This document shows, in pieces, positions 1 to 64,000 of a DNA stretch of 64,000 nucleotides. Positions within the stretch are counted from its first letter, which is position 1; the number at the start of each line of letters is the position of its first letter. The stretch lies in the NCBI GenBank assembly GCA_029945375.1, contig CM057065.1, positions 310,001 to 374,000 of the forward strand, given 5' to 3'. The notes beneath the pieces were generated by a model, which worked only from the letters and a program-made list of their open reading frames with translations, was not told where the DNA came from and did not search any database. The position numbers and the translations under genes are program-made. This DNA comes from Agaricus subrufescens (Eukaryota; Basidiomycota; Agaricomycetes; Agaricales; Agaricaceae).

Positions 1-1506
1 AAACTGAGGGGTTATCATGCTCAATGTTTGATCGACTTCTTAGATTATGTGCGTGATCGTGTTCTCATCCCTACTAACAATCATTTACCAATATTTAGTT
101 TCTTACTGACCCTGAACTTCGGAGCACGATAGACCTTCAGCAGCTACAGCCGTCAATGGCCGCCTTGGGCAGAATCTGTGAAGTTTCCATATTACACCCT
201 ACCAGTTATGTTCTCAGTGGCATCCGAGATGTGTCCTTGAAGCCGACGGCCGGCCTTTGGGATGTCTACCAGGGACGCTACAACAGGCAACATCTTTGCC
301 TAACGGTGATACGGGTAAATGATGTAGGAGAGCGACATCAGGCAATCAGGGTACGAAGTCACTAGTCGTGCTTGTAGCCGCTAACTTACCGACGTGTGTT
401 GATAGGATTTCTGTAGGGAAACAATCTTTTGGAACCAACTTGACCATCCCAACATTGTGCCATTCTACGGAGTTTTCTATTTTAACAGGAAAGAGCGGAT
501 TTGCTTCGTGTCACCCTGGATGAAGTACGGCGATATCGGTAAATATCTGCGGTATACGCCTGACGCTTCACGGCTGCCATTTGTTAGTTTTATCCTGTGT
601 TAATCTCTAGCATACAATGTCCCACGTTTTTTTTCAAGATCTATGACATTATCAATGGCCTCCAGTACCTTCACACTATCAACATCATTCATGGGGACCT
701 TAAACCGGTCAATATTCTACACTGAATTTTTTGTTTCTTATTACTTACTAAGGTTTTTTAGTCTAATGTCCTAATTGACGACAATCTAAATGCTTGCCTG
801 ATAGATTTCGGGATAACGACTGTTATAGCTGGTTATACCATTCGTTGGGCTTCTCCTGAGATGTTGGAGGCGGATGCACGTCACACTCGTGAAAATGATG
901 TATGGGCATTTGGATGCATATTGTACAAGGTGTGCACCAACTGACCTTCATATTACACGTGTCGACAATTTACATTCAACCCATCTTCATCTTATGCATT
1001 AGGTCATGACTGGAAAGTTACCATTTGCTGCAGAATCTTCTGACATTAAAGTGCTCCGCAAGTTGATCCAAGGAGAACCACCAGCACGACTCGAGGACGC
1101 GAAACTTCATGCCGACGAAGATCTGAACACAAAACTACGTGAATTATTGGGGAAATGTTGGTCGTTTAAACCAGAGGAACGTCCTGGATGCTCAGAACTT
1201 TTACGAGAAATTGGAAACATCCCTGCCGCACACCGAGATCCTAGTCACGTCGCCACACCAAAGGGACATAGTCGCCCCGGATTTCAACTCAGAGCTCCAG
1301 GATCAAGTTTTTCAAACAACTTGAACCGGGGGAAGAAGATTTTAGATGATCTTTATCACGGTTCGTTGCACCTATTCCATGTTTTTACTTTTATTTTTTG
1401 CAAGTAGACTGATCAGCGTCTTTATTCAGGGATTGAAGTTGCCCCAAGTGAATCCGACGCATTGCACTCGGGATCTTCAGAAGTAGGAAGTACAACAAAG
1501 GATTAG
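1..1506 (+). CDS. TKL-type protein kinase-like gene K1, 5'-truncated by the window edge (probable pseudokinase)
   Basis: Spliced model 1-48, 99-350, 406-582, 639-707, 762-929, 1003-1360 and 1430-1506; every intron phase closes and 382 residues are visible. The first partial exon ends an N-terminal helical module (LRGYHAQCLIDFLDY) that the other kinases of this window also carry. The catalytic loop is HGDLKPSN, the metal-binding motif IDFG, and the activation segment ends in ASPE, so the fold is a complete bilobal kinase of the agaricomycete TKL expansion. The beta-3 strand reads LCLTVIR where the paralogues have LCLK, so the ATP-anchoring lysine is replaced by threonine. The glycine loop (AGLWDVYQG) is also irregular. 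I infer weak or no phosphotransfer and possibly a scaffold role. It lies head-to-tail with K2 and has the same exon plan. The start codon is outside the window. Confidence 0.8.
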
Positions 1507-2099
1507 TCTCATCTTGCTATACAATTTGGTCACGCTTGCGACGGGAAAATGATGAGTGTTAATTGACGTCGACAACCGGACCGGGGGGCTGAAACACCTA
1601 AGGAAGAAGTGAATGGGGTGCAATGCAGGGGGTTGACGGTGACCATGTGAATTTTGCTATCGAGCCATTCCAAACTTTTCTCAGTTCATTTATGCTTTGT
1701 TCTTTGACCACTTCTTGTTACTGCGAGTAGGATTCCACGTATGAGCTTGTCTAAGACCCGCCTTGTTTCTGTTTTCTCGAATTACGTCTACATAGTACCC
1801 CAATTCCTCTATCAAAATCATCAGTTATAAATTGGCTTGTCCTCACTGCGTTCACTTCAGATGTTCTGGGCCTTGTACACGCGTACAAAGTCGCGTTCTA
1901 GCGCATGTCAATATGTATCTAGATATGTATTGAATCCCTGATCAGAAGTACTACTCGGTTCCCTGACATCAGCGGCGAAACTGGTCACGAGTCATGTGCT
2001 AACCTTGAGCTTCTGACTACAGTCGTCACGACTCACGATTGTTATGGTCCAGCACCATCAACATCTCAAATCCTGAGGATACCCCCCAACGTGTTTGAC
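1507..2099. other. Intergenic region between K1 and K2
   Basis: Presumed 3' end of K1 and promoter of K2. I see no further exon, RNA gene or repeat here. Confidence 0.5.
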
Positions 2100-3783
2100 A
2101 TGCCTGAGGTGATGAAGGAGGTAAGTGAGAGGGGTTTCGAGAGACTTTCATCATGATTTATCGGTATACTTAGATTGTGATGTCGCTTTCGGGGATATTG
2201 AAGGACGAAGGAAAGAGAGAGGCGTTGTACAAGAAGAGGGGATATCATGCACAATGTGTGATTGACTTATTGGATCATGTATGTCTACTTCCTTTTCCGA
2301 TATACTAGTATAAATTTAACTCTTCTTCTAGTTTCTCTCTGATCCTGGATTTGAGGGTAGTACTACGACAGTGGAACCTTGGTTCCTCGACGCGGCGTCG
2401 GCGTGTCTAGGAAGGCTCTGTGAGATTTCGGGGTTGCCGCCTACGCGGTATGTGATTAGCGGGATCCGGGATGTGACTATGCGCGTCGCTGGAGCTTTTC
2501 ACTATATCTATCGAGGAAGGTATGATCGACGATGGTTGTGTTTGAAGATGATGCGGAAGTATCCGAAAACGCAAGGTCCGAATAGATCATTAAAGGTATA
2601 ACGATAATCCTTTTATTTCTTAAAGCCAGAACTGAAGGACGTCTTTGTGTGGTTGTGTATCCGAATATTATTTGGGACCTAGGTTTTTGCCAAAGAGGCG
2701 ATTCGGTGGAGTCAAGTTGACCATCCTAATATTGTTCCTTTTTATGGGATTTTTTATCTGGAGAGGGGGGAACGGTTTTGTTCTGTGTCGGCTTGGATGG
2801 AGAATAGTGATGTGATGACGTATTTGAAGGATATGCCTGATACTCCACGGAAACCGTTTGTGAGTTTTTCTTTGTAACTTTTGGGTTCTGGTAAGTGGAC
2901 TGTAAGCTCATGATGATGATGATGATGCAGATTCATGATGTTATCAATGGTCTTACATACCTTCACGATGCGAATATCGTTCATGGAAATCTTACAGGAG
3001 TCAGGTTTACTCTCTTGCACTCTCTTTTTTGGCATATGTGAAAACTCAATAACCCTGTCTTGTTTTTGTTTTTTTTTTTTTTAGTATAAGGTGTTGATTG
3101 ATGAACATCGAAATGCACGTTTGGCGGATTTTGGGTTATCGGCTGCGTTGATGGATCATGAATTGAAGTTTACAGTACGTTGGGCTGCACCTGAACGTGT
3201 GAAGAAAGAGGCATCATCTTCGACATTTGAAAGTGATGTATGGTCTTTTGGGTGTGTGTGCTACGAGGTAAGATGTGTACGCTTCTTCTTGTTATATATA
3301 TCGATTTACTCAAACTTGAGTTAAGATTTTAACTGGATCGGTTCCGTTCACGGGAGATTCGAAGGCCAATGTTGTTTCTAAATTGGTAAAGGGGGAATTA
3401 CCTGCGAGGTTGGGAGATGGGGTATTGGATGGGGATGATGATGATGTGAATGAGAGGTTGTGTGAGGTGGTGAGGAAGTGTTGGAAGGTGAGACCGGAGG
3501 AACGGGTTGGGTGTAAAGAGATTTTACGAGATGTGGAGGGGATTCCTGGAGTTGTTGTGCCGCGAACATGTCGCGGTTCTGCCGGTGTGAGAAGGAGTTC
3601 GTTTGGGTTTAGGATTAGAGCTCCTGGGTCGAGGGTTTCAGAGAATTTGAATGAGGGGAAGAGGATTTTGGAGGATTTGTATCATGGTGAGTGTTTATTT
3701 TTTCGAGTGTTTGTTATTTGGGAACTGACCGACATGGTTTATTAGGAAAGGATGTGCCTACTCGCCCGACGACACCTAGTTGA
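2100..3783 (+). CDS. TKL-type pseudokinase K2
   Basis: Eight exons: 2100-2120, 2174-2278, 2332-2595, 2683-2859, 2931-2999, 3085-3267, 3326-3686 and 3746-3783, giving 405 residues with all phases closing. The start is the short exon encoding MPEVMKE. The N-terminal helical module (KKRGYHAQCVIDLLDH) is followed by a kinase fold. The beta-3 lysine (LCLKMMR) and ADFG are kept, but the catalytic loop reads HGNLTGYKV where active members have HGDLKGRN. The catalytic Asp is therefore Asn, the Lys is Thr, and the metal-binding Asn is Lys. The glycine loop (AGAFHYIYRG) is degenerate as well. The reading frame is intact, so this looks like a maintained pseudokinase rather than a decayed gene. It is the tandem neighbour of K1, which carries a different catalytic lesion. 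Confidence 0.85.
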
Positions 3784-5057
3784 TGTAGAGGGGCTACAGC
3801 AAGAGTGCGAAATCCGCGCGCGGACGCGGATTGATGCGGACACTACGCAGACACCTCCCGATCTCATTAGTGGCTGATAAAACATGAAGCTTATATATAA
3901 CCATTATAACGATTATTAGGATATGTCCCAAAGAAAATTTAGCACATTGGAAGAGCTACAAAGTGCCGTATGGATATAGTGGGCTGGTAACGTTAAAGGG
4001 GCCTGATGCGGACCCAATGCAGCTCGACGTGGAAAAGCGTCCGCGTGGGTGCCCGCATTTTTCTGCGAGCCCCCCCCAGTTGAGGTAGATATGCCGTGGA
4101 TCTTATGTACCAGAGTGTAGGAATGAACTGCTTATTTAGTTTCACTCCGATGAACTCCTTCGTCTTCAGGGTGTACAACGTTTTTTTTTAAACCATTCCC
4201 TCAGGGAAGTGACTAGACGGTGCGGCTCGCGCCGGTATGCCGACCACGATTGGATTATGGCTGCGCAAATACATGCTTCATTGGCGTTCCCTCTCAGGCA
4301 TACCCGGAGTTGTTCTCAGGGAGGCGGAGATGCTCTCAGGTGCGCTGGGATTTTTTTCATATGATTATCGTATAAGTACAAGTACCTGTTTAGGAAATTT
4401 TCTATTTTTGAGTGAAGGAAGGGATGGTTGGGTATCCCTGGATGATGGAAGGATTGTATGTGGTGTGATGGATGTGTATGTCTGTGGACTGTGTTTTGAG
4501 CTTTTTGTTGGGATTTGGGGGGCGCCCCTCGTCGATTCCGATGTGTTTGAAGGTGATTGTGGAGTTTTTTTTTTTTTCGGAGGGGTGAGGTGGATCGCGC
4601 AGGGGGATAGTTATGAATTACTTGGGGTTTTGTGAAGATTTGGGTGTGAAGATTTTGGGGTGATAGTTGAGAGGGCGCTTGTCTAGAGGGATAAGATTAG
4701 GACTGTTGAGGTGATGTAATTGACATAGACGTCATTACATTCCTGGCAGATACATCAGCAACTTTCTCGGGCAACAAGTTGCATTGGTGACGCCGTTGTT
4801 ATATTTGGGGAAGGTTGGTCTCCTCGGCTGCGCAGTGGACCAATGAATGCTGGGGGGGCTGTGGACATCCCAGAGCGGGTTAGGCAGTTTTTGTCGAGAT
4901 GTCCGTTATCGGAGGTGCGAACATCATCACATGTCACATTGTTGGGTGTCAAGATGTCATTGAAACACGCCTGGTACATGCATCTGCTCATTGACATCAT
5001 CCGTGTAGATGCGTATATATATCTATGTATACGAGGCCGGGCATTCTGCAAGTAACA
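3784..5057. other. Intergenic region with no convincing gene
   Basis: About 1.3 kb. One open frame (4237-4635) has low-complexity, unconserved-looking content and no splice partners, and I do not call it. Two stretches rich in GCGGAC/CGCGG motifs (about 3810-3860 and 4000-4060) look like remnants of a repeat. Confidence 0.45.
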
Positions 5058-5351
5058 ATGTCGTCGTCCGATGAAGAGCCGCGCCCACTACACCCCACCA
5101 CGGGCCCGCTGCTCATCGAGATCGAGGGGGTGCTCGTGCCCTTTGCAGTGTACCACGACACGCACAACGGGTACTCGTTCCAGTGCGACCGGTGTGGCCG
5201 CTACGTGGGAGTGAAAAGCCCACAGGCGACGGGGATCCTGCTGTCACACCGCAAGGGCAGGCGATGCAACCCGAACCGGCGGATCCTGGAAATGGAGAGA
5301 CGGATATCGGAGGAGGCGAAGATCGCCCTGCGGACGCTTAAGCTGGTGTGA
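5058..5351 (+). CDS. Small uncharacterised protein with a possible zinc-binding motif
   Basis: A single-exon frame of 97 residues starting MSSSDEEP. An upstream in-frame ATG at 5025 would add 11 residues, but the 5058 ATG has the better context (ACAATGTCG). The middle holds CDRCGRYVGV, then after a short spacer HRKGRRC. This Cx2C...HxxxxxC arrangement could bind one zinc ion. The rest is charged and helical. It has the GC-rich, codon-biased look of the adjacent CCCH gene, 130 bp downstream on the same strand. I do not recognise the family, and no function is assigned. Confidence 0.55.
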   Translation: MSSSDEEPRPLHPTTGPLLIEIEGVLVPFAVYHDTHNGYSFQCDRCGRYVGVKSPQATGILLSHRKGRRCNPNRRILEMERRISEEAKIALRTLKLV

Positions 5352-5481
5352 GGCCGAGCCCGGGTAGGGGCGGGGAGGGCCCGAGTGCTGCTAGCTAGGA
5401 TATATACATAGGATGCGCTGCTGAGTCAGCCACGTGGTCTGCAAAACAGACGGCTCTCTTCCTGAGCCAGCTTCATCGACG

Positions 5482-8400
5482 ATGCCCGCCGCAGACGCGG
5501 CTCCCCAGTCCGATCCCGACAAGGGCGACGCCGAGCGCCCCGCCGCAAAACACAAGGCCGCCTCTGCAGCCACAAAAGGTGCGCCGCCGTCGTCACAGGC
5601 CCCCGCCCCGTCGCTCACCGCACCCCCACCCCCAGCCAAGGATCTCTCCCATGTCCCCTGCAAGTTCTTCAAGGTCGGGGCCTGCACCGCCGGCAGCTCG
5701 TGCCCCTTCTCCCACAGCGCCGCAGAGCCCGGGGCCCAGAAGGAGCCCTGCGCCTGGTTCGTCAAGGGCAACTGCAAGTTTGGCCACAAGTGCGCCCTCG
5801 CCCACATCCTCCCCGGCCAGAGCATATCCATGGACCGCAAGAACAAAAAGGCCGCCCAGCAGGCCGCCGCAGCCACCGCACCCCCCGGGGCTGCCGAAAA
5901 GGCGGGCGGAAAAGAGGGCAAGAAGAAGCGCGATGCGCCGGGGGGCCAGTCCAGCCACTCGTCTGGCCGGAACAACACCCTGCTGGCGGGGGGCTCGACC
6001 GCGCCGGCCCGCCTGCTGTCGTCCAGCTCGACCGGCCCGTCCGCCACCCGCCCCCCGATGTCCCTCAAGGCCTCCATCTCGCCCTCCGCCCCGGCCCCGC
6101 CGCTCAAGAACACCGAATTCGCCTCCTTCGCCGCCCTCGACGAGATGGAGGGCGTTCAGCTCCCGGCCCCGCCGGCCCACAGCAAGGCCCAGGCCCAGGA
6201 CCCGCCCGATCCCTCTGCCTCCGATCCGGCTCCCGATGGCCAGACGCCGCCCAATTCCACTCCGCCGCCCGTGCCCCTTCCGCCCTCAGCCCCTCGCGTT
6301 ACCGCCACGATGCCCCCCTCCGATTTCGGTCCGATCGGCTCCCCCCCGTCCAGTGCGACACGAGGCCAGCTCTCTTCTGCACTCAATGGTGGTTCCTCGA
6401 CCCCCGGCACCTCACCGCGCGGATCTTCGTATGCCAATGGTGCCAATCTGGGCACTTCCCCTCAGGGCGCCTTCATTTCTGGCTCGCCCTTTTCAGCTCC
6501 TGGCACACAGAGCGTGTTCTTGAGCAGCTCTTATGCCGGCCAAGGCGTCGCTGCCAGTCTGGGATCCGGGCTCGCGATGAAAGGGGGTCGTCGAGGCTGG
6601 CCGGATTCGGAGATGTCGGGCAGCCCGGCAAAAGGCGGCTTGTCCATGCTTGCCTCTTCCGTTCAGCGTTCCTCGCTTCTCAATGGAAACTCCCGGGGAG
6701 AGTATGCTATCGATTTGGAATACGACGATTACGTGCCCCGAAAGAAGAGAGGCGGTACGGTTGATGACGGTGATATGGAAGACTTTATACCCGGATCACT
6801 CACAGATCTATTAACCCCGGAAGAGCGAAACAGAAGGATGTCGAGGAGTGGTGGAGTCAATAATCCTCATTCGCCCGCCGCCCTGCCGACAAACAACAAC
6901 TTGAATGCTGGTGAACTTGCTGGTGGTGGTACTCGATTCGGTCACCGCTACTCTAGCTCAGTCCCTGCGCCCTCATTACTCGGCGATATCAAATCTATCT
7001 GGTCGGATCCTTCCGTTGGACCCTTGCCTAGTTCACCCTCGCATCGGGCGACACCCTCATCATCATATGTGCCTAGGTTTGAGGGTCTCAGCGTTAACGG
7101 TAGTCAACAAGGGACACATGATGACATGAATTTGAGTGTTAGCATGGGAAGCACCGGCGCTGCATCGTCACTTGGAATGATGGCCCCGAGCAATGCGTCG
7201 GCAGCTTTCCTCCCTGGTATCCATCAAAACTACCTCAAGTCTAAGCAACAAGCGCAGTTGGGTATTGGCGGTACTGGTGCTGGTGCTGGTGGGCTGTCGA
7301 GAGGATTGAGAGGTTCGAGTAATCCCTTGTACCCGTCTGGAGGAACTACGACGGGGACGGCAGCGGCAAATTACATGTCTGGACAGCAACAGCAAGGTTC
7401 TGGCAATCACGGATTCACGTCTTCGACGAACAACAACAACACTTCCTCTACGCCGATTTCGCAGCTACCGACTTATCGTGGGGCGCCGTCTCCTTTCGAT
7501 TTGACGCAACCGATGCATCAGGCACATCAGCAACAGCAGCATCTTCATCATCATACCTTACAGCAGCAACAGCCTTCTTCGCGACCGATTCCGACTTCGG
7601 ATAATAGTAAACGACTTGGGGGGATTGGTTTGGGGTATGGTGGAGGTTCTGGAACAGGAGGGCTTGGTGGTGGTGTTGGTGTTGGCGGTGGTGGTAACGG
7701 AGGTATTGGTGGTGGTAATGGTGGGAATGGTGGTGGTTTGGGAGGAGGAAATGGGGCTAATAATGGAGGAGGATTGGATGGGGAGCTTTTATCTGGACAG
7801 TTTTTGTCCCCGACTACGAGAGCTCTACAAGCTCATGCCCCCGGACAGAGTTTACCTCAAGGTCTTGCTGCTGGATATTCGAGAATTCATGCGTTGCCTC
7901 CTCTTACTTCGCCAGGTGTTGGTAATGGGATTGTTGGTACTGGTGGTGGTGGTCCTGGGGGTGGATTCGTAGGAGAGAATAACACGTCTTCGTCTTCGTC
8001 TTCGAATGTTGTTGGGGGAGGGGGTGTTTCGAGTGGTTTGGGGATGAATTTGAATGCGAGTGTGATGGAGGAGTGGGGTGCTTCGTCGTTACCGCCGCAG
8101 ACGATGCCAACGATTGTGGGTCTTGGGTCGATGAATAGGGATGAAAATACGACACCTTCACCTAGTAATGGAGGTAAAAATCATAATAATAACGGCGCGA
8201 TGGGCGTGGGTTATAATCATCTTCACTCTGGAGGTGGTGGGTATGGTAATAGTGGTGGAGTTGGGGCCGGTGTAGGACTCGAATCTGGGTTGACGTATTC
8301 TGCCGCGACGAAAGGAGCTATTCATCCGGGTGGTGGTGGTCCTACTGTTACTACTGCTACTACTACTAGTCCGATACCGCCGGGGTTGATGAAGGGGAGG

Positions 8401-8511
8401 TATGCTGCGACTGGGATACCCCCGCCTGGGAATGGTGGGCATGGGAATGGGGGAAGTCCGTTGAGGCCGAGAGATTCGGATGATGATGAGTTGTTTGCGA
8501 TGGATAAGTGA
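5482..8511 (+). CDS. Tandem CCCH zinc-finger protein with a long low-complexity tail
   Basis: Uninterrupted 1,009-residue frame. The start chosen is the ATG at 5482 (MPAADAAP); in-frame codons further upstream contain only a GTG. Two CCCH fingers of spacing Cx7Cx5Cx3H lie near the N-terminus, at about residues 60-78 (CKFFKVGAC...H) and 90-108 (CAWFVKGNC...H). The arrangement resembles fungal Lee1-like and other RNA-binding CCCH proteins, so a role in mRNA binding or turnover is likely by family but not shown. After residue 150 the protein is disordered: Ser/Pro-rich, then Gln/His runs, a long Gly/Asn-rich stretch at about 7616-7780, and a second Gly-rich block near the end. Base composition shifts from very GC-rich (5.5-6.6 kb) to moderate later in the same frame. 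The C-terminus is acidic (DSDDDELFAMDK). Confidence 0.85.
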   Translation: MPAADAAPQSDPDKGDAERPAAKHKAASAATKGAPPSSQAPAPSLTAPPPPAKDLSHVPCKFFKVGACTAGSSCPFSHSAAEPGAQKEPCAWFVKGNCKFGHKCALAHILPGQSISMDRKNKKAAQQAAAATAPPGAAEKAGGKEGKKKRDAPGGQSSHSSGRNNTLLAGGSTAPARLLSSSSTGPSATRPPMSLKASISPSAPAPPLKNTEFASFAALDEMEGVQLPAPPAHSKAQAQDPPDPSASDPAPDGQTPPNSTPPPVPLPPSAPRVTATMPPSDFGPIGSPPSSATRGQLSSALNGGSSTPGTSPRGSSYANGANLGTSPQGAFISGSPFSAPGTQSVFLSSSYAGQGVAASLGSGLAMKGGRRGWPDSEMSGSPAKGGLSMLASSVQRSSLLNGNSRGEYAIDLEYDDYVPRKKRGGTVDDGDMEDFIPGSLTDLLTPEERNRRMSRSGGVNNPHSPAALPTNNNLNAGELAGGGTRFGHRYSSSVPAPSLLGDIKSIWSDPSVGPLPSSPSHRATPSSSYVPRFEGLSVNGSQQGTHDDMNLSVSMGSTGAASSLGMMAPSNASAAFLPGIHQNYLKSKQQAQLGIGGTGAGAGGLSRGLRGSSNPLYPSGGTTTGTAAANYMSGQQQQGSGNHGFTSSTNNNNTSSTPISQLPTYRGAPSPFDLTQPMHQAHQQQQHLHHHTLQQQQPSSRPIPTSDNSKRLGGIGLGYGGGSGTGGLGGGVGVGGGGNGGIGGGNGGNGGGLGGGNGANNGGGLDGELLSGQFLSPTTRALQAHAPGQSLPQGLAAGYSRIHALPPLTSPGVGNGIVGTGGGGPGGGFVGENNTSSSSSSNVVGGGGVSSGLGMNLNASVMEEWGASSLPPQTMPTIVGLGSMNRDENTTPSPSNGGKNHNNNGAMGVGYNHLHSGGGGYGNSGGVGAGVGLESGLTYSAATKGAIHPGGGGPTVTTATTTSPIPPGLMKGRYAATGIPPPGNGGHGNGGSPLRPRDSDDDELFAMDK

Positions 8512-9222
8512 TTTTTGAGTGGTTTTTTTTTTTCTGTGTTTGTGTTTGTGAATGAATGGAAGACTTTTAGATAGGAGTGATTTGTTTGAGCGTTTTTTTT
8601 GTTGGTATTTTATAGTTCTTTTTTTTTTTTTGGCGCGTGGTTTTTTAGTGGTGGTGGTGGTGGTGGGTTTTTCTTGTTGCTTGAATTAGTAGATTCAAAC
8701 GATGAAAAAATTCTTTTTCTTTTGTTTTTCTTTTGTTTTTTGTTTTTGTTTTTGTCTTTCTTTTATGTGCGATAACATTTTTTTTACCCCCTCTCCCTTC
8801 TTTTATTTTTGAGGTTTGAGTGAGGTGTGGTGAATGGACTGTCTGGTTTTTTTCTTGAGATGATGACGATGATGATGATGATGATGATGATGATGACACA
8901 ACAAAAAGTTTTTGTTTCTGGACTCGACTCGACTCTTGTTTTTGGTATTAGTAGTTTAATGTATATATATATTTTGATATATATGCTCTTTCTCTCTCTC
9001 TTATTTTGTTGGTTCTTTTGTGGTGGGTTGGTAAGGTACACGCGTTTATGTGTGATATTCTGCGGAGAGGGTGTATAGCTTTCTGTGAGGGAACGATGCT
9101 GGTTGATATTGATGGTTTTCTTTTGGATGGTATAGTATATACAGGTGACATTTCTGAGTTTAGATGAATGCTAGTATTTTTGGGAGGTGTAATATATTGT
9201 ACGGTTCGCCTTTGACTTTGGC
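8512..9222. other. 3' region of the CCCH gene and promoter of the ribokinase gene
   Basis: T-rich and simple-sequence-rich DNA (runs of T, TTTTGT, GGT and CTTT) with no supportable exon. Confidence 0.5.
8859..8895. repeat. GAT/ATG trinucleotide microsatellite
   Basis: About twelve near-perfect GAT units with one interruption, lying in the non-coding gap after the CCCH gene. Confidence 0.9.
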
Positions 9223-10632
9223 GTGATGACAAGAGAGACAGTGGATGGGATTGTGCATGTGATCTCTTTTAGAGTCGGGGGTAAGATAAGCCTGTTGGGT
9301 ACTTGGTTACATCTTGTCGACTTTCTCTCTCTCTTTCTCTCTTTCTCTGATTCTGGTAAAGATGCCTCATTGTCTCGTTCGAGGTTCAATCAGTGTGTTT
9401 ATCCTAACAATGACCTGAAATACTACTAGAAACTGAAATTGGCACTGTTAGATGTAGATGAATACTACTACGGTCTCGATCCTACTCTCAATACAGAGTT
9501 TTCACGAGACCGCTGATTCTCTCTCTCTCTCTCTTTGTTTAGTTTCGCATATATCTAGGCCGGGCGAGACGATATCTTCTCATGGATTTCGACAACGTAT
9601 GGGTGGGAAGGGGTTTAATCAGGCTGTAGCTCTTTCTCTGGCCACCGGTGGTGGTAGTGGTGGAGAGGGGAGAGTGAGTTTTTATGGGACGGTTGGGGAT
9701 GATGATGCTGGGAAGGGGTTGAAGGAAAAGTTGAAGAGTGTTTGGGGGTTGGAGAGTGATTCGTTGTTTTTGGATGATGTATGTATGGTATTCTTCTTCT
9801 TTCCTTCTACTAATGGGTGTCGTGGTTGATGGAGGGTGTAGGAGAAAGCAACAGGTAGGGCGATCATCCAAGTTGCCGATGACGGCGAGAACAGTATCGG
9901 TACGTAATCCCCTTCACCCACACACCAAGTACCTCTATTTCTCATACATACAACACAACCCTAGTCCTATTCCCCGGAGCAAACCACTCCAAACTCATCG
10001 AATCACAAAACAAACCCTGGCCACCTCAAACAACCCACCTCCTCCTCCAAAACGAAATCGATCTCAACTCGACAATAAGATGTATCGAAGCCGCGGACAC
10101 ATTAACAATAACAACGATATTCAACCCTTCTCCTATGCTTCACCCAACGGAAATTATTAATTTTCCATGGACAAAGATCGATTGGCTTATAGTTAATCAA
10201 CTGGAAGCGGAATTGTTGTTGGCGGCGTTGATGACGACGAGTTCGTTAGTAACACCAGAAAAACCGGCATCGCATGATATCAGGATGAACCTGCAAACGT
10301 TGGCCCAACAACCCGCGTTAACGAAAACGCGTATTGTGTGTACGCTTGGCGCTGAAGGTGTCCTGGCGATTGGGTGTGGATTGTCTTTGGTGTTTGTACC
10401 GGCTGCGAAGGTAGAAGGGCCTGTGGTTGATACGACTGGAGCAGGGGATACGTTTGCGGGATATTTTATAGGGGAGCTTATGTCACTTGAGGGGCGGGAG
10501 ATTGGAGAACGTGATGTTGAGAGATTGTTGAGGGCCGCTACGAGGGCGGCTGCTATGTGTGTGGAACGAGAGGGGACGGTGGATAGTATGCCGAAATGGG
10601 AGGATGTTGAAAGGAGGTACGGTGTTATTTGA
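9223..10632 (+). CDS. RBK1: Ribokinase (PfkB-family carbohydrate kinase)
   Basis: Best model: 9223-9280, 9452-9472, 9543-9778, 9842-9899 and 9965-10632, 346 residues with all phases closing. The last three exons are secure, the first two less so because the expected N-terminal strand (GSxNxDE) is only partly recognisable (RVGDVDEYYYV). Diagnostic motifs are RPGETI, the sugar-binding GGKG-N (RMGGKGFNQA), FPGAN, the NQLEAE strand and the C-terminal DTTGAGDTFAGYF, whose GAGD Asp is the catalytic base of the family. The family phosphorylates D-ribose to ribose-5-phosphate with ATP, in the cytosol. The gene is separated from kinase A (opposite strand) by under 100 bp, so the two are convergent. 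Confidence 0.85.
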
Positions 10633-10727
10633 GGTTTTCGCTAGTTTGGAAAGAGTGAAACCGATTTTTTGTTGAAATATTAATCATAAATTGGACTCAA
10701 GCTGTGACTTTCAGGCACCGCATAACA

Positions 10728-12522
10728 CTAGACTGGAGCGTTTGGACCAGGGCAACGAGGAACATCTGTATCAATCCAAAGCCTTGGTACGGATGCTTTT
10801 GTTGAACGTTGAGTAGAGGCACGAATCTCGGGTCCTAGAAATAGCTGTGAAGGACGGATGGTATCTCCGGGGTCCAGCATTCTCTTGAAAGGGTAGATGT
10901 CCGGGACATTATTCACTTCAGTTCCTGAGATGGATGTCAATCAGTCTGGCTGAAATAATTTAGAGGTTGGTCGATTTGCACGCACGGTGATAATGTTGCA
11001 CTAGGAGATTCTTTAACCGCCTCAGATTAGTGGTGAGATCTGAAGGATTGAGTCGGACTCGGTGAGGCATTTCTACTGACATATGGTCGGATGGTCGCGT
11101 CAACCTGTCAGCTTCAAGTTGATCTACGATTCTTGGGCATCGCGGACGCTTCCCAACTTCAATCGACCAACATGTTCCTATCAGTTCACGAAACTTGTTA
11201 TTGAGATCTTCGTCCCCATGCAGTCTGACCATATCTAGCTGTGCTGGTAATTCTCCACGCATCAATTTAAACATCACTTGGTAGTCGGAGCATTTTGCAA
11301 ACGGTTCCATTCCAGTTAGAATCTAATGATTAACAGACGATTATTTGAGTAAATTGTCTGTGTTTGAATGTGAGATGACAATCAACTGACCTCGTAACAT
11401 AAACACCCAAAGGCCCACACATCACTCTCACAAGTCGGCTGTCCTTCTTCCTCAAAAAGCTCTGGAGAAGTCCAACGCGTCGTATTGCCAGAAGGCCCAC
11501 TTGCGGTTCTTGTAACTCCTAGCGTTCCATTTGTTATGATAGATGATAGTCCGAAATCCGCTAGGCAAGCATGTTGACGGTCGTCGATCAAGATATTGCG
11601 CTATGTCAGCTGGTGAGTGGTGCAGGTATGTAATGTAGTAGTTAGACCTTACTCCTTTAAGGTCCCCATGAACAATATTTTGCTCATGAAGATACTGGAG
11701 CCCCTTCGCGATATCGTCAATCTTGACAAGCGCTATTAGAAATTCATGCAATATCATAGAAATGGGCTCACTAGCGGCTTGCGAGGAACATTGGGCTCCT
11801 TCCTTAGAAACTCCACGATGTCGCCATTTTCCATCCAGGGAGACACAAGGCAGATACGTTTCTCCCAATAGAAAATTCCATAAAATGGTACAACATTAGG
11901 ATGGTCCAGCTGATTCCAAACAATAGCCTCACGGGCATGAGCCTAATACACATCAGTACGGCAGCGTTCGCATCAAGGACAGACGACCTCATACCTTCAG
12001 CAGTTGCTTTATGTCCGAATCTTGATACAACCGTGCAACCTTTAAGCAAAGGAGCTGACGTTGGTAGCGTCCTTGATAGATATCACCAAACCCTCCTCCG
12101 CTTCTGAGAGACATATCATGAATGTCCTTTAGCACATAACAGGTAGGATATAACATTGATGCTTCACAGAGTCTTCGTAGGATGATCAGAATGTACTTGA
12201 GTAGCCCAGGCTCTATTGACTTTCGCATTTCTGGATCCGAAACAAACTAGTGACTGGGTTCATATGATATTCTTTACAAGTGCTTACGAAGATCACTCAC
12301 ATTGTTCAGACTATCGATGCATGACTGGGCACGGTCACCCCTCAATTCCAGCAGTGCTTTCCTCTTTTCTTGATTCCACAAGATGACGGAGAGCCACTAC
12401 ACGCGTATTTCCCTCGTCAGAGGATAAACGTTCATGTATGAGGAGCTCACCTGCTTCGTTTGAGACGACTCGGACAGTAATATTTGCTCCAGGTGATGGG
12501 ATTTCTCTTGCGTTTCGTCCAT
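10728..12522 (-). CDS. Stand-alone TKL-type protein kinase A
   Basis: Eight exons on the minus strand: 12451-12522, 12301-12396, 11995-12246, 11772-11942, 11653-11721, 11391-11600, 10986-11322 and 10728-10924, giving 467 residues with all phases closing. Exon 1 encodes a short leader (MDETQEK...SQTKQ) and exon 2 the conserved helical segment containing LLELRGDRAQ. The kinase domain has a good glycine loop (GGGFGDIYQG), the beta-3 Lys (LCLKVAR), HGDLKGRN, ADFGLS, SPE and SDVWAFG, so it should be active. HGD in place of HRD is usual in this mushroom family. The tail after the C-lobe is about 65 residues with no recognised domain. Exon sizes 96-252-171-69-210-337 are shared with B, C, D and E almost exactly, which makes A the simplest member and probably the ancestral form. 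Substrates are unknown. Confidence 0.9.
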
Positions 12523-12572
12523 CGTGGTGTCGGTTCAGGTTAGGGTTTTCAGCCCAGCAAGGCGTTGCCAAT

Positions 12573-12602
12573 AGAGGCACATGACATCGATTGATTGGCG
12601 TC
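12573..12602 (-). promoter_or_regulatory. Shared upstream block of kinase A
   Basis: About 50 bp upstream of the kinase A start codon. It contains GCACATG and CGATTGATTGGCG, also found at the matching position upstream of kinases D (46353-46387) and E (52121-52155). It may be a conserved promoter element or simply ancestral flanking sequence. Confidence 0.4.
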
Positions 12603-12666
12603 TACGAGAAGTTGTCGTTGTGATCATTGTTCTAAATATACTGTATGGCAGAGAACGTCATATTAA

Positions 12667-12807
12667 CACGGCAGACATTTAGCTGTCAAGTCGTCTCCTA
12701 AATTGGGATGTCAAGTAATTTGTCACCTCGCTGTCATGTAGACTGTCAAGTCGTGCCCGACATGCCGGTCGGTCACCTGTCACGCAAAGATTCACATGAT
12801 TGCCGTG
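12667..12807. mobile_element. Plavaka/CACTA-like terminal sequence with subterminal TGTCA repeats
   Basis: The stretch begins CACGGCAGACATTTAGCTG and carries many copies of TGTCAAG/TGTCAC, as subterminal repeats of CACTA-like elements do. It ends with TGCCGTG in inverted orientation to the start. The same terminal motif begins the MITE at 42722. It is either the left end of the transposon whose transposase begins at 14773, or a short non-autonomous element next to it. Confidence 0.5.
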
Positions 12808-12863
12808 TTATTGTTGTTGATTATGTCACATGATTGCCGTGTTATTGTTGTTGATTATTGAAC
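12792..12863. repeat. Two tandem copies of a 36-bp unit
   Basis: The unit TCACATGATTGCCGTGTTAT... is repeated directly with almost no change at 12792-12827 and 12828-12863. It lies between the CACTA-like terminus and the retroelement insertion point. Confidence 0.85.
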
Positions 12864-12876
12864 ACGAAATAGCACC
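12862..12876. repeat. Left target-site duplication of the non-LTR element
   Basis: ACACGAAATAGCACC, repeated with one mismatch as ACACAAAATAGCACC at 14735-14749. Confidence 0.75.
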
Positions 12877-14734
12877 ATCCCTTCTTGACCTTGTACCACT
12901 ACCTTCCCTTTTGGGACTTTGGGGTGCTACTGCATTGAGAATACATTCTGATATGCCCCCTAAGTGTAAAACCACTGCTGTCCCCTTGCAGGAGGCCCCC
13001 CCTCCTGCCACATTTAGCTGGTCTGAGCTACCACTTGCCAGCCTCCGCAATCTGCGCAACTCCTCCAGTTCATGGTCAACACTCAATGTAACAGACTGCG
13101 CTGACATCAGTGCAGCCATCCTCCGACATCCAGACAGCACCTTTAGTATCTCCAACACCATAGGCTCTCCTCAAATCAGCCCTGCTGTACAGGATGATCC
13201 CCCCTCAAAAGATGAACTAGAGGTCTGGGAACCTGCTTTCTCATACCTCGAGACTTTTCAGTATGACGATGACCCTGTCTTCCTCTCATGTGTGGCTGGC
13301 ATCACCTGCCAATTTGTCCTCAAGGCATGCTCCTGCAAGGAGTATCACCACCTCATCTGCCCACAGTCCAACAAGGCTGTGGACCACTATCTAGGTCTGC
13401 TGGCCGAGCAATTACCCCACCCCCCAGCCACTCCCCCCACCCCTACTCCTATGGAGGTTGCCCCTGACACCCCCAAGAAGCCCTCCCCCAAGAAGATCAA
13501 ATTCAGCCCATTGACTCCTCAAAAGCCTGCGCCAGAGTGCCAGAATGCTCCTGCCCCTAAAAAGACTGTGGAAGCACCTACTCTTTCCAAGTGTCCACCC
13601 CCCCAGGCTGCCCCCCCTGTCTCCATTGCTGCCAAGCCCAAGTGCAAGCAAAAGCGAGGCAAGCACACCACACACGGCGCTTCTCACCATGGCATCATCC
13701 TTACTCTGCCCATGGGTCACACGCTGACCCTGGACTTCCTCTCTACTGAGGCCATCAATGGCTTCAACCATGCACTTGCTAACAACCTTAAGTCTAAGGT
13801 CATTATCACTCACTGGGAGCTACATGAGGACAACAAAATGTTCCTCCACACTAACTCCATCCCCACCCCCATAGAATCTGTGTTTGTGCTCTGGCATGTT
13901 TGCAAACTCCATTCCTCTGACTCATCTCCCATCCAAAGTGAAAGGGCTCAAGCAACATCATACCTCAAGATTATTGACGTTCCCATTCTATTCCCCGCCA
14001 TCCCCTCCAAGGACTGGCTCACTCCCACCCTTGCAGCCTTCCAAGAGGCTCTTGGCTCCTTCATTGCTGGTGCCACCATTCGTGACTCCCTCAAACACAA
14101 GATTCACCTCATGCAGGTCTCGCCGCACTCTGACTCATGCATTGCGTGGGTTGACATCAATGATTCAGTTGCTGGGTCTAAGGCCTGATCTCTCATCAGT
14201 CAGGTGGTTCACTTCCGCAGAACCAACTGCCAAGTCAGGGGCGCCAAGCCCCACTCTGGCTCCATCTTATGCACTTGGTGCATGAGGTGGGGTCACCACC
14301 ACTCTTCCTGCTGCTGTCAAGGTGTCTGTTGCTCTCTATGCATGAGTCCCCACTCTGGGGACAACCACTACACCATGGTCAACACCAAAAATGTTGATCA
14401 TTACCATTACGTAAATTGTTCTGCCTCCAAGCAGGACAAAACCAACCACTCTGCTATGGACAAGTCTGCTTGTCCTTTCTGGAAACACTGCTTTGATTGG
14501 GCCTGGCTGCACAAGCAGTTCAGACGTACCTGATCTCTGACTCATGCTCCATGTTTGCCTCGTCCCCTTCATGTTGTCTTGTGATATGCCCATGTACTTC
14601 TTGGCCTTTCAATTATTTTCTCTTCATGTTGTCTCGTGATACTTGTTTTGTGTTGATTACTTCATTCCTGGCCTCCAGCCAGGGGCGCTATGCAATCAGG
14701 CAGCGCTTAATAAATGTGATTTAAAAAAAAAAAA
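12877..14734 (+). mobile_element. ORF1-only non-LTR retrotransposon, nested in a DNA transposon
   Basis: A 1.86-kb insertion with the marks of target-primed reverse transcription: a 15-bp target-site duplication at both sides (one mismatch), an AATAAA signal at about 14710, and a 3' tail of 13 A residues at 14723-14735. It encodes only an ORF1-type protein (12953-14533), followed by about 190 bp of 3' UTR. No endonuclease or reverse transcriptase is present, so the copy is non-autonomous and must have been mobilised in trans. Removing it rejoins the flanking DNA upstream of a Plavaka transposase. Confidence 0.75.
12953..14533 (+). pseudogene. Non-LTR retroelement ORF1 (Gag-like, C-terminal zinc knuckles), one in-frame stop
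   Basis: A frame of about 526 codons from the ATG of MPPKCKTTAV, interrupted only by a TGA at 14186-14188; after it the same frame continues to 14533. The N-terminal half is Pro/Ser/Lys-rich. The C-terminus has closely spaced Cys/His clusters (CTWCMRWGHHHSSC and CCSLCMSPHSGDNH) like the CCHC knuckles of ORF1 proteins in fungal Tad/LINE-type elements, which bind element RNA. The nonsense codon could come from a C-to-T change. Without ORF2 the protein could not drive retrotransposition. A Gag from another element class is possible, but the poly(A) tail and target-site duplication favour a non-LTR origin. Confidence 0.65.
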
Positions 14735-14749
14735 ACACAAAATAGCACC
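14735..14749. repeat. Right target-site duplication of the non-LTR element
   Basis: ACACAAAATAGCACC directly after the poly(A) tail, matching 12862-12876 with one mismatch. Confidence 0.75.
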
Positions 14750-14772
14750 TCCCTTTTGCTGCCTTCGTTCAG

Positions 14773-17700
14773 ATGCCTTCATCATGCCAAGTGCTATGCA
14801 CTTGCTCAAGGTGTTGCCTATATCATTTCATTGCAGAAGATGGTCAACAAACCTTTGGAAAACTTGTTTCTCCTAACACATGTACTATGCACATGCAAAA
14901 GGAGTATCAGCAACCTGAGCATCATAATAGTGCACAGGTGAGCCTATATCTGTTCTGAACTTATCATAAAAACTTACTGTCACTTGATTAGCCTGAAATT
15001 CATGGCAGTCCAGTAGCTCTTGTGAATTCAGATGTCAATGATCAGTATGGGGATCAATCTGAAACTGGTAATGCTCCAACAATTGAAAGTGAGTATACTT
15101 TATGGCTGAATGGTATAGTTGATTGAGGATGACCTACTAGGCCCCCATCCAGTCCATGTTCAAATGCTTGTATACATCTTTGGAGCATGGCTCCATCTCA
15201 TGTGTGGTCTCAGCCACACCACTACAACACAGATAATCAAGTTTGTCGAGTTTACTATCAATCTTGCAGTCAATGTCAATCACTTGTCTACCATATCCTC
15301 CCAGAATCTCCTTTCTTCATCCCACATCTCAACACATTGCATGTTTTCAGTACCACATGATGTTTGCACCACCATATCAGCACTGTCCCTTGAGCCCCAG
15401 ATTGTACGATATATATGTTGCCCCCAATGTTTCCGCTGCTATACACTTGATCATCTAACTGAAAAATGCACCTGGCATGAAACTCTGCAAAGTAAGGCAT
15501 GTGGTGAAGACCTATAGACTGTCCAATCAACACAAGGTGGCCTGAAAGCAGTTCCCAAAAGGCTTTACAGTACTCAAAGCCTAGAATCATGGCTCTCATG
15601 GTTCCTTAGCCATCTGGACATAGAAAATTTGATTGAACAATCTTATCAACACAGTGCTTCAGATGACAGAGTTATGCATGATATTTGGGATAGCCCCTCC
15701 TGGCGGAGCCTTGGGCTGTTCTCTACAACTTGTGGTAATTTGACATTCAGCATCTTTATCGACTGGTTCAACCCATTTGTGAACAAGATCACAGGCAAGA
15801 CAGCATCTTGTGGGGCGGTTATGATGCTCTGCCTTAACCTCCCATATGACCAATGCCATAAGCCCAAGAACACCTTTTTTGCAAGCATCACTCCACCACC
15901 CCATGAACCAACAATTGTGACAATCACAAATCTACTAGATCCCATTGTCAAAGAACTTCAGCATCCCTACTATGGTTTAACCATTCGCACATACTGCTAC
16001 CCTGAGGGCACAACAATTCGACTTGGTGTACTGCCTGCTATCGGTGATCTCCTTGCTTTACAAAAAGTACTTGGGTTTGCTGGTGTTGCTGCCCATCAAT
16101 TCTGCTCCTTTTGTATGCTTCACAAAGTAGATATTGAGTCATTACAAACTCAGCTATTTGTACCCCGTGCTGGGGTTGAGGTGATTGCTGCTGCTGAGGA
16201 ATGGCATCAATCATCTACAAAGAAGAAACGAGAGCAAATTTTCAGACAACATGGTGTCCATTGGTCTTCCCTACACCACCTTGCGTATCGAGACCCAGTT
16301 CAGCATACTGTCCTTGGTGTCATGCACAACTGGCTTGAGGGTATTCTTCAGCATCACATCCGTGTCAAATGGGGGATTGGAATCTGACAATGCTCGTCCT
16401 GCTGGTGAGGTCAGTCTGGATGGGGTTGGCAGTGATCTGGATGAAGAGGTGTTGGATGAAGAAATTACTAGTTTGTATGCCAAGGCCCAGGGATTTAATG
16501 ATACCCCATCAGGCTCCCGACTTCACTCAGACAATTTGAATATCTCTGATTTGTTGACTTCTGATGATGGGACTGATGACAGCAACTTTCTACCTGCACC
16601 TGAGTCTGAAAGTGACTCTGAAGATGAATATCCCCTCACATCCTGTATTTTTGATTCACATTCATTATTGTTGATTCAAACATGTATTGCAAACACAACT
16701 CTTCCATCATGGATTGATAGGCCACCCATAAATCTCGGAGAAAAGTCCCATGGCAAGCTCAAAGCCAATCATTGGTTGACACTCTTTACTATTTTCTTCC
16801 CTCTGATCCTTCCAGAGATATGGCTTGCACAAGATTTAAGACATAGTAGAGCACTGATGATGAATTTTCATGATCTTGTAATTTGCGCTCATGTTGTTAC
16901 CTCATATACAACTTTGGCAGCCATGGCGGACAAATTTTCAGATCACTATATTCAATATCATGAATTGTCCCAACTCTTATTCCCAAATATCCAATCCTGA
17001 CCAAATCATCATTATGCAATGCATATTCCACAGTCACTCTTATTCTGGGGTCTGCTAATTTGGTTAAGTGAATTTCCCTATGAGCGGCACAATGGGCTTC
17101 TTCAGAACATTAAGACCAATAATCATATGTGTATGTATAGACAAATTTTTTTGCCCCATGGTGCACTCACAATCATCAATAGGGGAGCTTGATTTGACTA
17201 TGCTACATCAAGTTTGTCAACGAGGTCAACTAACTGCATTATTTCAAGGATCCAACAATATGATATTAAATACAGGAACTGGGATCCTAGGTGGACAATC
17301 TACCCCAGTATTGCCCTCAAAATCACAGGGGCTGAAACAACTACCAATTGATATTTACCAACTCTTTCTTGAGCATATTCAGCTCCACCGGCCCCATCTC
17401 CGAGATTTCCACCAACTTCCTCATCCTGAGACTGCACAAGTACTCTCACCATGGGTTTCTGAAAAGCAACATATCTTATACAACACACGTCAATTTTCAC
17501 TTTCCTCTCTGCATCTAGGAAATGGCTCTATCAGCTTTCATGACACTTCTGGTGACATTAAATATGGTACTATATGCCGAATCTGGACCCAGGCTCTCAA
17601 AATCAACGATTCTGACAATGAAGAATGCACTTTCCTTCTAGTATCTTGTAGTGAACTTCTTTCTCCACATGATGCTCCATCCAATCCTTATCTTCAGCTG

Positions 17701-17871
17701 AAAGGCTTCAAGTGTTTTCTCACATACACGCAGTCATCATTACCAAACATTGTTATTTCACTAACTCAGGTTATCAGTCATGTAGCACATTATGTTTGGC
17801 CACAAGGAACATTTGGTATTCAGGTTGAGTTTTCAATAATTGTTGATAGTTTACACCGAAACTGTACTTAG
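14773..17871 (+). pseudogene. Plavaka-type (CACTA-like) transposase, degenerate copy 1
   Basis: The N-terminus (14773-14937) carries a Cys/His cluster (CTCSRCC...DGQQTFGKLVS) usual in these proteins. The core at 15119-16387 reads WLHLMCGLS, CCPQCF, DIWDSPSWRSLG, GNLTFSIFIDWFNPF, ITPPPHEP, FCSFC, DPVQHTVLGVMHNWLEG, typical of the Plavaka transposases of mushrooms. A TAG at 15515-15517 interrupts this frame. Near 16380 the frame shifts into 16185-17000 (acidic stretch, then LPSWIDRPPINLGEKSHGKLKANHW). Further breaks follow to 17871. Joining of the exons before 15119 is unclear. In the family, these proteins cut and paste elements with CACTA-like ends; this copy cannot. The retroelement at 12877-14734 sits in its 5' flank. 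Confidence 0.75.
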
Positions 17872-17878
17872 GTAGTAA

Positions 17879-18715
17879 TCATATCTCATCCATCTCTTCA
17901 TCAAAATCTGCAAGTTCTTCTTCATCATCCAACCATTCATCAAGGTCATCGTCATCATCCTCCAAATCATCTAGCTTATATTTCACCAAAACTTGTTCAC
18001 CATATGTCTTCATAAATTGCTTGTTGCTCATGCATTCAGCTGGACAATCAGTAAATGAATCTTCAACACTCAGGAGGAGAGCAACTGCCTGGGATGTGAT
18101 GTGCTTCCGCAAGTGACATTGAAGCCAGTTAAAGAATGTAACATCAAAGTAGTCGATAGGCATGTTGAGTGGTAGTGCCGTGAATGCAGTATCTTGTGGT
18201 GGAGTGGGAAGTTTCCTAATTCGCTCACAATGACAGTGCCTCAAAATGTCATAGCAATTTTCTTCTTCTCATTTTTCATCAAGCAACCATATAAATCTCT
18301 CAAATGCAAGAGATCATTCAGGGCATTGTTTTATCCAGAAGATGGGACAGCCCCCCTCTTGTTCACCATTTGGATCAGCTTCATCATCTGATGTAGCTTT
18401 TAGATCAATGAGATCAAGGTAACGTTGGGGATATGTGTTGCAAATGAGGAAATCATGGCGTGCATCTGCAAGCTTGTGAAACTAATTAGGATTCACATAG
18501 AACATTTAAGAAATAGAAATAACATACATGTTTACAGTTTTGATAAAGAGGATTTATTTCAGATGCTGCTCGAACACTTCCCAGCCTACAAACATCCTTC
18601 TTGAATAGTTTGTACATGTGATGATGCACAAAATGATCATAGAGCTTCCTCATAAGCTCCATGTTATGAATGTACTTGAGTGTAGCACTGTGAGCCCTGC
18701 GGCACAGGAAAACTC
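17879..18715 (-). pseudogene. Uncharacterised agaricomycete gene with two nonsense codons
   Basis: On the minus strand one frame runs from about 18715 through GVFLCRRAHSATLKYIHN and, after a short intron near 18480-18530, through YPQRYLDLI and NMPIDYFDVTFFNWLQ to an acidic tail ending EEMDEI at 17879. Two TGA codons interrupt the frame, at 18314-18316 (CPE*SLAF) and 18269-18271 (DEK*EEEN). Both are compatible with CGA (Arg) mutated to TGA. I recall similar repeat-associated hypothetical proteins in mushroom genomes but know no function. It lies tail-to-tail between two Plavaka transposase genes and could be cargo or a separate element. Confidence 0.5.
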
Positions 18716-19002
18716 CGACATTAAGTAAGAGTTACGTTTTTTCGGCATTTAAATGTAGACACCGCACATAAGTATATAATATAATATAATATTCGGCATC
18801 TATGATCTGTCATCTTTGACGACAAATAATATGGGCCATGGAATAGTTCATTGTACACCCTTTACAGGTGGCTTTCTCTACAAAAACTGTCTAACCTGAG
18901 GCAGTCTAGGACTAAAATAAATAAATTCACGGTTGTATAATATAAGTACTATACGAGAGGTTAGTTTATGGTAAAGGAAAACAAAGTGACTCACACACCA
19001 AT

Positions 19003-22000
19003 TTAATCTACTTGAGGTGCAGAGATGCTGCTTCGATCCACAATAAACCATTGATTTCTATCCCAAACTTGCCCAACTACACACTTTACTGTGCTTAAAT
19101 CCACAATTTCGACTATACCGGTTTGCTGATAGCAATACCCATTGCTCTCTGTACTAAGTTGCATAACCCGGGCCTTGACAGCCTGGACGACAGCATATAT
19201 AATGGTTGATGGTGAATCGAGTCCAAGCTGTGGTATTGGTGGTAGGTCAAGAACAAGAATCCGAAGTAATTGTCCAAAAAATGCTCTCTTCACAAAATCA
19301 GGTCTTCGGTTTCTCTGACGAGCATATCTATCAACTGTTTGAATGTACTACAAGGTTGATTCACAAAACATTGTACCACAAGAGTTGATAAAACAACATA
19401 CCTTAATATATGATGAGTCTCGTGAATTTTCGCTTTGTCTGACCATATCGCGAGCTACAATAGTATCACCCCCACCAAGGCGGGAAACCCTACCATATTG
19501 AACAATTGGCTCATCAAGTCTAATAGCAGCCTGTACAGCAGTTTTTGCTTTTTCAAATCGGGTTGCCAATGAAGCGTATAACTTGTCCTGGAGGTGAGCA
19601 GAAATACATTCATGGCGTCGAGGAGGACGGAGCTGGTAAGATGAATCTGCATATTTCAGTAGTTTTTCTTATAACAAGCAAAGTTTTTTAGAGACATACA
19701 TAAATCAGGAACCGGTAATGACAACCCAATTGGCTTTTCAGCCTTTTCGGGACATAAATCTAGTTCTGACTGTAGATTAAATTTAAGTCGGATTTGATTG
19801 AGCTGTGCGGTTGCAGTGACAAATGTATTAATAGATGCATAGGGATGGCGTCGACTTCGGATAGATGGGAGCAGGGTGTTGCAATGCCGTTCCATGGGAA
19901 AGGCCCAGTACGTCCAAACAGGGCCAGCTACTCGGATACCCCATGCAATGTGGAGAAGTGCGTGGATTGTAAGCGGGCATGCAGAAAGTCGGTTGCAATC
20001 ATGAGCATAGTAGAGCCTATGTTGTTTTTAGTCACAAAAAATTGATACGATTTGTCACTCACTTTTTGTAGTCTTCTACCCACATCTGGAACCCCGAATC
20101 AATCTGTTCTACCATCTCTGTATCCATATCATATTCTAAACACATTTTGAGTAATTCAACAACCCGCATAAAGTGAGTATAGTATCTTGGTTGTTGAAAC
20201 CGGCCACGTAGCAGGACAGGGGCGATGAATAATGTCCAATTGGAATACATCTCAGAGGTCATCTGGCCTTGTTGCGTCGCAATGTTGGGTATTGGAGCTC
20301 CAAACTGAGATGGGATTGTAGATTTACAGGCTGCGGTCCTTGCTCCAATTTCTCTCCAATCGTCATTACTGATGACATAGCCCTTGCCGGTATGATCTAA
20401 TGCTTTGAAGCTGGAAGTCCAGAATAAAATGAGGTTAGGGATCAAATTTTCCCATATCAGATGCATGAAATCGAATGGAAATGACATAGGAAATGATATA
20501 GATGAAATGGTGCCGAGGATGGGTATGCCTTTGATGCCATACTCCTTAGAGAGTCGGTCAGATGTTGTGAGATTGTGGGTGTTTTGTACTAGCTTTGCTT
20601 GTTCCATTAATTCCTCGTGTACACGTAGTGGTAGTTGAGCCGCATCGTATCTTGGAGGACCACTGTATTGAATTTGATCACGTCGTAGGGGAACATAATG
20701 TGTATGGCTGTCACCACTACGGACACCAATGATTTTACACACTCGGCATGGACTAATCCCATTAGACCCTTTCATACGCATAACCATAGCCATGGCAGGT
20801 ATGTCTCCAAATACAAGGATAAGATGGGCATGTAGTTGGAAAAATGATTGAGTAATAGCATCGAAGGATCTAACACCAAACTCGAGTTGATTGAGCTCTT
20901 GAACAAGTGGCCAGAAAAACGAGTCCATATCCCAGGGCTTCTTGGGCCCTGGGATAGTTCCGACATTGATAGCATATTGTTTATGGAAGCGGACATCGGG
21001 GGGGAGATTGTAGTTGAAAAGGAGAATTGGCCAGCAAGTTTTATCGTGACGTTTGAATGGGGTAAACCCATCAGTTGAAAGCCCGAGGGCAATGTCGTGC
21101 TTATCTGAAAAATGGAAGAGAGGAGAGTTGCCGCTAGCTGGTACGATCTTGTTGAGCAAGGAACGATAGTGTAAACCATCAAAGACATCGGTGATAATGC
21201 CTGGTTGACTTTCAAAGTTGGCACGATATTGCATTAAGCTAGCATGATCATGATTTGCGACCATAGCTTGTAGGCGAGGTATTAATGGAATGTAGAGAAA
21301 GGATTTTCTTGGTTTGCCTCTATCATCAAGCTTCTTCTCGTGGCACTTCGGGCATTCTGTGAGAGCCTTGTGTGGTCCAGCAAAGCAGATACAGCTGTTT
21401 ACACAGCAGCTGTATGGGATCGGGTTAAAGCCGGAGAGATATTGAACGCGTTTTTTTGTGATTTTGAGAGACTGGTGGCGGACAGTTGGGAAAGCGTGAG
21501 CAAATTTGGCAAATGTTCACTCAGTTATATGCTCCTCAACCTTCAACGTATATTTACGGAGTAGGTTAAGGTCTGCCTCGCTCAAGGTAGGTTCTGAATC
21601 ATAATCAATATGGATTTAGACCCGTAGTAGAAGAACGACAAACCTGCAGACAGGAGAGCATGAGAAAGCTCAAGTTCACCATTCCACAGCAAGGCCTCAG
21701 CGAAGTCAGCACCAACAAGGCTAGGACCACCATTGTTAGCTTCAACATCTCCTTCTACCTCTTTATCTCCATTGTCAGGAGAACCATCGCCTTCATCATC
21801 CTCATCTTCACCCTTATCCTCTTCGTCATCATAGTCTTCTTCATCCCACAGTCTTCTCAACTCTTTGTCTCCTCCGTCATCTCCTTCACTTCCACTGTCG
21901 CTTGACTGCTCCAGTGGCTGGTTGGGTGATCTCCAGCGAATATCAAGAACCTGCTGGTTTCTATCTGCAAGTGATTGAGACAACGAATTAACCCTCTGAC

Positions 22001-22325
22001 AGTCGGGTATTTGTTGATCCACAGTCTCATTGTCATCTAGCGCAGTAGACACCCACAAGTTTACTAGCTCCTCCCTCCCCTCCCCCTCCCTTTCCTCCTC
22101 CCTTTCCTCCTCACTTTCAGTTAGAACTGATCGCCTTCTCTTGCTTCCAACTTCAACACGGTTATTCCAGTGCTCCAAACCAAATTGTTCTATTGAGGAT
22201 GCTGCAACACCAGTTCTTGTCCGTAGTTCAAGGTGAGCTTTCCTCGTTGAATACGCAACGTATTTGTTGCAGCCACATGTGCATTTGACTTTGTGACTGT
22301 GTTTGCTGCCAGACTTGGATGGCAT
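19003..22325 (-). pseudogene. Plavaka-type transposase copy 2, intact except for one stop codon
   Basis: Five exons on the minus strand: 21644-22325, 20063-21593, 19700-20016, 19402-19646 and 19003-19347, 1,040 codons with all phases closing. The start MPSKSGSKHSHKVK leads into a Cys-rich motif (CTCGC), then a long acidic stretch. The conserved core reads GFNPIPYSCC, CICFAGP, CPKC, GKPRKSFLYIPLIPRL, FSDKHDIALGLSTDGFTPF, FNYNLPP, IPGPKKP, VFGDIPAMAMVMRMKG, CRVC, YGIKG, SFPFDFMHLIWEN, ACPLTIHALLHIAWGI and SIRSRRHPY. This is the tnp2-like transposase of Plavaka/CACTA elements. The only defect is a TGA at 21517-21519 (HITE*TFAKF), where relatives have Arg, so CGA to TGA is likely. It may have lost activity recently. 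I did not find its terminal repeats. Confidence 0.85.
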
Positions 22326-22469
22326 GGGTGATGATCGATAAACGCGAACAGCTGCATAAGCCTGTGACGCCTGTGACAAGACATGCAACATGCACAAAGC
22401 GAGTATGTTGGAGGTACTCAATAGCTAAATGGTAGAGTTAGTATACCTGGGGAGTGTGTAATGATATGG

Positions 22470-23650
22470 AGCAGACTCACCAGGAGTCGTGATTGCAGGA
22501 AGCTTGCTACATTTCCCTCCGGTTTCATTTTGTGCAGCAGACCAATCAAGTACCCATATTCATTGATCTAAGACAAAGACTGAGAACCGCATAGATACAG
22601 ATCGCGCGTAGAAGACAGACCATAGGGAAAAGTATAGTGTTATAGACTAAAGCTGAACTTGCATACAAAAGTGGTATATTCAGTTGTACCAATATTGACG
22701 CTGAGGTTGCGCAATCTCAAATTGTTCAGTTTTCGAGCATCGAAGTTGACAAGTGGACATGGCTGGTATATCTCAGCTAAGCTAGTAGTCGTCGCAGTAC
22801 CATTTCGTCGAGCCTCTGTGAAAATTTATAAGTATTAAATGCCAAACTGTAGGGACTTTCGTACCGCAGTGATATCATCCGCATGTTCTACTACCTTCTC
22901 CAAACCACCAAGCGATGCCTAGAGCTCCAGCAAATGTCAGCACCTAAAGAGCTTGAATGAATAGCCTCCATCTAGCAACGTAGAGACTCACCTTTTACAA
23001 TGAAGTCTCCTGGTTGTCCCGTTTAATTTTTGTGCAAGTTCAGCCAACTTGGCCGCATTTAACCACCTTGTGCATAATAATTCCACGTGTTCTGGATTGA
23101 CGTACTGTTCCTGGACTACTGGAGCCGTGTTACTGAAGCCAACGTGAGAATGTTTTTGCGAAGGGATTGGTGGGGGGTTCGAATGGGATGAGAACCCGTT
23201 CATGGACGGTTGTTGCGAAGTCGCGTTCACGGGGTAGAGAGTAGGTTCCGGTAAAGTCGGTATGTTGGCAGTGGCGGCAGCATCCCCCAGAGCCTTTAGG
23301 ACGTCTGCGATTTTGAAATATCTAGTTCTTGTAGCATGCGTAATACATCTTCATTGGAACCAAAAGGTATATCCGGTAAGGGGATGCCCAAGTTGAGGAA
23401 AAATGAAGGATCTGGGGGATTGGGGGTGAGGGAGTACGAGGGCGGAATGGCCATAAGTTGGGCCTGTTCAACTTGGGGCGGCGATAAGGGATATTGTAGC
23501 TCAGGTTGGCCTGGATTAATCATATCTGGGGAGGCAGCAGCCGCAGCCATGATGACCAACAGTAGAGCGGCAGCAGATGCCTGGGCGTTGGCATCCAGAT
23601 CATCTGACGGTACTGGCAAGTCGGGGGGGAGGGGCGGGTTCCCGGACAAT
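22470..23650 (-). pseudogene. Remnant of an unrecognised multi-exon gene
   Basis: Minus-strand fragments without an unbroken model: a Pro/Ala-rich frame at 23296-23649 (starting SGNPPLPPDLPVPS), a second at 22988-23230 (VELLCTRWLNAAKLAELAQKL), and short pieces near 22680-22760 and 22490-22560 (NFDARKLNNLRLRNLS, EYGYLIGLLHKMKPEGN). A frame just upstream of 23649 (KKPKRPRDDSAPDPAVPKQ) is separated from it by a TAG. Parts recur in diverged form around 25480-25620. The protein is probably nuclear given its basic stretches. No domain is recognised. Confidence 0.35.
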
Positions 23651-23913
23651 TTCCTTGGCCTTGCCTTTGTCCTTTTTCTTCTTCTTTTGGTCTATGGAAG
23701 AATCGAGAGAGTGCTTTTTCTGTTCTGCTTGGGAACAGCGGGATCTGGAGCAGAGTCATCGCGGGGACGTTTTGGCTTCTTGTGGAGTGGCGGAGGGGGC
23801 TCGGGGTACGAAGGGGACAGGTCGGCTCTCAGGTTTTGGGCTGGTCGCTTGCAGAGACCAAACCGTCAGCACATGACTGTTACACCATGGGCGGTCACAC
23901 GTCATGCATCAGA

Positions 23914-24405
23914 TTACTTGTCGAACCACCAGTCCTGGGTTTCCCGGTCATCATCGACATCCAGACTCTCGTCGTAGTCTACTTTGTCGTAGTCAATCCC
24001 CTGCATATACATAAGCCATTATGCTGCGCTTTAGTCTTCCTACTCACCGCCAGCAGTTTGTAGATGAACTGTTCTCGCACTAATTGTTCGAAGCCCCGCC
24101 GCCGCTCTTCTTCGCTTTCCTCTTCCTCCACACCCGCGTCTTCCTCCTCGCTTTCGCTTTCGCTTTCACTCTCATCTTCCTCTTCCTCCTCCACCGTAGT
24201 TTCAGCAAGCCCTCAACGGATTATCCTCACCCGTTCTGCCTCTCGTTCCTCCTCGTAGTCCCCAAGTAGACTCCCTAGTTTTCCAACATACTTTGTTTGG
24301 CCGTTGAGAAACTGCGTTTGAACCCAGTCCTTCTCCATGTCTGCAGTAGAGTCGCGTGTAGCACTCCCGCAACTCCTCTGAACACACCTGCATGGCGTCA
24401 AGCAA
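23914..24405 (-). pseudogene. CCDC97-like (DUF2052) C-terminal domain remnant
   Basis: Two minus-strand exons, about 24048-24338 and 23914-24000, joined in phase 0. The protein reads MEKDWVQTQFLNGQTKYVGKL, a Glu/Ser-rich acidic run, ERRRGFEQLVREQF, then GIDYDKVDYDESLDVDDD and WWFDK before the stop. The REQF...L.GIDYD.VD..E.LD pattern resembles the C-terminal domain of CCDC97, a splicing-associated protein. One TGA at 24213-24215 interrupts the frame between RIIR and GLAE, again compatible with CGA to TGA. Upstream, the plausible start of the gene (DAMQVCSEELRECYTRLYC) is in another frame and runs into the tandem repeats at 24411. I therefore call it a pseudogene with moderate confidence in the family. 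Confidence 0.45.
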
Positions 24406-24410
24406 GTCCT

Positions 24411-24782
24411 ACCTCTCCTCCATGATTGGCAGTCTCTCACTCTCCATATCCTGCACCAGCACCTGCGACGATGACAATAACGGGTGCAAGTGCAAGGAGG
24501 ACTGTCGGGCAAGTCCTACCTCTCCTCCATGATTGGCGGCAGCTCGCTCTCCATATCCTGCACCAGCACCTGGGATGATAACAATGATGGGCGCACACAC
24601 GAGAAGGACGAAGGACCGCAGCTGGACAATTTTCAAGCCCAGCTCCAGGCGCACAAAGCCCAGCAAAGTCCAGCTCCAATCGACACTGCGACAATGATGA
24701 TGACGGGTGCGAGCACAAGAAGGGCTGTCGGCAACCCATATCCTGCACCAGCGCCTGCGACAATGACAATGATGGGTGTGGT
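24411..24782. repeat. Imperfect tandem repeats of about 110 bp
   Basis: Units beginning CCTCTCCTCCATGATTGGC and containing CCATATCCTGCACCAGC occur at about 24411 and 24519. A partial third unit lies at 24735-24782, with further fragments near 24681. The unit has been copied several times inside or next to the CCDC97-like remnant. Confidence 0.7.
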
Positions 24783-24846
24783 AGCGACAGGGTATGACGG
24801 AGGGACAGTATCAACCTTATCCTCGGGTTCTTTCTGTTTCAAAGCG

Positions 24847-25620
24847 CTAGAGAAAAGGGGTAAGAATGGAGAGATCAATGAGGGTTTGGAGTGTACCCAC
24901 CATGCGTGCTGGTAGGCGGGAGAGAAAACCATGAAAGAGGCTGAGGTTTGAGCTACATGAGCTGGGGGAACAAATTCGAGAGGGCTGTACGCACATGTTA
25001 TGTAGAGAATGCGAAAGTTGCCCTGGATCAGAACCAGTCCGACGTAGACGAGACTGGCATTGTCGCCCTTGAAACGGCTTAATAGCGCGATGCGTAGAAG
25101 TGTCACCGGGAGAAACGGTATCAGGGAATGAAAATGGGCTCGGGGGCGCTCGCCCCGCAATCTCCTGCCCCGAGGGTACAAAAGCAACAGGATTCAACCA
25201 GTCATCAAATGAATGGAAAGACATTAAATCTGGTTCTTCAATGGTAGCTGATGCTAGCACGGGTGATATAGTCAGATGCGGGGGATCGAGGGTCGGAGAA
25301 GATGGTGCAGCATAGTTCGTGGCGAGGCCTTCACCATCTCCGTCAGTGTTCGCCTCATCAGTATCACCACTATCCCCGATCCGGACCCCACTTGTCTTCA
25401 GCCTTCTCAGGACGTGATTCAGCATATACATTCAGTTAGCAGACAATGAGATTGTGTACCTTTGACTATCTTGATATAAGGTCTCCTCCAATCCGCCAAG
25501 CTATGGACAGGGCACTAGCAAACATGCCACCACCTAAAGAGCTCGAATGAACAGCCTCTGTTTAGCAGCATAGAGACTCACCTTCTAAGATAAAGCCTCC
25601 TGATCATTCCATGTCGTGTC
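24847..25620 (-). pseudogene. Second diverged copy of the 22.5-23.6 kb gene remnant
   Basis: A minus-strand open frame at 24847-25431 (MYMLNHVLRRLKTSGVRIGD start, Pro/Ser-rich) continues upstream into DNA at 25480-25615. That DNA closely matches 22880-23020, including CACCTAAAGAGCT and TAGAGACTCACCTT in the same order. The match covers presumed intron borders, so both copies derive from one gene. No conserved domain is recognised and no complete model can be built. Confidence 0.35.
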
Positions 25621-25872
25621 CGGCATTGGATTAGTCTGCAGCAGAATTAGCTCAGATTACAGGTAGCACACCTTATGAACATCGCTAGCTGGGGAATAAT
25701 TTTGAGAAGGCTGTACACAACGCGAAAGTTGCCCCCCGGTGCACAGCCACATGTTGACCACTTTTGTCCGAAGTGCCAACGTTGGTGGAATCGTGATCAC
25801 GTGAGATCACAAGACCCCATCGCGTCCTGTGCGACGTGCTATCAGTCAATCAACATTTTCGATCTCTCAAAT

Positions 25873-26160
25873 GCTCACCCCTGGTCTATGTGCTCGACAA
25901 AAGCCTAACCAGTGTGACGAACACTCCTCTCTTTTCTTTCTTCTTGGCGCACATCAAAAACAACAGACGAATGCCCGATGATATAGGGCTCACCCCTGGT
26001 CTATGTGCTCCACCAAAGCCTAACCAGTGCGGCGAGCACTCATTTCTTCTTGGCGCGCATCCAAAACAGAAGACGGAATATTATTAGATGACAGTTGAGC
26101 TCACCCCTGGTCTATGCGCTCCACCCAGGCCTAATCAGTGCGGTGTACGCTTGTCCTTTG
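25873..26160. repeat. Three tandem copies of a 111-115 bp unit
   Basis: Each copy starts GCTCACCCCTGGTCTATG, at 25873, 25988 and 26099, and continues with CCTAA(C/T)CAGTG and a TTCTTCTTGGCGC-containing half. The third copy is partial. No reading frame crosses all copies. Confidence 0.85.
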
Positions 26161-26436
26161 TTGTCTAGGACCTCCATAATGCCAGAAGATCAACACATGG
26201 CTACCGGAAGAGTTTGTTGAGTTTCCCCTCTATGGCGAGCAATGAAGAGCAATGAAATCTATGGAGGCGGCCACTTGGGAGCCTCAGCAGGTATTTATCC
26301 AATTTTTTTCCCATTAATCCTTCTGACCTGAAGCGTTCTCGCCACATAGATGACATCCACTCCTCCATCAACATCTTTGGTTCGCTTTTTTTTTTGTTAG
26401 CCCCTCCGACCTGTAATCTCACTCCTCCCCGCTTAG

Positions 26437-27548
26437 GCGACATCTACCTCGGCATCAACATCATCTCTGGGGAAGAGATTGCCATCAAGCTCAAGTCAGT
26501 CAAGGTTAAGCATCCCCAGCTCAAATACGAGTCCAAGGTCTACAAGACTCTCACCGGCGGTGTTGGCATGCCCTTTGTTCACTGGTACAGCACCAAATGC
26601 GACTACAATGCATGGTCCTTGACCTGCTTGGGCCCTTCCTCACGGACCTCTTCAACTTTTGCAACCGCAAATTCAGTCTCGAAACCGTCCTGCTCCTAGC
26701 TGACCAATTGGTACTCAGCTACTCTTTTTTTAGTGTTGAGTCCCACCACTCATCTTCCCCATAGATCTCCCGCATCGAATATATCCACTCTCGCAACTTT
26801 ATCCATCGTGACATCAAACCTGACAACTTTTTGATGGGCATTGGAAAGCGGGGCAGTCAACGTCATCAATCTTGGTCTGGCAAAGAAATTCCGTGACCCG
26901 AAGACCCACCTCCATATTCCATACAGAGAGAACAAGAATCTCACTGGTACCACCCGCTACACCTCTATCAACACCTATCTGGGCATTGAGCAGGCCCATC
27001 GAGATGACCTCAAGTCCCTGGCTTATGTTCTTATGTATTTCCTCCGTGGTGCTCTCCCCTGGCAAAGTCTGAAAGCCGCCACTAAGAAACAAAAATATGA
27101 TTGCATCATGGAAAAGAAGATGACCACACCCACCGACCCCCTTTGCCGTGGCTATCCCAACGAATTCGGCATCTTTCTGAATTACACTTGCGCTCTTCAC
27201 TTTGATGACAAGCCCGACTACTCCTACCTCTGCAAGCTCTTCCGAGATCTCTTTGTCTGCAAGGGCTATCAATATGACTATGTCTTTGATTGGAGTGTCC
27301 AACGCAGCACTCAAGATGATGCTGCAGCTGCCGGCAGCAGTACCAAGGCTACTGCCAGTTGCAGGAAAGTTGTTCATGAGGAAGATCATCGCACCAGCAA
27401 CCATCTGTGAGTAGGAGGTCCTTTTATCATCTCCTATAATCTCATCTTTGATAGGCTTCGTTCCCCCACTTGCCAGGCTCAACAAGCTGCCCTGGGTGCT
27501 GTAGGGCAACAACGTGCTCCTCGCGGTCGCGAGCCCAAATTCTGGTAG
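26437..27548 (+). pseudogene. Casein kinase 1 (Hrr25/Hhp1-like) pseudogene
   Basis: From the splice acceptor at 26437 the sequence reads [21 protein letters not shown], then [10 protein letters not shown], and later [34 protein letters not shown] and DWSVQR, unmistakable for CK1 delta/epsilon-type kinases. The frame breaks near 26611 (one base missing after DYNA) and near 26855 (a few bases missing after GKRG). The metal-binding DFG motif is NLG. A final exon after an intron near 27410-27455 gives QAQQAALGA and ends at 27548. Exons upstream of the glycine loop are not recognisable. CK1 normally phosphorylates primed Ser/Thr sites in DNA repair and trafficking; this copy cannot be functional. 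A live CK1 gene should exist elsewhere in the genome. Confidence 0.85.
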
Positions 27549-28193
27549 ATAGCTTAAAGTCTTATGGCTTCATTTGGTATGCGCGTCCTGGGTGACCGAG
27601 CAGTGGGGAGGGCAGGTGCTATTCTTGCTCAGTATTGTGTTCAATGTTTTGTTGGTCCCATGGCATGGGTCGAAGGCATTGCGGAAGGAGAGGTCTTGGA
27701 CAAGACTTAGTTGGGGCACGCCCAGTGTTCATTCCGGTTCGAGATGGTGCAGCATTTGTCTCTATAGGTTCCATGGCCCTCCGCGTTTCCTACCTTCACA
27801 ATATTGGGTGCGTACATGCAAGGGTATAACAGGCAACAATCATATCCAACATGTTGACACGGCTTGTATCCCTTGACTTTATAACTCATACGGACACTGT
27901 TTCTTCTTTTTGTTGCCTGCACCATAAATTCCATTATAGCGTCCATATTCCATCCCTCGCTTTATCTTCCCATTTTTGTGTTCTCTGTCCTTGCATCTCA
28001 ATAATCTTTAACACTTTGTATATAGTCCTTAATGGCTCAGGGCGTTGAATGATTCTTCAAGACTGCTTATCTATATTCAAATCTCTAATAACAGAAATTA
28101 TTTTATCAAACTACCAAATAAGTCAAAATACTTATGCCGCGTCACCACGAAGTTCGAAAACTATCTTGATGGAACAGACACCCTTTGGCAGTT
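27549..28193. other. Intergenic region with no gene seen
   Basis: Only short, unconserved-looking frames. Nothing supportable on either strand. Confidence 0.5.
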
Positions 28194-28790
28194 TTACCTC
28201 GACTTCTGATAGCTGGTTGCCACAGTTAAAATGCTGATGATGAATGCTGAGTACATTCTCACCTTTTCCCTCTTCCGCTTTCGTTCACCCCTCCCCTCAT
28301 CAGCTCCCAAATCATGGCTTAGAGCTCGCTTCCTTCCTACCAAAGTAGTCTCAACTTCTTCTAACTTCACAACTGGGCCTGCTTCGACTTCTTCTAACTT
28401 TACAGCTGGCTCAGCTTTGACCTCAACCCCGACCTCTTCAACCACATTTTCCAACAACTCAGCCCTTACCTCAGCTTCTTCAACTTCATCAATATCAGAC
28501 AACTCTTCGCTTTCTATATCATAGGCTTCTTCACTTTCTTCCTCTCCCAAAGCTTCATCTGCAAGGGCTGCCACTAAATAGTAAGTCAATATATTGTCAC
28601 CCGCATAGAAGTAAAACTTACTGTCAAGATGACGCTTATGGTTCCATTCCTCATGCTTCCATTGGCTTTCATATGGCCCTGGACCACCATTCAAAGGCAA
28701 GAAATCATCCTCACTCCACTGATACTCATGCGGTGAAACATTATCATCAGTATTAGAGAGCGAGGAAGATCGAAAAGCAGTAGAACTCAT
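28194..28790 (-). CDS. Uncharacterised acidic protein, 182 residues
   Basis: Two exons, 28622-28790 and 28194-28573. The 48-nt intron starts GTAAGT and closes in phase. The first exon encodes a Trp/His-rich segment (QWSEDDFLPLNGG, QWKHEEWNHKRHLD). The second encodes a strongly acidic Glu/Val-rich stretch with two copies of a VKLEEVE motif, then a basic cluster (ERKRKREKV) that could be a nuclear localisation signal. Reading straight through the intron is also open, so an unspliced form is possible. The C-terminal 15 residues are hydrophobic. I do not recognise the family. It is divergent from the 377-residue gene at 29434, with about 640 bp between their starts. Confidence 0.5.
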   Translation of the reverse strand: MSSTAFRSSSLSNTDDNVSPHEYQWSEDDFLPLNGGPGPYESQWKHEEWNHKRHLDSKFYFYAGDNILTYYLVAALADEALGEEESEEAYDIESEELSDIDEVEEAEVRAELLENVVEEVGVEVKAEPAVKLEEVEAGPVVKLEEVETTLVGRKRALSHDLGADEGRGERKRKREKVRMYSAFIISILTVATSYQKSR

Positions 28791-29433
28791 TGGTGAGCTT
28801 GATAATCCAACTTGTCCGTTAACTTGGAGATTTTATAGCCCACAGTTTACCGCATCTCTGCCGTTCACTAGATCTTTAACAATGTTCCTCACTGTTTACT
28901 AGATCTTCAACCAATTTTCTTCATGCAGCCCTGGACTACATTTGTCCAAATATATCATTCATCATCTAATTACTTCAGGGCTATATAGGTGAAACATCCC
29001 GGTCAACATTTTCGTGAGTGAACAAGTAAGCACTTAAGATCCGGTCATTACAGTGATATTTTTCTTACTTAGATGGGTGAAGATAACCCGATACTAGTCT
29101 GACCTGAAACGCGAGGGGTAAGTTGCCACTCTCCACTCTTATGCTATCCATTCACTGAAAAAAACTTTACAATTTATTTGCCATCCGATGAACAAGATCT
29201 GACAAGATCGTTGAATATTTGTTTCTCTAAATGAAGAGTTGCTGCATTTCAGGATTTGTGCCTTGAAAGGGCTTATTTTTAATACCGTCATCAGTTACAG
29301 ACTAACAATTGTTTTTGCCATTAGCGATCTACTTACCAACAAAAAATTCATGGCTAACAATGGCCAGGGATTTATAAGGTCAGGACATGGGTGCTTTTGC
29401 TTTTAGCATTCAGCCCATTCTCATATTTCCCTT
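28791..29433. other. Divergent promoter region between two uncharacterised genes
   Basis: No exon seen. The two flanking genes face away from each other, so both promoters should lie here. Confidence 0.5.
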
Positions 29434-30882
29434 ATGCGAGGACAAAAAGCTGCTACTAAGTCCGCTACTACTTGTACGTCCATTTTCATCTTCAGAAGCC
29501 TTATCGCTTTACTAATTTTTTCACTCTCATAGTGCCAGTAGAGCAGGATCCTGCTGTCGGGACAACAAATTCAGAGGTCAAAGTAGTATCTACAGTATCT
29601 ATGAGGGCAAAAGGAAAGGAAAACAAAGGTATGGTGATTCTTTTTACTTATAACAGTATACTTACACAACGAAATATGTGTAGGAGAGTCTATTCTACCA
29701 GCCAAGCAGCAGACAGGGCGAAAACCTTTAGCAAAGTCAGCCACGATACTGAACCCAACCACTACTACATCAAATTCAACCGCTCACCCAGTGATTCCTC
29801 AGCATTTTCTCCAGGAGATGGCAACTCTCAAGGCAAGGCTTGCCGAAAGCGAAGGTCTAGATTTCCATTATCGCATATTCTATATACTGACGTCTCTGCA
29901 GCTACAGTCAACCAATACAAGAAAAGCACTGTGGCCAAAGTTTCGGAAACGGAGGAGATTCCAATGCCCAAGGGGAAGTATAACCTACAAAATGCTATGA
30001 GAATGGGAGATGACAAGGATACATATAATGAGTGCAGGGTATATTTCTTTTCTCTCACTTTTCACCCTACAGCTAACCGTTGTTCAACAGGCAGCTGTAA
30101 AATCAGTCATGGGGCAAATTAAAGTCCCAAATAGTATTGACTGGCAGTGTCAAGACTGTGTTATTGTTGCAAAAGTTTTCAACATGGTCTGTCTCGTTTT
30201 TTACTATCACACGTATTCACTGGTTCAGTTCTCAATAGGTTAAGCAACTTGAACCCCGTCTTGCTGGATTTGAAAGCAACTGGGCAATTTCAGCTATCAT
30301 GCGTACAGCCAGCAGAAACAAACGACACTACCAGAATAAGCGTATCAAGTCTAAACAAGAAAAAGAAGATATTGGTACAGATACTAGCTTCACTGTAGGC
30401 GGTGATGAGACTAATGGTAAAGATGCGGCAGACCAAGGTAACAGAAACAGCTACAATGATTCATACATGATATTAACTTCTATATAGGTGAAGCAGAATT
30501 TGATAGTAGCGAAGACGAGCATGCTGACAGTGATCTTGAACCTTGCTTCAACGACAATGAAATGGAAGAGCTTGATGACAATAATGACGATACCATTGCA
30601 GAGCATGATGACTTGGAAGAAGAGGCTGACGTACATGCGGAAGCAAGTGGCTCAGGAGACGACTTGGAAGAGGAGGCTGATGTTGGTGTGGAAGCAAGCG
30701 GGTCAGGGGATGAGATGGTTAGCGCTTCAGAAGAAGATTGTATGGAAGAGCCTGAGGATGTTGAAGGAGTAGATGAAGAAGAATGTAGGCCTGGGCGAAG
30801 GTTATTGAAGAGACGACTTTCTACCGATGATGAAGGTGAAGAGCAAATCAATAGTAATCCCAAGAAAAGATGGCAATTTTAG
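29434..30882 (+). CDS. Uncharacterised protein, 377 residues, with a conserved middle and an acidic tail
   Basis: Seven exons: 29434-29473, 29533-29628, 29684-29854, 29902-30038, 30091-30186, 30239-30437 and 30488-30882, all phases closing. After a basic, low-complexity N-terminus comes a short coiled-coil (FLQEMATLKARLAESE). A compact middle follows: KYNLQNAMRMGDDKDTYNEC, RAAVKSVMGQ, VKQLEPRLAGFESNWAI. It recalls a family of mushroom hypothetical proteins that share an MGL-type segment and a late Trp. The C-terminal third is extremely acidic with two near-repeats (DDLEEEADV...EASGSGD) and ends in a basic patch (NPKKRWQF). It is probably nuclear. No enzymatic motif is seen, and it could be transposon-associated given the neighbouring repeat island. 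Confidence 0.6.
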
Positions 30883-31822
30883 AGCCTCTTTTCCCTATTT
30901 ACAGTAATTATTTCACTAATGTTATATTCAGCAATCTCTACAGTTTACGGTATGGGGATAGGACTAGAAAGTGTAGTGATATCTCAACGTAATGTACGGA
31001 AACCCTTGAACTTCAGGGGTAGAGTTTTAATGATATTTTGAAGGAAAACCTGACATCAGAAAGGCAGGCTTAGACTATCATTTAGTTCGGCTTAGTGTTG
31101 GAAAACTCCTCCTTTTCTCTGACAGAAAAGGTTGGATTTTCCTCACCTCCGGGGCTCACAGTGTAGGTTGAAACTCGTCATAAGCACAAGCAATAAGGGC
31201 ATGATTGAAGGTTTCAAGAGCAATGATATGGCAAGCAAGGAGGTACAGTGTTAGTTGAGGTATTCACTTGTAGGGAAACAGTGAAACCCATTTTTTGCTG
31301 AACCTGGGATAGCCCTTGAGATCACCAGCAGCAGAGATGGTGTTTTGAAGATGGCATAATCTGAACACCAGGGGAGACTGGCATACCAGAGTATGAGCTA
31401 GAAAATTGTCAAGGCATCTACGGAGTACAGTACACCAAATAACCACATTCATTAGCTGACAAGAGAACGCGTCAATTAAAATAATCATCATCTCACATTA
31501 TCTCTAAAGGTAATTGAACACCCCTTCTAATCAAAATACAATCGAAATTCTACACTATCCTCCTGGAACACTTCTCGTGTCTTGAACCCACGGGTTATTT
31601 CAATCTCTCCTCTTCACAGAGTTGGGGATTAGTATACATTACATACAAATACAAACAATACCGACGATCGGCCAATTTATGCCACATATAGCAGAGCACA
31701 GTGGAGTATGGTGAGAGCGAAGCCAGTTTTACAACATCATCCCGTAGTGCTGGTTCTTTCCAGGTTCCAGACATCATTTCAATCCGACAGAACCCTCCTC
31801 TTGCTTCGTAGAATCGGGGATG
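30883..31822. other. Intergenic region with no gene seen
   Basis: About 0.9 kb of AT-balanced DNA at the 3' sides of the flanking genes. No supportable exon. Confidence 0.5.
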
Positions 31823-34502
31823 TCAAGGAGCTGGGTAGGAGCCTGGCATTGCTCCTGAAGGATCGACATCCTCAACGTTATTTACTCCAGTACCTGAGAT
31901 GGATAACATCAGTCTAGTTGAAATCAGTTAGAGAGGTTGATCGATTTTCACATACGTTGATAATCTTGTGAAAGGAGATCCTTCAACTGCCTCAGATTAG
32001 TGGTGGGGTCTGAGGGATTGAGCCAGACCCGATGAGGCATTTCTATTGAAACACGCTCGAATGGTCGCGTCAAACTGTCAGCTTCAAGTTGATCTACGAT
32101 TGTTGGGCATTGCGGACGTTTCCCAACTTCAATTGACCAACATATTCCTATCAAATCCCGAAACTTGTTATTGAGATATTCGTCCTCATGTAGTCTGACC
32201 GTGTCCAGCTGTGCTGGTAATTCTCCACGCATCAACTTATACGTCGCTTGGTAGTCCGAGCATTTCTCAAACGGTTCCATTCCGGTTAAAATCTAATGGT
32301 TGACACACGATCACCCGAGTAAATTGTCTGTGTTTGAACGGGATATGACTATCAGCTGACCTCGTAACATAAACACCCAAAGGCCCACACATCACTCCCA
32401 CAAGTCGGACGTCCTTCTGCCTCAAAAAGTTCTGGAGAAGTCCAACGCGTCGTATTGCCGGAAGGCCCGCTTGTGGATCTTGTAATTCCGAGCGTTCCGT
32501 TTGTTATGATAGAACATAGTCCGAAATCCGCGAGGCAAGCACGTTGACGGTCGTCGATCAAGACATTGCGCTATACCAGCTGTTGAGTGGTGCAGGTACG
32601 TGATGTAATATGTAGACCCTACCCCTTTAAGGTCTCCATGAACAATATTTTGCTCATGAAGATACTGAAGCCCTTTTGCGATATCGTCAATCTTAACAAG
32701 CGCTATTAGGAAGTCATGCAATATCATAGAAATGAGCTCACTAGTGGCTTGCGAGAAATATTGTGTTTCTTTAAAAACTGCACGATATCGCCATTTTCCA
32801 TCCAGGGAGACACAAGGCAGATACGTTGCTCCCAATAAAAAATTCCATAAAACGGCACAACATTCAGATGATCCAGCTGATTCCAAACAATAGCCTCGCG
32901 GGCAAGGGCCTGATAGACATCAGTACGGTAGCGTTTGCATCAAGGACAGATGACCTCATACCTTCAGCAGCTGCTTTATGTCCGAATCTTCATATACCCG
33001 TGCAACCTTTAAGCAAAGGAGTTGACGCTTGTAGCGTCCTTGATAGATATCACCAAACCCTCCTCCGCGTCTGAGAGATATATCATGAATGTCCTTTAGC
33101 ACATAACAGGTGGGATATAACATTGACGCTTCGCAGAGTCTTTGCAGAATGATCAGGGTGTGCTTGAGTAGCCCAGGCTCTGTTGACTTTCGAATTTCTG
33201 GACCCGAAACAAGCTGGTGACAGGAATTATATGATATTCGCTACAAAGTATTTGCGACGATCACTCACATTGTTCAAAGTATCAATGCATGACTGGGCAC
33301 GATCACCCCTTAATTCGAGTAGTGCTTCCCTCTTTTCTTGATCCAACAAGATGGCGGAGAGCCGCTACATGCATGTTTATTTTGTCAGAAGGTAAACGCT
33401 CATATACGAGGAGCTTACCTGCTTCGTTTGAGACAACTCGGAAGGGGATGCTTGTTCCGAGGGACAGTCTATGGGCGTTACGTCCTGGTACGTATCCTTA
33501 ACTCCGGTGAGCCTGTCTTTGATGTTCTCTTGACACTCTACATCAATGATGAGCTCCTCTCGACCACATAATAGGTTGCAGGAGAATGCATCTATGAGGT
33601 GAGCCTCAGGTCGACTGAAGATGAGCCAATGAAGTGACAGGTCCGGGTATGAGCGGATAGTGTTGGTAATCATTTCAACAATCTCCAGCTGAGCATCCTC
33701 CCCTTCACACTCGTCAAGGCCATCCAGTATGATGGCAATGGGTCTCCGTCTCTGGGGACACCGGCGCTCAAGGTTCGCAAATGGCTCAGCAATGAGTTTA
33801 CGGAATTGGATGGGCGGAGCCTTCCGTAGTAGGAGTGGAGTTTCAGCGAGTCGGTGCCCAACAAGGTTACGGTATTCAGGATCGTTCTCAGCGAGCTGGT
33901 ATACGAGCGTTGGAACAACGGTTTCGAACTTGTTCCTATTAGCTACTCTCGAAAAGAAGTACGACCCTCCAAGGTTCCCATCCTCCTCGCAGGCATCTCC
34001 AAATGATTGTGCGACTGCAGACTTCCCTGTACCGGCAGAGCCACGGACCCAGAGCATTTTTTGTTCTTCATGCTCATTAGAAAGCCATATAGCAAGTCTC
34101 TCCCTGATCTTCAATTGCGTATCAGGGTGACACCTTGGTGGTGGATATCGAGCACTGGAATCTTTTGTGGCATCGAGGCATGTATATGGTTCCAATGATT
34201 CGAAAACTGTCAGGACAGATTCAATGCCAGGCATTCTTGTACGACATGAGGGAGTACACACCTATATGCTTATGTGATACGCAATTGTTTACATGGAATC
34301 CATCAACCATAAAGGTATTGGTGATTGAGAAGTTTTGTGCACCGGAAAACAAACCCAGACCACCTTCATGGTCGGACGTCGGGTGGGTAAACTGACCGAG
34401 ACTTGTCTCGTTATTGGAAGGGGTCGGCTCATCGGAAGGGATCGACGGAGAGCGGGGTCGTCGTTTCAGGAACTTCATCAACTTCTCTGCATGGTGAGCC
34501 AT
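31823..34502 (-). CDS. NACHT ATPase - TKL kinase fusion protein B
   Basis: Nine exons on the minus strand: 34262-34502, 33419-34206, 33269-33364, 32962-33213, 32742-32909, 32623-32691, 32361-32570, 31956-32292 and 31823-31893, 743 residues, no stops, all phases closing. The N-terminus carries the FSGAQNFSI motif that begins many mushroom NLR-type proteins. Next come YPPPRCHP, a Walker A motif (GSAGTGKSA, about residues 136-144), Walker B (IAIILDGLDEC, about 237-247) and SRPE. The NACHT part sits in one 788-nt exon ending SELSQTKQ, exactly where kinase exon 1 ends in A, D and E. From there it is the same helical module and an intact kinase: GGGFGDIYQG, LCLKVAR, HGDLKGRN, ADFGL. NACHT is an NTP-driven oligomerisation switch, so oligomerisation-activated kinase signalling is plausible but unproven. 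Confidence 0.88.
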
Positions 34503-35129
34503 GGAGGACTCCGGCGTTGCGATTCAAATAGACCCAGAGGCAACAAGTTGTGAGGGAAAGAAAGGACGATGGCGTACGTTACCTTACATGAACTAAATTC
34601 TCAGTCACAGCGCTTATTGTCACCCCTGGTAACCTGTTGATTTCGTTACTAGCTACTTATGTCTCCTCCGGGCGCCGGGTACGCGTTCCCAATGATAAAT
34701 ATATAGGACTATGGCCATGTGAATGGGGGAGTGGAAAGGCCTGGAGGGGTAGTCGTCTCCAGGTCTCCAGGCGGTAAGAGCGAGGTTGGAACAGCATCGG
34801 GTCGCCCAGATGTGTACAACCTACACCTAACTGTGCCAATAGTCTCATCTAATGATGATGTATGGGATAGGGTGGGTGGTTTTAAAGGAATCGCAAGCAG
34901 GTAGCGGTGCCGTCCACTCAGCACACGGAGGAGAGAGACGAAGATTATATCAAGGATCACTATGTTATTATGACTCCATCTTTCACACGGGCTGCCCTTC
35001 CGAGACAACACACCGCGCTCGTTCCTTGCACGGTGTTCCATTTATGATGTTATGCATTAAAGTAATGACTCTTCACCTAGAAGATCCTTGCAGTGGTGCT
35101 ATCGCGGGTGACCATGGTGGCACCGATAC
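34503..35129. other. Upstream region of B and downstream region of C
   Basis: 34560-34660 closely matches 37670-37765 upstream of C (ACATGAAC...TTCTCAGTCACAG...CTTATTGTCA), so B and C were duplicated with their promoters. The remainder up to 35040 has no gene. Confidence 0.6.
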
Positions 35130-35215
35130 TCAAAAATTCGATGTGCTACCACAAGTTGTGTTTAGCTGACCAAGCTGGCGGTGGCAAGCTCGGGATAAGC
35201 CGGCATAATCATAGT
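35050..35215. repeat. Repeat R1, flanking the truncated 3' end of C
   Basis: Matches 37770-37945 in the same orientation (shared AAAGTAATGACT, GAAGATCCTTGCAGT, GGCAAGCTCGG, AAGCCGGC). The coding homology of gene C stops where this repeat begins, at about 35210. Confidence 0.65.
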
Positions 35216-37627
35216 TCCCAACTTCAATCGACCAACATATTCTTATCAGATCCCGAAACTTATTATCGAGATCCTCGTTCTCATGTAGTCTGACCGTGTC
35301 CAGCTGTGCTGGCAATTCTCCACGCATCAATTTAAGCACCACTTGGCGGTCGGAGCATTTCGCAAATGGTTCCTTTCCAGTTAGAATCTGACGGTTGACA
35401 CATGATCATCCGAGTAGATTGTCTGTGTATGAATGTGAGATGACAACCAGCTGACCTCGTAACATAAACACCCAAATGCCCACACATCACTCTCACAAGT
35501 CGGGCGCCCTTCTTCCTCAAAGAGTTCTGGGGAAGCCCAGCGTGTCGTATTGCCAGAAGGCTCGCCGGCAGTTCTTGTAACTCTTAGTGTTCCATTTATT
35601 GTGATAGTTGATAGTCCGAAATCCGCTAGGCAAGCACGTTGACGGTCATCAATCAAGACATTGCGCTACATCAGTTGTTGAGTGGTGTAGGTGCGTGATG
35701 TACCATTTAGACCCTTACCCCTTTAAGGTCTCCATGAACAATATTTTGCTCATGAAGATACTGAAGCCCCTTCGCGATATCGTCAATCTTGACAAGTGCT
35801 ATTAGGAAGTCATGCTATATCATAGAAATGAACTCACTAGTGGCTTGCGAAGGACATTGGGCCACTGCCTTAGAAACTCCACTATATCGCTATTTTCCAT
35901 CCAGGGAGACACAAGGCAAATACGTTGCTCCCAATAAAAAATCCCATAAAACGGCACGACATTCGGATGATCGAGCTGATTCCAAACGATGGCTTCACGG
36001 GCATGGGCCTAAAAGGTGTTATCACGACAGCGTTCGTATCAAGGATGGATGACCTCATACCTTCAGCAGTTGCTTTATGTCTGAATCTTGATACAACCGT
36101 GCAACCTTTAAGCAAAGGAGCTGACGCTTGTAGCGCCCTTGGTATATATCACCAAACCCTCCTCCACTTCTGAGAGATATGTCACGAATGTCCTTCAGCA
36201 CGTAACAGGTAGGATATAACATTGATGCTTCACAGAGCCTTCGTAAAATGATCAGAATGTACTTGAGCAGCCCAGTCTCTGTTGACCTTCGAATTTCCGG
36301 ATTCAAAACAAGCTGGTGACAGGAATTATATGATATTCGCTATAAAGTATCTGTGACAACCACTCACATTGTTCAGACTATCAATACATAACTGGGCATG
36401 ATCACCCCTTAATTTGAGCAGTGCTTTCCTCTTTCCTTGGTCCGACAAGATGGTGGAGAGCCACTACATGCATGTTTCTCTCATCAGAATATAAGCGTTT
36501 ATGTATGAGGAGCTTACCTGCTTTGTTTGAGACAACTCGGAAGGTGATATTGGTTCCGGGGGACAGTCCGTGGGCGTTACGTCTTGGTACGTATCCTCAA
36601 CTCTGGCCAGCCTGCCCTTGACGTTCTCTTGACACTCCACATCAATGATGAGCTCCTCTTGATCACATAACATATTACAGGAGAATGCATCCTTGAGGTG
36701 AGCCTCAGGTCGACTGAAGATGAGCCAACGAAGTGGCAGGTCTGGGTATGAGCGGACAGTGTGAGTGATCATTTCGATGATCTCCAGCTGAGTATCCTCC
36801 CCTTCGCACTCGTCAAGGCCATCCAGTATGACGACAATAGGTCTTCGAGGATGCTGGTGTTGAAGGGCCGCAAATGGCTCAGCAATGAGCCTACGGATTT
36901 GGACAGGCAGAGACGTTCGCAGTAGAAGTGGGCTTTCAGCGAGTTTTGGCCCAACTAGGTGACGATATTCAGGGACATTCCCGGCGAGCTGGTATACGAG
37001 CATTGGAACAACGGTTTTGAACTTGTTCCTATTAGCTACCCTCGAGAAAAAATATGACCCTCCAAAATTCCCTTCCTCCTGGCAGGAGTCTCCAAATGAC
37101 TGCGCGACCGCGGATTTCCCTGTTCCAGCGGATACATGAACCCAGAACATCTTTTGTTCCTCATGCTCATTAGAGAGCCATCCCGCAAGTTTCTCCCTGA
37201 TCTTCAATCGCGTTTGAGGGTGACACTTAGGCGGTGGATATCGAGCGCTGGCATCCTTTGTGGCATCAAGGCATGTATACGGCTCCAAAAATTCGAAAAC
37301 TGTCAGAACAAGATTTGACACTAAGCCTCCATGTACAACGCGAGGTAGTACGCACCTGCCTGGCTATTTGATATGACATCGTTTATATAATTGACTTTGA
37401 GTTCATTGATAAACTGGGCGCCATGAACGTTGAAGTCATCATTTGCATTGGAAGAAATCTCTAGATATCAAATAAGCACGTTTACAGTAGGATATTGGGT
37501 AGTTAAACCAACTGAGACCTGTCTTCTCACCGGAAGGGATCAACGGAGATCGGGATCGTTGTGTCAAAAGCCTCATCCACCTCCTTGCACGGTCAATCAT
37601 GGATGGGGCTAGGGAAGACTCTGGCAT
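35130..37627 (-). CDS. NACHT ATPase - TKL kinase fusion protein C, C-terminally truncated
   Basis: Nine minus-strand exons: 37531-37627, 37356-37460, 36518-37299, 36368-36463, 36061-36312, 35838-36008, 35719-35787, 35456-35665 and 35130-35387, 679 residues, open throughout. It has one more intron in the leader than B. An alternative start is the ATG at 37600, which aligns with that of B. NACHT motifs are SAGTGKSAVAQ and ILDGLDEC. The kinase part keeps HGDLKGRN and ADFGLS. After CWSIEVG the homology to B ends, and about 30 unrelated residues read from repeat R1 close the frame. The last helices of the kinase C-lobe and the usual tail are missing, so kinase folding may be impaired. C lies head-to-tail upstream of B with a related promoter, so the pair is a tandem duplication. 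Confidence 0.82.
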
Positions 37628-39605
37628 TGCGACTCAAATAGAGGCAAGGTATTGTGAGGAGAGAGAATGGACGACGGCATATGTTCCCTTACATGAACCA
37701 ACTTCTCAGTCACAGTGCTTATTGTCACTTCCAGTCGACCTGTTGATTCTGTTGATAGCTACTTACAACGGTATGGAATAAAGTAATGACTATTGCCTCG
37801 AAGATCCTTGCAGTAGCATTATCTTCTATGCGGGCATCCATCATGATGGTGATACCAAGATTCATAAATTCAGCTGCTCCTGAAAGTAGCTTGATGACCA
37901 AGCCGGGCCATGGCAAGCTCGGAACAAGCCGGCAGAAAAGTACGGCCCATCACGGCTTATGGCCCGGCCCGGTATGCTGGACGGCATCAGGACGGCATAC
38001 ATCAGGAAAGTAGCTCATCTTTATATGGCCATTGTTATATGTCAGACCCAGTCAACAGCTGTGATGGTCATGTCTATCAGTCGTAAATTCGGACCCGTGT
38101 CTGTTGCCACTGCGGATTATCCCTGTTGATGCCGACCCTGTAGTGTCTACACATTCTCTTCTCGATACCTGGATAAGAATGGGCAAATAAACATTGGGAA
38201 TAGGCCGTATTTAATGAGAATGCAAATATAATCAGCCCAGGTGATATCCAAATCCCCTGGCAGTACTTATTTCATCTTCGACTTGGTCGTCTCTTCATTC
38301 CAACCAATGAGTTGAAGTTATCCTGCATAGGTGACTTGTTATGTTCCGGAAGGCACCTGTTCACTGCTAAAGGAGAATGCCCCAAAAAGTACATTTGTTA
38401 CTGAAATTCGTAGTCCAGACAATCACGTACTTGACACCATATCCAATGAAAAAATATTCTCGGGCCCATTCCGAATCGTCTTTAGGGTATGACTCTGCTG
38501 AGGCCTGTTCAGAGCCCACTCTATGCTTCTACAGGCGCGTAAGTATGGGCTTGTATGTGCGTCGCGCTCTTACTCGGAGTGTTGGTATGACTTACATAGG
38601 GTGTGCCAAAAGAAACTGCGAGCCACGCATCGAGTCCCTAGGCTGTGGCGGCTGCCATGAAGGAATCAAGACATTGTCACACTATTATGCATAATAGGGA
38701 CACCAGAGGTAACTGAATAGCTCAACACCATGCGTCATGAAAGAGAATCCTGAGGAGGTATTGACAGATCATTCACATACCTTAAAGAATTCAAGTATTG
38801 TTGATCTCCACCGCTTTTGAGTATTGCTGCCCAAGAAGGACCTTCAGGAGTAGCCGTTAGGTGATTGGGTATATCGAGCATTCATTATCTAGACTAATCT
38901 ATGAGGTGAAAGATATAGTTTCAATATCGTGATGCCATCGGATGTTGAGTCAAAAAATATAACTGGTCACCGGAGGCGGGGGTGCTGCGGGGGAGGTCCA
39001 AGACTAGATGCTAAGACTACTGTAATTGACTACGTACCTCCTCTTGATAAAGACAACGAGAGCTGCCCCCCTGATCATGAGTATACCGACGACAATTTTC
39101 AGCTTTTATCATATAGGAGGGGTTGATTCAAGGCCCAAGTGATGGTCGATTCAATTGAGGCATGAGAAAAGGCAGTGCATTTCTGGTGTAATACAGGAAC
39201 ACTATAGGGGTACCTGCAGGTCCTGTACTGGTACATTTCATTTAGCACACGCGTGTCACACGCCAAGTGTTAGGCTGGCCACTCGAAAGCAAAACCAACT
39301 ACACAAATTGGACGCCACCTTGCCCACCGTGTCAGAACTTGACCAGCTCAAATCTCTCCTCTCGGCAAAACCAATGGATTTATCATCTAATTCTTTTCTC
39401 GTCTGGGACGTGGATAAACTACACGGTTCTTCTTTGGATTCTTCTTTGTCCTTCGACCTGTCTTCACACTCAACACCCTTTCATATCTCGTATCCTTCTT
39501 TGGGCTCTTCCCACCATTCATGTTATTCATTCTCACTTTCGGACCCTCTCGGCTTTGTGAATCATTTAAATTCGCTGCTCTCTGGTCTGCTACTGTAACA
39601 GCCTG
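37628..39605. other. Long intergenic region between C and the cellobiose dehydrogenase gene
   Basis: Contains the promoter of C (37640-37765, matching that of B) and repeat R2 (37770-37945). GGCCCGGCC-type GC-rich motifs lie near 37960. Open frames at 38377-38694 and 39155-39598 show no family resemblance or splice partners and are not called. Confidence 0.5.
37770..37945. repeat. Repeat R2, upstream of C
   Basis: Diverged direct repeat of R1 (35050-35215), so gene C lies between two related copies. Confidence 0.65.
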
Positions 39606-42675
<3,070 letters not shown>

Positions 42676-42721
42676 ACGCCAGTACGTATAGATGCTAAAT
42701 GCAAGATATTAAACTATATTA

Positions 42722-43078
42722 CACGGCGGACAATTAGCTGTCAAATGGAGATAAGGGGTTTGATGTCAAAGCGGTTTGTCAGATCGTCGGCAACCGTTGA
42801 TGCGCCATGTCACAGGTGTGACGTGGATCCTCCTAGTATATATTAGACTACTTACTAGGCTTACCTAGAGTTAGTATAGGAAAGACAACAGGTATCAGTG
42901 CTTGTATCGTATCTGGAAGTCCTTGTAACAGCCATAAGGCCCGTACATTGGCTCATTCATATCACTCGATTTGTGAAGCGTGACAGATGAGGTAATTGAC
43001 TCCTGATTTGACGCATCAGTATTGTACCGCTTGACATCAAACCCGCTACCTCCATTTGACAACTGTTTGTCCGCCGTG
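42722..43078. mobile_element. MITE with CACGGCGGACAA ends
   Basis: 357 bp bounded by inverted repeats starting CACGGCGGACAA. They stay similar for about 55 bp inward, including GCTGTCAAATGGAG and GGGTTTGATGTCAA, and are flanked by TTA on both sides (42719-42721, 43079-43081). Subterminal TGTCA motifs are frequent and no coding frame is present. The termini resemble those at 12667, so a Plavaka/CACTA-like transposase may have mobilised it. It inserted 46 bp after the cellobiose dehydrogenase stop codon and may supply its 3' end. Confidence 0.8.
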
Positions 43079-43539
43079 TTAGTATAGCTGGACTGTATTC
43101 TGTGTGTTGTCTTCCTTTCGTATCTGATAGCAATGGATAAGATATTGTTCGTCAAGAATATATATAAAAACATGTCTGCAGTGAGGTATCGGACGTAGGG
43201 GGAACACAAACCAAAGTAGTTCATGCAGTTCATCCATTGTAGTGTTGGGTTGAGAGGGGTTCGCAATCATATAACTCGAAGTCGACGGCAGAAAGACTGC
43301 GAATTTCACGTCCCATCCTCGGCCACACCCGGCAGTACCGGATCAGACCTCTATGAACATTTGGCCCGGCCACCCCTGAGGGACCCTCAAGCTCACGGCG
43401 GTCGCAAATGTCATCTCGACTGTTACATGGCCTCGATTTCCACTTCTCCTAGTCCTCGACAGATTTGAACACTTGTAATAAAAAATTATGAAGTAGTGCC
43501 GGGTGTCTAATGTACATATACAATCTCCAAGAGACAGGG

Positions 43540-46322
43540 TTAATCGGCCCTGACGTCTAGGAGTAACTCTTCGAGACATTTTACGACATTTTCCGCCCCT
43601 TCCTTCACCATCTGCTTCTGGTGATCCACCACCTTTGGCAGCCACTGAGTTTGGAATCGATCCGGGTCCCACTTTTTAATGTGATCTATTATCCTCTCCC
43701 GAATACTAATCGATTCAGGTGTCTCGGAAAAATCGTCACGAACCAGGTATGCCCGAACTTCGTCCACAGTAATTTCCTCAGCACTTTCAGGAAACCAACG
43801 TATTGGCCAGGGAAAATATTTCCAATAAAGCCACTTGTGGCTTAGTAGCCACTCCCACTGATCGTCGTGATACAAATGCGCCTGGAAGAAAAATTCATGA
43901 TGCTTCTGCCTTACTGGTAGGTGTCTACGTGATGACTTGTCAGTCGGTTCCTCGGTATCTTTTGGTTCTGCCAGGGTAGATGATGGGCCTAAACAATTGG
44001 CATCTGGGTCAATGAGAGGTGGACGCTGACTTCTCAACGGTACGATAGCCCGTGACGTGGCTTCGGCATGATGCCTCTTCGACGTCCCGGATTCGGGGCT
44101 CCAGGCGATAGAGCCATACGGACTGGAATATGTCCTTGGTAAACTGTAACTATTTCGGTTTGTTGCTAAATCAGCTCTAGTCATAGAAGACTGGAAACTG
44201 TGAGAAATTGAAAATTTTGCCTCACCTTTGATGTTCTCTTCGGCGTGAAAGGCGTTTTTGTTCGTCCTTGAACCGCTCATCCCTCTTTCTTCCTAGCAGC
44301 ATTGCATGTCTCTCCTTTGTCGCCATTTTTGCCCACGCGCTCTTTCGTTTTCGTTCTGCTTCCTTTGCAATTAGATTTCTTTTTTCTCGCTCATCCATCA
44401 TCAGCTGAACGTGCAGTTGTTCTTGTTTAAACCGCTCGACTCTCTCCGCTTCTCTTGCGATGCTAAGTCTCTCTTGCTCTGCATATAACTTCTGCCATGT
44501 GTCCGGTTCTTCATTCTTTTTCTGGTGTTCTTCCACAAGTGTTTCTTTTCCCTCTGACATTTCACGCTTGTATTGCTCTCCCAGTGTCTGGTCTTTAATA
44601 TGTTAGTATGTGAACGAGTCTAGTAACTTTGACAAAATTGAGAGTTACCTTCTAGTTCCAGCGTACTTAAAGGGTCCTCCACATACGCAACATCGTCCAC
44701 TCCATTTTCTGTAAAATTCAACGTTCAAAAATGTTTCTAGTTGTTGCGAGATTGAACGGACTGTGATAAAGTTGTTCCAAGAGATCTCTGAATTGGCCCA
44801 AAATATCAGAGTTTCCAGGAGCATGGAGCCAGGATTGATCAGGGATAATCGATGGATGACCTTCGGGTCGTTGGGAATTTTTTTCTACCTCAAGTTCTTG
44901 TAGGATTTCGGTATATTGCGGGCGTTGCTCAACTTCGATCGACCAACACCTTCCTATCAGATTACGAAGCCGTTTGTCAAGATCCTCGTTTTGATGTAAC
45001 CTTATATTATCCAACCGCGCGGGTAGTTGTCCTCTCAATAACTTTGCAATTACACTGATATCCGAACATCCTGCAAACGGTTTGAACCCGGTAAAAACCT
45101 GAAAACAGGATGGTCTAAGTGAATTGGCAGTACCTGCGTGAGCGACTCGAGCTGACCTCGTAACATAGACAGCCAAAAGCCCACACATCACTTTCTCGAG
45201 TCGGGCGTGCATAATCATCCAAAAGTTCCGGAGAAGCCCAACGTGTTGTGTGACCAGAGGTACCAATTGTGGTCCTTGCAAAACTCAATGTCTCGTTTGT
45301 TGTAATAGTAGATAGACCGAAGTCTGCTAGACAAGCTCGGTGACGGTTGTCTATTAAGACATTGCGCTACAAAGACCACTTAAGTAGTACATTGATGAAA
45401 CAATCTGTGTGAAAGCCTTACACCTTTGAGGTCTCCGTGAACAATATTCTGCGAATGAAGGTACTGAAGGCCATTAGCGATATCATGAACCTAGGCGAGG
45501 GGTTTTTAGGGATGCATGAAGCAAAACAGGGTAAGAAACTAACCAATGGCTCACGAGGGGCATCGTTAACTCTCTGTAAATAATCCACGATATCACCGTT
45601 TTCCATCCAGGGCGATACAAGGCATATGCGCTCCTTGCGTTCCAAATAGAAAATTCCATAAAAAGGCACGATATTGGGATGGTCAAGTTGACTCCAAAGA
45701 ATCGCTTCCCTCGCATGAGCCTAGTAAAAAAAGTTCAGTTGAATGACAAACATAAGCATGATGGATGAACACGTACCTTCAGGAGCTGCGATATGTTCGA
45801 ATCCTGATATATCCGTACCACTTTTAAACAAAGAAGCTGCTCCTTAAAGCGCCCTTGACAGATATCACAAAAACCTCCTCCGCTTTTGGGAGTTATATCA
45901 CGGATATCACTTAGAACATAACATGTGGGATATAGCGTTGATACTTCGCAGAGTTTGCGCAAAATGATGACAGAATGCTTGAGTAACCATGGCTCTGCCG
46001 ACCTCCGGATTTCGGGGTGTAAAACAAACTGATGATTGGGGGTAAGTCATTATAGAACGCGCAAACTTTGGTCTGTTTTGGTTACTTACATAGTTCAAGC
46101 CATCAATCCACGACTGAGCGTGATCACCCCTCAATTTGAGGAGTGCTTTCCTCTTTGTTTGGTCCCGCAAAATGCCTGATAGCTGCTGCACGCGACGAAG
46201 TCTATCGTCAGAAGATAACCACATGTATTCTTTTATCAGCACACCTGCTTCATTTGGGACGACTCGGATGACGATACTTCCCCTAAGAGCGTGTGGGCCA
46301 CTGAAGGTTCATCGACATCCAT
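43540..46322 (-). CDS. TKL kinase D fused to a coiled-coil and a WDPDRF-motif C-terminal domain
   Basis: Ten minus-strand exons: 46245-46322, 46090-46185, 45777-46028, 45544-45720, 45422-45490, 45157-45366, 44762-45098, 44649-44708, 44226-44592 and 43540-44176, about 760 residues. The first seven match the exon sizes of A and E. The kinase half is intact (GGGFCDICQG, LCLKVVR, HGDLKGRN, ADFGLS). A 60-nt exon then joins it to a long charged coiled-coil (YAEQERLSIAREAERVERF). The C-terminal domain has WEWLLSHKWLYWKYFPWP and IKKWDPDRFQTQWLPKV. That ending recalls the WHPDKF-type tails of several fungal proteins and of NFKBIL1-like proteins. The last intron (44177-44225, 49 nt) uses the acceptor in GACTAG; a nearer acceptor would give only 28 nt. 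If that intron is wrong, the kinase would end at 44222 and the rest would be a second gene. Confidence 0.75.
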
Positions 46323-47254
46323 GGTGTCAGCCTGAGTAATGCAGTTAATCGTCACTAGTAGCACATGGTATTAGTCGATTGGCGCCCACAAGCAACACGC
46401 TGTACGGGAAGAGCGTGTGAAACTTGACATGGGAGGCATCTCCCGGGGCACGAGCACGGGCCAGGGTTTACTTTCTCAGAAGGGTGAATCTAACGTGGGA
46501 ACAAATAATTCTCAATTAAACTTTTCAAGTGGATATGACACCTGCAAGAGCGACTCTGTTTCGAGCATTCGGAAAAGGAATCAGTAGCAGAAGCCATACG
46601 TTCAACACGGTTTATGTTGTCCAACTCATGAAGATTCGGCCTAATACTCAGTAAACAAGTCATGATAGTGTTCAAAGGCTGGAATCAGCGAACTTGAATA
46701 GGGCTGGCGTCGATTGAACTCACATACTGACTGAGTAACTTTCTTGGGGCAGGGCCCCAATTGTCCTGATTGTTACGTTTGGTTCTTCGTGCCGCTACGT
46801 CATCTCTTTGTTCGCTGGTGAAACGATGAGTTTGGCGTATGAAAGAGATGGTAGGAGACAATGACTAATCGTCCGTCGGCCTCTTTCGGGATAGTCTCTT
46901 AGGACAACGCTAAAACCTGTTATATAATTATATAAAGTAATAAGGACCGGATCGCGTTCTTCAAATTTGTGGCAGCACTGGAACCTTGTCTGAGTCACTT
47001 GTGGATTGAAGGACGAGAATGCTTTGGAGATCCGGACTTTGAATGGCCTGACACGTTCGGCGTATCCTTACAACGACTTCAAGAAAGTGGCACCGCTTGC
47101 AAGGCTCAGAATTGTGAGTTTAAACTCGAGCTTGTCAACGACCTGATTGATATCTTATCTCAATCGAATCAAATAACTTGGCAGCATAATATAGGGAGAT
47201 TGAAGAAGGTACATAGTCCACATGCTCGGTAAAACAATGCAGTTGGAGACCACT
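46323..47254. other. Promoter region of D and intergenic DNA
   Basis: Contains the shared upstream block at 46353-46387. A frame near 46960-47130 (LEPCLSHLWIEGRECF) vaguely recalls the tail of a mushroom F-box/LRR protein but is too short to call. Confidence 0.45.
46353..46387 (-). promoter_or_regulatory. Shared upstream block of kinase D
   Basis: CACTAGTA, GCACATG and GTCGATTGGCGCC, 31 bp upstream of the D start codon, in the same order as upstream of E and partly of A. Confidence 0.4.
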
Positions 47255-47461
47255 TCAGTTAGGGATGCAGCACTTGTCATCGTCCGTCCACCACCAGTGA
47301 GATGATGCACATCCACTGTCCCAGAATACACTGCGAGTGCCAGCAGGGCAGTCACGGTCGCCATCATGGCAGGATCCTCCTTGCGCCTGGCAAGAAACAG
47401 CGTTAGCACCGATGGCGAAGGCCATGGCAGCGATGACAGCAGTAGCGAGGTTGAATTTCAT
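47255..47461 (-). CDS. Small secreted cysteine-rich protein
   Basis: An unspliced frame of 68 residues. The first 21 or so form a clear signal peptide (MKFNLATAVIAAMAFAIGANA). The mature part of about 47 residues has six cysteines spaced C-x6-C-x6-C-x12-C-x12-CC, many Gly/Asp, and a WWW cluster (SSHWWWTDDDKCC). The pattern is compatible with a disulfide-locked, knottin-sized extracellular protein of the candidate-effector or antimicrobial type. I do not recognise a named family. It stands alone in about 2.7 kb of otherwise empty DNA between kinase genes D and E. Confidence 0.7.
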   Translation of the reverse strand: MKFNLATAVIAAMAFAIGANAVSCQAQGGSCHDGDRDCPAGTRSVFWDSGCASSHWWWTDDDKCCIPN

Positions 47462-49046
47462 TCTACATGATGCAGGCGTTAATGACTGTTCAATTTACAG
47501 TCGCAAGAATGATAGGATAAACCCACATGATTCTGATATTGTGTCGGGGTTTGAGAACGTTGTGGGATGTCCTGGGTCTAATGCAAGCGATGAGCACAGG
47601 GATCGTTGTTGTGAGATGAGGAACTAACAGCTGTCTGGTTGTTGGTAGGTTCTTGGTTCAGTTAGGCAGTTTAGGGTACATCTTATAGTCCACCGGTCTA
47701 TAACATGAGTCAATAATTCCTGAACCTAGAGGGGATAAGTGTGGTAAGGATTTATTTTGTGGACGCCGTAAGTTGGAGCTGAAAGACTTGAAACAGTTCT
47801 TAGAGCCTCATCATGACTACGCTTTTGCATATGAGAGGCAGTGTTCTACAACGTTCAAGAGGAGCCCCCTGGTGATGGTGCTTCTGGCGTGAAATGTGGC
47901 TGTTCCATTGATCGTTAACAGACAAATGAGTTGTGATAATGAAATATAAGCCATGTTAGTGATCTCGAGGTTCTTCGAAAGTAGATATCATCAATTCAAA
48001 GCACAGTTTCAACTATGCAGGCATAGGAAAAGGTCCTGTCGACTTGGCAGTGCCTTCTTGAATGGAGCGCTTAACGTTGGGTGAGTGTATCAGCGCCAAA
48101 TCTCACCTTCTAGGATAAGATCAATATAAACTCCGGAGTCTACGACTGCAGCGTAATACAATCTATACTTCTTATGCCAGAGAGTCACAAGGCCACCAAG
48201 GACAATTCTTTCACCTTTGCTCGACTCGAACCCTATTTGTCCACAAGTGGTAAAAATCTAAATTACCTGATCACGGAACACACAGGATTGTGATTGATGT
48301 CACTAATATATCGCCATACATAATTCAAAATAAAACGTGTAGACAACGTTGAAGATCGAATCAATAGGCCTGAAGAATTGCAATCATCGTCTCGGGTAGC
48401 CCAGGTTACGATTACGTGCGAAACATTGGATTGGCATCCTTTACCACTGTCATGATTGATGTGGTTTGTGACATTTCATGCCCCAACTCAACCGAGCGCG
48501 GAACCCAGGCTTTATGTTTTTCGTATGTACAGGTAAGAGGCTAACCCAGGCCGATACACATCGGTTCATGTACGTCTTTTCCCAACTATCTCGGCCAGTC
48601 CGCTGGTCTTCAATATTGTGTATGTGAAAGCTGTAGGTTTATGGTACCAAGGCTATCCTCTGGTATACTGATTTTGCATAGATCACGTTGGTTGACCTCG
48701 CAGAATTCCGGTACAGCAATTCTATAGTGATGACCAAGATTGTTCCAGCCCCTTCTTGATTAATAAGCAACTAGGAGAAACAAAGAACTACGGTGATAGA
48801 ACTAATACTAAGAACACGGGCTAAGAAGATAAAACACAAATATTCTTTCTTACTTATTTTTTGTTGATGGAGGGGGGACAGGGGGACAGAAAGGATGATA
48901 GTGACTGTTGGAGAAAAAAAACAAAACAAAGATGGTCCATGCATCTGCCACCGTCATCGTCATTGAAGCACCGTCTCTCTCAATACCAACGAACAAGAAT
49001 TAAATTGAAAAAAGAGTAAATCACAAATGGAGACGGAGCAAGCGTA
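47462..49046. other. Intergenic region with no gene seen
   Basis: About 1.6 kb between the small secreted protein and the 3' end of kinase E. No exon, RNA gene or strong repeat recognised. Confidence 0.5.
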
Positions 49047-52000
49047 TCATACAGGATTGTAGCTCCCTATGAATAGATAAAGATGTCATAAAATGAGGCA
49101 CAACTGGAAGAGAAAGATTTATATACGTACAAATCCTAGCTCGGCGATCCCCACTTCCAGTTGCAAAAATACTCCCTACTGGGCTGAAATCGGTCGAAAC
49201 GACTACCGACCCGAATAAGGAAAAAATATTCTAGATAAAACAAAAAAAAAAAAACGGAACAAAACGTACCGGAGCTCTGATGACCTTGGAGTGTACATTG
49301 CACAGTCGCATTCTTTGCGTCCCAGAGTTGTACAACATGATCTTTAGATCCCGAGACCACCCACTGCCCATCATGTGAAACCGCTACACTCAATACATAG
49401 TCCTTGTAGCCGACGTCAGAAATGATCGAAATAACAATAAAAGTACGTACGTACCTTGTGACCAGTAAAGTTCATCATACGAGCACTCTTTTTGGCTTTC
49501 ACCCTACCTACCGTCACAATTGCTCCACTGGGTCTCCTACCAACACCTCTACCAAGGGCACTGACATTCCAATACTTCATCGTCTTATCCAAACTTCCAC
49601 TCACGAGCCCCTTCCCATCAGGCATGAAAGCGACATCATAGACGCTATCGTGATGCCCTCGTAATCTCTCCACCAACATGCCGGTAGCAACATCCCAAAT
49701 CCGCACAACAGTATCCAGACTACCAGCCGCAACATATTGTCCATTCGGGCTTATGGCTACCGATGTCACGCCTGCATCGTTATTTGAAGAGTCGTGATCG
49801 TTGATGGTCAGGACCTTCGACGTTCCGTCGACCATATCCCAAATTCGAGCAGTTTCATCACCAGAACCGGAGACAAGAAGGCGTCCATCAGTTGAGAAGT
49901 CCAAGGAGTATACTTCTTGTTGATGACCGTCAATCACGCTACGAATGCATTTCGTAGCTATATCCCAGACCTGTCATTCTATTGAGAGTTGTCGACTGGA
50001 TAGTTAACACTAAGATCCTTGCCCGAATAAGTTTATCTTCAGCCCCTGTGACTAAGGACTCGCCATCGGGGCTGAAACACACACTCCGAATGTACAGATG
50101 ATCTGTTTTCGTGGTATCATTATGCACAAACACACTAGTAATTGTGTTACCGGGAGGAATGGTCTGACAGATTATGATCGCTACTATACCATGTTTTCTG
50201 TCCCGTCTTACTATCATAAATTTGAGCAGTCCTGTTGCATCCCGTCGCGAGATATTTACCATCAGCTGAGAATCGGACGCAGGTAACAATACTGGGGTAA
50301 TTGATTAGAACAGGCAGGCTGTGTATATTAATGACAAACCTTTCATGTATCAAGGAGTGCATGAGAGAGACGTCGAGTTGCTTTTCGACGTTAGGGTTGG
50401 ATAAGACGAACCAATCAGCATTTAACTTCTTCAGGTCGGGGCCCGCGGTATTAAAAGGAAAATTGTCGAAAGAACCTCCCACAAGAGGGTTAATAACCTC
50501 TATCGCCAGGCCAGTTGCGTAAAGCTCCCGTAGAATGTGGTTGCAGTAATTGATATAATTGGTATCGCTTGAATTATGCAGTGTAAATGGCTTTAGAGGA
50601 TTAGTTGAACCACGCTGGGACAGTTGTCCGAAACTGTCTGATTCAAGATATTTTACGGTTTCTGTTGCGCATGGGCGTTGCCCGACTTCACCTGACCAGC
50701 ACCTTGTTATCAACTCACGAAACCTATTATCGAGGCGTTCATCTGAATGTAGTCTGACTTCATCAAGCCGCGCTGGTAATTCTCCTCTCATCAGTTTGTA
50801 AATCACTTGATGATCTCTTGATCCCATAAAGGGTTGCATTCCGCTCAGAACCTTGTATGTGGCGAAAGATATTCTGGGTAAATTATCAATATTTTAGGAG
50901 GGTCGATGACTGACCTCGTAACATAGACAGCCGAAGGCCCACATATCACTCCCCCGGGTCAGGCGCGCGTGATCATCAAAAAGCTCTGGAGAAGCCCAAC
51001 GTGTCGTATGTCCAACAACAGTGCTTGTGGTACTAGTGAATCCAAGTGTTCCATTCGTCACGATAGTCGATAGTCCAAAATCTGCTAAGCAAGCATTGTG
51101 ACCGTAATCAATTAAAACGTTGCGCTAGACAAGTCATTGAGCACCGGAGATAAGAGAAGCGACATGTAGGCCTTACGCCTTTGATATCTCCATGCACAAT
51201 GTTTTGGTCATGAAGATATTGAAGTCCTTTAGCGATATCGTCAATCTGGGGGAGTACTATTAGGAAGGCGTGCAACATGGCGGAACCAACCAAGAACTTC
51301 ACCAGTGGCTTGCGATGAGCATCAGGTTTCTTTTTCAAATACTCCACAACATCACCATTCTCCATCCAGGGCGACACGAGACAGATACGCTTCTCCCAAT
51401 AAAAAATTCCATAAAAGGGTACAACATTGGGATGGTTGAGCTGGTTCCAAAGAATGGCTTCGCGAGCATGGGCCTAATGAATGTCAGTAGGCTGTCGCTC
51501 ACCGTTATGACAGATGACCTCGTGCCTTCAATAATTGTTTTATGTCCGAATCTTCATATATCCGTGGAACTTTTAAGCATAGGAGCTGATGTTTCGAGCG
51601 ACCTTGATAGACATCACCAAACCCTCCCCCGCTTTTGAGAGACATATCACTGATGTCGCTTAGCGCAAAGCAGGTGGGATACAACGATGATACCTCGCAA
51701 ATTTTGCGTAAAATAAATACAGTGTTTTTGAGCAGGCCAGGCTCCGCCGACCTCTGAATTTCTGGATTTGAAACAAACTGGTGGATTTTCAATAATAAAT
51801 CTTTAAAATGTAGTATTTGCGTCGATCACTCACACAGTTCAGACCGTCGATCCACACTTGGGCTTGATCACCCTTCAACTCCAGCAGTTTTTTTCTCATT
51901 ACTTGATCCTGAGCGATGGTTGAAAGCCACTACGGATCTTTTGTTAGAATATAAACATTTCAATACCATGCAGGATAGGTATACCTGCTTCATATGAGAC

Positions 52001-52062
52001 AACTCAGATGGCGGCATTCGCTCCAGAGGGTGGGGCTCTCCCGATGGTCTATCGACGTCCAT
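49047..52062 (-). CDS. TKL kinase - Tup1 WD40 propeller fusion protein E
   Basis: Thirteen minus-strand exons: 51985-52062, 51834-51929, 51526-51777, 51303-51473, 51177-51245, 50915-51124, 50340-50851, 50190-50291, 50023-50134, 49455-49970, 49270-49402, 49131-49202 and 49047-49066, 780 residues, no stops, every phase closing. Residues 1-58 are the leader and helical module. The kinase is intact: [10 protein letters not shown], Lys about 127, HGDIKGRN with Asp about 219, ADFGLS. Inside the single exon 50340-50851 the C-lobe ([20 protein letters not shown]) runs into Tup1 sequence at about residue 412-432 (PDLKK...DWF.L.NP.V.KQLDVSL). A complete Tup1-type propeller follows ([17 protein letters not shown]) to WSYNPV. 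Two introns appear to use GC donors (before 51525 and 50022). It has no Tup1 N-terminal tetramerisation helix. It could redirect a kinase to Tup1 partners. Confidence 0.9.
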
Positions 52063-52120
52063 AGGAATGATAGTGAGAGTTACAGTTTCAACCGAGTTAC
52101 ACGCCTGTCACTAGTAACTA

Positions 52121-52155
52121 GTAACGCATGTCATTGACGTCGATTGATGAGCGCC
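52121..52155 (-). promoter_or_regulatory. Shared upstream block of kinase E
   Basis: ACGCATG and GTCGATTGATGAGCGCC, about 59 bp upstream of the E start codon, preceded by CACTAGTA as in D. Related to the blocks upstream of A and D. Confidence 0.4.
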
Positions 52156-52650
52156 TGCACAGCGCCGTCTTGTTCAGGATCCACGCGTTGTATATGACTT
52201 CCCCCACTGGCAGTGCGCGATACGTGCATATGCGTCCTATTTGAGCAATTTCCTGTTGTTCAGCAGACGATGGATGGTATTTGAAGGGGGTTGGAGGAGC
52301 GCTGAACGCCAATTGTAGCAGAAAGTGACGATCTCGTGTTTTCTAAAAGACGTTCATATTCTTATGAATACCGTGGGCACTAATACCGGATTACCAACTA
52401 CTTACCCTGGTTTTCCTACCAAAGACGACGCAACAGATTCAGAGACAGGATTCCTAAATTGCGTTTGGCGACATGCCTAGCTCGGTGCAGGAGAGGAACC
52501 TGACGGATGAACGGATATACCCTTTTATAACCGGCCCGGCCGTCCCGGATATGGTACACCCGACCGTGCCGGCTCAGCCCTGGTCATATGGTTGCTCGTA
52601 TTCTTGATTTCGAGTTTCCATGGTTGGGAATCAAAAGGCCTTCGAATAAG

Positions 52651-52658
52651 TATATAAA
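52651..52658 (+). promoter_or_regulatory. TATA box of the dehydratase gene
   Basis: TATATAAA, 76 bp before the start codon at 52734, with a pyrimidine-rich stretch between them. Confidence 0.6.
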
Positions 52659-52733
52659 CCCACTCATCTCTATACACGTGCCTTTCCCCCCTGTTTCTTC
52701 CTCTCCTCTATTATTTAAATAGCGGCTGTTGAA

Positions 52734-54617
52734 ATGGCGATTAAGATAACTGGGTTTGAAACTCATGGTGCGTGGTGTGCTTTGGACCTGGTATGCTGGA
52801 AGGCTGATTTTATTGATGGTTTTGCTTACGATAGATGTGAGGTTTCCTACGTCATTGACTGGCGATGGTACAGACGCAATGTAAATCAAAGCGAACATGT
52901 CTTCTTCCCCTATCCCGCTAACACCGAGAAAAAACACCTACAGGAACACGGATTGCGATTATTCCTCAGCATATATAACCCTCCATACCTCCTCTCCCAC
53001 CCTCCGTGGACACGGTATGACCTTCACCATTGGTCGGGGCAACGACATCGTCTGCACCACCATCTCCCAAATAGCACAAAAACTCATAGATAAGGATATT
53101 GAGGGTTTGTTTGCGAACATGGGCGAAACTTGGGATTGGTTGAATTCTGATCCGCAGATGAGGTGGATCGGACCTGAGAAGGGTGTGGTACATATTGCAT
53201 TGGGGGCTGTGACGAATGCGATTTGGGATTTGTGGGCGAGGTGGAGTGGGAAACCTTTGTGGAAGCTGATTGTGGACTTTACGCCGGTGAGTTCTAGCTT
53301 TCTAATTACGAGGCACGTCTGTGGTCATGCTAAGTTTATTTTTAGGAGGAATTTATTAAGGCGACTGCGTGGAGATATATTTCTGATGCGATAACCAAGG
53401 AAGAAGCGTTGCAGTTGTTGCGGGAAAAAGAAGCAGGAAAGAAGGACAGGGAAGCGAACGTTAGGGCGATAGGGTACGTCTTGCTTTTTGGGTAACTTCA
53501 ATTTTGGGTGGTCTATTGACATATTTCTGATGGGACAGATACCCTGCGTATGTGACTTCCGCAGGGTGGCTTGGTATGTTTCTTTTTTTTACGTTATCAG
53601 CCATATGTACATATATATATCTAATTGTCTTGCATAGGGTATAGCGATGAGAAAGTGGCGCGATTGACAAAAGAGGCGTTGGCGGCAGGGTTCAATCATT
53701 TCAAAATGAAAGTGGGAGCGAATGTGGATGATGACTTGAGGCGAGGCACGCTTATTCGGTCTATTATCGATGATCCACAGTACGTCACTGTGAAACGCGA
53801 TCCGACCGGTAAGGACTTGGAGGGGAAGAATGCTGGCCCTACTGGTAGCGTGCTTATGATTGATGCGAACCAAGTTTGGGATGTTCAGCAGGCCATTGAT
53901 TATGTGAAGAAACTAGAGTCGATCAAGCCATGGTGAGCCACGGAAATTGATGACGATGACTAAACTGATCTTGGCTTGATTGATACACAAACATGCAGGT
54001 TCATTGAGGAACCGACTGCGCCAGATGATATCCTCGGACATGCGGCCATTCGCAGAGCCCTGAAGCCTCACGGGATTGGAGTGGCGACGGGAGAACACGC
54101 CCATAATCGAATGGTGTTCAAACAGCTCTTACAGGCAGAAGCTATTGATGTTTGTCAGATTGACTCTTGTCGCCTGGCGGGCGTTAGCGAGGTCCTGAGC
54201 GTGTTGCTGATGGCTGCTAAATTTGGCGTAGTTGTTTGTCCCCACGCAGGAGGAGTGGGTCTGTGCGAATATGTGATTCATCTCAGGTAGGTCGGCTGTG
54301 GCATGTGATTGCATCTGGTCGAGTGACATTTCATCGCAGTTTGATTGATTACATTGTTGTGTCGGGCTCTATGGAGCGCAATGTGCTGGAGTACGTTGAC
54401 CATCTGCATGAGCATTTCGTGACTCCGTGCTCGATCAACGCCAAGGGGCGGTACAATGTCCCGGACGACCCCGCGGAGGGCTACAGGTACGCAGTGGCGG
54501 TTTTCTGTGCGGAAGGGTACTCACACCTGGCTCGCCAGCATCGAAATGCGGGAAGCGAGCATCGCCGAGTACGAGTGGCCGGACGGGACGTACTGGAGGG
54601 GGCGTCGTGGCGTATAA
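52734..54617 (+). CDS. L-fuconate dehydratase-like enolase-superfamily protein
   Basis: Nine exons: 52734-52767, 52835-52880, 52944-53286, 53346-53473, 53539-53573, 53638-53932, 53999-54286, 54340-54486 and 54539-54617, 464 residues, all phases closing. The mandelate racemase/enolase fold is recognised from [27 protein letters not shown], the KxK catalytic pair (HFKMKVG, about 218-220), the metal ligands in [19 protein letters not shown] and [10 protein letters not shown], and the catalytic His region [13 protein letters not shown]. The MRWIGPEKG signature favours L-fuconate dehydratase (the ENOSF1 group), which dehydrates L-fuconate to a 2-keto-3-deoxy acid. Other sugar-acid dehydratases of this superfamily cannot be excluded. 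Its 3' end lies only 264 bp before TUP1, in the same direction. Confidence 0.92.
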
Positions 54618-54818
54618 ATAGATCGTTGATGTGGCTGTACGTGGGAATCGAGCGTGATGTTGTTTGTCCGTGCGGGGATCGGGTGATGCGATCTGAGCTG
54701 AGAAAGGGCGTGCAGCTGGGCTCTGGCGCGCAGATCCAGTCGCGATCCAGCGAGTGCTGCCGCCCAGAAAGGAAATCCCGGCGGCAGGTCGACTGTGGGA
54801 ACGCAGCTGGGCCGTGGC

Positions 54819-54826
54819 TATATAAG
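54819..54826 (+). promoter_or_regulatory. TATA-like element of TUP1
   Basis: TATATAAG, 56 bp before the TUP1 start codon. A second TATAAATA at about 54613 overlaps the stop codon of the preceding gene. Confidence 0.5.
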
Positions 54827-54881
54827 GCTGTGCCGTGGGCCAATCAGTCTCCTGCCCCCATCCCCACCCCGGACACGCCTC

Positions 54882-57469
54882 ATGTCCGCGAGCACAATCT
54901 ACAACGTATTTCTCCGTCTTTTTCTCCCTGACCGTTCCCAGGCTAATCCGCAGCCAGCATCGCAGCCTCCAGCCCACCGGCCCCCCCGCGCAGGGACAGA
55001 GCCAACCGCACAGCCATGCTCGCCTAAACGAGGCATTCGAAACTATCAGAGCCGAATTCGACTCGGCTCTCACAGAAGCAAACGTAGTCAGGAACCAGAA
55101 AGATGAGATTGAAGGAAAAGGTCAGTCCCGCCCCTCCAAATGTCCTTTTTTTGTCTAAAAAAAAAGTCGCGTACTTGTGCAGTAGTCCAGCAGGTCAACG
55201 AGTTGAACATCATTCGACAATCCCTCTATGATTTAGAAGCTCAGCACAACAAAGTCAGGCAGCAATTTGAGGATGAGCTGGGCAGGCTTCGGAGTGAGCT
55301 TTTGACCACTAGACAGCAATTGGCTGCTGCCACGAGCGGCGCCGGTGGCCCCCCGCCTGCCGGTCCAGGTATAAGCGCAGGCCCCGGCGCACCCAGCCAG
55401 ATTGGCCCAGGGGGTGCGCTCGTCGGTGGCCCGCCTTATCCTCCAGCCGGGGAACCACCCTATGGCAGAGACTATCCACGGGAGAGGCCTATCGAGCGCG
55501 AGCCCCGGATCGGAGATAGGCCGGGTCTCGGGCCGTTAGCAGATAGAGGCCTGTCCATGGCTGATCGTGAAAGAGAGAGGGACAGAATGGATAGAGAGCG
55601 TGAGCGAGAGAGGGATAGAGAAAGGGAAAGGATGGACAGGGATAGGGACAGAGTTCCTGATGCCAGGGACCCTAAGAGGATGAAGAATGATAGAATCAAA
55701 AGTGACAGACCTGGTTAGTTTTGTGAATCAATATCAATGAACTCTGCCCGTTTAACATTTTCATTATAACTTAGACCATTTCAGCCCATCTTTGGGTACC
55801 TTGGGCGTTGGACCGTCCAGTGGTGGACCCACCCCCAAACTTCCCCCACCGCCGGGTCCTGGCGCCTACGGTGGCCCCACACCGTCCGGCCCTGCAGATT
55901 CCGTCCCGACGCACACTGGGCCTGGTTTGCACACAGGACCCGGCGGCCCACCCCCTCTTTCTGGTCCGTCCTCTGGTCATCCCACTACTGGCCCGGGAGT
56001 AGGGGCTATTGGTCCCCCCGTGGGCGCCAATCAAGGCTTCCCGGATGATCTCGATATTCATACCGTGGATCCCGCCTTGAAGAAAGAAGGAACTGATTGG
56101 TTTGCCATTTTCAACCCGAAAGTCAAGAGACAGCTCGACGTCTCTCTCGTGCACACCTTGATGCATGAAAGGTCTGTCGCCGAACATTTTCGATTATTGT
56201 TTGTCCGTGCTGATCGATCACTTATAGTGTTGTTTGTTGCGTCAGATTTTCAGCTGATGGCAAATATCTCGCGACAGGCTGCAATAGGACTGCTCAAATC
56301 TACGATACCAAGACGGGTCAGAAGACATGGTATGTCAGCAGTCGTAATCTACCGGATCGTTCCTTTTGATAACACAATTTTTAGTGTGCTTGTCGATGAG
56401 GGTGCCGGGAAATCGGGAGATCTGTACATTCGAAGTGTTTGTTTCAGTCCCGATGGCAAATTCCTAGCAACAGGAGCCGAAGATAAACAAATCCGGGTAA
56501 GAATAGTATTGTTACCTACCCTGTCAACAACTCTCAATACGATGACAGATCTGGGATATAGCTAAGAAACGCATCCGTAACGTGTTTGACGGCCATCAAC
56601 AAGAAATCTACTCCTTGGACTTTTCAACTGATGGTCGTCTGATTGTTTCCGGTTCTGGTGATAAAACTGCTCGGATTTGGGATATGGTCGACGGAACGTC
56701 GAAAGTCCTAACCATCAACGATCACGACTCTTTAAATAACGATGCAGGCGTGACATCGGTGGCTATAAGCCCAAATGGACAATATGTAGCCGCTGGTAGT
56801 CTGGATACTGTTGTGCGGATTTGGGATGTTGCTACTGGAATGTTGGTGGAGAGATTGCGGGGGCATCGGGATAGTGTTTACAGTGTGGCCTTCACGCCTG
56901 ATGGGAAGGGGCTTGTGAGTGGAAGTTTGGATAAGACGTTGAAGTATTGGGATGTCAGTGCTCTTGGTGGCGGTGCTGGCGGAGGACCTAGTGGAGCACT
57001 CGTGAAGAGAGGTAAGGATGGGAAGCGAGACGATAAAGGGAGTCCCTGTACAATGAATTTCACTGGTCACAAAGTATGTGCTCTTATCATTATTTCGATC
57101 GTTTCTGACGTCGACTTGAAGGACTATGTATTGAGTGTGGCGGTTTCACATGATGGACAGTGGGTGGTTTCGGGATCTAAAGATCGTGGCGTACAATTTT
57201 GGGATGCGAAGAATGCGATCGTGCAATGTATGCTCCAAGGTCACAAGAACTCAGGTATGTTTTGTTCCGTTCTCTGTTTAGTCTAAAAATAAGTTTTTCT
57301 TTCCTTTCCTCGGAAGTTATTTCCATCGATTTGAGTCCGGCAGGGAGTATTTTGGCTACTGGGAGTGGGGATTGGCAAGCGAGAATTTGTACGTATACGA
57401 ATTTTCTAACTTAGGCCTCACTTTCTGACCTCTTTCTTTCCTTTAATAGGGAGCTACAGTCCAGTATGA
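54882..57469 (+). CDS. TUP1: Transcriptional co-repressor Tup1
   Basis: Ten exons: 54882-54905, 54958-55120, 55183-55713, 55775-56171, 56228-56329, 56385-56496, 56549-57073, 57122-57254, 57317-57388 and 57450-57469, 692 residues, all phases closing. The start is MSASTIYN; the acceptor chosen for exon 2 gives HRSLQPTG, which fits known mushroom Tup1 N-termini. An N-terminal coiled-coil ([37 protein letters not shown]) is the tetramerisation/Ssn6-binding helix. A Gly/Pro-rich linker and an Arg/Glu/Asp-rich low-complexity stretch follow. The C-terminal half from about residue 370 is the seven-blade WD40 propeller that binds repressors and histones ([35 protein letters not shown]), ending WSYSPV. 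It is the evident donor of the WD40 parts of E and of the three copies downstream. Confidence 0.95.
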
Positions 57470-58625
57470 TACGCTTCCCCCCTCTCTGTTCGTTATTTAC
57501 CCTTGTGTTTGATTTACTTTTTGTTTCTTGGGGCTGAGCGGGAAGGTGCTAAAAAATGAGGATGGCAGCAGACGTATGGAATTGATCACAAAAATAATCC
57601 CTTTTTTTCTCTCTTCAAACGTTCATCATCTTTGCATTCATTCGATTCCTACCCTAATTCTTTCTGTGCTGCCCTCCCCATCAAAAAAATGATTGAAAAG
57701 TGGTACCTGTGCCTTTTCTTCTTCGCCCGTGTTTTCTTTTGTTTTTGGTTCTATTTCTCTATCTCTCTCTCTCCCTCTGGTTTTTTTGTTTATCCTCTCT
57801 GTTCCTCCCAGTCATTCTCTTTCCTTGTGTTTTATATGTTAAATACTTGTTTTTTTTTGTTTTTTTCTTACTCTTAGTGAATTAGTGTGTATCTTTTTCG
57901 TTGATGCGTAATGAATATATATAATATCTGTATAACGAGGTTATTCTGGTCTGTTGTGTTGACCTGTAAGATTATGTACTAGTTGGTATTGGCGTTAGGG
58001 CAGAGAGTATTCTCGGTTATGTCCTTTTGTTGAGTAAAGAGGTTGGTACAGTGGGTGATCATCGATCATCTCCCGGCGATAGTACTAATTGGACGGCTCT
58101 CCACAACGCAAGATTCTAAACTTTATTTCATTTGAACTCCGTCAAACTCAGCATTCTGCTAGACACGGCGATGTTCGTAATCTAGAGGTCCGACCACGGG
58201 ATTACCCGATGCATCGAGTGGCATGTACGGCAAGGGCCGTTTAGGCTATTCGTCCATTAATCTCTTGCTTCCACCATGACGCATGCCAATTCGTGGCAAA
58301 TCTATCCGTGGGCCGTGCTTAACGCAGTAACTGGCGTTAGCTCCCCAATGACAATCTGCTATGTCAAGACTCTTATAATTAGTCTACTCTTCCGGTCGGT
58401 ATGCATATTCAGAAGCCATGCATGTGATGACGCTGCAGGTGCCCCTAACCTAAGGCTCCGGCATTATACCACTTATATGCTATTTTTCACTTGAAGGACA
58501 GGGGACTCGCGGCAATTTCCTGGGAAAAAAAAACCCACAACGGAGGTATTTGCTGCAACCCTATTGGATTGCTATTGGTATGTCTCGACTCTCGGGAGTT
58601 GCGCTCTTTTCCTTATCCGAACAGG
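57470..58625. other. 3' region of TUP1 and upstream region of the first NLR-Tup1 relic
   Basis: Very T-rich downstream of TUP1 (57590-57890). No exon seen. The last part before 58626 resembles the DNA before 60146. Confidence 0.5.
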
Positions 58626-59699
58626 ATGTCAGGCAAGCCTTCACCACTTCCAGCAAATCGTAGCCCGTCTTGGTTTTCTCGCTCTAAGAATCGTGTTTCT
58701 TCTGTCCTCTCACCTGCGTCTGCTCGTCGTTCATGGCGTCCACTTACCCCTGAGGACAACACATCAAGGCTGGACACTACGCCTGCTGATCCTGCCCATG
58801 TTTACGCATTACCTGCCTCTGCATCACCTAGCCTCCAACCCTCCGACGGTGCTCATCACTTAAGAGACTCTTCTTTCGATCAACCATGCACCTCCTTTGA
58901 AACTGCTCGGATTTGGGATATGATCGATGATCGACGGAACGTCAAAGGTCCCAACCGTCAATGATTATGATTCGGTAAATGATGGAGTAACACCAGTGGC
59001 TGTGAGCCCGAGCGGGCAATGTGTTGCTGTTGGTCATCTGGATACCGTTGTACAGTTTTGGGATATTACTACTGGTACGTTGCTGGAGAACCTGATAGAG
59101 CGTAAGGATTTTGTTTATGGCGTCGCTTTAATCCTGACGGAAGGGGGCTCGTGAGTGGAAGTTTGGATAACACATTGAAGTATTGGGACGTTAGTACTCT
59201 TGGTCTGGCGGTCGTTCAAAGTTTGTCGTGGCGCATGCTACAAAGGGTAAGGATGTAAAGAAGGATGATAAAGGATGTCCTTGTGCAATGAATTCGATCG
59301 GCCATAAAGTGAGATTCTCTCTCCTCCCACTTCTTTCTTTTTTTTGCTGATTATCGGTAAAAAGACTTTGTGTTAGTGTATCAACTTCAAATGATGGGCA
59401 GTGGATTGTATCTGGGCCTAAAGATCGGAGTATACACTTTTGGGATGCCAGGAATGCGATTGTGCAATGTAAGGTCCAGGGTCACAGCAATGCTGGTAGG
59501 TTTCCTGTATCTCGCCCGCTTGGTTCCCTTCTCAGGCAAAAAATTTGCGGTGGTTATTTCATTTGTTATGTGTCTAGTAGGAAACCATTTGGCAACTGGA
59601 AGCGTGGATTAGCGAGCAAGGATTTGTAAGTATATGAATATTGAGTTATACTTGTTTCTGATCTTGTTCGTTTCTGTAGGGAGTTAAGGTCCAGTATGA
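58626..59699 (+). pseudogene. Relic F: NLR-type leader joined to Tup1 WD40 repeats
   Basis: Begins with an ATG encoding MSGKPSPL and a Ser/Pro-rich leader very similar to that of relic G. After SSFDQPCTSFE it passes directly, without a NACHT domain, into TARIWDMIDD, the start of a late Tup1 blade. The frame is then broken: NDGVTPVAVSPSGQCVAV is in another phase, and [13 protein letters not shown] sequence follows a further shift. The last copied pieces resemble the final Tup1 exons, including the terminal WSY exon region near 59678-59699. I read it as a copy of a NACHT-Tup1 gene that lost its middle by deletion. Confidence 0.7.
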
Positions 59700-60145
59700 T
59701 ACGTTAAGCTCTTTCACTTTGTCATTCTTTATATCGTGTTTATCTTCGTTTCGTGGCCTTGGAGAAGTTACTTGACTACGACAAGGAGGGACTCCGGGAA
59801 TACTGATCACGAGGTCTCTGGCCACGCACCATCTTCTTCACCAGTGTTCAGTACTCCAGTGTTCATCTTGCATCGGAGGCCCAACATTTCTACCCTGTCT
59901 TCACTTGCTACAAATTTGGTCCACTCTAGCGTTTACTCCAGCGTTAGGGGGACCTGTTAAAATCTTGTAACGATTCCTCATGTCAAGATCTTTGGCTCGC
60001 CCTCCTCCGACCAAGTACTCGGTGACTTGCAGGGCAGCAATTACGTCACGCAAGCAAATTTAGGGCTTGGATTGGCTCATTCAAAAGTCGCACGGGCTGA
60101 TATACCCTCCAACAGGCACTGCTCTTTTTGCCTTATTCGTGCCGG

Positions 60146-63100
60146 ATGTCAGGCAAGCCCCCACCCCTTTCGAAATACCGCACCCCGTCTTGGATTTCTC
60201 GCTTTAAGAATCGTGTTCCTTCTACGCTGTCACCTAACTCTAATCGTCGCTTACGGCATACACCTGAACCCGAGTCTGCGGCTGCTGATCCTGCCCATGT
60301 ACACTCTATTGTTGACACCTTACCTGCCCCTCCGACACCTAGCCTTCAGGCTCCCGTCAATGCTCATTATTCAAGTGCCTCTTCCGTGTCTCCTCCATTT
60401 CAACCCCCCATGGCAACATACAGTCTCATCCAAATTCGGCTCAATGGCGAACAGTGAGTATTTCTCTCAGGCACCTGAACTTTCTGTAGCCAACAAATTC
60501 CTCACTGTCGACAGTATCGAAATTCGGGCATATTCAGTGGTTCTTCAGAATTTTCTATAACAGGCGTTAACACATTTATTGACCACGTCGGTCCGGACAA
60601 TTGTAAGAAATACTGTGTCATGAGTCATCTATACTAACTATTTTGTTCATTATTTTTGGAGAAGCTCCTACAGGAGACAATACGTGGAGCAGAATTTGAC
60701 TCTTCTGATTGCGACCCGCCACCACGCTGTCATCCGGGGACTCGCCCTTCAATTATACAACGATGCCTCGATTTCATTAACAACTTGGATGACAAGGAAA
60801 AGACGCGTTGGGTAGTTGGCCCTCCTGGAGTTGGAAAGTCAGCGGTAATGCAGATTGTCGCTGAACAGACCGCTGATAGTTTCATTTTTGCATCGATATT
60901 TTTTTCCGTCAACGAACGTCAAAACGGATCAAAAACGTTCACGACTATCGCATATCAGATGGCTGTCAAGCGTAAACCGTACCGTCCATTTCTTCAGGAT
61001 GAAATCAGCAGGGATCCTGACCCTCCTCGAAAAGCGCTCTCAACACAGTTCGACAAGTTCGTAGTTGAACCATTCGTGCACCAGCACCTATTCGATCATA
61101 CTCAACAGTTCCTCGTACTTATTGATGGACTGGACGAGTGCAATGATCCCCTTACCCAACGAAATCTGCTCGACCTGATTTCGAATTTTTGCATTTCATA
61201 CCGTACCTCGCCGGTGGTGTGGATTGTGACCAGTCGACCAGAACCCCACATTGCTTTATTCTTCAGTAAGGCCGAGGTCAAACCTGCGTATACAAAGAAA
61301 ATATTGTGATAGATTCTGAAGAGGGGCGTCGAGATGTTGAAGCCTATCTCCGCAATGAGCTGGGAAAAGTTCAATCCGCCTCCATTACAATGCAACGCAA
61401 GGGGTACTGGGCTTCCAAACTCGATTTACTCAAAGTCGCTACAGCCTCGGGAGGGCTGTTCGCCTATGCTTCGACGGTTGTCAAGTATATTGACGACCTT
61501 GTCTACGGATCTCCAACATCTCAGCTTCGCGATGTACTCATGGCCATCGACGGGACCCATAATATGATAGGTTGAAGAATCACCCTTCGCCCAACTCGGC
61601 GCCTTATATGACCGGATACTCTGCAAAGTTCCTGATCATACAAATCACATTGGGAGTGCCTCTCACAAACACGTTGGAATGTCGAAGCATGCCCTTCCTG
61701 TTTGCGACGTTTTTATCGTCATCTCATAGACGATCCAGACCAAACAGCTACCGTTTTCTTTGATTAGACTGGATTATGTTATGTAGAAGTCGCTTTTGTT
61801 GACCCCGAAGATGGAGTTTCACAGTAGAGGTACCGATTCCTGCATTCTGGAATTCCTTCAAGTTCTGCGGTTTCGGTCAGTCCCGGAACTATAGATCTTG
61901 GTTTACTTACAGGACCAAGAGGTCTACCTGCTTTCACTGAGCCACTTCCTCTCGCTGATCCTCCTTCCGGTGGTCGTCCATACCTGAGTCACTCCACTTG
62001 GGGCACAACTGCTATTAGTCTTCCTGCGGACGACAATCAAGCTTTCCCAGACGACGTTAATATTCGTACCATGGACCCCGCCTTGAAGAAGGAAGGCACT
62101 GATTGGTTCGCCATTTTTAACCCTAAAGTCAAAAGACAGCTCGACATCTCTCCCGTGCATACCTTGTTGCATGACAGGTCAGTCATCGAATACTGTTTAT
62201 TGCTGCTTGTCCGTTCTGATCAATCACCTTAGTGTTGTTTGCTGTGTCCGATTTTCACCTGATGGTAAATATCTCGCGACAGGGTGCAACCGGACTGCCC
62301 AAGTCTATGATACTAAGACTGGTGAGAAGACGTGGTACGTCAGCAGTCCCAAAGTGTCGGGTCATACTTCTTCCTTATACCATCGCCAGCGTGTTTGTCG
62401 ATGAGGCCGCAGGGCAATTGGATCTTTATATACGAAGCTTGTGTTTCAGTCCTGATAGTAGATTCCTTGCAACGGCCGCTGAAGACGCACAAATTCGGGT
62501 AAGGATCATTTTAGAGTGTCGTGCCCTTTCGAAACGCTCATAATGGTACGATAAAGATCTGGGATATCACCAAAAATCGCATCCGCAATGTGCTCCATGG
62601 TCATGAACAGGAAGTCTGTGCGTTAGATTTTTCAAGCGATGGACACTTCCTTGTTTCTTGTTCCGGTGATAAAACTGCTCAGATTTGGGATATGATCGAC
62701 GGAACGTCCAAGGTCCTAACCATCAACAATTATCATTCTGTAAATGATAATGTGGGGGCGACATCAGTGGCTGTAAATCCGAACGGGCAATATGTTGCTG
62801 TTGATCATCTGGATTCCATCGTACGGGTTTGGGATATCGCTACTGGTACATTGGTGGAGAATCTGAGAGGGCACAAAGATTCTATTTATAGCGTGGCTTT
62901 TACCCCTGATCATGGAAGGGGGCTTGTGAGTGGAAGTTTGGATAACACATTGAAATATTGGGATGTTAGTGCTCTTGGTGATGGTCGTCGTTTGGAGGGT
63001 GGTGTGGCGCTTCCGACAAGCGGTAAGGATGGAAAGAGGGATTGTAAAGGAAGTCCTTGTACAATGAATTTGATCGGCCATAAAGTGAGAACCTCTCTCC

Positions 63101-63575
63101 TCCTATTTCTTTCTTTTCTTGCTGATTGGCGGTAAAAGAACTTTGTGTTAAGCGTAACAGCCTCACAAAGTGGGCAGTGGATTGTTTCGGGGTCTAAAGA
63201 CCGTAGCATACACTTTTGGGATGCCAATAATGCGATTGTGCAATGCAAGGTCCAGGGTCACCGCAATTCTGGTAGGTTTCCTGTGTCTCGCCTGCTTGGT
63301 TCCCTTCTCAGGCAAAAAAATTGCGGTAATTATTTCAGTTGCTATGAGTCCAGTAGGAAACTTTTTGGCAACTGGAAGCGGGGATTGGCGGGCAAGGATT
63401 TGTACGTATATGCATATTGACTTGCGCTTTATCTCTGATCTTTTCTTTTTCTGTAGGGAGTTATGGTTCAGTATGCTACGTTGAGCCTTTTCGCCTTGAC
63501 ATTATTCATATCATATTTATTCTTGTTTTGCGGCCTTGGAGAGGTTACTTTACTATAACCAGGACGGAACATTGA
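60146..63575 (+). pseudogene. Relic G: NLR-type leader - NACHT - Tup1 WD40 propeller
   Basis: The leader exon MSGKPPPLSKYRTPSW is followed, after an intron, by IFSGSSEFSITGVNTF, the usual NLR start motif. The NACHT part (60659-61300) has DPPPRCHPGTR, Walker A GPPGVGKSAVMQ, Walker B FLVLIDGLDEC and TSRPEPH. The frame breaks near 61290 (before IDSEEGRRDVEAYL) and again near 61575 (before PFAQLGALYDRIL). From about 61914 a nearly complete Tup1 linker and propeller follows: [57 protein letters not shown] and SGDWRARI. The splice sites largely match those of TUP1. The TUP1 stop TGA is TGC here, so translation would continue to 63575. The NACHT half is probably dead; the WD40 half looks better preserved. 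Confidence 0.72.
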
Positions 63576-63689
63576 TCACAATGTAACTGATAACACTTCT
63601 TCTTCACCCCTCCGAGGCTCAACACTTCTAGCAGTGGTTCGTTTTTGAATATGCCTTGCAATCTATCTCTGTTCTAGTCCAAATATAGT

Positions 63690-63971
63690 ATCGTGACCTG
63701 CGTCTGGATCTCACCTGATAGTCAACATATTACACCGGCTTGTAATTGGACGACTCAAATCTATGACACGAAGGCGGGTCAGAAGACGTGGTGAAAAGTT
63801 GATTACTGGTTATCAGCTAATTTATTAACGTCATCATCAGTGCGCTTATCGATGAGACTGTCGGAAAAACAAGAGACTATTATCTTCCCACTGTATTTTT
63901 CAGCCCTTTTGGAAGATATCTTACACTTGAGCAGGGGGACAATCGACAAATCCGCGTGAGAATCATTTATT
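63690..63971 (+). pseudogene. Relic H: degenerate Tup1 fragment, cut by the window end
   Basis: Reads IVTCVWISPDSQHITPACN and TQIYDTKAGQKTW, then after an intron LIDETVGKT and FFSPFGRYL. These are the equivalents of TUP1 exons 5 and 6. Sequence between 63540 and 63620 resembles that after relic F, so the array probably continues beyond the window. Confidence 0.6.
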
Positions 63972-64000
63972 GACACTACATCTCTTCAATCACTGATCGC

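Follow-up and report, generated by a model that had tools for sequence, protein, structure and literature searches.

In the corepressor Tup1, the propeller is the face bound by repressors, and the N-terminus forms a tetramer and binds Ssn6/Cyc8. Non-RD kinases are often tied to innate immunity in both plants and animals. According to the accessible parts of the literature, integrated decoys are established in plants and only proposed in fungi. In the available text on wheat kinase fusion proteins, the extra domain is proposed to act as a bait under a decoy model (PMC10260397). Kinase domains fused to NLRs of Sordariales are presented as candidate decoys in the sections accessible to us (PMC12258605), and PKinase is listed, in the available part of another survey, among the domains of fungal NLRs (PMC4986451). 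An oomycete effector acts, according to the text available, on TOPLESS, a corepressor that the authors of that study relate to Groucho/Tup1 (PMC7446885). Our literature search found no description of a kinase-Tup1 or NACHT-Tup1 protein in the portions of the sources available, and nothing on TKL kinomes with WD40 in Agaricomycetes.

We describe here a gene of Agaricus subrufescens, gene E, that joins a protein kinase to the Tup1 propeller. It lies in a window of 64,000 nucleotides (bases 310001-374000 of contig C9) of a genome searched over 44.65 Mb in 44 contigs; within the window, no Rfam family (at gathering scores) and no tRNA was found. The model of the preliminary description was reproduced in its coordinates, its 13 exons, its 780 residues and its single exon shared by kinase and Tup1 sequences (Table 1). 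The frame runs without internal stop from the ATG at 52062 to the TGA at 49047, on the minus strand, a detail missing from that description. The correct acceptor of intron 8 was set in the final model by the alignment with TUP1.

The kinase domain covers residues 109-359 (Pfam Pkinase, 8.2e-45; PK_Tyr_Ser-Thr, 3.2e-41) and contains a G-loop from residue 107, Lys 127 within LCLK, HGD at 217-219, DFG from 237, followed by SPE and CW...RP. All the hallmarks of a protein kinase (G-loop, catalytic Lys, Glu, HxD, DFG and an APE-type motif) are present, with HGD replacing HRD and SPE replacing APE, and the kinase is of the non-RD type. Its best relatives among solved structures are tyrosine kinases (Src-Abl ancestor, 5.1e-28), a likeness that does not settle its assignment to the TKL or FslK group. 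The second half of the protein matches WD40 (5.8e-67) in seven stretches, as in a seven-bladed Tup1-type propeller; 287 of 376 aligned residues (76%) are identical to native TUP1, and the identity to yeast Tup1 is 49%. The match to yeast Tup1 (1ERJ, E 3.9e-89) forms a single stretch that takes up positions 18-367 of the query (368 residues); three chains rank higher for this half, two of which owe their rank to the addition of many WD40 stretches. The claims that the catalytic motifs are complete and that all Tup1 blades are kept are thus borne out, as is the reported absence of the tetramerisation helix: in a genome-wide search with three candidates scored, for which TUP1 itself was the sole positive control, Tup_N gave no match in gene E and two matches in one gene only, TUP1 (window 55021-55304). 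No NACHT or NB-ARC domain was found in gene E among the best 25 of 46 Pfam families, and two NLR queries matched the window at genes B and C and at the NACHT-Tup1 arrangement T62 only.

Table 1. Features of the window (positions are those of the window)
Feature	Position	Strand	Remarks
Gene A, kinase paralogue without Tup1	10999..12520	-	5′ end approximate
Gene B, NACHT + kinase	31969..34213	-	One open frame; upstream exons and last codons left out of span
Gene C, NACHT-kinase	35074..37306	-	Altered kinase tail
Gene D, kinase paralogue without Tup1 or NACHT	44775..46322	-	
Gene E	49047..52062	-	13 exons, 780 aa; kinase + Tup1 propeller
Tup1-derived segment of gene E	48967..50500	-	Inverted copy of TUP1 at about 56.0-57.55 kb, with introns and 3′ flank
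Gene E intron 9, GC donor	49971..50022	-	CGG/GCAAGG...ACAG; GT in TUP1 and T62
Gene E exon 7	50340..50851	-	Single 512-nt open exon: kinase C-lobe, kinase tail, Tup1 pre-propeller
Kinase/Tup1 junction	50490..50530	-	Approximate; kinase-like tail LRELYATG, then Tup1-like pre-propeller NPLVGG...
Kinase half of gene E	50528..52062	-	Residues 1-400, encoded by exons 1-6 and the first part of exon 7
Gene E intron 3, GC donor	51474..51525	-	AAG/GCACGA...TTAG; GT in paralogues A-D
Native TUP1	54882..57469	+	10 exons, 692 aa, Tup_N + propeller; source of copies
Degenerate second copy	58626..59695	+	NLR-type N-terminus running into broken Tup1 propeller
T62, NACHT-Tup1 arrangement	60146..63500	+	Two or more frame shifts in NACHT half, followed by open propeller, GT-AG introns, stop lost

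The Tup1 half of gene E derives from the nearby TUP1 gene. Positions 48967-50418 are 79.85% identical in DNA to the opposite strand at 57550-56093 (1479 aligned positions, introns and 3′ flank counted); the introns of this half align one for one with those of TUP1, and the 3′ flank is 70% identical. The homology begins at about TUP1 residue 311, beyond the tetramerisation helix, and includes hardly any of the linker. By eye, the stops of paralogues B, A and D lie 3, 9 and 15 residues past the point that matches the junction in gene E, so the TUP1 copy was joined just before the old stop, leaving both domains whole. A kinase gene of the local array thus received in its tail an inverted copy of the 3′ part of TUP1, which comprises the last stretch of the linker, the propeller and the 3′ flank. 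The dS between gene E and TUP1 is 0.43-0.56, and that between T62 and either of them 0.90-1.09. These values suggest that T62 split from TUP1 before gene E did, and that the Tup1 sequence was captured on two separate occasions, unless the closeness of gene E and TUP1, which are 90-92% identical in the middle of the propeller, is due to conversion between them. A gene between E and TUP1 (window 52734-54290, plus strand) resembles by eye a dehydratase of the enolase superfamily and is single copy in a self-comparison of the window; a small cysteine-rich open frame with a start that looks like a signal peptide by eye is located between D and E (window 47494-47255, minus strand).

Over the codons compared, the kinases of genes A to D are 65-84% identical to one another and 67-69% identical to that of gene E. 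Genes B and C form a duplicated 2.1-kb unit (85% DNA identity) in which a NACHT domain lies upstream of the kinase in the same open frame, with no intron between them (34213-33488 in B, 37306-36587 in C). The composite nature of gene B is visible in the Pfam matches of its 644-residue frame (NPHP3_N, 5.8e-24; NACHT, 1.6e-6; PK_Tyr_Ser-Thr, 9.4e-43). With 150 of 808 candidates scored, most of the closest relatives of its NACHT domain lie between 185 and 264 kb of the same contig (75-83% identity), one is on contig C8 (79%), and gene C stands at 79%. Two further, more distant kinase relatives are located at the edge of the window (99-1206 and 2332-3538, plus strand). The NACHT repertoire of the genome is large, with at least 150 matches for each of two queries (810 and 808 candidates). 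Clusters of NLR genes that score equally on two or three contigs (C1:1.44-1.66 Mb, C2:0.57-0.80 Mb and C6:2.24-2.31 Mb) are either recent segmental copies or unresolved haplotypes.

The Tup1 propeller is itself joined to a NACHT gene downstream of TUP1. The first part of T62 (60146-61640) encodes an NLR-type N-terminus and a NACHT domain, 66% identical to the locus L037, and is interrupted between 61.28 and 61.58 kb, where the frame shifts two or more times. On the same strand, the propeller (62044-63500) is open through all its exons, with the stop codon lost. Since its NACHT half is broken, no NACHT-Tup1 chain is made from T62 at present. A further propeller fragment starts at 63687 on the plus strand (about 63.7 kb). 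All three pairings, kinase-Tup1, NACHT-kinase and NACHT-Tup1, are therefore represented within 32 kb.

In the genome as a whole, the Tup1 half, used for the window and genome searches as a draft query that included 10 residues of intron 8 and missed the last 30 residues, gave 18 matches; those with at least 45% identity are all on contig C9 (the copies in the window and a gene at 174 kb), and the other seven, at 33-39%, resemble WD40 proteins in general. The gene at 174 kb is a second, divergent Tup1-like gene (L029:3090-4950, C9:173.6-175.5 kb) that possesses by eye its own N-terminal helix region and is absent from the Tup_N matches. The kinase half gave 92 matches (112 of 196 candidates scored), and outside the window none is close to a match of the Tup1 half. 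The best kinase match outside contig C9 (L066, C7:2379 kb) is a frame without Tup1 or NACHT, with a separate NACHT about 1 kb downstream. Among the matches listed, gene E is the only site of the genome where both parts occur together, which does not prove their absence elsewhere.

Our leading explanation is that gene E may encode an immune-type kinase carrying an integrated Tup1 bait; this reading, as a whole statement, is tentative, and we regard it as possible rather than probable. The product would be one protein in which a predicted catalytically competent non-RD kinase is followed by a Tup1 propeller without tetramerisation helix, and such a protein could bind Tup1 partners while being unable to build the corepressor. 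The propeller would be offered to a binder or modifier of Tup1, which might come from a mycoparasite or a virus or be a non-self variant, and the kinase would convert this contact into a signal. As in kinase fusion proteins, an apparently active kinase carries a copy of a host protein that also exists independently. The idea of a decoy comes from the neighbouring genes, because B and C combine the same kinase with NACHT, and T62 combines NACHT with the Tup1 propeller; these arrangements put the propeller at the place of the sensor of an NLR and the kinase at the place of its signalling domain. The presence of NACHT-kinase and NACHT-Tup1 combinations in the same window makes a decoy function of gene E somewhat more likely. 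Nevertheless, the fused copies are all located near TUP1 in a duplicating array, and such joins can arise by chance.

This last point leads to the alternative that gene E is a by-product: a duplication in an unstable array would have attached a fragment of TUP1 to a kinase gene, and the product would have been tolerated, perhaps once used, and would now be decaying. The neighbouring copies of TUP1, which are broken or stand behind a broken NACHT half, are in line with this possibility, but the 13 exons of gene E have stayed free of stops and of net frame-shifting indels at a dS of about 0.5. Between gene E and TUP1, the 1,056 aligned exon nucleotides contain no net frame-shifting indel and a single in-frame deletion of 9 nucleotides, whereas the 318 intron nucleotides contain 10 gaps with lengths that are not multiples of three; these counts depend on the aligner, as one alignment printed the 9-nt deletion as 2+7, and intron 7 contributes four of the 10 gaps. 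If the exons were neutral, the part of the divergence that belongs to gene E would lead one to expect 24.6 frame-shifting gaps in them (P about 2e-11).

Codon analyses were performed on three-sequence star trees with a custom script rather than a published program, leaving out gapped codons (7 of 363 for T62, 2 to 11 of 400 in the kinase rows). On the gene E branch, the omega of the Tup1 half is 0.47 (2ΔlnL 7.11 against 1), compared with 0.016 for TUP1 and 0.237 for T62, and an omega equal to that of TUP1 fits less well (2ΔlnL 16.4). The far faster evolution of this half relative to TUP1 is a point against the leading reading, and the raised omega is what would be expected of a by-product. Within the Tup1 half, omega is 0.30 for the last 183 codons (2ΔlnL 7.05) and 0.57 for the first 180 codons alone (2ΔlnL 2.60, not significant), and once the 90 best-conserved codons are removed it is 0.54, with a weak case against 1 (2ΔlnL 4.23). 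For the kinase half, three trios were formed of gene E, gene D and one further paralogue; the omega of gene E is 0.24 with B, 0.29 with C and 0.25 with A (2ΔlnL 26.7, 12.7 and 19.6, respectively). The first 362 codons were used, beyond which stops interrupt the row of gene C at codons 371 and 398 (gene E register). An omega below 1 in both halves argues against a simple by-product. The Tup1-derived part contains no Met before residue 456, at the propeller's edge, and the start of Tup1 itself was not copied; the constraint on this half is therefore explained most simply by translation together with the kinase. Our reading of these patterns is that for much of its past gene E has probably been translated and kept under constraint, though a looser one than that on TUP1. 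With no net frame-shifting indel and an omega below 1 in both halves, the fusion is more than a chance join, though a relaxed one.

The splice sites bear on the same alternative. Gene E has two introns with GC donors at sites where its relatives have GT: GTATGA (A, B and C) or GTACGT (D) at the site of intron 3, and GTAAGA (TUP1) or GTAAGG (T62) at the site of intron 9. This corresponds to 2 of 12 introns in gene E against none of 39 in the relatives (hypergeometric P 0.052), the latter being taken from models fitted by homology (six each for A to D, nine for TUP1, six for T62). Retention of intron 3 would give a product of 148 residues, or 184 if the next GT were used, and retention of intron 9 a product of 561 residues. 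In the available text of one study, citing Kupfer 2004, GC-AG introns amount to about 1% of fungal introns (PMC7407476), which makes two in 12 unusual. Since such introns do occur in fungi, those of gene E can be spliced, which weakens their value as a sign of decay; we consider these donors as usable, though probably weak, and the integrity of gene E would depend on both. The term "intact" used in the preliminary description stands for the open joined frame, with kinase and Tup1 sequences in one exon, and is otherwise conditional on these two introns. Overall, we consider it unlikely that gene E is a by-product of this kind.

We also find it improbable that gene E is a client-directed kinase or a dominant-negative form of Tup1, in which the propeller would bring the kinase to DNA-bound repressors, or occupy them without the tetramer, and so tune ordinary repression. 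Such a function would agree with the seven WD40 stretches, with the absence of the tetramerisation helix and with the conservation of 159 of the 190 positions at which TUP1 is identical to yeast Tup1 (gene E has altered 31 of them, by 30 substitutions and one deletion; the reverse direction gives 6). It would also agree with seven of nine positions that we take to be contact sites of yeast Tup1, nine being left of eleven candidate positions after 542 and 676, which did not carry the expected residue, had been dropped; our literature search found no published list of Tup1 contact residues. The two others, kept by TUP1, differ in gene E (348, C to T; 673, N to S), and this explanation does not account for the Tup1 propeller joined to a NACHT gene or for the kinase-NACHT fusion in B and C.

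Finally, an artefact of assembly or annotation, with the two halves non-contiguous or belonging to two genes, is very improbable, because the join lies inside one open exon where kinase tail and Tup1 part share a frame with no stop between them, and the copy is about 20% different from TUP1 and thus not a misplaced piece of it, although a second, possible start at Met 456 would yield a slightly clipped propeller alone. The reality of the kinase-Tup1 gene fusion is well supported by its structure, by a source gene about 5.5 kb away and by the signs of selection on both halves.

Returning to gene E as an immune-type kinase with a Tup1 bait, a broader proposal, which we consider doubtful, is that Tup1 could be a guarded hub of fungal non-self defence, its propeller having been captured at least twice, next to a NACHT receptor gene in one case and into a kinase gene in the other, with NACHT, kinase and propeller acting as the switch, signal and bait of one pathway. 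If this were true, gene E would represent a type of receptor kinase not described in fungi. The joining of the Tup1 propeller to both a NACHT gene and a kinase gene suggests that Tup1 might be targeted by fungal parasites, by viruses or in non-self recognition; gene E provides a concrete protein with which to test Tup1 as a target.

The known systems each resemble this locus in part. Gene E shares with the Groucho/TLE/Tup1 corepressors, including native TUP1 and yeast Tup1 (1ERJ), the whole C-terminal propeller and the pre-propeller segment, but these corepressors have a Tup_N helix and a linker, whereas gene E has no helix, hardly any linker and a kinase at its N-terminus. Like the expanded TKL/FslK kinases of Agaricomycetes (PMC2838846, PMC3937382), as described in the available parts of these papers, it has a full catalytic domain, and it belongs to a local array of related kinases; the word "WD40" is absent from the main text of both papers, as far as that text is accessible. 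In their available descriptions, fungal NLRs with an extra kinase (PMC12258605) and NACHT-WD40 NLRs (PMC4986451) recall the NACHT and kinase of B and C and the NACHT and WD40 propeller of T62, but gene E itself has no NACHT, and its propeller was captured from a single conserved gene. The accessible account of the kinase fusion proteins Sr43, Lr9, Pm4 and others (PMC10260397) describes, as in gene E, one apparently active kinase with an unrelated domain, the extra domain being the bait in the model; those proteins are from plants and have a resistance phenotype that was shown, whereas gene E is fungal and carries a corepressor propeller. The capture of domains by immune-type genes is thus a known principle, and what is new at this locus, with respect to the literature available to us, is that the captured protein is a general corepressor and that it was captured in a kinase.
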